DNA of 64,000 nucleotides, from positions 13,454,001 to 13,518,000 of the forward strand of contig OX344764.1 in NCBI GenBank assembly GCA_947034895.1, written 5' to 3'. A program made the translations under genes and the position numbers. This stretch comes from Rhytidiadelphus loreus (taxonomy: Eukaryota > Streptophyta > Bryopsida > Hypnales > Hylocomiaceae). Position 1 is the stretch's first letter; each line of letters opens with the position of its first letter. The notes beneath the pieces are model-generated. The model saw only the letters and a list, made by a program, of their open reading frames with translations. It did not search any database and was not told where the DNA came from. Shown here piece by piece: positions 1 through 64,000 of this stretch.

Positions 1-15
1 GCCACATGAGCTTAC

Positions 16-3000
16 CTTAATGCTACTGGCATCAACTGTGAACTTGATGGCATCTGCTGCAGCTCGCGAGCGCAAGTAGTACATGCCAGTTTTCAAGCCC
101 TTGGACCAGGTGTAGAAGTGAAGAGACGTCAACTTTCCAAAGTTCGGTTGGTCCATGTGAATGTTCAAGCTCTGACTCTGGTCAATGAACGCTCCCCTGT
201 CGGCAGCCATATCCACAATCGACCTCTGCTTGATCTCCCAGACAGTTCTATAAATCATCTTCAAGTCGGCAGGAATCCTGTCGATCAGCTGAATGGAACC
301 GTTGTGATAAATAACTTGATTCTTTAAATCTTGAGTCCAAAGGCCCATGTTGGTCAAGTCGTTCAGAAGGTGCTTGTTGACGACTACAAATTCGCCACTG
401 CCAGCAGAAGGGAAATGTCAGCTACAATAATACAGAAAACCGTCATAAACAATGCAATCCAAAAACATATTTTAGAGAGATTGAAAGTTGCCTTACCTCA
501 ACACGCGTCTGCTGTATATGTTGGAAGTGTAAGGCTCAAAGCATTCGTTATTGCCCAAGATCTGGCTGGTTGATGCAGTGGGCATGGGTGCCATGAGGAG
601 AGAATTGCGTACACCATGCTTAGCAATGGTCTGCTTTAACTCCTCCCAATTCCACCGATCTGAAGGTTTCACATCCCACATATCCGGTTGGAGGATACCC
701 TTGCTGATCGGACAGCCAGGATAGGTCTCATAAGTGCCCTCCTCTTCGGCCAACTGAGCAGACGTCTTCAATGCGTGATAGTAGATCGTCTCGAAAATGT
801 CCCTGTTCAACTGTTGAGCCTGGTACACCAAGAAGTACTCTCAGGTCACCGAGAAAGCTACAGTAATAGCTGAAGAACTGAAATCTCTTAGAATTACTGA
901 ATAACACAGTAAATGAATGGAAAAGGTGATTACCTCCTCAGAATCGAAAGGCATGCCAAGCAGAATGAATGCATCGGCAAGGCCCTGCACTCCCAGTCCA
1001 ATAGGCCTGTGCCGCATGTTCGACCGTTTAGCTGTCGCCACTGGGTAGTAGTTGACATCTATGATTCTGTTCAGATTACGAGTAACCAATGACGTAATCT
1101 GCAGACAGGGTACAATGATTCATTAATAGTGGTAATTAGTACAGTAGGAAATACCGTAATAGTGGAGAATTCATTTAGTATTGAAAGGTGAATTATGGAC
1201 ATTACCTCTCCAAGCTTGTCGAAGTCAAAGAATCGATTCTGATGACCTTTACTTCCAATAATTTTGGTTGGGTGAGACTCCATAGGCACCCCTTTCTCTC
1301 GGACGAAGCGCGGAAGGGCCAGGGAAGCCAGGTTACAGACGGCGGTCTCATCGGGACTGGTGAACTCAATAATCTCAGTGCACAGATTAGATGATTTGAT
1401 AGTCCCAAGGTTCTGTTGATTGCTCTTTCTGTTGCATGCGTCCTGTAAATACCATTGGAATGGGCGTCAGGTCCAGTGGATTAAGCGTCGTCAAGCGTGC
1501 AAACATTACTGGAAGAACGAGTCATATCAGGGGGGATTCGGTACCTTGAACAGAATGTACGGGTTTCCAGTTTCAATCTGCGCCTCCAGTACTGCGAACC
1601 ACAGCTTCTGCGCTTGCACTACCTTCTTAGCCTTCCCCTGCAGACCAAGAATGTCTATAGTGAGTATAAACTGACATCAATACAGCACTCAGTTGGGCAA
1701 CTGTAATGAAGAATAGAATAGAAACAGATAAAACTACCACACTAATGCACAGCGGTATTTAATCAATCGTTCTCTTCAGATCAGATCTTCTGATGTACGT
1801 TTTGAAAGCCTTTATTGATGACCTCAGAATCTCAGTCTTCATCGCAGTAGTATTAATTACAATCAGAAATTGTAAAACAATGCAATTGAATGTAAACAGC
1901 AGTCCCCGGAAGCAGTGGTTCACCTCAAGTTCATACTTCTGATAAAGCTTCTCAAACTCTTCTCCCCAGCAATCCGCTAGTCCGGGAGCCTCATTAGGAC
2001 AGAAGAGGGACCACGTACTGTTCTCTTGGACACGCTTCATGAAAAGATCAGAGATCCAAAGGCCGTAAAACAGATCACGAGCTCTGCTTTCCTCTTTCCC
2101 GTGATTCTTCCTCAAGTCCAACCAATCGAAGATATCCGCGTGCCATGGCTCGAGGTACACGGCAAAGGCACCTTTCCTTTTGCCTCCACCTTGGTCGACG
2201 TAACGTGCTGTGTCATTGAACACGCGCAGCATGGGAATGATACCGTTCGAGGTTCCGTTCGTGCCTCGGATGTAGCTCCCAGTTGCACGTATGTTATGAA
2301 CCGACAGCCCAATGCCCCCTGCAGACTTGCTAATCACAGCACACTCCTTCAATGTGTCGTAGATTCCTTCAATGCTGTCACCTTTCATACACAGCAGGAA
2401 GCAACTGCTGAGCTGCAAACATAAAACCAGACGCGAATTAGCTCGTAATCTCGAATAGTCTGTAAACATTCGAGGACTCAAAGTGCATAAATCACTGGAA
2501 GTGCCTGATATATTGGTAGAATTAGTCTCTACCTGGGGCCTTGGAGTCCCGGCGTTGAATAAAGTAGGAGAAGCGTGAGTGAACCATCGCTGCGACATAG
2601 TGTGGTACGTCTTCAGTGCGGCTTCCACGTCTCCCTTATGAATCCCAACGGCCACCCTCATCAGCATGTGCTGCGGCCTCTCCACAACTACACCATTCAC
2701 CTTCAGCAGATATGACCTTTCCAGTGTCTTGAAACCGAAGTAATCATAGTCGAAATCTCTGTCGTAGATGATCTCGCTGTCCAGTCGAGCAGCATTCTGA
2801 TACAAGCAACGAAACACACAATCAGGGCTCTAGCTGCGGAACTTGTGAGCGTGTTCAGAGTCGGATGTTTCGATAACTAGTGGAGACTGTTGGTAAATCT
2901 AATCAGAAGTACATAAGATGTGTTCCTGCTTACCTTCATGATGATATCGTAGACATCGTCTGCAATAAGCGGTGCCTTCAAACCCGATCGCTCATTCACG

Positions 3001-3561
3001 TGGTAGTACATATCCTTCACCCTGCATGACCATCAGAAGATTGTTAGTTACGAGGTCGGCCGAGAAAAACCTGATACAATGAACCTCGGACGTGATAACG
3101 GAATAGTACAGTCATAATTCAGTTACTCACGTCTCTGAAAATATTTTCTTGGTGTTCTTGTGGAGATTCGAGACAGCAATTCTCGCCGCCAGCTGCATAC
3201 GAAACTCCATTCCGTCATCAACCATCACAGAAACACAAGCACATTCCACATACATTCCTCACACAAACTCCACACACATTCCACATTGCAGCGAATAACA
3301 ATTAAGCATAAAATCCAATGTTCACGAACTCACAATTGCATAGTCAGGGTGATTAGCCGTCATTGCCGCAGCAGTCTCCGCGGCCAATTCATCAAGCTGA
3401 CTGGTAGTAACCCCCTTGTACACCCCCATACACACTTTCTGGGCCACAAGCACAGGGTCGCAATGCTCGGGGTTCAGGCCATAGCTCAACTTCTTCAGAC
3501 GCGCAGTGATCTTGTCAAAATGCACAGACTCCTGCCGTCCATCTCTCTTGAGGACATACAT
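16..3561 (-). CDS. RNR1: Ribonucleoside-diphosphate reductase large subunit (3' end outside window)
   Basis: Catalytic R1 subunit of class Ia ribonucleotide reductase, which reduces NDPs to dNDPs in the cytosol with the R2 subunit. Ten exons with GT-AG borders join in frame: 3334-3561, 3131-3192, 2934-3021, 2533-2796, 1924-2412, 1545-1637, 1206-1442, 934-1098, 497-819, 16-397. They give 777 residues; plant R1 proteins have about 815, so only about 40 C-terminal residues, including the expected redox Cys tail, lie outside. The start [18 protein letters not shown] matches plant R1 and opens the ATP-cone. Visible catalytic residues are Cys218 (LSSC), Asn427/Cys429/Glu431 (NLCTE), Cys444 and the radical-relay pair Tyr756-Tyr757 (GMYYLR). 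No frameshift or internal stop occurs in the spliced frame, so the gene looks intact. Exon borders are by eye, supported by reading frame and family alignment from memory. Confidence 0.96.
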
Positions 3562-4093
3562 TGTTGCTTCAACCTCGCCGCCGCCGCCGCCGAAAACCCA
3601 AAACCCTCAAAAATCAAACCCCTCGAAAAACAAGCCCCAGCTGAGAGATTCACGCCTCCTGCTCAACACCAAATTCTCTCAACCGCCAAACAGAGATTCC
3701 GGACACGGAACCCGCACAAGAAGTGGCGAAACGGCTTTGAAAGCTAGGAAAAACTCTACCAACCCCAAATGTCCTCAAAAAGTGCACTTCTCCCAAAAAT
3801 CCAAACCCGGCCTCCAAGATTCACACCTTTTGTTTCACACCAAATCTCCTCTCACTAGAAACAGAGCTTCTAGGTACGAAACCTGCAGAAGAAGTGGCAG
3901 AAGCTGCATAGAAACCTGCTGAAATGACAGAAGGACTTAATCGACATTCTATCGAAGTTGAAGAATGTGCACTGCGAAAGGTCTCTGAGAAGCGTATACC
4001 AGTGATGCAGAGAGTGTGAGGGATAGCAAAGGATTTAACCCGCAACTCTGCAAGAGCTGTTGCAAATGGCGGTGCGTGGCGGGGAAAAGGCAG

Positions 4094-4174
4094 GAAAGGG
4101 CGGGTAATCAAGCATTCAAACGCCGGGAAAAGAAACGCGGGAGACCTGCCACGACAGGGAAACCCATTTCCCGC
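4094..4174 (-). promoter_or_regulatory. Cluster of E2F-like sites upstream of RNR1
   Basis: A GC-rich stretch about 540-610 bp upstream of the RNR1 ATG contains TTTCCCGC (4167-4174), GCCGGGAAA (about 4123-4131) and related GGGCGGG/ACGCGGG strings. TTTSSCGC is the E2F/DP consensus, and plant RNR genes are known S-phase E2F targets. The motifs are seen directly; their function is inferred. The interval 3562-4093 is the likely 5' UTR/proximal promoter and includes a (CCG)n run at about 3577-3592. Confidence 0.45.
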
Positions 4175-4417
4175 GCGACTGAAACCGAGGGAAACCGAAA
4201 CTTGCGAGCGGGAGAAGGACTCGGGTTCCGTGACGAAGAAGAAGAAGAATGGATGAACGTGGATGGATGGCTACTTATCTATGGATGAATGTTGTTAGAT
4301 GGATACTACTTCGGGACGAAGGGGGGTGATAACGGATACAGGCTATTAGCACTAGCAGGCATTGTTTTATATTTGCTCTCAACGGCCCTCTCACGGGTTT
4401 TTGTTGTTGACTCCCTT

Positions 4418-4481
4418 GGTTACCATTGGGTTCCTATTTTTATTCTTTAGACAAAAATCAAGAACCCATTACGGTCACCTG
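4418..4481. repeat. Short imperfect inverted repeat
   Basis: GGTTACC-ATTGGGTTC at about 4419-4434 is inverted as GAACCCATTACGGTCACC at about 4463-4480, enclosing an AT-rich loop. It may be a foldback fragment. Nothing else is evident in 4300-4660 apart from a direct repeat of ATCAGTTCTGGGCTTC at about 4602-4634. Confidence 0.35.
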
Positions 4482-4662
4482 GGCGAGTGGTCATTCATGA
4501 TTTTATTTTGTTATAAATAATTATGGATTCCTGATTTTCTGAATTGATCATCCCAGTTTTTTATGGATATCAAATTATGGAAAGTGTGGGATGGAACACC
4601 TATCAGTTCTGGGCTTCATCAGTTCTGGGCTTCACAGTGACGCCACTCTGTTCAAAATCTTA

Positions 4663-4700
4663 TACTCCCTCTGTCCCAAAATGATCTTCCTGTTTGACAA
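4663..4700 (+). mobile_element. Stowaway-like MITE terminus (single end)
   Basis: TA followed by CTCCCTCTGTCCCAAAATG closely resembles the terminal inverted repeat of plant Stowaway (Tc1/mariner-derived) MITEs, CTCCCTCCGTYCC, which insert at TA. I did not find the opposite end within 2 kb on either side, so this is probably a truncated or decayed copy. Confidence 0.4.
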
Positions 4701-5480
4701 AATGTTCCAGATTAAGGCTAAAAATAACTTTTTTAAGACCCATTTCGCATGGTAGGTAGAGTTTAGTATACTCTTAGTACCCTGCAAACATTGACTTTAG
4801 AAGCCTTTTTCAAAGTGTAGTTTTAAATTATTGAAAAGTATAACTTTTTGGGCATTTCTAAATAGCACCAGTAGGCATTTAGTTGTTGAGTGTGAGGTTA
4901 TAATTTTATAGGCATTTAGAATAAGCCAAAGCCCATGTGTGGACCTATTCATGATTGTAGTCAAGTTGAGAAAGCCAAGCTGGCTCTGAATCAGTGCTGA
5001 ACCAAGCAGTTGTAAAGTTGAAATGGACTGCACTTGTCATAGAAAGCGACAACTGTGGTTTTAAAAGCGCCCTTGTGCTTGAATTCAAGAATCCGATCAT
5101 TTCAAAAATTGGCGCCCTCCAAAGAAACGGATCTCCATTCGTGTGGATGGATGTTTGGAGATGCACATTGTACATCCACATATGACCGTTGCGTTCAAAG
5201 TTGTGCACAAAAGTAGACGTCGTCAGCTCATACAACCATCTTCCGACTTCAATTCAGGTATTGTAATCCTCTACCGATGAAGCTACTGTAATCCTCCGCT
5301 TGACAAAGTTTCTTCTTGCTGCACATGTGTTCAAAGTGTTCGTCCTGCACTTCTAGAATTAATCGATCATGTCTTGTCGGAGGAGGAGCATCGGTCCTGC
5401 AGCTTCGGTTAGCCTTCAAAATATTCACATCCTTGCTGGAAGTGAACGATCGATTAATTATGCTTTGCTGATGGAAGAGT
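4701..5480. other. No gene seen
   Basis: AT-rich sequence with only short ORFs of no coding character. No repeat structure or RNA gene was recognised. Confidence 0.4.
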
Positions 5481-5484
5481 CTTG

Positions 5485-5940
5485 ACCGTCGGAGGAGTGC
5501 TCATTGTGGGAGAAGTACTGTCGGAGGAGTGTTGCACATTGGAGGAGTGTTGTTGAAGGAGTACTCGTTGTCGGAGGAGCTCTTCAATCACTGGGACTAT
5601 CGGACCACTCAACTACCTTGTAGTGATTGTCGTTGTTGGTCTTCCATCTCGAACAAGCCTGCCCGAAGGAACCCAGTTTGGATCCATGGCTTCAACGCTT
5701 GCGAAATAGCAAACGGGGTTAACAGGCCTTGGTTTGTTTTTTCTGAATCTAAGCCAATAGCATAGAAGAAATGTAATGAAGAAGGCTATGGTATGCTACT
5801 AGAGAAGTGCTGTCAAAGGAGTGTTGCTCACCTATTGGAGAAGTGTTGTCGGAGTAGTGCTTGTTGTTGGAGAACGTTGGAGGAGTGCTGCAAGTTGGTC
5901 GTACAATCGTCGATCAATTTGCTGTCAAAGGAGTGCTGCA
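5485..5940. repeat. Degenerate GGAGGAGTG minisatellite region
   Basis: The words GGAGGAGTGYTG, GGAGAAGTRYTG and GTCGGAGGAG recur irregularly with spacings of about 20-50 bp. Short plus-strand ORFs here are made of these repeats and are not supported as genes. Confidence 0.4.
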
Positions 5941-5944
5941 CGTC

Positions 5945-6070
5945 GAAGTTTCTTCATCTAGCTTGTGATTGTCATGTGCGAAGTTTCTTCATCTAGCTTG
6001 TGATTGTCATGTGCGAAGTTTCTTCATCTAGCTTGTGATTGTCATGTGCGAAGTTTCTTCATCTAGCTTG
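5945..6070. repeat. 35-bp tandem repeat, about 3.6 copies
   Basis: The unit begins GAAGTTTCTTCATCTAGCTT and continues GTGATTGTCATGTGC. Three units are essentially identical and are followed by a partial fourth, indicating recent expansion. The 600 bp that follow contain only short ORFs with no recognisable product. Confidence 0.85.
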
Positions 6071-6669
6071 CTCCTAGGTATGTTGCTAATAGTTTTTCTC
6101 CATTCATATGCTCTTTCAGGTAGTTTTCATGTTGCAATATCGTTATGTACTGCTATCTGCAGCTACAGGAGGTCAAAATGCAGTGGCCGCTTGGAGCTGT
6201 GGCTGAATCTCAACATTGGCACCGCAGGAGCACATGTATTTCTTCCTCCCCCTTCTGCTTCTTCCATTTCCTAGATGTAATGCTTGTTTCTAAACATTTG
6301 TTCTGTACTGCCTTGTTGTACACAGATGTATGCTGAAGCTTCATCATCACAACAACAGTCCTTCCAAAACCGGCATTGCAACAACAGTGGTACCACTTCT
6401 TTCTTTTTTCTATTTGTTTTCAACTTCCATGTTTGTTTCAAACAACATCTCTTGCCACTCTTTGTTCACTCGTATTGAAGCTCCATTGTTACACTGATTG
6501 CATATGGATAGTTTGTAGACATGAGCGCCCTTTCAAGTTGGAAGTACAACACCTAAGGTAACATCTTTCCATTTCCTTTTTTTCTACTTCTAACTTTATT
6601 CTCATAGATACTTCATTTGTGCCTAATATACTAGTTTAGTTGGCAGTGTCCAAACCTTCAATGGAGCTC

Positions 6670-8640
6670 CTAGATGACCATTGATTGCCGTGGAGGGATG
6701 CTCGCAGATGGAAATGAGATATTTGAAAATCCAGTATATTGTGGCCAATGTTGATTGAAATATGAGACATTTGTATGAACACCTTGCCATGGCTTTGGAA
6801 ACTGAAGCAATGGAGGTAAGTGCAATGTACTTTCTCCCCTTTTCTTGGCTTGTCGTCTTGCTATGGCTCTCCTTTGATTTTCTTTACAAATAGGAGGTGG
6901 GAAGCCACAATATGGTGATTTCCATGTTTTCATGCTTGTATTTGCTTTGATTAAAGCATGAATATTTTCACCATATAATGCCACAACTTTGGCAAACCAT
7001 GCTTCCTTGTGAATCTTCTTTGACCTCATAATAGACTGCTTCTCCAACTTTGCTGCTTCCTTTTCTCTTCTTTTAGCATCTTTTTTCACTCTGTTTAATT
7101 CCATATCTGACTGTTTCTTCTCCTTTTCCTGTGCAGCCACCTCCTTTCGATTGGCAATTTCCTCCAATGAGGCCAAGTAATCACCTTGCGTCATCCAAAT
7201 GGATTTGGAGTAATCAATATAAAGTTCTCCATGCTTCGGTGTTTTCTTGACTATGGGTAATACTATCTTCGATAGTTGGAAAAAATTGTCTTGGCCATGG
7301 CAAGGTACTTCTTCATAACTAGACTCTTTTCCACTCTCTCCTTCACTACCTATATCAATATTTGCATTGTCAGTTGTCACATCAACATAGTATTGGGCAC
7401 ATTCTAGTAGGGAAGTAGCGTCTTCACCATAAATCTCTTGAAGTTGCCATTCTTGTAGACCTGGATTGTGGACGTCGGAGAAGGAATTTGTGTCCACTAC
7501 ATCCTCACTATTGAAAGTGCTCTTCTCACCCTCCCTTGTGAATGTTAAACTTGGTCCCATTTTGTTGTCCATAGCTGAAGCATTTAGAGGATAAATACCA
7601 GTACTTTGAAAGCCTTTGATGATATTTGCCTTAGTCAGAGATTTCTTGAGAGCAAAAGACACCCATACAACTAGGTCTTCTTTTGCTGGAACTTTGCCAA
7701 CATGCTTCATAGTCCATTTGTCACGATATGCCCTGAAAGCTACTTTGAACAGTTTAAAGCAAATAACATCTAAAGGTTGTAGGGAATGGGATGTATGACT
7801 AGGGAATGTCAATAGATCCAAACCACTTAGCATTGCTATTTTGACCACCTCCAAAGTAACATAGAAGGTATGCCTGTTTAGAATAAGGAGATGGCGGTTG
7901 GTAGGTGACATGTTTTGTAGAGATAATTGTACTTTTTCCTTTTTCCTTTGAAGATGAAGAAATTTGGGAGTGTTTCACCTCTGGCATTGATGCATGCGAG
8001 AATTGAAAGCCATTCTCTTTAATCTGGAACTATCTTATAAACATTTCTCACCCCCCTTTTAGCTATGATGAACCCCCCTCCATCTTTGCCTACTTGTGCA
8101 CCAAACTCATCACAGTTCCAAACTTGATGAGATCCAAATGCATGTTTGACATATAAAGAAGATAGGTTATCATAAAAAGATTTAACATTCTAAGGGCATA
8201 AGACTTTAGCTCGATTCTATTCTAGTGGTTGTGCCTTTCTCAATGTGAGCTGTGGATGTCTATTCATGAAACTTCGAATCCATCCACGTCCTAGAATATC
8301 GTCTTTGAACGGTGTAACTTTTGTTTGTGTGAACTCATGGACTTTCGCCCGAAGTTGTCCTATGTGTAGGTGAAAACCATAGTTCTGCATGTCTAGGAAG
8401 TAGTTCACTATTTTTGTTTCTTCTTCATCTGTAAGCACTCCTATTTTTCCTCTTCTCCTAGACAAAGTAGTCCCCAAAACATGTCCTCTGAAAGTGCTGA
8501 TGGGAATACCATGATTTCTTGCTGCACTCTTCAAAGATATATTATCATCAACATCTACGAAAACCTCCTCTAATTGTGCTTGTGTCCAATTGCCGGGGTT
8601 TTTGGGTTTTCTAATTCTTTTTTTAATTGAAGGAGGAGGG
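6670..8640 (-). pseudogene. Decayed pogo/Tc5-type transposase (HTH_psq, CENP-B-like HTH, DDE_1)
   Basis: Reading down from about 8640: a basic stretch (SIKKRIRKPK), a psq-type helix-turn-helix (NISLKSAARNHGIPISTF), a CENP-B/Tc5-type DNA-binding region (WIRSFMNRHPQLTLRKAQ), a first catalytic block (VWNCDEFG), a DDE_1 core strand (REWLSILACINARGETLPNF) and a C-terminal block (HTSHSLQPLD) followed by a Lys/Glu-rich tail. It is broken: in-frame stops lie at 8217-8219, 8190-8192 and 8019-8021; a frameshift near 7911 precedes the C-terminal frame; a middle segment expected in DDE_1 proteins is missing; and the second catalytic Asp appears as Asn (LILNRH). No clear ATG or TIRs were found. Such transposases cut and paste DNA at TA sites; this copy cannot be functional. 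Confidence 0.85.
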
Positions 8641-8689
8641 ATTTGCTCGATACCTCCGTAGTTTCTTCATCCGCATCACTATCCCAGGC

Positions 8690-9658
8690 GCGTCATTCAG
8701 TTTGCCGTGCTACTCCGCCCAGCTTGCTGAAGTCTGCTGCATTGTTGTGTTTGCCTAGCTTCCTACAGCCTACTGCATTGCTGCCTCCGCCCAGCTTGCT
8801 GAAGTCTATTGCATTGTTGTATTCGCCTAACTTCCTGCAGTCTGTTGCATTGCTGCCTCCGTCCAGCTTGCTAAAGTCTGTTGCATTGTTGTATTCGCCT
8901 AGCTTCCTATAGTCTGCTGCATTGTTGCCTCCACCCAACTTGCTGAAGTCTACTGCATTGTTGTCTCCGCCCAGCTTCTTGTAGTCTGTTGCATTGTTGT
9001 CCATGAACTGCACCTCCGTTTCCCGTATTGATGTTGCACTAGTCTGTTGCACGTCATCCTCTTCAGCCATTGATGATATTGCAGGTGTTTTGTCAATTGC
9101 TTCGTAGAAGCCCTCTAAAATGCTTTCATCTGGCGAGGCAAATATCGCTTCTTCTAAACCACTGTTGTATTGCCCAGCGTCGAAGTACTGCCCAACGTCG
9201 AAGGTAGTGTTTGCGTCTTCTTTTCTTTTCTGTTGGACTGTTTGTTGCTCTGTGCTTGCGTTTGGACTGATCCAATCGCCATTCTTGGTCACTTTTAAAT
9301 CTATGGGTTTCGCTATTGTCCTTTTGGTATCAGTGGTTGCTCTTCCTACGACCCTCCGATGTCGATCAAGCTTGTAAAAAGTGCCGTATAGTAAAGCTTG
9401 CATGTCCTCATTGCGCTCATTCATTGCATCTAGTTGTTGGTTCTCTTCAATTTTGTCGTTGAGCACTCCTTGGACTATCCAGTTGAAGCTATCGGGAATG
9501 TCATTGTCATTAGTCTCTTCTTTAACGCTCAAGTCTGGTTCGATGTAGTCTTCTTGACTTGATCCCCAACTTCGAGGGGGTACATATTTGCTAGTGGTGT
9601 TGTTGCTACTACTGCTAGAGTCCTCTTCAAAGTCTTCTGCAAAGTCATCCATGACCAT
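8690..9658 (-). CDS. Unknown acidic protein with C-terminal 12-residue tandem repeats
   Basis: A 321-codon ORF beginning MVMDDFAEDFEEDSSSSS. I do not recognise the N-terminal 215 residues, which are acidic, Ser-rich and contain a basic segment (KLDRHRRVVGRATTDTKR). The C-terminus has eight 12-residue units alternating NNAxDFSKLGGG and NNAxDYRKLGEY, a 24-residue higher-order period. It lies just upstream of the pogo-type transposase on the same strand and may be a second ORF of that element. After the TGA (8690-8692) the same frame stays acidic (WDSDADEETTEVSSK), so the stop could be a nonsense mutation. A chance ORF is unlikely given its length and composition, but function is unknown. Confidence 0.5.
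8700..9010. repeat. 36/72-bp coding minisatellite
   Basis: Eight 36-bp units, alternating in two types so that the true period is 72 bp, encode the repeats at the C-terminus of the unknown acidic ORF. Reading frame is kept across all units, which suggests expansion under coding constraint. Confidence 0.8.
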
Positions 9659-9659
9659 A

Positions 9660-10694
9660 CCCTACAAAAAGCGACAAAAAAATCCATCCCCATACCATCA
9701 ACAATTGTTTGCATGAAATTGCTTGTAATAATCGACAGAACTTGACTTGCATGAATTCTAATACCTTTGATACTTGCAATTAGTAAGTTAGAAACTTGAA
9801 GTGCAAGTGGGCAAACTAACCTTTAAAATCAGGTGAAATGCTCCCAATGCTTCAATCTAAATTGCTAGAATGTACGATGTTGCAAATCCTTACAAGTTTA
9901 CCAAATTGAAATGAAGTTGAAGGTTTTCCTTATCATCAAGAAGTTCCAAATGAGTTTGTCACTTTCCACATTTCAATTCCCACTAGAGGAGGTTGCTCTA
10001 ATTTATTGTGTAATTTTGTATAAAGATTCTTTAATGTCAATTTGGGCTCATGGAGTGCTAAAAGCCGTCATTTTCCTTGTTAATAATTGTTGGGCAGTGC
10101 TCATTAAAGTGGACTTTACTTCAATGAGTTAGTCCCATAGTGCACTCAATCAAATTTTCAGATTTTTTAACATCCATATGAAGGTTATTCACCTACCAAA
10201 TATCATTTTTGAAAATTCTATGCATACGTGGCCATTGGCATTGAAATTGGCCAACTATAGCTCTTATTCCATCCATTGTGGAAGTTGGAAACAATCGTTG
10301 AGAAAGTTGAAAGCAACCTGACATCAGCACTAGTGTATTTACAGACCACCATGTAACCATTTTAGGACTATTTATTGTCCATTACAAAGCTTAAAGTAGG
10401 GACTGTTTGAAGAAGAGGGTTGCAATTATAGCCATCTACCTTACTGTAACTTACTTATTGTACTCAAGATTTCAAAGTGTTGCATCAACCTCTCAAGTCT
10501 TTGACCCTTTATAGGAGGAGACTAAAAAACAATTTGGGCATTAAGAACCACCTTTACAAAAGTGCCCAAAATAGTGCACATGGATGTTGAAATGGAAGTG
10601 ACTTTGTGTGGTGAGAAACTACCATTCCATGTGTGTGGTTTTAGGGTATTGAGCAAGTGACATGGTTCACCATCGTGTGTGATTTTGCTCATAA
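9660..10694. other. No gene seen
   Basis: AT-rich sequence; short ORFs have no recognisable motifs. No inverted or tandem repeats noticed. Confidence 0.4.
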
Positions 10695-10697
10695 TAA

Positions 10698-11665
10698 GGG
10701 CCACTTCACACTGTGACCAAAGGTCAAGAGGCCGTGGGTTTTGTTCAAATTTCAAGAAACCAAAAGTTTGGCCTCTCAACCCTTCACACTAGAAGGCACA
10801 AGTCCAAAGGCCATTACCCTCCAACTACCTACTTGGCAATAAATTGCCTGCATGGCGACGGACTCTCAAAGGAAGTTTGGGTTGGCTAGAAATGGATGCC
10901 CAAACTATAGCCAAGAGGCCATTGACTTATGACAAGATCTCAACCATAAAATTGGTAGGTGGGAGTTCATTAGAGCATCTGCAATGCAAACTCGGCATAT
11001 AACTAAAGCCCTGTAACAAGAAATGGCATGTCATTCACGAAGCCTTGAAAGTGCTAGTTCTTTCTTTGGAAAAATTAACCCAATGCAAAGCCGGCAATCT
11101 GAACATCAAGTGAATTTTTCCGCATTATATATAAAAAAAATCTACATTTAAAAAAAGTTTTTCATTGAAACAAGGGACGTTTGAATTCATTGGCACAATC
11201 TACAATGCAAAAAGGGTTGACAATCATTATTATTCTTACACTGGGCCAACTTGCAAGCCCTTCAAATATTGCAAATTAGTTGGTCCCGGTTGGTCACATA
11301 CTAAGGTTTTGGAATTGAAGGTCCCAATAACGGTTGCATTGGAGCATAATTTTAATTAAATATTGGTCTAGGCCCGACGCGCATAGTGCCGATACTATTG
11401 TGTTTCCTAGGTGCATTGTATATGCTCTTACTAAGAGTTTGGACTTTGGGCTTGACCTAAGTTGGAGGCTTCACATTATGGCCATGGGAGTTCATTGCCG
11501 AAGGTTTGGAGTTGGCCTTTGGAGGCTTCACACTATGACTAGCCAAAGGCTCCAATTTCTATTATAAATTGCCTATTTATTGCTCATTTCTTTGGACTCT
11601 CAACAAAGCTTGGCCACTCAATGCCACGGCCTCTTGACTTGGACGGCTGGAGTGTGAAGTGGCCC
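10698..11665. mobile_element. Tourist-like (PIF/Harbinger-type) MITE, 968 bp
   Basis: The left end GGGCCACTTCACACT is inverted exactly at the right end as AGTGTGAAGTGGCCC. Similarity continues inward for about 45 bp, including an inverted AGTCAAGAGGCCGTGG/AGGTCAAGAGGCCGTGG block. Both ends are flanked by TAA (10695-10697 and 11666-11668), matching the 3-bp TWA duplication and G-rich ends typical of Tourist/PIF-Harbinger elements. No transposase ORF is present, so it is non-autonomous. Confidence 0.75.
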
Positions 11666-11668
11666 TAA

Positions 11669-12370
11669 AGTCCTGAATTTGGTGAGGTCTACAAAATGAC
11701 TTTGAAATGTTAAAAAATTGCATGAAAAATTGCAAAAAACACATATGAGGTTGAACCTCCTTCTACTAAAATGCTTCTTTGTCACTCATAACTTCTTGGA
11801 TTGATGTTAAATTCTAACTACACAAACTACACTAGTCTCTGCAACTTTTCCAAAAACATTTATTGAAAACAAACATTGTATGAAGAAGAATCAGGCCACC
11901 AAAGTTCATTGTAATCCAAAAATGTCGGAATTTTGAACTTCAAATTGCTTCTAAACATTCAAAACAACTTGGATTGACATGAAAATTTTACCACAATAAC
12001 TAGACTAAAAAGAAAGCATAGCCTACCAAATTATATTGAAAACTAACATTGGTGAAGGAGATACAAGTCTCCAAAGTTCCAATCATGAAATGCAGTTTGG
12101 TGGACTCAAATCAAACGTGTGAAATTTGATTGACTTCCAAAATATCAGTACATCTTGGATTGATCTAAAAATTTCACCATACAATTCAAAAGAAAAAGTG
12201 TGAATTTACCAACAAGTTTTATTGAATTTGAAAATGGGATACAAATGTTATAGCACTTCGAATTGGACTTAAAACTATGTGAGGATACTTTTGGTTGTTC
12301 AGAGGTTGCAATAAATTTTGATTTACAATGGAAAGTGAACTGAATGGAAACGTACAATGGATCATTCTTA
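11669..12370. other. No gene seen
   Basis: AT-rich sequence with loosely repeated phrases such as CACCAAAGTTC and TTGGATTGA, suggesting an old internal duplication, but no definable element. Confidence 0.3.
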
Positions 12371-13082
12371 GACTCATTGGCTCCATTCAAAGGCATGTTT
12401 GGGATCATTCTTACCCGCTAAAGGACCATTGTCCCTTTGGGTGACAAATGCATTTTTAGGTAGGTACCTACGGCCTGAAATTTTCTCCTAAATTTTTTGA
12501 ATTTTATTTTGGAGGTAGAAAATCTGATTAGATTTGCAGGAATATAATTTTTTTCACAATCGACGCCCGGAAACAATAGTTATGACCAAATAAGCTCAAA
12601 CGAGGGGACTGCGGGCAACTCGAGCAACCAAAAAACAATGGACAAAAATTTTAATTCTTTTTTTAATTTTTTTTTCTCATAGATTATATTTTTTTCTATA
12701 TGGAAAGCTTTTATTCATTTCATTTGTATATGTTATGAGAAAGTTATGGACATTCTTGTTTTTTGGGGAATTAGAATATCTTCTTGAAAAAAATAACTCG
12801 TACGATTCATTTCTGAATGCAATTTTTCAAATTTTTCAATTTTTCTTTTTTGCATGGTCTGATTTACTTGCTAGAATAATCTCATCATTGGAATTAGTGC
12901 ATTTTAATTCCATCTAAAATATATGAATATTTTAGATTTTCCTTCTATCTCGTACCTACTTAACAATTTTTTTAAGAATGATAATTAAGTTTTTTTGAAT
13001 TTCTTATTTACCTAGACTTTCAACTCAATTCTCCACTATAAAGATTTAAAGCTCAAAACTCTATAGTACAAAATTTTTAAGT

Positions 13083-14613
13083 TTAACCCTTGAAGGACCA
13101 TCACTAAACTTTCACCAAAAACGCTCCAAAACTGCCATTTCTAGTACAAGTACCAAAATTTTGAAAAAAACTTTTTTTGACATATTTAACCGTAGGATCT
13201 TGTATTATATAGTATCAAAAACATATGGTAAAAATTTCAAACATTTCCACCGGGTGGATTGCAAGATATAAGCATTCAAATTAACTAAAACCATTTTTTT
13301 TATTCTGTGAAAAGCAGGGCAGCTGCACTTCACAAGCTCACATTTCTATGAAAAAATGACCTAAATGGTACTGCTTCTTTAGATTTGTTTTCCTAGACAA
13401 GTTGGCCACATGCTTGAAAATTTTCAGATCATTTGGAATAGTACAACATATAGGAAAAAAATAGTAAGTAGGTAGTAGTAGAGAATGATTAAAAATACTA
13501 AATTATTTACAATTTAAATATGGAATTGAAAATTTCCAATCCCAATGGTCGAAATGTTGTAATAATGTATCTACATCCTATAATTTTATTTTTGTCCAAA
13601 AATACTGAAAATTGGATAAGATAAAGGATTTCAAAGATTATTTAAGAGAAAGAAATCCAAAACTGCCCGCAAACAAAAAATCCTCATAACTTTTGACTCA
13701 TTGATCAAAATGGAATGATTCAAAACTTTTCGTGTATATAAACCCCTAGAAAATCAATTCCAAATTTTTGTTTCTGAAAAAAGTGAATTCTCTTAAATCT
13801 GCCCGAACTGCCCTGTCAGTGAAAAAAGTAACATATTGGGTGTCAAAGCAAAAATTAACAACCCCAATAGGATTGTCAATTTTATTGTAGTATAGTAGCA
13901 AAGGTTCGTTCACAGGGAATTTTGCCATAGATTGGGAAAGATTATGAATAAAATACAAATTATATAAACCAATCACGCAATAAGTCAAGATAGCCAATAA
14001 ACACCAAATCCAATCACTGGATTTAACAAAACAACCAAAAATCACACCCAGTATCACACACACACAGAGCAACAAAGACAATTAGTCATCAAAACTAGAT
14101 TGATATTATTTGAAGGAATTCATAATATAGTAATAGACACAAAATCTACACACCAAAAGAAAAAAAACTAAGTACATAAGGTCTGGTGAAAAATGACAAA
14201 TTGTCCAAATATATGAAGAAGAAGATCAACCGCTTGAATTGATCCTAAGACAAATTGCCACCCTTCTAATCTTGTCAAATTGACCTTGTTCGAATCTAAT
14301 TTGTAAGCCCTTTTCATATTAGTGTGAACTATTTGACAACTTGTCTCTTCACAACTAAATGAAAATGATTTGACCCTTACAAAAAACATTAAAAGGACAA
14401 AATGACAAATTATGTAAAATTGTTTTGACTACATTGGGCCATAACTTTTGACTCGTATTTCCAAATGTCATGAAATTTGGTGCATATGAAAGATATTCCT
14501 CGCCCCCACATTCTATTAAAATTTCAGCCCCAAATATGAAAATCTCCGCTCGTATGTACCTGCCCAAAATTTCTATACAGCCAAAAAACACAGTCCGGTC
14601 CTTTAGGGGTTAA
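13083..14613. mobile_element. TTAA-flanked piggyBac-like element, copy 1, interrupted by an LTR
   Basis: Bounded by TTAA on both sides, with termini CCCTTGAAGGACC and GGTCCTTTAGGGG. TTAA target duplication and CCC/GGG ends are the piggyBac signature. It is close in sequence to the copy at 55839-56773 over its full length, except for a 598-bp insertion (LTR plus target duplication) at 13841-14438. It carries no transposase, so it is probably moved in trans. Confidence 0.75.
13841..14433. mobile_element. Solo LTR with 5-bp target duplication
   Basis: The 593-bp insertion begins TGTCAAAG and ends TTTTGACTACA, that is 5'-TG...CA-3' with short inverted ends. It is flanked by TTGGG on both sides (13836-13840 and 14434-14438). 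The paralogous element at 55839 is uninterrupted at the same point, where ATTAGG stands for ATTGGG, and so provides the empty site. No internal retrotransposon region is present, so this is a solo LTR left by recombination. The superfamily cannot be told from the LTR alone. Confidence 0.85.
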
Positions 14614-14928
14614 AGTGTTCAAAGTCAAAAAATCTATTCTTGCAATGTGCTGAAAAATTTGTTTTTTCCACTTTAAACACAGATATCTTGCAATCTAAGC
14701 GGTCAAAAAATTCAGAAATTTTTTACACACACTCTCATACTAGTTAGGTGTAATATCCTATGGTTAGATATGAAAAAAAAACAATTTAAATTTTTTTTTA
14801 TTCCTTGCTATAGATATGGCAGTTTTGAGTGTTTTCTGGCTGAAAAAAGGCTTTGGTCCTTTAGGAATTAAACTCACTAGCTCTATTCAAAGTCATGTTT
14901 TGATTCATCATAGTTGCAGCTACGAGCA

Positions 14929-15157
14929 TTAACTCTTTAATGCCTTAATCCTTTTTCTAATTTTGGCACATTTTTGCTTATATCTTTCTACAAAAATATC
15001 ATTTACTGCAATCTCATGAAATTGATCATTAAAGAAGGTTGTCTTTTCAAGATTCAAGTATTACATTGGATAAATGAAAAGTTTGGTAGACAAAACAGCA
15101 CCATGAAGCCCTCTGTTCATCGTCCATAATATGGACATCAGAGTGCTTAAGGGTTAA
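14929..15157. mobile_element. Small TTAA-flanked MITE, 229 bp
   Basis: Starts TTAACTCTTTAATGCC and ends GTGCTTAAGGGTTAA, giving imperfect inverted termini (TTAACYCTTWA-GC) and TTAA at each end. A small palindrome, CCATAATATGG, lies near the right end. It looks like a distinct, shorter relative of the neighbouring TTAA elements. Confidence 0.45.
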
Positions 15158-15759
15158 TAGGGACCTAGGCACTTATGACTTTGGAAAATTATACCTTATT
15201 CATTTCAAGTCAAAAAATTAAAATTAAAATTTCCATGGTTGTGTTCTTTAATTTACTTTCTTCTACAAAAATTCAAAAATCTTTGGGTTCACTCATTTTT
15301 GGACAAGGGGCTTTATTCCCTTAGATGAGTGCTTTCTGAGCCTTTTACCTTACCTCTTACAATGGAAACACCCAAAACCATCAATATAAGCAATTCAATA
15401 TGATTGGAGGCACCTTTTCTAAAACTAATTGTATTTTATAGTATTTTAAATTAGGAATTGAAAATCATGAATATTATAAAAAAATAAAAATTTAGATATG
15501 ACATTTTGTAATTTCTATTAATTTTCAAAGTGGCAACTTCCTGGACCACTAAAACCATCATATATGTGGATTTTAAACTGGAATTTCCAAAAATGAGCAG
15601 TCATTGAATCAAAGTTAAGTATTGGAATTGTTACTCATGCATTTGAAGGATACATTAATAGAAGTTCTGGATACATGAATGGAAATAGGGATGTTTGGGG
15701 GTGTTTCTACTTTAAAAGACAGACTAATGACCGTCAAAATCATCCATTTTGGTACCATG

Positions 15760-15900
15760 GGAATTATTGGCTTAGAAAAATTCAAAAGTACTCATTGGAA
15801 ATCAAACTACTATAGAAGACCTTCCCTTTTCTCACAAAATTTGAAGGATGAATAGTTGCACTTTTGTCCCATATAGAAGGATTCTTTGTCATTCATCAAC
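15760..15900. repeat. Dispersed repeat, related to 36790-36925
   Basis: Shares an extended match in the same orientation with 36790-36925, including CTCATTGGA, TCAAACTA, AAGACCT, CACAAAATTT, AAGGATGAA and ATAGAAGGATTCT in the same order and spacing. The element type is unknown. The rest of 15158-16850 shows no gene. Confidence 0.5.
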
Positions 15901-16859
15901 CAAAAAATAGCTACAACATTGTTTATGGATTAAATCGTAGAAAAGACAAGTTGATCACAATGAAAATCATCATTTTTGGTATTGTGTGAATCACTTGCTC
16001 AACTCTTGAAGGATGGTGAGGCCCAAAGAGTGGGGTATGGATGACTTCATTGTTTACTACAAAAACAAAAAATGCACCTATTGGTCTAATAACCGGAGCA
16101 ATTTTAGTGACAACCTTGGTCATAGGGCCACGATATTGTCTCACAAATTAGATTTAGGAAAAATTTAGACAATTTAGATGAAATTGCAAGTTAAGAGGTA
16201 GTAGTTGGAAGAATTTAATGTATAATCATGAACTAAGGAATTTTTCAATAGGTAGAAATGGAAATGCAATGACAATGGTGTGAAGTGTAGGAAATGAAAC
16301 TATGCAAGAATGAGTAGAAAATCCTTAAGGAAACTTAGGAATTATAAATCAAAATGACTTTAAATAAAAAATGAAAGATTAATTAATTTAGGCAAATGGT
16401 TAAATGAGAAGAAGTTAGAAACTAAATACTACATGTAGAAAAATTTATTAGAAAGAAATTGAAAATGAAAAATGCAAAACTATTTAGTAGAATTAGAACA
16501 ACTATTAGAACACTAACATTGTGGTTGGTACTCTTAAATAGGAGAAAAACAGTAAACTAGTGAGATTTACAGTAAAGTGGTGCGGTTTTCCACAATTTAG
16601 TGCATTTTTCAGTAAATTAGAGTAAAGATGAAGTTTTAATGGATGAATCTTGAAACTATGGCTCTTAGTGTACGAAACTAGGGTTGGAAGCTCTTTTCTT
16701 TTTTTTCTTCCTTCTTCTCTCCTGTGTGTGTGAGTGCTTGAGGTGGTGTTTAAGAAAAATGGTATTAACAAGAGATCTAGAGTAGGTTAAGAAGAAACAT
16801 TTGTCAAGTAGGTTTGACACAATCTCCTTCATGGCTTGGGAGGAGGTTGGTTGAAGTTA

Positions 16860-17560
16860 GAGTTAGGAAATGAATCAAAGCAGCAACTTTGAAGGGCAAG
16901 ATCAAAAATAGTATAATGAATTAGAAGATAAAACTTTGTGGTTTGGAGCGCATTTGAGTTAGCTTTCCAACAAGCTTAGTTTAGCCTTGTTTGGAGCAAG
17001 TATGAAGATTTGGTAGCCGTTTTAGTACAAGGGTATTTGCTGCCAACGTCAAGCAAGATGGTCAACTTGGACGGGCAAGATGAGGAGGACACTAGTGCAA
17101 AAGAGGCTGAGTTTTTTAGAGGTGGTAGGTAGGCAAGTCAGATTTTTGAAAAGCTTAGTTTGTCCTTGTTTGAAGCAAGTATGAAGATTTGGTAGCCGTT
17201 TAAGTTCAAAATGGTCAACTTTGACGGGTGAGATCAAAAGGACACTAGTGCAAAAGAAGCTGAGTTTTTGAGAGGTGATAGATTGGCAAGTCAGCTTTCT
17301 AAAGAGCTTAGTTTTGTTGTGTTTGGAGCTAGTATGAAGATTTGGCAACCATTTTAGTGCAAGGGTGTTTGCTGCCAATGTTAAGCAAGTGTGTCAACTT
17401 TGATGGGCGGTATCAGGAGGATAGTACTTTGTAAGGAGCTGAATTTCTGGGTGGTGATATCGGCAAGTCAGCTTCTCAACAAGACTAGTTTTGACTCATT
17501 TGAAGTAAGGATGAAGATTTGGCGGCTATTTTAGTGCAAGGAGGTCTACTGCACTAGATT
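16860..17560. repeat. Diverged tandem repeats of about 150-180 bp, four units
   Basis: The anchor TATGAAGATTTGG (and variants) recurs at about 17001, 17180, 17333 and 17510. Shared flanking phrases include GTCAACTTTGACGGG, GGACACTAGTGCAAAAG, GGCAAGTCAG and GTGTTTGCTGCCAA. Minus-strand ORFs here repeat the same peptide because of the duplication and are not supported as genes. Confidence 0.7.
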
Positions 17561-18300
17561 CAACAACGAATATGAGGTTTTGTGATCTCTAGACATCCTA
17601 CTAGACATTTGATGGACCAATTTGTTTAGAGTTAGATGTGTTGCTTTTGAATTTTTTATGGTTATCAAAATATTTGTAAGTGAATTAGTCACTAAAACAA
17701 TTCTAAGGTGAAGGATGATCCTTCAATTTATACAAGAAGGCCTTATTCGTTAAATTGAGACAAAATGGTCTTTTTGAGACTTTGCAAAATGAAGAGCGAA
17801 GATCATTGAAATATTAGTTGTTGAAGTCAACACTAAATGAAGCACGACTAACACCAATCATAGAGTTTTGTAGCAGGTGCCCAAAATAATTGCCTCCAAG
17901 CGAGACAAGTACAGGAACAATCGGAAAACAATTACTCGCAGAAATTGTCCTAAATCAAGCAAATTCCATTTAAATTCAATAAGCTCGAACTCCTCGAGGT
18001 ATGAAGAACACAAAAAGTATATAAGTCTTGCCTGCACAAAATGGCACCCAAATGGTATGAATTATAAAGTGCTCAATCTATCAATAATGCCGGTCTAGGA
18101 ACGGAGAGGCTCACTATACATAAGGCACTCTTGTTTCCACCACGACTTTTTATGGACTATTTACGTTCATTCTATTTATAGTAAGAGGGACAGAGGATCC
18201 CAAGGCATCCAGAATATTGCCCGTTGGCGTTACGCATCGGTGTTGGCTATGTCTTTGCTCTTCGTCGCCTGTAACGCTTTCAGTTTCGCTAGTCCCTTGA
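17561..18300. other. No gene seen; possible left flank of the palindrome-marked element
   Basis: AT-rich until about 18100, after which GC content rises into the palindrome-marked region. No terminal inverted repeat or target duplication could be identified here. Confidence 0.3.
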
Positions 18301-18418
18301 AGATATCGTCGCGTCGAGAATGATGGTGGGGCCCACTCTCACCGTCCACTCCCATGCAGACGCCCGCACTCTGAGATCCACTCCCCTTATGCTTCAAATT
18401 GCGAAAATTTCGAGTAAC

Positions 18419-19144
18419 CTAAGAAGTGGAAGGCGATCTAGACCCAGAAGGAGGCGGCTTCGGGAGGAATGCATTCACATCGCCTTTGTATGGAGGCCTA
18501 CTTCTAATCGATATAGAGTGCAAAGAGCGGCGTTGGTCCCTAATAACCCTCTGACGGAAAATGGAATCGGTGGAAGGTTGTCGTCTACCTCCAGCGAACG
18601 CCGAAGGCCGAGGCGGATTATTCTCGAGCCGAAGTAACTGAGGTCTAACCGTTGGACCAACTTGTTCGCTCTTCGTGTACCCTCCCGAAGATGACATCCA
18701 CATAAAATCTCTGACGGGAACAGACCGAGGCACTTCAGAGCCCAGGAGCTTATCATCGACTCGAGGACCCACTGAAGTCCCGCCGACGAACAGGTTCAGT
18801 TTCCGGTTCGTCGCAGTGTCTACTCACGAAGCTGGCGAGAACGACCCTCTTCGAGTCGACGATGTTTGCTTGAGCGGGGACGGGGAGGCAACGGGCGTCC
18901 GTCCGTGCCCGCGATTGGGAGGACTATCCACGACACCGTCTTCAATGTCCCCCTTGGAGTAGTCTATAGCGGCTGACGTGGCGTCAGCGGCTGAGCGCAA
19001 TATGTATAGTTTGGACACCGGCGCGGGTCCGCAGCTCCCTCCTGCCGAATCCGAGCCGTTGGAGAGCGACCTTTCCGACCTGGAAAGCAAGCTTCTAGTG
19101 AACCTCCGCTTGGGTGTTGGCAAATTCAGATTAGGAGCCCGAAC
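18419..19144 (-). pseudogene. Probable last exon of the ParB/FCP1-like gene, with one nonsense codon
   Basis: One minus-strand frame runs from an acceptor (CTTCCAG before 19144) to a TAG near 18419, open except for a TGA at 18824-18826. The encoded segment is basic and Ser/Pro/Arg-rich (NLPTPKRRFTRSLLSRSER, then SGGYTKSEQVGP, PPSGSRSPSTS), with no recognised domain. The stretch 19145-19395 upstream is T-rich and intron-like. A phase-0 donor in the preceding exon would join them, but no strong consensus donor is obvious, so this may be a separate downstream gene. Two palindrome copies (18751, 18846) lie inside this frame. Confidence 0.4.
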
Positions 19145-19395
19145 CTGGAAGTAGCACATACTCAATTACAAGAGACCAGTAGACAATATCCACCAAAGGA
19201 AGAACGGCAAGGGAAGCAGGTAAATAGTAATCCAAAAAGGAAAACCACAGAAAGAAACAAGCCGAGCGGGAATGCGAAGACATAGAAAAGCTAGGTCCAA
19301 ACTGAATATATTATTTACAAAAGAACACAACATACAAGATTATAAAATACAAAACGTAATTATTGTTCGGCGAACATGGGTTCTACTGCGTTACT

Positions 19396-22300
19396 CTACG
19401 TTCTACGACAGCCTCTTCCAATGACCAAATTCATTGCCGGCAGTTCGTAACGGGCTCCCACGTTGTGTGCGGATTCTCTCATGGCATCTACAATTCGCGC
19501 GTGATTGTAGTCCCTAGCAACCAGGGGCTCGAGCCCAATCCGGTTGGCCTCTACGTACTCTCGCAGTCTTCCCGGTTGGCAGTCCGAGATGAGACGCCGG
19601 AGCCACGGCAGGAGGTCTCCCATGAGGAAGTTGTCCCTCCGCTTGGTGTGACTCCAAGTTTCGAGAATCACGGTGTTTCCCCTCTCATTACAGATCCCCT
19701 TCTCGGGGGAGTCATCGATGAGGAGGGTGTTCTCCACAGTGAAAGACGTGTCCCCGCTGGGATTCATGAACAAGGTCTCGAACAGAACCTTCATGAAGAC
19801 ACCTTTGGTGCCAAAATGAAGAAAATTCCCCGGAGACACCTCTATTTTTTTGCACTGATCCTGGCTCAGCACATCGTAGGGGGCCCTGCCCCCGCTGAAC
19901 AGGTGTCTAGCAATGGGTTCCGTGTTCGACTTGAACATGGCGCTCCATACTAGCACCCTGTTCGCGATGTTAGAAACCTCTCGCAGGAAGCCCTCTAAAT
20001 TCTGTCGAGCGAATACAGCCTTGGGTCCGACGATGGTGGGGTTTCTATAGCAGAGAACTTTGTCTTCAAGTTGGTAGGGTTGGAATTTTCCATTCGTGCC
20101 ATACGCCCTGGTGGCGACTTGGCAGAGCATCCCATTCAAGTCGAAGACAATGTTCAGCCACTTCCTCCGCGGTAGGGGCACTAGAGGCACTACATTCCTC
20201 GGGACGACCTCTCTCTCGTCCTTCCATTCTACCTGATCAAGTCAAGACAACATAGAAATAGAGTTACCTGATTGAATGCAGAATCATGTGAGCCAGAAAA
20301 CGGGAGGGAGCAGTGAAATCCACTAATCGTTTGCTTGCTCCCTTTAGGGTGTGCTTTCATAGGCAGCGGACGATGCACGCTTTTATGTTTTTTGAGTTGA
20401 GCAAAAAAACATGGAAAGCAAAAGACAATTAGACTTTTGAGTCTGTATTTTGTAATTTCAACCGATATCTTTTATTTACAAGTGAAATATATTACATACA
20501 TATTTTTTTGATTTCATCTAGAGCCGCCAAAACTATACACTCATGTCTATGCTACACTAGTCTACACGCATTGCAGCCACAGACGGGTTCGCGTCCGCGC
20601 CCGATCAATCAGGGAGTGGCCACGCCATCCTGTCAGGCATCATGCATCCGAATGAGATTTCAGACCTATGAGAAGACTTCTGTTTCCACTCGCAAAACAA
20701 GACAATCATGCATGACTCTGCGTATGCGAGAGTCAATCAAAACTGTAAGGATCTGGTGGTTGTACCTTTGATAATTCCAGACCTTCTGGAACATTTTCCA
20801 CCTGCTCCTCGGCGGCCACTACTTCTACTTGTTGGCTTACATCTCCGCTGACGTCCTCTTCACTCTCGCCGTAGTCCACCTTCTCTTCCGAAGAACAGGG
20901 CGAATCCAACACCAAGCCGAACGGAGCAGTCGCAAGTGTCATCGGTTTTTTCGGCACCATTGGCAAAATGCCAAGGACGGCATCCCGCACAGGCTGCAAT
21001 GTCCCCTCAACAATATCGTCGAGTCGAGGATGACTCGACTCATCCTTGCTAGTGTCCTTCAAGGGAGAGGCGCGCTGTGTCTCCGGGATAACTTCAAACC
21101 TGGCTTGGTCAAGAGACGGCACCCTGTCCACCTGAGAATCAGGAGGTAAATCATGGACGCCTCCTGGTGGGGGAGGGACATCGCCAACCTTATCCTCGAG
21201 TCGAGGATAGGGAAGTCCCGAGACCAATTTTTCGACCTTGTCCACTTCAACCTGACTAGAGGAGGTCACGGGCGCCCGTTGTTGTGAGGCCTCGGAAAGC
21301 GAAGGGAGGACAAGCGAGCCTCCAGATTGAGACTGAATTGCGGCAACCAATTGCTTCAATTGTGTCTCGAGGGAAGAAATCTTGGCGTTGGACTCTTGCT
21401 GCACCTCGGATATTTTGGCATTCGCCGCTTGGTTGCACGCAACAGCCTCAGCAAGTTGTTTGTCTTTCTCTTCCCTCGCCTGCTGCCTCACTATCCTCCG
21501 CTTTCGGGCTTCCTCCTGGTGAGTCCACCAATCACCCTCGACCTTGACCTTCCCGTCTGATAGGAGGATTGGTTTTTTGTTGGGTTTCGGGGGCATGCCT
21601 TCGACATCGTCTTCGTCGGAGGAATGTGGGCGATCTATGTCATCCTCGTCACTGATGTCGATGATCTCTGATGACTGCACCTTCCATCGTTTTTTAGGCG
21701 GGGAAGCCGGGCGTTCCAGTGGTAAATCATTACCACCTGCCTCTCTTGCGTTGCTTGGACGCATATCCTGCAACGGAGGCTCAACTTCCCTTCTTCGAGT
21801 CAGAGTTGAATGTCGACGCACCAGTTTGTCAAACTCACTGTCCGTTTCCACGTCCTCCTCACGAACAAGTGCCTGCTGCGCTTCTGATGGCTCCCCATGC
21901 GCACCCGATTGGGTCCCTCTAGACTCTGATGGGGCTCCCTGAGACCCAGATGGCACACCATGCACCCCAAATGGATTCACCTGTGCAGCTGAATGCTCCC
22001 CTCGCGAGCCTGCAAGGCCTCTTGGAGACCTAGGTCGTTGTTGTTGCAGTGCATCCGGCACAGCAGGCGAGTTCATCCACATACAGACCTGGAACGTATT
22101 TGTCCCAAATTCGTCTATGCCCTCCACGCCAGGATCATTGGTCAATTGTGGGCCAATGGCTTCTCTCTCTCGCTGCCTCAGTGCTGGGATATCGGCTGGT
22201 GACTCGTAGGTGGGCAACAGTGACGGGGGTGAATTAGAGTTAACCACCACCGAAATACGACTGGGCGGTTTGATATACGCCAGTGAATAAGGCGAATTTG

Positions 22301-25300
22301 AAAACATGAAATCATTCATGTCCATTTTATCTGCCAGATAAGCAATTTTGTGGTAGCTCCTCGCATCATCCCTGTCGCAGAAACCATAAAAATACGCTCC
22401 GAACATCTGATACAAAGATCACAATGAATTAGTAACTGTGCCAAAGTTAACAAGATGTCCTATCCTCGAGTCGAGGATAAGTCGGGATCTCCATTACTGA
22501 CAATTGAAAAGGTCAGGAGACACTGAAATCTATTATACTTCTCTACATCAAACGTTTCCATATGTATCCTCGAGTCGACAATAAGTATTCTTCATGTTAA
22601 GAGACGAACCTTGGCGGCCAACATAAATTTCGGCCCGCAGAAGAGACCACAGACGTTCTCTTGAGGTGCCGCAAAATCCTGGAGGATTTGTAGGTAGAAC
22701 TCCATCCTGAGTTCTTTCGCGATGATCCTCCACTTCGCCTCCGTGTTCTTTGACACTTCATTGTAGTATTGGCAGTTGTCTGGCGTTTCGTATTCACGCT
22801 TCACACAACCCCAGACTGAAGTGGCAAATTCATTGTCCTTGCGAAACAAGAACAACCGAACAGGAGAGGAACGTCGTCAGCTATGTTGCGATTTGTGCAG
22901 TTGTCCAACATCTCTGCCTTAGCTGGCACGTAAGATGACTACACGCAATCATAGTCCTTCAACTTGTAGGCCACGAATTTTATAGCAGCCTTCATGTCAA
23001 CCTTACTGTGCAAAATGAAGAGCCAGACTAGTGGCTCTGACATTTTCGGCTCCATAACGTCTGAGAGAAACTTGAGCAACGGGTCAATTTCAACTATTTT
23101 GTTGGTGACCTTGCTCTTCGGATACTCTCTCACGTCCAACAACGCCAAATAGATCTCACGTTGCTGGTACTGGTACTGCGTACTGGTCACCAATGCCTTT
23201 GCCGCAATATCAATTCCCTTGACCTGCACACCTCCAGCTGGCTCTGGAAGCCTGTACTTCAGTCGCATGAACTGAGAGAACATATGAAGGACCTCGGGAA
23301 AATTCTTCCCCAGATCTTTGGTTCGTTTATTCCAAGCGTCGTTTTGAAGCCTCTTCTTGAAGTATTCGTTCTTCGGGTGCGAGATGAGGAAGTCCCATGA
23401 CGCGGATGTAAACCTGTGTCACGCTTTCCAGGACTTCCATGTCCTTTCAATGACATCTCCCCCATTATCTATTAGTTTCAGGGCGGTTTTGATGGCTGCG
23501 AGGTCTTGGATGACCACTTTCTTTCTCTTCCTTCGTTCCACCCAGTCCCCAGCAGCCATGTTATCGGGGACTAGGATTTTTGTCTTGGACACGGACACCT
23601 TCGGATATGTGGCTATCCGTTTAGGCGTCTCACCGAGCAAGTGCTGCGCAAATACTCCGTAGTCCTTGTCTGTGAAGTGTCCGCAGTGACGGAAGAACTC
23701 TCTCTTCAGAGACATTGCTTTCCTCTTGAAGCCTTTCAGATCCTTGAATTGTAGCCCAGTTATAGGCTCAATTAACTCACCCTCTGCATGCTTCGTGAGG
23801 AATCTCTCCCAAAACGCGAAGAGATCATCGGGTAATGTGATGATCTGAATTTCGTTCTTCAGATTGTTCAGACTTTTTACACAGGCTCCTTCTCTTCCTG
23901 GGTTGAGGTTCTGATATCGATCGAGAACTGCAATGGTGAATTCCTGCACGACAAATATATTCACGAGTATTAGGAGTGTTCAGTTCTGTGACATTCATAA
24001 AAGACATAGTATCCTCGAGTCGACGATACCTGTTAACCCACAATTTTTGACCAACACACTAATTTGTAAAACACTCTATGTCCCACAACTGTTCCATATG
24101 TCCATTTATCATTGGCTCAAACACTGGTACTATCGTCGACTCGACGATACTGAAAAATTATTTCGCCTCACCTCATACTTCGCCAAGTCGTATACTGCTT
24201 TATTACTTCGGGTCACCGCCTCTGTTGCTACATCTGTGGCTCTCTGGCAGGTCAACCAGATATTCCGAAGGCTGATTATCTGATTTCCCCATGTCGGCTG
24301 GGCATGGTCAAGGTGATTTGTGCAGTTGTAGAACTTGGAGATGTTCCTTAACTTGTTAGGATTCAAGGACCACACAATCCAAGCGTCCCAGGTTTGGAGC
24401 TCTACCCTCCTAGCCTCACCGCACCCTTCCTTCTGAAGCTCTTTTGAAGCGGTTACGCTATGCTGGCCATTAATTATCATGAATTTTCCAGTTCTTATGT
24501 CGTCCCATTTCTCCGGCTTCCTCTGCAGCAGCTCATTATTTAGATCCACAGGAGTAAGACATAAAATTTGACGCTGCTTTTTGTGCCCAAGTTCATTTTT
24601 TACTAACTCCACTATGTCAGTCTGCAGTGTGCGAATGATGTACTGGTCTCGCGCTATTATACACTGCTTGATATGGACCTGTACAACCTCTTGGTCTAGA
24701 AGGAAGCAAGACTTGTGATCAGTCCAGAAATCTCGTTGATAGATGGCAAACTTTTCGTGCTCTTTCATTTTCGACTGTGATGTCGACGGTGTTGCTTCTG
24801 CTGTCGTCAGAATCGACCCCGAACTTCCTGCCCCGGCAGTTCCACCCGGAAGGTTTGATTTTCTCCTCTTTCTACTTGATTCTCCTAGTTGTTGTTGGAG
24901 TGAATCCCGCTGCCTAGGTTGGGACAACGCTTGTGATGGTCTAGTTCCGCGACTGCCCTCCCCTGTACGCGCAGAAGGAGGTTGCTGCCCAGCATCTGAT
25001 GCTCTCTTCGTTTCTTTGGACTGATTCCCACCCACGGTTGGGAGAGGAGAGATATTTGTTAACGCGTAATGGTCTAGCGTTTGCCAAATTAGTCGCAATC
25101 TACTTACGTTGGATTTGGCAGTGCCGTTCCTCCAAGGAACGTATCCACATTTTTCAAACTCTTCGTTCAAGGAATCCATTTCGGATCCCTCTAGGAAGGT
25201 TATGAGGTTTTCTAGGTCAAACTTGCCGTGGTAAGCATTGACGTCTATAACGATAGAGTGACAGTGCTTTCCTAGGTTCCCAGCATCGTCAACATCGCGT

Positions 25301-25587
25301 AGGACTATGATGACGTAGTTGCTCTGGTAATCGTCAATTAGGATGACCTTCTCTTTCATGTTCCACGGGAGGTATTGGGTTTTTCCCTGAGCTCGATATC
25401 GTAAATATACGTAATTCTTCCAACGGCTAACCCCGAAACTCCACGTACTGATGTGCTCTTTTAGTTGCCATAATTTTCCATAGGTGGCCTCCATTTCAAG
25501 CAGGAATGGTTCATCGTCAATGGGGTTGTTGAATGGCTCGAGGTGACATTCAGTCACAGAGTAGTTGTACTCATCTGCAGTCGCCAT
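19396..25587 (-). CDS. ParB/DGQHR-like and FCP1/NIF phosphatase-like fusion protein (lightly decayed)
   Basis: Exons 24172-25587, 22610-23943, 20766-22406 and 19396-20232 join in phase at GT-AG borders, giving about 1,740 residues. Exon 1 has an NLS (RKRRK, 239-243) and, at 310-385, a segment ending FMIINGQHSVTASKE, which resembles the DGQHR/GxxRxxA box of ParB/Srx-fold proteins; it is followed by ISKFYNCTNHLDHAQPTWG. Exon 3 has an acidic SUMO-binding-like motif (EIIDISDEDD), Gly/Ser repeats and a coiled coil. Exon 4 is an FCP1/NIF-type HAD domain: DLNGM, VLVWSAM, LLIDDSPEK. The second Asp of DxDGT is Asn. Exon 2 is unrecognised and carries TGA (23419-23421), TAG (22939-22941) and a likely 2-bp CT insertion near 22870. 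An alternative in-frame intron may exist at 25021-25107. The domain calls are motif-based inference. Confidence 0.6.
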
Positions 25588-25604
25588 TGCTTGATTCCTG
25601 TTTT

Positions 25605-25829
25605 CTGCAAGTTTAGATATATTCTTAGTACATTGAGATATCGTCGATTCGAGGATAGACTTTGTAGGATGCTATGTACACTATATAATCGCTTCCATAA
25701 ATGGTATTGGGTGTAGACTGACAAACCTTTAACTGAACTGAGTCTAATTGCACAAATCTACGTGGGTTTAGAGTAATGTATGTATGTTATCTATGTTGAA
25801 TGGAATATTTTTATGTTATTCGAACTTAC
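25605..25829 (-). other. Putative 5' leader intron of the ParB/FCP1-like gene
   Basis: Read on the minus strand, a GTAAGTTCG donor at 25829 and a TTGCAG acceptor at 25605 would place a spliced leader 17 bases before the ATG at 25587. One palindrome (25639) lies within. Support is from splice consensus only. Confidence 0.35.
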
Positions 25830-26329
25830 TTGCTTTTTGTGTTTGTAATGTATCATCGAGTTGACGATAGGTTCTGCTTTGTTTGGTATTAAACGATTTT
25901 CTAGGCCTTCCGCGTTTGTTATTTTGTTCTTGACTTCATTTTCTATTGTTTTGAGCAATGTCATCAATGACTTGTTGGTTCCTAATTATTTGATGACAAT
26001 CTTTGTTTCTGGTCATTATTTTGTTGTGTTACTTTTTTTTTGAATTGTTGTTATCTTCGAGGCGACGATAGACTCTTCATATGTCCCAATATTAGTGTAT
26101 CGTCGAGTCGATGATAATCCTTGTCAATGTGCAAGAAATTTATCAATTGATCAGAAACCCTAAATTCACAATATCAAACAACTCTATTTTCCACATAGAT
26201 GAAGGTATTGCAAGGAAAAGTAACTACCACATTTGAGACAGGGATTAGAGTATTCTTTATGTATAATATTGAAGAACTAATTGAACTGAAACCCTAAATC
26301 CTTCATTTGAAACCAAAATTGAATTTCAA

Positions 26330-26755
26330 CAAACTTGAACACAAATTCCAGCAACAGTTCACAAGAATCAAAAATTGTAAAATGTAAACCACAAGCAACA
26401 AGCAACAATTGCACAGTGCAGAAATAGAAGCGGGAGAAAAGAATAGAAGAAACAAAATTCACAAGCACGACCAAATCCTAAATCCGTATTCAACAATCGC
26501 AAAACTCAGAAGTGCACAATGCAGAACTAGAAACGGGAGGAAGGACCTTGAGAACTTGAAATTCACAGGCACACTAACTAAACCCTAAATTCCTATTGAA
26601 CAACTGTACAAAGCAGAACTAGAAGCAGGAAAAAGGACACTAAAAACTTGAAATTCACAGACACACTAACTGAATCCTAAATCCCTATTCAACAATTGCC
26701 CAGTGCAGAACCAAAAGCGAGAAAAAAAAAAAAAAATTGAAATTCACAAACAAAC
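26330..26755. repeat. Tandem repeats of about 91-103 bp, four units
   Basis: Units are anchored on GCAGAAMTAGAAGCGGGA at about 26418, 26521, 26614 and 26705, each followed by AAATTCACARRCACACTAAC and a CCTAAATCCCTATTCAACAA phrase containing a telobox-like CCTAAA. This block lies between the two divergent genes. Confidence 0.7.
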
Positions 26756-26769
26756 CTACTACCTTAACG

Positions 26770-27290
26770 ACTTCACCTCGCAGCTTGCAGGTCGCACCTC
26801 GCACCTCGCAGACCCTCGCACCTCGCAGGTCGCACGTCGCACCTCGCACCTCGCACCTCGCAGCTTGCACTTGGACCTCGGAGCTCAGCAACGTCGCAAT
26901 GCAGGTACCCTAAACCCTAAGCCTCCCAAGCCTTCACCAAGAGAATTCACCCTAAGCCTCGCAAGCCTTCATGAAGCAAAGCAGAACTCGCAGCGCATCC
27001 GACTCCCACCGCAAGAACTCGCAGAACTCACAACGCATCCGACTCGCAGAACTCGCACCCCTCGCAGCGCATCCAACTCGCAGCGCATCCAACTCGCAGC
27101 GCATCCAACTCGCAGCACTCGCAGCTCCTCCGACTTGCAGAACTCGCACCCCTCGCAGCGCATCCGACTCGTAGCACTCGCAGCTTCTCCGATTTGCAGA
27201 ACTCGCAGAACTCGTAGAACTCGAAGCGCCTGAACTCGTAGAACTCGCAGCAAAGCAAAACTCGCAGCAAAGCAAAACTCGCAGCGCAAC
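26770..27290. repeat. GC-rich low-complexity tract of CTCGCA repeats
   Basis: First (26775-26880) a degenerate CGCACCTCGCAG-type 10-12-mer, then (26990-27290) repeats of CGCATCCGACTCGCAGAACT. Overlapping ORFs on both strands (Arg/Ser-rich on plus, Cys/Leu/Arg-rich on minus) are products of the repeat. It sits upstream of the minus-strand gene and may be a 5' region or an expanded minisatellite. Confidence 0.75.
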
Positions 27291-27299
27291 ATGGAGTTG

Positions 27300-30200
27300 C
27301 CAACAACGTACGCAAAACACAGCGCATCCGAATTCCGAGGAGGGAGAAGACTCTCCAAGCCTACGCCGAGCCGCCAAATCATAGCCGAAGCAAATTACCG
27401 AACCTGTGGCCGAACCCGAGGCTGAGCCCCGTTTACCGAAGCCGAGGACAAACCTTGCCGAAGGTAATTACGAAACATAATCCCCAATCCCCATGTGCCA
27501 AGTTTAATGATGAACTGGAAACTTACGAAAGCAAACTTAAACAAAGCTTACTAAACCTATCGAGCTTCAAACAAAATGCTTTGAATAGAATGAGGCACCT
27601 TTTGGAGAACTGGCACTATAGAGCCAGATTTCACCATTTAAAAACATTTGTGTACTTTTGACCAGGTAAAAGTAAAAAAAAATTGCCTCAAATTTCCTCT
27701 TCGTATTCAAAACGTGGATGAATTTGCCAAATTTGCATAAAGAAATACATGAGTAGGAATGAAAAGTATTTTTGGGTCCAAAACATGGATGAATGTAGAA
27801 ATACAGTGCTACCAATATAACTCGAAGGGTAAATTGCAATTCTTAAAAAGTGTACAACTTATAGTTTGTACTACTTCCAACAAGGTAAGTATACCTAAAA
27901 TAGCACAAATGAACTATTCAAATGGTTTTTATTACTGTATTGGACAACTTTCTTTATACGATGGTCATTGTTTCACTGATTGTAGATTCTTTTAGAAGGC
28001 ATTTTTTTTTTAAAATTAGAAGGAACTTTGACGTTCTGACGTGTTGAAGAAAGGCGTTCATAATAGAGATCATAGATTCTCAGAAATTGTTTATTTGTGC
28101 AAATGAATTTGAAATTAGCTACATTTGGATAAATAACATACCACTTTAGCATGCAGGACAAGAAAACAAGTATTTACAGTCCAAAAATTTGTATGACAAG
28201 GAGATCTCTTGTACATATCATTCGCGTCCAATACGTGCTTGAACAATATTTTCAATGAACAATGTACACTTCAATAGAATTATAGATCATTACTACTCTA
28301 AAAAAACTCGTCATTGGAAGGTCTACATATTACATGTAGGGTTGGCATTGTGTGAAAATTTGAAAAAATTTGTACTTTTATTTTTAGGAACCAAATAGTA
28401 AATTTTTAGTTGCTAATTTTAGATATTGAAAAATTATTATTGCAAATTTTAAAAACAATCATGAACTTAGAGATTTATAAATGAATAGAAATTAATTCCA
28501 TGTGTAAAATAATTCCACGTGCATGATGAGCAAGCTTTTAGTATGAATCTTTTTTAATTAACTTCTAAAGGATTTTGAATTTTCTGGGATTCCCATCTCC
28601 TTCAAGACACCCAAAAATCATCCATTTCATGGAACAAATGTAATGAACATAAAAAAAATGATAGACACAGGGTTTAGGCGTCCTGTTTACTGTAAGACGC
28701 TTTGGTGTTCTATTTTTATAAAATTACAGAGCATGTCTCATTGTTTTCATGTTTTATCTTCCAAAAAAAAATGATAGAATTATAGTGTACCCTAAACCCT
28801 TACAAAATTGTACTTGTGCCAAACGTTTAAAACTTTGACATATTTATGTGAACTTGAATTCCTTCTAAGTATGTGACTTACAGAGAAAACCCTATTGTAA
28901 GTTTTGCTAAGATTGTAGAATTAAATTACAAAATACTATCAAAACAATTCTTAATCGAAGAAGACGTTGTACAACATAAATTGTTTAAATTCAAAGAATT
29001 TAGAAGAGTTTGATGTCATGACCATTGAACATTACTCTTATTTTCTTCTTTAATTTAAAATAGAGAGGACCTTTGGAACAACCCTAGGCTATATAGTTCA
29101 CTTAAAGTGGATATTATGTACCTTACATGAAGGGTGTAGGAAAAACTTTAATTTAGTTTGACTACGACATTGAAATAATTAATAACACACTTTGTACAAA
29201 GAAGTAATCATGTTTAGTACTATTAAGGCATCACAATCCATGAGTTGAAGTATAACTCACTTCAAAGTGCACCATGATTGTATTAGGACATTGCAATTAC
29301 TTATGGTCTTTGCAATTGTGACCATTTCTTTATGTCATAGTGATAATGGATCCATGCTAGCACACTTGAAGCTATTCTTTAATGTGTGTTGTTTAAAAAA
29401 CAGTAAATACAAGTATGGTCAATGTTGAAGAAGTCACTCTAAAGTTCTTAAAAGTAAGACCAATTAATTTTTTTTTATCTCCATGATAATATTGTTCTTG
29501 AAAACCACACTAATCCTTTTTTAATTTTTTTCTAGAAAATTATAAAAATTGTTTCAAAATTTTTTTTGTGCAGATTATATTTTCAATAACAAGCATACTT
29601 TGCCCTGAAAACTAGCATTGCCCATAACATTCCTATCACTGGTTTCAATATACATAACCAAAGCTCTAATTTTGAAAAGCAAGAACAAAATTAAAAGGTA
29701 TTATGACTTTTTCCAATTGTTCACTACTAATAAACACATACAACCTTTACCTCATGTAAATAACTTCCTCAACTTCTTGTAATCATAAATATGCAACCTA
29801 TTCCAATTTCTGGGACCCACCTTGTAACACGTATTGTATGCCATGTATTTTTGGACTTCTGTTTCTACAGTACCAGTCATAGAAATATTCTTTTTACATC
29901 AGGATTAGGAGGTACATCACAATAAATATTAGCATTACCTTATTTGATCATGGACCCTCCATCTCAAGAATATTTAGAATTTATTCCTATTTCTTTGGCC
30001 TCTGCTGACACACATATTACATGCCATTAATTTTGTTCCTTGAATTTAGAAACTACAAGTCATGGTTTAATTCCTTCAACACCAGTATTACATAGTACTG
30101 ATTTTAAAATACACTTCAGTTGGTTTAAATACATGTAGAAGTTTTCAATGTTTAGGAGCTGTACAGTTTGTGATAGAAATCATTTCAATGAACACTATTG

Positions 30201-31060
30201 TATTTGGTTTCCAAGGTGAATAACTCATGAACATGAAAGTCCATACCTTATAGTACAAAAAATCAAATGTATTTAATTCATATGAGGAAGAAGAGAAAAA
30301 AAATATTAGTTATAAGATGTAGAGTTCAATGCATTACCAAATTTAGTTTATTGAACACTACTTTGAACCCTAAACTTATTACTATGTACGCATCTTAATT
30401 ATTCAAAAATGAATCTATAGGATGAATATTGTAATGCAACTTTTACAATTTTGCGAAAAACATTGTTACAGAAGGTGAGGTTCATTTGAACTATAATTCT
30501 CTAACTTCATGCTACACACATGAACTATTAAACTTTAGGGTGAACTTTGAACACAGTTGTACTTATCAATTCTTTGAATACTAATTTCTTTCCTAATGTT
30601 TCTTTTTCATCCATTTTCACTAAATTTCTCAACCGAAAATCACATGAACTTTTCAAGCTTTTCTTAGTCACAAATTTTGTAGATTCCACATGCAAGAATA
30701 GAGTTCAAAGATATTCATAGTTTTAACACCCTCAGGATAAAACATTCTAATCCTTCAACCCTTAAATGATTTAGTGGTGTGTTTTCTTTTCCTTTGAGAT
30801 CTCAAACATGTCTACTTTAAATTTGTAAGGTTATAAGTTTTTTTAAATGACACAACATACCAAATAGTTGTCTTGTAGTCGAATTTAGAGCAAATTCTTT
30901 GAGGCTCAAAACATATCTTGGGCATTTAGGGGTAAAATAGGCCAAACAAACATGATTTTAGGAAGTTCTGCTTTCCTTGCAAAAGAAATTTTGTATTTTA
31001 GAGAGTCACCTAATGGAAAAAATAAAATCGGAATATAAGAGGTCAAAAACCGAAAACCGT
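27300..31060. other. No gene seen
   Basis: AT-rich and free of long ORFs, of the 19-bp palindromes, and of recognisable transposon ends. It separates the two palindrome clusters and could be an insertion or long intergenic region. Confidence 0.4.
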
Positions 31061-31145
31061 AAACCCTGAAGACCCTAACCCCTAATCCTAAAAATCGTAA
31101 AGCCTAAAGCCTAAAGCCTAAACCCTAAATGCATACCCACTTGTC
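31040..31145. repeat. Degenerate CCTAAA/CCCTAAA telomere-like stretch
   Basis: Several short words (GAAGACCCTAACCCCTAATCC, AAGCCTAAAGCCTAAACCCT) resemble the plant telomere repeat CCCTAAA in degraded form. It is too short and irregular to be a telomere; telobox-like motifs also occur in plant promoters, which would fit its place upstream of the plus-strand gene. Confidence 0.4.
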
Positions 31146-31741
31146 TAAAACCCTGAAATCATGGTGAAAGGCTAAATCTGAAATAGACAGAATCGAAAGA
31201 AAGCACTCCTAAAAGGATGGCACTTTTTCATTTGTGTCCAAAAAAAAGAAAAAGGATGTTACTTTTTTTTTAATGCTCTGACAGCGAAGCGCATCTCCTC
31301 GAGGTCAACGGAATACGGAAATGGAGGGCAACTGTGAAGGAAAGGAATCTTTTTTTATTGTATTCTTGTCCAAAAGTCTTCAAAAGCGCTCCCGAAAACG
31401 GGAAGCATTTAATTATTGGTGTCAGTGCAAGTGCATGAATTAGTCGTTAATATGCCGTTGATTTCTACAAATTTTGAATTCTAAAATGTTGGCGCCCATT
31501 CTTTCCCGCCCTTCCTACGGTAGAGATTCCTAGTTTCTATTGGGTACCTTCATGCTACGCCCTTGAATTCGCTTTGGAACCGCGCACCTGAAGTTCTTCT
31601 CCTCATTTTCTTGCAGCTCGAGCACTTGCGGACACCACGTTTTCTACTTATTTCACGAGAAGTCTTTGTTTTTCTGTTGTTGGTTATGCAGTCTGTGGAG
31701 AGCTCTGGAATACCTCCTGTGGTCCTTCATTCTCAGAGCTA

Positions 31742-33038
31742 GTAAGTTGTATTTTGATTTTGGCTTTTACACAGTACTAATCTTTGTGTACATGTTTCTG
31801 CTTCGAGTCGTTTCTGCAATGATCCTATGTTCATATTTGTGATGCAAGTATTTGTCTGTTTGTAGTAATGAATGAGTTTTTGGACTTGTGGTATGGAATG
31901 ACGATGTGTGTGTGAACTCTATTGCTTTGACTAGGTTTGGGAACTTCCGATTAATACGGCGGAAAATGCGGAAATATGTTCTATGTAATTATTATGTCTT
32001 GTATACACTGTATTGTCGAGTCGACAATAACACCATTCAGTCATGAAAATCTCAGAGTCATAGTTAAGTTGACAATACCCTTGAGCACCTAATGATGGAG
32101 GTTCATTGTAGAATCCAAGATACCCATTCTCCAACAAATTTTGGAGGGTTATCGTCGAGTCGACGATAAAACATTTCAATGGAATTCTTCGGGAATCCTG
32201 GATTTGATGAAATTCCACGTCCACCAAATTCTAAAGAGTATCATCGAATCAACGGTAGAAAATTTCTCACTAATAAAATTGTTCGGAATTAACTGTTTTG
32301 ATCGAGGGATTCTAAGTATGTATAATTTTTTGGATAATAATTATTCTGGAAATATAGTTTATTTAATTAATTCTCTTGCCAACAATAGTAAAATTCCATC
32401 CCTTTTATTTTAAGTTTTCAATGGAATCCCGGAATAGTGCTTTGCCATCACCTACTTCATCTTATCCTCGAGTCGAGGATAAGCTGGAGCTCTCCTTTAG
32501 TCAAGGACCCTAACTACATTGACATTGATGTACACTCCTTTAGTAAAACTATTGTGTTCAACTGCAATTGAAAAATCAATATACTAGACAGATATGTTGT
32601 TCTTGTTTTAATTGTGTTTAATTACTTGTTCTTCGAGATGACATGATGATTACTGGAATTGAGACATACACTCTTAGTAATGAAGATTAATGATTATTAC
32701 TTCATCCTTGACTTGACTATATTTAAATGGATTGTGTTGATCATGAAGTTCAGGTATTGTGCTTTAATGAAAGTCTCATGTCACGTAGGGAATGAATCTA
32801 ATAGAGTAATTGCCTAAAATTTGTGGTCCTCTGCTTTCTCTTTTCTACCTATGAATTTGAACTTGAACTCATTATCGTCGAGTCGATGGTATTGATGATC
32901 CACTAATCACATCAAAAACTAGTTATGACAAGTTTCAGTACAATTTGGAAAGAATTTCGTGACTTGCATTTTACATTTGCGATTTGTTTATCGTCGATTC
33001 GAAGATTAATCTTTCTAAAGTCATCTGTTTTTTTGCAG
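31742..33038 (+). other. Putative 5' leader intron of the DUF7869-like gene
   Basis: A consensus donor (GCTA then GTAAGTTG, starting at 31742) and a consensus acceptor (TTTTTTGCAG ending at 33038) lie directly upstream of the ATG at 33040. The preceding 31300-31741 is GC-richer, as expected of a promoter and leader exon. All six cluster-B palindromes would be intronic. Confidence 0.4.
32011..33007. repeat. Palindrome cluster B: 6 copies upstream of the DUF7869-like gene
   Basis: Copies at 32011, 32150, 32239, 32463, 32873 and 32989. Those at 32150 (TATCGTCGAGTCGACGATA), 32463 (TATCCTCGAGTCGAGGATA) and 32011 (TATTGTCGAGTCGACAATA) have perfect 9-bp arms; at 32011 both arms carry the same compensating change, so symmetry was kept. 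All six fall inside the putative 5' leader intron of the plus-strand gene. Confidence 0.9.
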
Positions 33039-33039
33039 A

Positions 33040-35835
33040 ATGGATATTCATGGACCTGATGAATTTGCGGTTCCAGTACCCATATTACCTCTTGGTGTCG
33101 TGGGCTGCGAGGGTTTGCCTCGGCAGTCCTGGATTACGAAATGCGTCACCCTACGAAATGAAGCAGGAGATGACGTTGCAAAAGGAGTTTGCCAAAGTGT
33201 TTATGTGGATCTTGTCATCGACAGTGATGGGAAGCCCCTAGGTGATGACCGTGTTGCAGTGCAAATTGCAGAGTCACTATGCGCGGCAGAAGTCTCTTCG
33301 GGGTGGATGTAGTCAATGAAGGCATGGCACATCAAGCAAGTGTTCTTGAATGGTATCAGTTTGTATGACCATGACCAGACACATATATACAATACGGCTA
33401 TGAATGCCCTGAACCGCCGCATTCGAGTTGGTGTACGTTCTTATGAGACGTCTCGGGAGAGGAGGGAGCAAGTCTTGCCTCCCAAAAAAGAATCCCTTCT
33501 CACTCCACAAGCAATTATTGAAGTGTCTACAAAACCATGTTGCCAGAAGAACTGCACACAACATTTCCCGCGTCACGAAATTGAGTCTATACTGTATCAA
33601 TTGCACGTGAAAGGTGGAGTGTATGTCCGCAAGCTTTGCCTTCTTGAAGCACATAGGCAGTCGCACAAAGACACTGCTGGAAAGGAATGGATAACTTTGA
33701 GAAACATTGATGTATGTCTCACTACGTGGTGGACCATCCATGGGATTTCAAAAGCTACCTTCTACAGGTTCAAGCACATGGCCAAAGAGGGGAAGGAAGC
33801 AGAGGCACATGGGAATTTGGGATTGAAAAAACCTTGTACACAAACTCTACAAGCGACCGCTACACTTCGGACGTTGATTGTAGGCGAAGCCGACAAAATG
33901 CCACACAAATCAAGAACACTAGATTCTGGGGAGAAAGTCCCTGCAATGGTTTTGCCATCAGCGTTTCATTGGAGTGAGCAACTTCCAAAAATCAACAAGG
34001 CTAATGAAGCATTCAATTTGCCTCCAATCTCCTCCAGTGGTTTAAGCAACATTCGGCGTGCATCTTTCTCTGAATATGCTGCAAAGGCTCACGGAGACTC
34101 TTTCTCTAGATGTGGTTTGTGTGATATGTATAAGCAGTTGAAGAGTGCTTGTACTCCGTTGTCCATTGCACAAGACAAATGGGCGAGAATTTTAACTACC
34201 CATCTTAGTGGGCAAAAGGCCCACAGGGAACTTTATTATGGATTCAGGCAAATATCTGAGGAATTCCCTGAAAAATTGTTGTGCATCATCCATGACAAAA
34301 TGGATCACTCCAAGACCGCCTCACCTCACTTTTCTCACAAGACAAAAGCAACTGATTCTTTTATGAAAATGCATGTGGCTATAACGGGTATGATTGCTCA
34401 CGGTCATGGCGATGTTCGGTATGCTCACTACGGCTTAGACATTTTTCCAACGGACTCAAATCATATTGTTGGATCTATTGCAAGGTTGTTGCGTGATCTC
34501 GAAGGAGAGCCCAAAAATTCATCGCGTACATTATTTTCAGAGGAGAGGAGTCAATCTACTTTAACTCATGCGTTGTTGGAGGGCTCAGACATTTGCTTAG
34601 ATTCTCTCCTTCCTCCTCCTGAAGAACCAATCCCTTTTAGGCCTCTGCCGCCGATATTGGCCCTCCAACTTGACAATGCCTCAGGGGACAACAAGAATCG
34701 ATGGGTTTTTGCTTTTTGCTCTCTAATGGTTTACAAAGGCATTTTCCGCGAAATATATATTAACTTCCTCATTGTTGGCCACACTCATGAAGACATTGAT
34801 GCTCTTTTTGGTAGATGGAGCACAATGTTGAAGAGCAAGGATTATCCTACACTTCCTAAGCTCATGAAATCTTTTATGGACTGTGAAACCCACCCCGTCA
34901 TTCCTCATTTCATTGAAGAAGTTCCTGATTTCAAGCAATTTGTGCAAGGGTACTTGGGTATAGGCGGGGATTTTTTGGAAAGTCATTCAACATCACAACA
35001 ATTCAAATTCTACATGGATTCAAGTGGATGGCCCTTGATGGAGTACAAGAACTTGTGTACAGACAAGGACTGGTTGCCACAACATGGTAGAGGAATTCGC
35101 TTATGGGCGGAAACTGAAGATGGGCGTCCCAAAGTGCCGAGCGGTTCTCCACCACCTTTGGCTCCCCAGCAAATGAAATCATTGGGAGAGATCAAAAAGG
35201 GTTTGGATGGTTTCATTGCACATTGGAACAGAATGGCCAACAACGAAGATTCTGGATCTTTTGGGTGAAAGAATGACCCCATAAAAGATTATTGGAAGGG
35301 TGTGAGAACCGCTCTAGATGAACCACTACTGGTGCGTGAGACCTTAAAAGATGGATTTTGGCCGGCTTCTAGGGTCACGGAAGCACCGGAAGACACAAGG
35401 CGAGAAGATGGCACGGTGCATGAAGAGTTTGCGGAGGATCCACCTTTTGTTGGACGCAGACGTGATAGACCTAGACCTTCATTCCGTATTGCACGTGATG
35501 TATTTGCAGGTTATTTTGTGGTAGTACGTCCCGCTCATGAAGATCCAAAGCCGTTTTGGTTGGCGAGGGCGCTGACAAATCCGAATCCAGATCCAGGGCA
35601 TATTCATCAGATCCAAATTCAATATTGGACACCTATTTTTGGTCGTCACATTGATTTGGATACATATGCTGGATGGGACACAAAAGCAGGGAATGTGTGG
35701 CGTGAGGACCGTGTCATCCCACCGTGTTGGTCAAATACGGACTGTATAATGACAGCTTTTAAGCCACGTAGAAAAAGGGGGGCCGAAGATCAACCCCAAG
35801 TTATTACAAAAGTTACAATTCTAAAGCCGTAGATC
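33040..35835 (+). CDS. DUF7869-like protein, probable RNase H-fold transposase-related (two nonsense codons)
   Basis: A single frame runs from ATG 33040 to TAG 35833-35835, about 930 residues, interrupted only by TAG 33310-33312 and TGA 35266-35268. C-terminal half motifs are HDKMD (418-422), LQLDNASGDNKNR (from 542) and VGHTHEDIDALFGR (from 579); the last two match the signature of DUF7869-type proteins, common in repetitive families of non-seed plants, algae and invertebrates. Spaced acidic residues (Asp419/422, Asp545, Glu584/Asp585) resemble a DDE/RNase H-like site; that is inference. The N-terminal half includes CCQKNCTQHFPR, possibly a metal-binding Cys/His cluster. A consensus splice acceptor sits one base before the ATG. 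Divergent partner of the ParB/FCP1-like gene. Readthrough or mutation could explain the stops; mutation is likelier. Confidence 0.65.
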
Positions 35836-36733
35836 AACATCATCAAATCATCAGTGGAGGCCTTTGTGTCTAATTCAAGCAATGGTGCTTCCTCGGTTGG
35901 AGAAGAAGAATAGTTTGTAGCTATGTTAGTCAGTGAAGTATTCTTGTTGCCATGATTGGGACAAAGTGACAAACTATGAATTTTGCATGTTAACATTTTA
36001 AGAGATTTGCAAGTATATGTTGTGTAGACAATATTATGATATTATGGCCATGTAAAACTCTTCATTTCTATTAATAGTATATTTTCATCCTGCATTAAAG
36101 TATAATGCATTCACATTTTTTTCCAACTTCTATTTTGTTGCCAATCATGAATATGAAAAGGAATGTATTGTTCTACAAATATGTAGATTAGTATTTTCTT
36201 CAAGGTATTTTCACACAAGGTACTCTCAATTTTAAGGAAATGTTTTACTTTAAGTATAATATCTTCATGTACTTTATTTCTGTGCTTATAATGAATTAAA
36301 CAAATCAAAATGTTAGTTGTTAGTTGTAGCTCCTTTTTTTTAAAGTACCTAAACAAATAAAATAGTGTTTTGACATTTTTGAGTCTCAATTTATTGAACA
36401 GTCTCAATTTAATGAACACTAAATGCACTCTAAATATAGAATAAATTAAAATGAGACTCAAACTTGTCTCAAAATAATGAATAAGGCCTTCAAGATCAAG
36501 GTGCATGAATAGATCCTTGGTACATGTGCAATTTGCAATTGAATGAGTGTGGTGCAATGGTTTGTGTGCTTAGGTATCTTAGGGTAGCATCTAAATATAG
36601 TAATCTATAGGTTTATGGAAAATTCCATTGCTTGGAAGGCCAGTTAGTACACACTCCCCCTCAAACTCTTCTAGGGGTGTTTTTTACCACGCCATTGAAA
36701 AACACTCATGTAGGGGACTAGATCTTTAAAGCA
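35836..36733. other. 3' flank of the DUF7869-like gene; no further gene seen
   Basis: AT-rich sequence with possible polyadenylation signals. No terminal inverted repeat matching the left side of the palindrome region was found. Confidence 0.35.
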
Positions 36734-38235
36734 TTAACCCTGGAACGCCATGTTGGTCTCTATAGAAATCATTCTGTAGGGGACTATGTGAATCATTTGC
36801 TTAAAAAAAACAAAAGAACTCATTGGAGGTCAAACTATTATTCAAGACCTCCTTTTTTCACACAAAATTTCAAGGATGAACATTTGCATTTCTATCTTAC
36901 ATAGAAGGATTCTCTATCATCCATTGGACACTTAGTGTTCACAGAGTCTTCTAGGGCTAATATATAGGTGGATGACAAATGTTTTTAAAAGCGCACTACA
37001 TCTATGTGCTATTCATTGAAGAAACTTTACAAAAATTATATAATATATCAAATAGAAAATTGCTCTTAACCCCTAAAGGCTAAGGAGACCACTTTAGGTT
37101 ATTTGAGAACTCAAGCAAACTCTATTGACTTAGTAATTTGCAAATTTTGAATGATATTTTTAGAGTAAATGCTAATCATCCTAATATACAAGTAAAGTTT
37201 TGTTTTATGTTATTCCTATAAACATTGCAAAAGTTATAAGTTTTTTCCAATAAACATAACAAAAATTAGAAGTTTTATTTTGTAGGCAATGGAGGTAGCA
37301 AAAAAAAGGGGAGGTGTTTTTCTAACTCAATTTATAAATTTTTCAAATAAAAACAAAACATCTTATACATGGTGCTTACTAATACAACTCACCATTGGGA
37401 TTGATAATTCTCAATTTCTTATGAAAGTTACCATATTAGAAGTTTAGTTTTTTCTTTCATCAAATATTACCTTCTACTTTGTAGTATTTTTTATAGATGA
37501 ATATGAATTTTTTTTCAATGAAAATTTTTGAACATATATTTTCAACCTATTTTCCAACTTATTGGCGAAATTATGAAAGTTTGGACTTATGTGTTTTTTC
37601 CTAAATGTTAAAAGACAAGACTTCACTTTTAGGAGGGGTTAGGAAAAAATCTAAAATTTTGGGAAGATATACTTCAACAAGTGAGCTAAAGGAACCTATA
37701 GCTAGATTCATTAGAAAATAAATACAAGTAGAGACTTTAACCTTGCTTTGGGTACATGTATTTTGAAGTATTTTTAGGCTTCACAACAAATCAATACTTT
37801 AAAGATTAATAATAGAATGATAGGATGTTAGTTGCATAGAAAAGTTGACCGACAATTCTATATATGACCATAGAGTTCCAAGAATCACTAAAAATGAGTG
37901 ATAGTGAAGAGGAAAGTGAGAATAAGTGGACTTTCAATTTAACAAAGAAGAAAACAATGTAGTAGCAATCAATGCTTGGAATTTTGAATCCAAATATGAC
38001 TAAACCAACTTGATGGGTTTTTTTTTGTATCTTATGAGCCACAAGCAACCAATGAATCAATGCCAATAAATAAAGGGAATATATAATCTTGTTAACTCCC
38101 CAACACACACCTCCTCTTGACACACATAGAGGCTATATAAAAAAATATCAAATGAAATAATGTTCTTTTGTCATCTAGAAGCTATTGAAATCATCCATCA
38201 AACATTCATAATCTAGTATAATGTTCCAGGGTTAA
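36734..38235. mobile_element. TTAA-flanked piggyBac-like element, second family, 1.5 kb
   Basis: Begins TTAACCCTGGAAC and ends GTTCCAGGGTTAA, a perfect 13-bp inverted pair including the TTAA duplication. The terminus differs from the CCCTTAAAGGACC family, so it is a separate family. An internal TTAACCCCTAAAGG at 37066 may be a decayed end of the other family. It contains a dispersed repeat (36790-36925) shared with 15760-15900. No transposase ORF. Confidence 0.6.
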
Positions 38236-41942
<3,707 letters not shown>

Positions 41943-42099
41943 TAAATTGAAGGCAAGATGGGGGAAGCTTCAATCTTGTCTATACAAGTCTTAGAACTCT
42001 CTCTTGAAGTTTTATTTGATATTCTTCCATAATACAAGTGCATTGGGAAGTATTGTCATTCCTCTCAATTGATATCTTGTTTAATCCAAGTCAATTAAA

Positions 42100-42310
42100 G
42101 TAATTGGCCTTAGTCTACAAAGTTCTCAATCAATACCTTGCTTACTTCATCCCTAACTATATTCTACCTTCACACTTCTTCTCCACTAGCTATATCTTAC
42201 CTTCACACTCCCACACTCTATGTATTTCATCCCTAACTATATTTTATTACACTTCCATAGTCCATGTCTATTTATCCCTACTTTTCAATATCCTACTTTT
42301 CTATTGTCTA
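42100..42310. repeat. Imperfect short direct repeats
   Basis: TTCATCCCTAACTATATT occurs at about 42147 and 42228, and TACCTTCACAC at about 42167 and 42199. The ORF here is a by-product. The surrounding 41940-43560 shows no gene. Confidence 0.4.
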
Positions 42311-43794
42311 ATTTGTTGTTTTTGATAAGTAATGGATTGCATTGAGATGGGATAGAGTGAGGTAAAGATGTGACTAAAGTTTGCCCACAACAAGAGGATT
42401 GATCCAACAACAACAATGCCCCTATTCTTTTGAAACAATCAATAGTGACCTTTTGGCTTCCCCATGTGACTCAATTATTGAGTTAGTTGAAGAATCTTGG
42501 AGTGGAGATGCTCTAAGACTCTTGAATGTGATACAATGTCTTAATATGTCAACAAACAATTAATAATTATTTAGTCTTTTTAAAAGATATGTACTACATC
42601 CTAGTAACCTTGTTGTAGTTTACAAATTACAATGCTTCCTAAATAAATTTATATAGAATAATATGTCCATTATTAAAATTTATTTTTGTAATTTAGAATG
42701 TTCCATCAAATTCATTCAACTTCAATAAATATACCTCATTCATATCTAAACAATTCAAATTTTTAAGCATTCAATTTTTCTTGAAAATTCTCATGAAAAT
42801 TGGACAAGATCCACTCAAAGTTTTAAAAAAAATTTAAAAATTCATTGCATAATCAAAACCATCAAAACCAACCAAAGACACATGAATCTTATTAAAATAA
42901 GAGCCTTGTAACATTGTATTCTGGTTGTCAAGTTCAACTTTTAGTATGGAACAATAAAAAATATAGACAATTTGTTTAAATAATTTAATTTTTATAAATT
43001 TTCTCAACATCCTTGTAATAATATTTTTAAGTCATTAAGCTCAACTTTTAGAATGGAACAATAAAAAAGATAAGAATCATAAACAATTTGTTCTTATATT
43101 TTAAATGTTGTAAATTTTCAAAATGTATTGGAAAGTCAACCAAAGGGGTAATAACATTATTAAGCAAAAAGTAAAATTCAGTATAGTCGTTTTAATCATG
43201 ATAATCAATTGTTGACTTCATTTCTTTTTTCACTGTCATGTGATAATAAACAAAATGTTACCCTTCCATATTTTCTTCCAATTATAATAGTTTGTCAACA
43301 TTTAGAACGTTTACAATTTGTTTAATGCATGTTCCAAATGTTTTGTACAAATGTGTTTTCAACATATAAATTGATTGTTTGTCTTACAAATAAGTGACTA
43401 TGTGAGTAGTGAAGAGAACATTAAATGAGAATATGTGAACCAAAATATCTTTACTATGTCATATTTAAGTAATGCTAAACTATGATGAGAATTATGGATT
43501 ATATACTTGTATAAAGGGGTGATTGCAAGAACCTATATATGAATCTTGAGTCTTTTAGAGTCATAGTACAGGGTTGCTATTCTGTGAGTGTGTGAGCATG
43601 AGCTTGTGAGCCTGTGAGCATATAATTTTTTAGAGATTTTATTTCAAAATTTTGGTTAAATTTTATTATTTTTGGTACCTATTATTACGGACTTATTTCT
43701 GTAGACCTATTACCGTGGTCCCTTGAACAACTTTGATTTGCTACTTATTGGACTTTGTTAGATTTTAAGAAGAAAAAAATTGATAATTAAATAG

Positions 43795-43932
43795 GATTTG
43801 CTTGAAATCGGTTAAAGATGTTCCATTAAGATTTTGATTTTATAACCACTCCCCTCTTGTTTCTGGGTACCTCTTGGTGACGAGAGGAACCCCCTAGAGA
43901 CTGAGAAAAATGAAAATGAAAAAAAAAAAAAA

Positions 43933-43967
<35 letters not shown>

Positions 43968-44075
43968 TACTCGCGGTTAGAGGTACCTCTCGGCGCCGAG
44001 AGGTAAACCAACAACAAGAGAGGAGTGGTTATAATCTCAATGGAACAACCTCAGTCGATTTCAAACGAATCGTAA
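43795..44075. repeat. Nested foldback with A15/T32 loop and central palindromes
   Basis: Arms at about 43795-43890 and 43982-44075 are inverted copies (ATAACCACTCCYCTCTTGTT in one orientation, its complement in the other). The loop contains A(15) at 43919-43933 directly followed by G and T(32) at 43935-43966. The transcript could form one long hairpin. Slippage-prone; the homopolymer lengths may be unreliable. Confidence 0.7.
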
Positions 44076-44162
44076 TTAATAATCATTTTTTTTCTTTAAA
44101 GTTCAATAAGTAGCACATCAACTTGAAGATAAGTGCTTGATCCTCCTCTCGGCGCCGAGAGG
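43985..44162. repeat. 20-bp perfect palindrome ACCTCTCGGCGCCGAGAGGT, repeated
   Basis: Perfect copy at 43985-44004, an 18-bp perfect copy at 44145-44162 (CCTCTCGGCGCCGAGAGG) and a decayed copy at about 43870-43889 (ACCTCTTGGTGACGAGAGGA). Each is followed or preceded by CAACAAGAGRGGAGTG. This palindrome family is distinct from the 19-bp TCGA one and lies inside the long-TIR element. Confidence 0.85.
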
Positions 44163-45132
44163 TATCAAGCAACAAGAGGGGAGTGATTAACCAAATGACT
44201 ATCTGATCAAAGATGGAAGAGTTGGATCTTTAAAAGGTCCTACAAGAGAACAATGGTCAACTAATCAACAATTTGGTGTAACTAAGCTCACTCTTTACAA
44301 AATAATCCCTATCAACCAAATATTGTCTTCCAAAATCATAATAAGTCCAATTACCAGCACGTAAATACATCAAGGCAGAAGTATAGTTACCCTCCGTCGG
44401 CTTCAAGAGGACCCACGCTACTACAAGATAGTGATCAACAAAAATGAAATTTGGTGGAGCCAAGCTTTTTCCAAATATATTGAATTCCAATTAGCAATCT
44501 TTCTTTTCTAAAATCTAAACAAGTTCATTGACTTGTAAATCCACAAAGAAGTGTTGGTACCTTTTCATTGACCATGAGAAGATCTATGATGCTACAAGAC
44601 AATGATCAACCAAAATAAAATTTACTATGACAAAGATCATTAGATATAAAAATAATTCCTATTAACAATTTCAAAAGAAATCTAAACAAGTCCAACGATG
44701 GCGCATCAAGAGAATATTATTGATACCCTCCTATCAGCCCCGTAAAGACCCTCATTGCTATAGAACAATGATCAATCAATATTCTATACAAATTTATTTC
44801 CATCTCCATCCATCTTTCATATCAATTAAGTTCATCATTTTCATAATGTATACTTCTAATATTTTAGACAACATTGGAAATTATAATTTTCATCTAAATT
44901 CTACATAACCACGGTAATAGGTCCATGGTAATAGGTCTATAGTAATAGGTGCAAAATTTTACTAGAAATAATAAAATTTGACTAAATTTTCTAATTGGAA
45001 TCTATTTTTAGAAATATTATTAAGTTTTTAGTGCTTCTACAAATTTTTGAGCTCAATGCTCACATAATCCCTGCTCACCGCTCACAGGCTCATGCTCACA
45101 CGCTCACAGAATAGCACCGCTGAGTCATAGTA

Positions 45133-48100
45133 TAAAAGTTATGACCAAAAAACAAATTCACATGCAAAGTGTGATAGAAAATAGTAAAAATATTTTTTGC
45201 AATTGTCCATAGTTCCATTCAAGAGAATGTAATCTTGAAAAACAAAGTCGTGTGTGGACAAAGTAGGATCTAAGAAATCCATCATTAATGAAATGATTGA
45301 CATAAATATGGAGTTTAAATCCCCTAAGTGCTCAAGCAACCATTTGGGGGGCCCTCCCCGACTTCGGGAAGAATTTTCAGGCAAAAAGAATTTTTTTTAA
45401 ATTTTTAAAAAGATTGGATTGTCTTTCAATATTTTTATTCAAAACTAAGATCACAACAATCAAACAAAAATTATAAGAAAAATAGTACAAAAGTGTTTAG
45501 AATTGGCCTAGTGTTGAAAAACTTACTATTTTGGAAAAGTGTTTATGTTCTCATTACTAGATCTTATGCATTTTTTCACAAATCAATAGAAACCACAATT
45601 TTGACCAATAAAAAAATTCAAATGCTAAAGATAAAAATTGTATTTTTGGTGAATTTTTTAAGTTATATCTTCAAAATTCATTTGAAGAGAATCTAAAAAT
45701 ATTTTTCTAATTTTGACCGTAAAGATACTTCTTAATTTTCATGCTTCACATTATCTTTTTTGATGCAAACTTCAAAAAATTATAAAGCTTATATTTTACA
45801 ACACATTTGTGATTCATTTGAACCCCTTGGACTTTTGGGGGTTATGATAGGACACATAGGGAATTGTAATGGAATTAGCTAATGACATTGGTAGCACTAG
45901 GGGAAAACATTGTTAGTACAATATTGATATACATATTGAGTTTAGGAATGGTCACATAAGGAATTTCAATGATTTGAAGGTTTTCTCAATGTGTGACTAT
46001 GAAGCACAATACATTGATTTTGGTTCAAGTTAGGATTGAGAAGCAACAATATTAGTAAAAATTCCATACTAATTGAAGATATAGAGCAAAAAAATGTATA
46101 GAACAAGATTCATATTGAATAGCCATTCAAACTAATAGAAGAAAAGGAACAAAATGATGTGTAGAACAAGAATTGGGTGATATGTCAATGCATTCATTCA
46201 TGCTAAGCTTATTCAAAGTCATTAGACAATGGTTGGTGGTGTCGAGACAAGTACAACCTCATGGACAATTAAACAACCAATGAACCAAAGCAAAAGTGAC
46301 AAATTAGGACAATCATTTGTAAAATGACATATGAGTGAAGAAAAATCAAATCAAATCTTGAAGTGGACTTCACCAAATGGAACATTTATGGAGCTTTGAA
46401 TTACCTAATCTACAACTCTTTCATTTCATACATGATTCAATATTGATTTAAATTTCATTCATTCCTCATTATTTTAGTGCATATCCTTTAAATTACTGTT
46501 GACTTGTCCATCACATTCTTTTACATTCAATACAATGTTTTGATTTTCAAAAAATTTATCGAATATTAGCTGGTTTTGTTAAATGTGCATGTGGTCTAAA
46601 CAAACTAATTTCTATTGTAGTCATTTTTTGAACATGTTTCAAGTAAAATGAATTCAAAATTCTTTGATTTGTTTGAATTATATGATGATTGCTAAAAGAT
46701 AGTCATATGCTTAGTCCTTGAGCAAAAATTTATACATATTGAAGGGATCTAGCATATGATAGACATATGCTTGATCTATGTACAAAGTTTTATATAATTA
46801 TCTTGAAGAGACCTAGCATATGCCATTAACCCCATCAATATATATCAAATAGATTGAGGGGGCCATACACATGACTAATTCCTTGATTACAATAAACATC
46901 AAATGGAGTAAGTATAAAATTAATTATCCAAAAGATGTTCGTTATCTTTTGGTTGTATAGTGAATTTGTTTCTAAAAAAAACCAAACATGAATAATTTTG
47001 GGGGGGGATTCACATGTCATTTTGTCATTGGTTGAGAGAATGAGACGTATGTTTGTGAAATACCCACCCTCCACCGGTCCACCCCATATTTGTATTATTC
47101 TCAAATTTGTTTGACCTGCAAACGATATGGGATATCAATTGCTATATATATATTCCTAAACCTTCCATTACAATAAACATTGGATGGAGAGAGAGTTATC
47201 TAGTTATTAATGATCTTAAAATTGGCTAAATTCGCTTTGATGCTACAAAAGAGTTGTGAAATATTTTGCAAGTGTGAAAAAGGTCCCTTGAAATGATTTT
47301 TGAGCCAAGTTGTAAAGTCTTTTCCCATTAGATGGATAGATTGAGATCGAGATGAAGGGGCTATAGCATTTGTGACATCTCTATCTTCATCTTCATAGAA
47401 TTATTGGTAGCCAATAATTTGAGAGTAGTTGTCAAAATTTAGCTTGCCATTAAATTCCCTAGTTTTCTTTCTGAAGTTTGTGTAAGACTGTAAGTGTATT
47501 AGATTAGAATGTAAAAGTATTTTTAAAACTAGGTTCTTCATATCTTTGCATTGATGATCAAAGTAAAAATACTTTCAAGCAATTTAAAAAAACAAAATTC
47601 AGCCATTAGTAATAACACCAATTGTGAAAGTCCTCAACATGTTACAAAAATTAACTAGAAGTTTTAGAAAAACAATAAAAAATTCAATAAAAAGCTAAAG
47701 AGTTTTATAATTCCAATTCTACCATTGCTTGTGGATATAACTAAATTTTTTGCCTCATGAATTGGACTTAGCCATGACAACGAACAACCCTAAACTAGAT
47801 TTAGGATCATTGTTGGTTACAATAAACAACAAATGGAGTAAGGGAATCATGCACATGCCTAAACTTTTAAAATAAATATGAGATTGAATGAAAAGCATGG
47901 GCATATATCAACATTCAATTTCAAATTAATAAAGCAAATCACAATTTTGAACACAATTTATATTGAATTTGGCATGTAAACTACACTATGCACTCACAAA
48001 GTTTTACAATCCATTCAAAGTTTATAATATGGAAGTAAAAATCTAGTTCTCTATACAATTGAGGTGGTAGGAGGCACAACACTTAATGTCAAATATGTGA

Positions 48101-51100
48101 GAATTGAACTTAAATATGACCATTGTCAATTGTACTATGTTTTAAACCTTTTTAAGAATTTTGAAAATGGCTAAGATATTCCTATGATAGATTTGAAATT
48201 TGAGAGATGTATAGACCATGATCTTTAGATGCTCTTCATTTTTTTCTTCAAAAAATAAGATTAGTTTCAAAACTCATTAAAACATCTTATTTTATTTTAT
48301 TTACTTCTAGACTACATATGAAATGAACTTTGGAAAAAATGAAAATTGGAAACTCCATTGATCTAACTAGCTTAATTTGATTTATCTATAAACACTAAGA
48401 TTGATTTTGAACTATAAAAATCCTAAGGACCATTAATCTAGTTAGATTGATTTAGGTCTAGAGTTAATTAGAGGGAAACACAATTGTTTTACAAGCTTTG
48501 TCATTGCTTGAGTTCATCATGACAAGTTTTTTTCATCCATATAGCATGATGCATCATGATTGGTCCCTATGGATCTATAGTGGAAACAAATCTTCTTTAC
48601 TTTCTAATCATTTTAGGTTCTACTTAAGTTTGATTTTTTCTAATTACATTTTTTCCCCTTAGGGTGGATCCATCAACCTACGCACACTCTCTAATATATA
48701 ATTGATTCTAAATGAGTAGCATTTTCAATTCAATTTGAATTATAATTCTCTTATTCATGTGCAAGCTAAAGTACACTTTAATTTTACCCAACTATTGGAC
48801 GTGCAAACCTTATTATCTTCACTATCTATAGATTGAAGTCAATTCCCTCTAAATTTTACCTTTCATTTGAATATAATTCAAAAAAATTTGAAAGAGCACA
48901 ATGACAAGTCCATCCTTTCAAGATTTGATTGAATGATATACAACCAAATTATGAAATGATTAAATTTTTTTTAATATATTCATTTAAAATACACATGATT
49001 TTGAGATTATTGTAGATTTTTGACATTCTTTTATTCATAGATAATTTTATAAATTTTTTTTGATTGCTTCACTTTAAGCTTAAGAATCGGGTTTATCAAT
49101 TGAAAAAAATCATAAACAAAAAATTTAATACTTCTATTTTATATTTTTCAAAACACTAACTAATCATTTAAAAATCTTCATTAATTTATGATTATAATTA
49201 TTCTTTTTTTACTTAAAATTTCATCAATAATTTCAACAATAAGATAATAGTTTCTTGTAATTATATTTTTTCTTTCATGTACTTGATGAAATTTATGAAG
49301 TTAAATGAATATAAAAGAATTGAAGGAAAATTTTGTTGTTAAAAGACTTCATAATACCAATGCTAAACCTTACGCTTTACAAATATTGTAAAGTCTTGTA
49401 TTCATTTATGATATCTGTTTCTAAGTAGTGAGCTTTTTTTCAGAATGACTTTTGAAGCATGACTCACATGAACTTGAATATTTTATTGGAGATGGTTGTC
49501 TTGAATGTAATCATATACCATATTTTTTAGAAATTAAGAAAATCATTTTATATTTAACAGTCAATTTTGCTAATTTGTCACATTTTGAATTTTAGGTGTT
49601 TTGAGTACTATAGAGTACCCAAAATCAATGATTTAGAGCTGAAATTTTTGTGGTTTGTTCCCTATAGTTAGACTTGGAAGATCTAATTAGGAAATTCAAA
49701 TCCTAGTGTAGTTTGCTTAAAGAGACTATTTCAAGTAGGTTTGCTACAATTAAATTAAATTAGACAATCACAACACATGAAAAAGATACACCTCCAAATT
49801 GGTATGCAATCTCAACAATCAATTCATCAACCCCTATACACAATCCCCACAACAACAATTCACACAACCCAAAATGATTATTAGGCTCATACACACAACA
49901 TTGAATTTGGACTACAATGACATTTAAACCTCAATTGGATACATATAGTAATACATACACATATAAGTAACATCATTTGATTTGATTAATCATTTCAAAG
50001 TTGCAAAAATACAAATTTTCTCAACACTCACTCCAAAAATAAAACAAAACAAACCCAATTTTGGCTAGAACTTGCATGCTTTTTCCAACTAGCAACTACT
50101 CGACCAATCAATTGGGTTCACACACTCTAATGCCTACTAAGATTAATTATATTTAAAAAAATATATTTAGCATCCAATTAACTAACTAACCGACCTAACT
50201 AGAAAAAACAAAAACAAAATTTGAAATTCAAGATCTCAAGGCCAATTAGTGAATCTACATTTCCATAGGAGGAAATGTTCCTACCAAGGGTCATCTAAAA
50301 ATGTATTATTTTATGTCTTCGACGTTTGTGCAAATAGGATTCACTTGAGCACGCACTTCTGAACATTGAAAATGGTTTCAAGCTCATTCTTTTGGTGAAT
50401 TTTTCACCATGAAGTCCTCTCAAATGTTCGATTTTTAGTTTCTTTGTAAATTATTTTTCCTATTTTTTACAAATAAAAATGTTAAAGTATCTATTTTCTT
50501 ACAATTCAACACTTTGATATTCTGATTTTCTAACACTTTTGGAAAAAAAGGTTAAAACTGCTAAAGTGGAACAAAATTGACAAATCATTGTTGCAATCAT
50601 CCAAATATCTCAATACCACTCTGTGAGCCCTCAAGTCAGCACTTGGAACTTTGGATCTATTTTTTGCGATTTTTAGTTAGTTTTGTGAAAAAACACATAA
50701 AAAGAGAGTTATTGAGAGTTTTGGTAGAAATCTTTATCAAAGTAGTGAGGAATGGCCTTAGAGACGTGAAACACGTAAAACTTCACTAATTCTCAGTCTT
50801 ATTAATAAGTTTAGATGAATAGTTAATAATTTTGAGAGAAGAAAGGATATGAGAGTTAGTCAATCCTAGTATCTTGTTCATACGGTACAACATCTATAAG
50901 TACGCATGCAACAAATTGGCTAAGTAATAGAGTCTAGTCATGTCAAATCAAAATCATATTAAAAAGAGTTGGATGTATTATTAGTAAGTAATTTTGAGAA
51001 TACAAGCCGTTTATAGATTAAGATAGAAAAAAGGTGATTGGAACATATAGAGAGGTACTTTTCTAGGTCAAAGTATGCCAAAAGGTCAAATTAGGATCCA

Positions 51101-53295
51101 GTCATCCAAGATTCCTTCAGTATCAAGAATAAATTCTTCCCGGGTCAAAATTATTAAGGAATTTCTAAAAATAGCATCCTTATTGGAGATTTGATTTTAC
51201 CCTTAGTTGATGGACACCTTGTAAAAAGAATGCCCAAAAGTTTCGGGATTTTACAAAATTCTACAATGACTCCCTAGGAAGTCAATCACTTAAAAATGCA
51301 TTTGTAAATTTCTAGAAATTACAAATATTGCGGTAAAATCTCACTAAAAATTAGGATAGTCTTTTGTATACTAATAAAGAGCTATGTCAAGTTTGAAGTC
51401 ATTCCAACATTCTCAAGTACCAGAATTAAAATCGACATTGAATTTCACGAGAATTTACAATTTGGCGGTGGGTTGACCAAATCAGGGGTCAATTCGTACT
51501 CTCATAATCATTCTACACCACCCTAGCCAAATAGTTTCATCAAAAAGGGCAAATTCCAAAAGTTAGAGTTTTGACTTTTGTTTGAAGTTACTATGACTCA
51601 AATTTGCGCTTAAAAATGGTTGAGGAGGCAGGGGTATAGGATCCCTTATGCTAATTGGGATATTTTGAACACGATGGTGCCATTGTTTTTTAATTTTGAG
51701 TTGTCACTTAAAAGATAGATAGAATCAGCCCTTAGTTTGACTTTTTTATAGTAATTTGTGATTAATCTTTGGTGATTTTGCAAATATCTTTTGGAAAATC
51801 AAAGATTGGATTTGCTCAAGATCTCTTTGCTTGCGTAAGAAGCCAACTTTGAACTGAAGAAAGACAATTTGGAACGAACTTTAGATTAATTTGCAAAATA
51901 TCTAGATTAGTTAGGGTGATTTTCAAAATATCTTTGGAAAAAATCTAGGATTTGATTTGGGCAAGTTCCAAAGTCAATTAGGGCCTAAAAGAAACTTGCT
52001 TAAGAACCTTCTTTCCCATTAAACAAAGAATATTTTGCGAATTACATTAGGTTAGTTTAGGAAAATATCTAAGTAGGAAGTGAAATAATTCTCACTGACA
52101 ATTTATTAGGGAGGGACCGGAAACGGATATAAAAGGCCCTTCCTTGAGGTTGTTAGTGGCCTTCATTCTCTATTTCATTTCTTGTTGTTGCTCTTGTCAG
52201 GCTACCGACACATTGTTGAAGCACTTTTAAAGCCAAAATTTGACTATTTCATTTGAGTTTTTTGCACTTTGAAGGTTCGGAGGGCCCCTTCAAAGATTGA
52301 CTTATTTTTCTTATTTGAATTTGGAGGTTTCAAGCCCCAAAACTTTGATTTTCCAAAGTTTAGGAGGAAAAAATCCCCAAACTCCATTATAATTTAAGTT
52401 AATTTTTTTCTTCTTGAATTTGGAGGCTTTAAGCTCCCAAAACCTTGATTTTAAGAGTGTTGGAGGGATAGACCTCAAACTCTATTTGATTCTGTAGTTC
52501 TTTCAAATACTAACAAACAAATTGTGCGTATTGATAATAGATTGTGATCTAAAAATTTTGAAGCGGCAAAGCTAGACTTTACCAAAAGGTTTTTTGTATC
52601 ACTACATGCCAAAATTCGTTGTATAACGGGTGTTTGGTTTGATTAATTGCTAATGTTTGGTTAAACATTGTCATGTGTACCTCCTTTATTGATTAAACTT
52701 GAAACTTTGATTGAAATTTTGGAAGTTAGTTTTTAATGTTCGCTTAAACATTGTTATGTGTACCTCTTTTAAAAGTTAAGCTTTTAAGATACTATTCTTT
52801 TGTTTGTGGATACCATTTGTGCTTGGGGTTGCCCCCGCACGGTGATGGAAACGGGTACTTAAAAACTTTAATTTGCTCAATTAAAACCTGAGATTGTCCC
52901 CGCATGGCGAAGCTTTGACTTTGTTAGATTTGGAATTTGGACAAATATTCTTTTGGTAGCTTGTGTAAAGCCCAAAAGTTTGCCAAATTCTTTCTTTTTT
53001 GTGTTAAAATGTGTTGGAGTGCCTTTGCTTTCGAACTTTGTGAACTTTGCCATTCATTACTTTATTTCCATATTGTGCAAGTCATCATTATTTCAAAAAT
53101 CCATAAAAATTAGATAGATTATAGGTAGTGGTGGATTCTTTTAGTTAGTTAATTAATATTCCAAAAACCATAAAAATTAGTTAGTGTTAGTTTTGGTTGA
53201 CGTTACTTAGGCTTCTTAGTTTTATTTTTCTAAGTTTCATTTCCTTTATTTTCTTTAATTTAGCTTTTAATTTAGTTTTATTTTACCAAAAAAAA
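45133..53295. other. No gene seen
   Basis: Eight kilobases of AT-rich DNA with only short, uncharacterised ORFs. No RNA gene, transposon end or tandem array could be supported by eye. The part from 51.6 to 53.2 kb is slightly richer in G and in coding-like words but has no open frame. Confidence 0.35.
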
Positions 53296-53301
53296 ATTTA
53301 G

Positions 53302-53697
53302 TTATCAAATGGACCAGTATAAGCTGTTAGAAACAAGCCAATTGGAAACAAGAATTTGGTGAATAGAGTTTGTTAAGGAGAGTCTAGGTAGTGAGACAGT
53401 GAATTCAAGCAAGAAGATAGTGAGTCCAGGCAGTTATCAAATGGACCAGTACAAACTGTTGGGAACTAGCTGATTGGAAACAAGAATTTGGTGAATAGAG
53501 TTTGATAAGGAGAGTCCAGGCAGTGAGACAGTGAGTTCAAGTAGGAAGATAGTGAGTCCAGGCAGTTATCAAATGGACCAGTACAAGCTGTTGGGAACTA
53601 ACTGATTGAAAACAAGAATTTGGTGAACAGAGTTTGGTAAGGAGAGTCCAGGTAGTGAGACACTGAGTTCAAGCAGGAAGATAGTGAGTTCAAGCAG
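53302..53697. repeat. 132-bp tandem repeat, three units
   Basis: Units start TTATCAAATGGACCAGTA at 53302, 53434 and 53566 with constant 132-bp spacing and few differences. Each contains AGTGAGACAGTGAGTTCAAG and AGATAGTGAGTCCAGGCAG. Confidence 0.9.
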
Positions 53698-54030
53698 TTG
53701 AGATCGGCCATCAAATCAAAAACTCAAGCAATTCAAGTGAGCTAGTGAATCTAGGCAAGATGATAGTGAATCCAGGCAGTTGAGACCGGCCATCAAATCA
53801 GAAACTCAAGCAATTCAAGTGAGCTAGTGAATCTAGGTAGGATGACAGTGAGTCCAAGCACTTGAGACCGGCCATCTAGTCAGAAGCTCAAGCAATTCAA
53901 GTGAGTCAGTGAATCCAGGTAGGAAGATAGTGAGTCTAGGCAGTTGGGACCAACCGTCAAGTCAAAAGTTCAAGAAATTCGAGTGAGACACTGAGTCTAG
54001 TCGTCAAATCAAAAGTTCAAGAAATTCGAA
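53698..54030. repeat. 82-bp tandem repeat, about four units
   Basis: Units start TTGAGAYCGGCCATCAAATC at 53698, 53780, 53862 and 53944 (82-bp spacing), decaying to the right. They share the GATAGTGARTCCAGGCAG tail with the adjoining 132-bp units, so the two arrays probably arose from one another. Confidence 0.9.
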
Positions 54031-54930
54031 TGAAGTCCAAGCCTTAGTCACTCAATGTTTGAAAATTAAAATCATACTTGTGATGTTGCATACTAGCTTG
54101 AAGTTTTCTTTGCTAATGTCCACAACCATCCAACAACTAAATTAAATCAACTTTGATCTAATTTGATTAATTAGACATACACTATCAACTCAACAACCCA
54201 ACTTTAAAGAAGACTAGTGGAGTGAAGGAGACAAGGGAAGTTGAAGAGACTTAAAAGTGACAATTGAGAAGAAGGAGAAGGTGAGATACTCTTGAAAAGA
54301 ATGTTGATTTAAAACCAATATTATTGAGCATCTAACTATTGAAGTAGGTATTGTTTTTGGTTTTAATTCTTTTTCCTATTCATTTGGAATTATTCTTTGA
54401 TTTTGATTCTTTTCCTATTCATTTCCTATTCATTTTGGAAGTATTATTGGTTTTATTCTTTTTACTATTGAAGTGTTTGTTTTTTAGTCATTGATTAGGA
54501 TTCCGGGGAAAATTAGTTGGTTGAATGTTGGTTTAAGTTTTGTTTTATTAGGCCCAATAAGCCCAATAGAAAAAAACAAAAGTCAACAAAAATATTAGAT
54601 TAATCCAAATAAACTAATAAACTAATGAATAACAAACAAATTTATCTATTTATTGGAATATCTACTAGAATTGGATAATCTCAATATTTAGAATTAATTC
54701 TTAAAAAGAATAAATCTTCAAGGAAGTTCGAAATAGGGCCTTGAAGTTTGTTTACTTAAAAGAATTGCTTTAAAAAACAATTAAAAATCACTAGGTAGTT
54801 AATTTAATTTCTAAACTCAAGGGATTTAAGTTTAAAAACTTTAAATAACAACATTTTGTAGGATTTTAGCCGGAAGAATGTAGAAGAGAAATTTTCAAAA
54901 CATTCTAATTCCCGATTAATCATCCAATAG

Positions 54931-55026
54931 GTGGACGAAGCATATGTGATGGATGAAGACGGGTATTATGAGTCCATCACCGTGGTGATATGCGATGACG
55001 GGACTGTGGTGACGAATGGCACAGAG
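54931..55026 (+). other. Orphan exon-like island
   Basis: Preceded by an acceptor-like CATCCAATAG and followed by a donor-like GTATGTTAG, these 96 bases read in one frame as an acidic peptide starting VDEAYVMDEDGYYES and containing VVICDDGTVVTNG. It is much richer in GC than its surroundings. No adjoining exons were found. It could be a gene fragment or a remnant of a retrotransposon ORF. Confidence 0.3.
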
Positions 55027-55838
55027 GTATGTTAGTTTTCTCTTTTATTTTTTATTTTTGAATTATTTTTGTTGTCTTATTAGCTTAGAGACAAGTTAGT
55101 CCTTAGTTCAGATTTTTAGATCTTAAATTATAATTTTGAAACTAATAGATCGTTTTTAGAGGATTCCAAAAACATATCACACTTAAAAAATAACCTTAAA
55201 ACAAAGAAGTTACTAACAATTGAAAATTAACCCTAAAATTGGGTGAGAATTTAGCATTTTCATCTAAAAGGAATCTTTGAAGAATCTTTGAAAGCTGAAT
55301 CAAACAAGGAATATATAAAGATTTTAGAATCCATTTTTTACTCTTAAAAATACTTTATTTTTGAAGGATAAAAGTTTGGATGAAGTTTGAGATTAACTTT
55401 GGATGAAAGGCTTCCAATTAGGTCAAAATTATAATTAATCTTAAGAAGTCAGTAGCTAAAAGAACTAATAACCTAACCCTAAAGTTTAGATTTATTTTGA
55501 TTTGAATTTCTTTTTTCTATTAGTAGATGAAGTTTTTAGCATAAATTGAGGACCAATTTTGTTCTTCAATAACTTTTGCTTGGAATCTTGGAATCTAACT
55601 TTCTTTACCATTCTAGAAAAGAGAAGTTATATTCTATCACTTTGCCAAGTTATGATTTTAATTTAGTTTAGAAATGATTTTCTCTTCATAATTTGATTTA
55701 ACCACAACTACTAATCATTTAACAATTAGTGTGACTTAGAATTAGTTGAATTTAATAAGATTAACAATAACAAAAAGTGTCCATTGCTTGGAAGTCGAAC
55801 ATTTGATTGGGAATCACACCCTAGGAGTAAATGTCCAC

Positions 55839-56773
55839 TTAACCCTTAAAGGACCGTCACTATACTTTCACCAAAAACGCTCCAAAACTGCCATTTCTAG
55901 TACAAGTACCAAAATTTTGAAAAAAAACTTTTTTTTGACATATCTAACCGTAGGATCTTGTATTATATAGTATCAAAAACATATGGTAAAAATTTCAGAC
56001 ATTTCCACTAGGTGGATTGCAAGATATAAGCATTCAAGTTGACTAAAATCATTTTTTTGACCCTGCGAAAAGCAGGGCAGCTGCACTTCACAAGCTCACA
56101 TTTCTATGAAAAAATGACCTAAATGGTGGTGATTCTTTGGATTTGTTTTTCTAGACAAGTTGGCCACATGCTTGAGAAATTTCAGATCATTTGGAATAGT
56201 ACAACATATAGGAAAAAAATAGTAAGTAGGTAGTAGTAAAGAATGATTAAAAATACTAAATTACTTACAATTTAAATATGGAATTGAAAATTTCCAATCC
56301 CAATGGTAAAAATGTTGCAATAATGTATCTACATCCTACATTTTTTTTTTTGTCCAAAAATATTGAAAATTGGATAAGATAAAGAATTTCAAAGTTTATT
56401 TTAGAGTAGGAAATCCAAAACTGCCCGCAAACAAAAAATCCTCATAACTTTTGACTCATTGATCAAAATGGAATGATTCAAAGCTTTTCTGTGTATATAA
56501 AACTCTAGAAAATCAATTCCAAATTTCTGTTTATGAAAAAAGTGATTTTTTCTGATCTGCCCAAACTGCCCAGTTGGGAAAAAAAGTAACATATTAGGCT
56601 ATAACTTTTGACTCGTATTTTCAAATGTCATGAAATTTGGTGCATATGAAATATATTCCTTGCCCCCACATTCTATTAAAATTTCAGTCTCAAATATGAA
56701 AATCTCCGCTCGTAGGTACCTGCCCAAAATTTCTATACAACCGAAAAACAGAATCCGGTCCTTTAGGGGTTAA
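55839..56773. mobile_element. TTAA-flanked piggyBac-like element, copy 2, intact ends
   Basis: 935 bp bounded by TTAA, with termini CCCTTAAAGGACC and GGTCCTTTAGGGG. It aligns along its length with the split copy at 13083-14613 and shows the uninterrupted state of the LTR insertion point. No transposase ORF. Confidence 0.8.
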
Positions 56774-57752
56774 TCAGCCGCTAGAACCTGTGTACAACGT
56801 TCTGACTTAAGGGTGGAGTTAGAAACACTCACACACTCTTCTATAGTTGGGTGGTAAATTACAATGTATGATCTCGATGTTTAACATAAATGAAATGTCA
56901 ATGACTTAAGACGTGAACTAGTTGTTTGTCTTATATTCATGTGTGTGAGTAATTCATAGAACATTCAATCACTACAAGAGAAATCAATGTCCATTCCAAC
57001 ATAGATTTAACATAATTTTGTTAATAAATAGGGTTGGTTAGAGTGTCTAAATTCAAACACTTTATAGCATAGTTATATTGATTATGCTATGTAGAATGAA
57101 TGTCCTCATGAATGTGCCACATTAGTTAAAATCAATTGCCACACCATTAAATTGTATTATTATTATTAACAAAAAAATTATTACTATTTGAGGATTTGCT
57201 AAGTAGGCTACCACATAGGCAAAATTTGCCATACAAGTAGGATTACCATATAAGTAGACCCTACCCATAGGTCACAATCAACACATTGATACAAAGTAGA
57301 TTCTACGCATCAAAAAATTTAGGGTAAAAAATTCAAAACAACTTAGAATGTCACTTATCTTGATGTTTGAGAAGATGGGAAGAAAATCTCTTTATACAAG
57401 TAGAGTGGTAGGAAGTAGAACAACCCATGGAGGATATGTAAATTAGGATTACCCTATACAAAAGTTAGATTCGTTGAAAATTAAGTCATTTTTGAAAAAA
57501 TGTAATACAAGTCAACTTGTGAATAGTCTTAGGTGATGTGGACCTTTGAGAATTTGATGTGGAAATTCAATTTTACCACTAAGGTACCAAATTGACCTTT
57601 ACATATAGTAGTAGTAGCTCAATTGTTCATAGTTAAGTGATAGATTATGTAGAAATTGTGGTTAAAGTAGAATTTTAGACCTCATTTAGGTAGTGCAAAG
57701 TAACTTTTTCAAAAAAAGTCGAACTACATTAATGTGGAAAATCAAGCTAACT

Positions 57753-57930
57753 TTCATCTCCAAAAATCTATTTGATATTTCAAGCCAGCCCTCCAATCAA
57801 AAATTATGGATAAATTTCAAAGAGGGGTTGGAAGGGATATTTTCTTTGACAATTTCAAACATCCTCTTTGAAATTTGTCCATAACTTTTGATTGGGGGCT
57901 TGAAATATCAAACGGTTTTTGGGAGATGAA
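57753..57930. repeat. Strong hairpin, arms about 70 bp, loop about 36 bp
   Basis: The left arm 57753-57826 (TTCATCTCCAAAAATC ... TTTCAAAGAGG) is nearly complementary to the right arm 57863-57930 (CCTCTTTGAAATTTGTCC ... GGTTTTTGGGAGATGAA), with few mismatches. It could be a small foldback element or a small-RNA precursor-like locus; expression is unknown. Confidence 0.8.
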
Positions 57931-59103
57931 TTTTGTATTGATTTTACAAAAAAATTTAGCTCAAATTTTTTTTAAAACAGTTATTCTTCTATGCCACAAT
58001 CAGGTTTGAAATCCTATTTTGCACACAATTCCTATATTTTAACTATGAGTGGTCAAGCTCTCGTCTTCAAATTATCCCATATCCTTTGAGGATTCATGGC
58101 TGACAATGGATTTCATTAAAAAATCAAACTTTCCACCATTTTTTTCCTATAGAATAGCAACATAGGAAGTCCTCCACCTTGCCACCTAAAAACTTCAGGA
58201 TGGTAAGTGGTCATTGGCCTTCATTTTGGACTTCCCCACTAACATTTTCATTTTTTACAGCGTCTTGGATATTTAATTTTTGCTGAATTCGATAATTTCT
58301 CTTATTTCTCTTATTTACTTTTTAGTATACTTTTATATAATTATTTTCCGCCACCTCTACCCTACTACTATGATATGTGGGAAAATGAAAATGATGTTTA
58401 GATGATTGATGAATCAATTGAGCAAATTTTTTTTGTCAAATCAATTCAATTATGTTGATTGACATTTCACAAATAAAACGTTCAGGGCAATCTATGTTGA
58501 ATTTCAAAATGAGTCATGTGAAATTGCCATTTTCACAACTTGGATAGTTCCTATCAACACAATTCAGTAGTAGTGAATGTATAACATGGGGACCTAAATG
58601 TCTTGGATCTCTTTTAAGGAAAGTTTCAAAGGATAATTTTAGATTCTACAAAAGCTCGCACTAAGAACCATCTTTTACTTCTAAAATTTGAAAAATATGT
58701 AATTGTCTAACATCTTATAGTATGCAATTGCCTTGGCAATTGCCTACCGCATCCTATATCGCCTCCCTTGACCCTCTCCCCCAAAAATGTTTGCATAAAT
58801 CTCATTCTAAGAGGATTCAAATTTTGCAAGGCACTTATTAGACATGTTTGACAAAATAATTTTTTCTACAAACTTCAAATGTTCAAACCTTGCAATTTAC
58901 ACACTTGTAAATATATTTTTTAGATGTTTATTTTGCATTTTTTGGGGCCTAATAGAGTTTTTTTTTTTTTTCTGTTTTGGGCAATATGTTTGTAGTTTTT
59001 GATGTCCAATCTAGTTGTTTTGATGGCATGTTTTACCAATTTTGAGTCTTTTTGACTTGTTGGATGAATGTCAAGTAGGTTTGGGCTAAATTTGTATGGT
59101 CAT

Positions 59104-59243
59104 TCATTTCTTAATAGGGTTCAATTGTCAAGTCGAAATCTTGTGATTGCTGCCAAGTTGGGCTGTCAACTGTCATTTCCTAATTGGATTCAGTTGTCAA
59201 GTCAAAATCTAGTGGTTGATGCAAAGTTGGGCTGTCAATTGTT
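59104..59243. repeat. Two-copy direct repeat of about 70 bp
   Basis: TTGTCAAGTCRAAATCTWGTG and AAGTTGGGCTGTCAA occur twice in the same order. A second small array follows at 59535-59650 (TTTGTGAGGTTTAA and GTTTAAAGAGTGTGTG). Confidence 0.6.
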
Positions 59244-60183
59244 TGAAAGTTATGGCCAGGTCGGAGAAGGCAGAGGTGGCTTTGATTTGGAATTTTGTGG
59301 TTGTTTTTGGATGGGATAGCGGTTCCAACTAGGTGGTTTTGCTTGCAATTAGGCTATCATCATTCCAATTTGGTAATTGTTGGAGTGTTTCCTATTAGGC
59401 TTGATTTGTGTTCATTTTTCTTTATCCACTATTTTTGAGAGTTTGCAATGTGTCCAGCTAATTGGCTCTAATTTTGTTTGTGGTGTTTTCCAAGTCGGTG
59501 TTTAAAGAGTGTGTGTGTTTAAGTCTGGCCTGCAATACTACGTTTGTGAGGTTTAATTTGTGAGGTTTACATTTGTGAGGTTTAAAGATCCAAGTTGGTG
59601 TTTAAAGAGTGTGTGTGTTTAAAGAGTGTGTGAGTTTACATTTGTGAGGTTTAATTTATTTCTAGATAGAAAAATTTTCTCCTTTTGCTGTTGTTATTAC
59701 ATGTTTGGCTATTATTTATTAACTTAAAAGCAAATCCTATTTAATTGACCTCCTGAGGAACGAACTATACTATTAGCTTAGTTATTTCTAATTAAGATCT
59801 AAGCTTATCTACAACACTCAAAGTTTTTTTATTTTTTCTCTATACATTCGTATAGTATGTTAGTCCAATTTTGTACATTTGAATTTAAAAGAATAATAAT
59901 AATTTCCATTCTTGCTCAATAGAATAGAAAATGGAATTTTTTGTCAATTTCTAGGGAAAACATAACTTTGTTCTCTAATAAACTTTGTTGTTTGTATCTT
60001 GAGGAAGAACCAATATTCAACAAAAAAATCAACTTTATGAGGTGGCCAAGTCTCTTTAATACACACTATAGATAATTCCCTTATTTTGAGCCAATATTCT
60101 TAAACCATCTGTATACAATGTTTTGGAGACCACATATACTTTTTCAATCCTTAAAGGATTAAAAAATCATATATATATATATA

Positions 60184-60900
60184 GGGTAGATGCAAGAAAC
60201 ACCAAATGATTTAGGGAGCGTTTTGCCAAAACTGTGATTTTTTGCGCTCAGTACTATGAGTACTACAGTACTAACAAAACGGATCAATCTCAGCCATTGA
60301 TCTAAAAAATCAACGGCTAATAGTACTTTTGAGTACTTAATAATACTGAAATAGTACTATTTGAAAAAAATGACAATTTGTCACAAAAAGTAGATAAAAT
60401 TAAGTATAAATTATTAATAATTAGAAAATCATGAATAAAAAAAAACTAAAAATTGGCCATTTGTATTTTGTAAAGACTTGATAGTGATTACATTTCACCC
60501 AAAACTAGAATGTTTGGAGCGCTATGTGCAAGGGACTCCTATTTGCATGCATATTGAGGACAAAAAATTGTGTTTTTTTAAATGCCCTTTGGTAGGCACA
60601 TGCTCATTTAGTGTGGAAATAGCCTACAAAAAATTCAAGTGAACATCATAATTTTTGGATGCTCCACAGTACTAAAAAACCCTAAACCGCAAAGGTGTGA
60701 CAAATTAGCTAAACTAGAATTTAATTAAAGGATTTTTTTTCAAAATTTCTCAAAAATAAGGAATCTGAGGACTTCCAAGTTAGCCATCTCCAATAAAAAT
60801 TTCAAGTACACGGACTTCATTTCCCAAAAGATATGGCAAATGGCAACTCCGTCATTCCAATTGTGACGCAAAATAGTACCGGTGTTTCTTGCATTTACCC
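60184..60900. mobile_element. TA-flanked MITE, 717 bp
   Basis: The left end GGGTAGATGCAAGAAACACC is inverted at the right end (GGTGTTTCTTGCATTTACCC) with one mismatch in 20, and TA stands on both sides (60182-60183, 60901-60902). TA duplication suggests a Tc1/mariner-type MITE, although the left TA lies in a (TA)n run and cannot be placed exactly. No ORF inside. Confidence 0.65.
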
Positions 60901-61299
60901 TAAAGTACCATTTTGACTCTTAGAATGCAAATTATGTACACAAATATATTATGCACACAAATATGTACACAAGGGGAATAGGAGGGGTTACCATATGGGA
61001 AAAATATGACCATTATCACATGCTAAGTGTTAAACTCATAGTAGTTTTCTACTTAGGAGGTGGTAAAGAGGTGGTAATGGCCATATTTTTTCCTCTTGGA
61101 AAACCCTCATACTTCCCCTGTACATAGCAAGACATACACTAATATTGGATTGAAAGAAACAAAAATTAATATATTTCATTTAGATGTCATTTTAGCATCT
61201 TTACCTCACCATGCTGAAATATAATACCGTATAAGGGACGCTTTACACGTACTAGAGAAAAGGAACCAATTTGTTGAGTAAGAGGCTCCAACTAAAGGG

Positions 61300-62600
61300 A
61301 TCCTCACTTGAATTGTGCCATAATTGGACAAAAGGCTGAAATTGTGCCATTGGTCTCAAGGGGATCAAATTGACCTAACCTCTCGGGTGTAATAAAAGCA
61401 TTCCTAAGTAGAATCCATAGCCATTTCAATTCATTTGCAACTTCTCCGCCAAGCACGTGGGAGACGCAATAATGATCCAAATTGAGAGTGCCACGTGTTG
61501 TCGGATCCCACTCGTTCCACATGCATCAACATTTAAACGTTTGTTGCTAGCGTAATGTACTTCCATGATTCTTGCACCTCCTAGTCTAGCTAAGCTTAGG
61601 TAAGCTAGACGTCCCTCAAACGCCATGATCCAGCCATCTTGCCACCCAAATTGAGCTTCAAAGTTCGAGACCTTTAGTAAGCCGGGTTACCAACGTAAGC
61701 GATGACGATGAATGCACGGCGATCCCTCCATGCCAATCCTTCCAATCGGATGTATCGAAAAATCTGCATGAGCTACCGTAGTCGGATCTCCAGCAGGGGT
61801 GGACAAAATTTTGTGTCAGAGTTTGGACAATGTGGCTTTCGTTTCTGGCGCACGGCAAGGCAAGGCAAGGATCGGAGGGATTGGACTCGTTCCGATTGAT
61901 CGAATGAAAATGGGCAGGAATGGCATGGCCGGATGCTCCCAGATGCGAGGAGAGTTGTGCGCCACTGAAAACCAATCTTGAGCTAGTTCCCGTACTCCGT
62001 GAATCCGTGATCGATCAGGCATGCAGCAGCTAGCAGCTGCTGCCGTGGTTCAATCGATGCATTGCCGCATTCATTCCATTCATTCATTTCATTCATTCAT
62101 TAATATTCCTGGGCAGGCAAGTCAGTCGTCCAATTGAGCTAGGTGCTGTTCTGGCCCATCTTGCGCTGCATGCTTGTTACCTGGTCAATGGAATCAGTAA
62201 GTTGTACAGTGCACGGTACAAGCCATTCTGCCGTGCTTGAAGAAGTCGGTCAAGTCGGTCAAGTCGGTCACAAGTCGGTCCAGTCGGTCCAGTCGGTCCG
62301 GTATGATGGAAGCTACTGTAGCAGCGCAGGAAAACTTCTAGACAGGAGTGCGCACTGACTGGGATGCCCTTTGGGCTTTGGCCCACCTTTCGATCAAATT
62401 GTTGGGCAATGGACGACTCAACTGCCTAGCCTGGCGCTGGAACGTAGCTAGTCCTTATCTCCTCACACACCCAGGCAGGCAGGCAGGCACGCACCTGGTC
62501 GCCTTCATTCCTGAACCTCGTGGCCTGCTTCTCATGTACACTTGCAAAAGGGGAACGAGCTACAGTACTGTAGCTAGCTAGGGTAACTACAGTCACCTAA
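61300..62600. other. GC-richer island without a supported gene
   Basis: Composition shifts upward relative to neighbours, and overlapping ORFs occur on both strands, but none shows a domain or splice pattern. It could be the promoter/leader side of a gene or a diverged element. Confidence 0.3.
62244..62301. repeat. 9-bp minisatellite MAGTCGGTC, about six units
   Basis: AAGTCGGTC repeated, then CAGTCGGTC repeated, with one two-base interruption. Very regular, so probably recent. Confidence 0.85.
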
Positions 62601-62610
62601 GAACAATTAA

Positions 62611-62680
62611 TTGTCCGGAATACGAATCCGATCGTCCGGAATATGCATCCGATTGCCCGGAATATGCATCCGATCGATCC
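62611..62680. repeat. About 26-bp tandem repeat, three units
   Basis: GTCCGGAATATGCATCCGAT and close variants occur three times in succession (62612-62677). Confidence 0.75.
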
Positions 62681-62699
62681 AAAAAATATAAGCATATGA

Positions 62700-64000
62700 G
62701 CATGGTTCCTAGAAGAACTTGGAACTTCAACCATTTTGATTTGTGTGGTTGACGTACATTAAGAGTATGTTCATCTCGGGTTCATCTCGGGTTTTGGCCA
62801 CGTGTGGTTGCATGGGCTAAAGTGGACAAGCCTATTACCATGCAAACTAGTAATTTGAATATCTTGCCTTGGGGCCAACTCCAAGAAAGTCGCATATTTT
62901 TCATAGTGAAGTGTGCACTAGTTTGTTTCACGAATCAAACCCAAGAGGAATTACAATTTATTAATAATTTTCCAATTAGAATTGTAACTTCTGTGAATTG
63001 CTAACATTAGAAGAAATATCAGCCCTCCAGAGTCCAGAGGGTTGCTCCGGAGTGACAAGCCAAGCTATTTCAGAGCTCGGTCTGTCACTCTAGAATTGTC
63101 CCGCAGTGAGCAATCAACTTGGCTGACTGCTTGCCAAAACAATAAGTAATCGCCATAAAAAAATAAAATTTTTTAACATTTTTTTTAAGATTGAAATTTT
63201 TTTTTTAATTATTCATAAATTTCGGTTCCTGTGCCACTGTCGCTGAAGGTACAACTGGGCAGAAATAGGGGGAAAATGAATTTTTGAGCAAAGAAAAAGT
63301 AAATTTTAGGGTACCTCGGAGGGTTGTGGAGCAGCCCTCTAGAGGCCTGAAATTTTCTCTAATGAGTGATTTTCTCTGGAATTATTACAAAACCATTCAT
63401 AGAATGGAGTCGTGAACATCCTATAAACAACCCATAATTGCTCTATCAACCACATATCTAGTGACACCATTACAAAGAAATTGAAGTATTGAACTCATCA
63501 AGGGGCTTTGAGTTTTTTTTTTATTAATTTTAGTTCTAATTGAAGTCAGTACCAGGTTGTCCATATCTTCATTCCAACCACTACATAGCATCGCTAAATG
63601 TTGATAGTAGCCACTTGATGTGTGAAATTTGCGGGAGGTGTGTGCTAGCTATGCTCCATGACTAAGCCAAGAAATCATGGAGATGGATTGGATAATGGAG
63701 ATGAGATCATGGAGATGGATTGGGTAATCATGACAAATATTTGAGCCCTCATGCAAATCTTAGCCTACTTAGTGATTATTTTGAAAAGGCTCCTTTTCAT
63801 CCAAATTTTTACGATTATAAAGCAGCCGGACTCTTCTTGGGTTCAATTTTTTCTAATGTTATAGATAGGTTGCTAGTATATGAGCATAGAATCTATGAGT
63901 TCATGAGCCTATGAGTCTATTGTAGACACCTTCTATGTTATGGGTATCTATATTATATACTCTTTTCATATTATATTGTACCTATGTTGTAAACACCTTC
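62700..64000. other. No gene seen
   Basis: AT-rich sequence with minor local duplications: GTTCATCTCGG twice at about 62770-62792, and ATCATGGAGATGGATTGG twice at about 63673-63724. Confidence 0.35.

Follow-up and report, generated by a model that had tools for sequence, protein, structure and literature searches.

The 19-bp palindrome TATC-N-TCGA-N-TCGA-N-GATA that recurs within the window (the whole 64-kb stretch of DNA analysed, at C4:13454001-13518000 of the 407-Mb genome searched) is a selected part of an 18.75-kb DNA transposon with terminal inverted repeats (TIRs), which carries two divergent genes, gene A and the DUF7869 gene, and the palindrome lies mostly in inferred introns of this element. 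Searching with TATCNTCGANTCGANGATA, a form that leaves positions 5, 10 and 15 free (N form), at up to 3 mismatches recovered 19 places, the first starting at 18304 and the last ending at 33007, with zero matches in the rest of the 64 kb; 100 shuffles of the window gave a mean of 0.15 matches and a maximum of 1 at the same setting. These counts bear out the claim of an earlier, sequence-only reading that 19 copies are confined to this part of the window; the stricter S pattern used in that reading finds 17 places. Eight of the 19 sites match the N form exactly, and six (21191, 22461, 24131, 32011, 32150 and 32463) are perfect 9-bp palindromes with four different sequences, in line with the same reading's claim of several perfect copies with differing arms. 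A genome-wide scan had been proposed as a check, and it showed that the palindrome is not unique to the region, with 4587 matches at 2 mismatches or fewer (4587 versus 5), but that the genomic sites, as listed, are strongly clustered. Chance or low complexity as a source of the palindrome is excluded by the shuffles and the genome-wide counts. Our literature search found no paper containing any of the four palindrome strings.

We assign the region to a DNA transposon of 18,754 bp (17737..36490, unstranded) because its ends are common to full-length copies and are bordered by perfect 4-bp target-site duplications (TSDs). The CAAG duplication lies at 17733..17736 (+) on the left and 36491..36494 (+) on the right. 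The left TIR is 27 bp in length (17737..17763, +) and shows 0-1 mismatch in four of six genome copies examined, and the right TIR (36464..36490, -) matches the left at 24 of 27 positions and is free of mismatches in all six. Among the six close copies examined, four are full length with the same ends as the window element, C4_2.99 is truncated, and C1_32.41 has no recognised left end within the stretch examined; a perfect 4-bp TSD flanks five of five full-length copies (CAAG in the window, and CTTG, TGAG, ACAT and ATCA in the others). Inverted repeats at both ends and a constant TSD are joined by multiple dispersed copies, as in TIR DNA transposons: at least 68 DUF7869 matches were scored in the genome, of 1943 candidates, and at least 89 gene A matches were found from 88 scored of 1046 candidates. 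The two genes are physically linked in at least 37 of the 68 listed DUF7869 copies. The sequence-only reading had overlooked both the transposon and the intronic placement of most palindromes. According to the portion of PMC10741241 consulted, the Sola superfamily likewise has a 4-bp TSD and some members longer than 15 kb and has been reported in a moss, and putative membership of our element fits by the 4-bp TSD, the size and the probable host. The window copy is probably decayed, since in-frame stops occur in both main genes (TAG at 33310-33312 and TGA at 35266-35268 in the DUF7869 gene, and TGA at 23419-23421 interrupting the gene A exon 2 region).

The element also contains an ORF for a NIF/FCP1-like phosphatase (19396..20241, -; PF03031, E 1.1e-8), the region of which aligned in five of six copies examined, and a CTCGCAG-rich tract at 26740-27300, between the two main genes and upstream of gene A. 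A viral origin was considered and set aside, no gene A or DUF7869 relatives being confirmed in viral contigs; in these contigs the S pattern gave zero palindromes and the N pattern one exact site in each of 8 contigs, and viral stretches examined at up to 3 mismatches held 1-2 sites each. Elsewhere in the window are a DDE_1 (PF03184) transposase-like ORF that represents a separate mobile element (6670-7974, -), a ribonucleotide reductase large-subunit fragment identified by Pfam (1759-2829, -), which we take to resemble the plant enzymes, and an ORF with a 24-residue tandem repeat near its C-terminal end (8693-9661, -). Direct repeats at 13083-13840 and 55839-56598 are 92.5% identical and are accompanied by a further pair at 14433-14613 and 56593-56773, and two foldback-like stretches (43733-44121 and 57647-58037) each match their own reverse complement at 70-72%.

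The DUF7869 gene (33040..35832, +; PF25273, E 8.7e-44) is annotated as a putative transposase gene and likely encodes the transposase of the element. D327, D330, D453 and D495 are invariant across 20 DUF7869 proteins; assignment to a DDE fold was set aside because the model is too poor (core pLDDT <50), and Foldseek returned no match for this model at E 0.001. The species-named relatives among 120 listed come from Ceratodon purpureus and Physcomitrium patens, which makes a moss the probable host of the element, and no paper on DUF7869 was found in the literature. An inferred 5'-leader intron (31742..33038, +), with a GTAAGT donor and a TTTGCAG acceptor, holds six of the 19 palindromes: 32011..32029 (2 mismatches to the consensus, yet perfectly symmetric itself), 32150..32168 (exact), 32239..32257 (2 mismatches), 32463..32481 (exact), 32873..32891 (1 mismatch) and, just upstream of the ATG, 32989..33007 (1 mismatch). 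Two of the 120 listed relatives were picked for an N-terminal extension; P0060 has a palindrome shortly before its start, like the window site 32989..33007, and P0148 is probably a false pick. All 20 DUF7869 loci examined (that of the window and 19 others) carry 2-8 palindromes upstream, including a second subfamily at 84-87% identity in which the palindrome positions differ. Sites upstream of every locus examined, next to a likely transposase gene, would suit a model in which the DUF7869 protein binds the palindromes for transposition. We hold this model to be unlikely, however, for the palindromes are internal, the first lying 567 bp inside the left end and the right end being 3.48 kb away from the last, and they cluster at gene starts and in introns rather than at the termini; terminal or subterminal transposase sites are disfavoured by these positions.

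On the opposite strand, the first coding exon of gene A (24172..25604, -; ATG at 25587) has ends placed by GT/AG signals and homology. Upstream of the ATG lie four palindromes (25639..25657, exact; 25851..25869, 1 mismatch; 26052..26070, 1 mismatch; and 26098..26116, exact), which are probably within a leader intron, its donor not being located. An inferred intron 1 of the coding region (23944..24171, -) contains two exact sites, 24010..24028 and 24131..24149, the latter at a place common to gene A relatives. It is followed by the exon 2 region (22939..23943, -), found by tblastn with exon 2 of a distant relative, L001, at 37% identity, and by a further inferred intron (22407..22609, -) with sites at 22461..22479 (exact) and 22565..22583 (1 mismatch). 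A long ORF for a low-complexity protein (20733..22418, -), a probable later exon of gene A, contains the two sites 21014..21032 (1 mismatch) and 21191..21209 (exact), and the remaining three sites (18304..18322, 3 mismatches; 18751..18769, 2 mismatches; and 18846..18864, 3 mismatches) fall in a stretch without an assigned feature. With splice sites read from GT/AG signals and homology, 14 of the 19 palindromes would thus be intronic: those of the DUF7869 leader, two in each of two gene A introns, and those ahead of the gene A ATG. In both of these two-site introns, one of the two palindromes starts 20-30 bases after the donor.

Comparison of element copies showed that divergence among six copies was 0.041 at the fixed positions of the palindrome, 0.119 in the flanks and 0.110 at the N positions, and 17 of 18 sites diverged less than their own flank (p 2.3e-5). 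This comparison used the window and five of the six copies examined (C4_2.99 was left out as truncated) and 18 of the 19 sites (18304 was excluded as lying outside the aligned piece). Because the fixed positions diverge less than both flanks and N positions, selection has preserved the palindrome base by base, with positions 5, 10 and 15 free in the family. The sequence-only reading had proposed that symmetry is kept in the region while sequence drifts; it is the sequence itself that is conserved, not symmetry alone. That reading had also raised a self-propagating palindrome, and a miniature palindrome of this kind could account for the 40-44-bp tandem arrays of the motif at L010 (C1:437856, adjoining a DUF7869 relative) and L012 (C1:1555589), with 9-13 sites in 3 kb, and for the differing positions in the second DUF7869 subfamily. 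However, full-length copies at 91-97% identity carry 18-19 palindromes at largely the same positions, and the two arrays repeat a longer unit, as expected from tandem duplication; we give self-propagation next to no credence.

Conservation of the site extends to relatives of gene A. One of them is L001, a gene A relative at 38% identity on contig CADCWO010000074.1 of a cyanobacterial MAG bin, with five palindromes; four of these precede the ATG, and the fifth is in intron 1, at a position that corresponds to 24131 in the window. Given that the gene bears introns and the contig looks eukaryotic, the contig is probably a contamination of the MAG. We further examined 41 relatives, not independent of one another, in which the predicted protein continues into intron 1 for 12 residues or more, after dropping 27 of 89 relatives in which no donor was located and 21 of the 62 others with tails shorter than 12 residues. 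The intron 1 peptide fits the palindrome exactly in 15 of 41 (0.09 in shuffles) and within one base in 30 of 41 (1.09 in shuffles). A regular expression served to place the donor, wrongly so in some rows, and P0002, with a tail cut after its own site, was counted as short. The 11 relatives without a palindrome peptide comprise one clade (P0024, P0046, P0047, P0180, P0185 and P0188), two distant members (P0050 and P0051), two near misses (P0044 and P0056) and P0005, the tail of which is cut within a possible site. The form of the motif bears no simple relation to gene A divergence, being close to that of the window in L001 (38%) and shifted in L056 (48%). Palindromes thus occur beside relatives of both gene A and DUF7869, genes that are themselves linked, which supports a tie to these two genes, for which the sequence-only reading had proposed a test. 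These data also bear on whether the element has captured the palindromes as intronic enhancers to which a host transcription factor binds, a reading that would suit their location in inferred introns and, for many, ahead of start codons, as well as ends that read TATC and GATA. We regard it as improbable, since the same 19-mer stands alongside gene A in a foreign contig at 38% identity and the listed genomic palindromes are strongly clustered, against what a host factor would suggest.

The sequence-only reading further pointed to compensating changes in both arms. In a test of 21 window and 5 L001 copies at up to 5 mismatches, 195 of 234 arm cells over the 26 copies were paired, as compared to a shuffled mean of 190.8 (sd 2.7), a count equalled or exceeded in 179 of 2000 shuffles, and the only truly variable pair, 5/15, is symmetric in 6 of the 19 window copies. 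Compensation inside the window was therefore dropped, there being no excess beyond chance, but between families it does appear: pair 5/15 is C/G in L001 (5/5), L010 (7/9) and L012 (8/13), G/C in the second subfamily (37/78, ten loci pooled) and T/A in L056 (10/17). On C1, the 57 listed sites with an exact match comprise 38 CG, 7 GC, 6 CC and 6 GG at this pair (Fisher p 0.006 for association, with sites that are non-independent), and exact frame-1 peptides of relatives, L001 included, are symmetric at 5/15 in 10 of 10 (Fisher p 0.008, the copies being related). The low symmetry at pair 5/15 within the window speaks against palindromes that act as RNA hairpins in introns and affect splicing or RNA stability. 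Self-folding of the palindromes, the 14 copies in inferred introns and the proximity of two of them to a donor would agree with such a role, but pairing at 5/15 is mostly not kept, the arms are conserved in sequence within the family without covariation, and two palindromes lie inside an ORF, leaving the hairpin model very improbable.

Exon 1 of gene A encodes an N domain whose PH/PTB-like match is weak, a low-confidence linker and a predicted ParB/sulfiredoxin-like domain with the sequence FMIINGQHS. Its sequence gave no credible match in Pfam, NCBIfam or the PDB, and assignment by sequence family was abandoned accordingly. By contrast with sequence, the structure model, which is of intermediate confidence (mean pLDDT 71, pTM 0.41), places the predicted domain in the ParB-CTPase (ParB/Srx) fold, with only 1 Foldseek row passing E 0.001 and, among the structural families listed, sulfiredoxin matches at lower Z (5.6-6.6). 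Sulfiredoxin, which has the same fold as the predicted domain and occurs in plants (6ky4, Arabidopsis), is a small enzyme and is not known to be tied to any element or palindrome. It is the commonest ParB-fold protein in eukaryotes according to PMC12704722, the consulted portion of which makes no mention that we found of plants, mosses, transposition or palindromes. We infer that NGQHS, with NGQH present in 31 of 31 sequences, occupies the place of the ParB phosphate motif, given as GERRxR in the consulted part of PMC11790492; GxRRxR is found in 0 of 31. No DNA-binding (HTH) domain or C-terminal dimer domain was recognised among the exon 1 matches, and exon 2 of L001 gave a sub-threshold wHTH match (E 0.13). 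ParA was absent from the Pfam matches of nine window ORFs scanned, and no methyltransferase domain was matched by Pfam among the window ORFs scanned.

Given that the palindrome is selected, two-fold symmetric and spread across both transcription units of an element that encodes a predicted ParB-fold protein, it is most simply the site of the element's own protein. We incline, with reserve, to the model that a dimer recognises the palindromes as DNA, with TATCNTCGA as half-site, and that this binder is the product of gene A, the protein with the predicted ParB/sulfiredoxin-like domain. Bound within and near the two transcription units, it would switch the expression or chromatin of the element, whether by autoregulation, in the manner of KorB, or by anti-silencing, in the manner of VANC in Arabidopsis VANDAL elements. 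The sequence-only proposal of a site for a dimeric protein therefore keeps its footing in two-fold symmetry, selection and the tie to both genes, but not in compensating drift inside the region. A more specific version, in which a nucleotide-switched ParB-fold clamp loads at the palindromes, slides and keeps the element transcribed or unmethylated, and would be the eukaryotic equivalent of the ParB-parS or KorB-OB systems, is put forward as a tentative possibility.

Several known systems resemble this arrangement. In plasmid RK2, KorB is likewise a ParB-fold protein with palindromic operators (OB) on its own mobile element and controls genes of its host element; however, KorB comes from bacteria, carries the motif GARRYR and has a DNA-binding domain that is known (PMC11790492, in part), whereas gene A carries NGQHS, and a search for a DNA-binding domain in it found none. 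ParB-like accessory proteins of eukaryotic transposons are described in the consulted sections of PMC12477816 from Ectocarpus and from red and green algae, and the authors of that paper suggest that proteins of this type could act on the element that encodes them, by binding and modifying it. Sola1-1_Ec32 of Ectocarpus, a 21.5-kb transposon with a ParB-like and DNA methyltransferase accessory protein, shares with the moss element large size and a ParB-like accessory gene encoded on the other strand from the transposase; it differs in that its protein includes a methyltransferase domain as well, one that Pfam did not match in the moss window ORFs scanned, and those sections name no binding site for it, whereas the moss element has candidate sites under selection. 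In the parts of PMC5735166 and PMC10398659 consulted, VANDAL elements of Arabidopsis carry a short motif in non-coding regions, including introns, of the same element that codes for the binding protein, with tandem motif arrays in some families, and the moss palindrome is likewise an element-specific short motif enriched in non-coding regions. By contrast, the VANC21 motif is 9 bp in length and non-palindromic, and VANC targets diverge fast (same sources, in part), whereas the 19-bp moss palindrome is kept between proteins at 38% identity.

The moss element supplies both a defined candidate site, which selection has held at base resolution and which a distant relative retains, and, next to it, a defined candidate for the binding protein; together they make binding, nucleotide dependence and an effect on silencing directly testable. 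Alongside VANC and VANDAL, the element would provide a second case in which an element specifically recognises itself, here by way of a palindrome.
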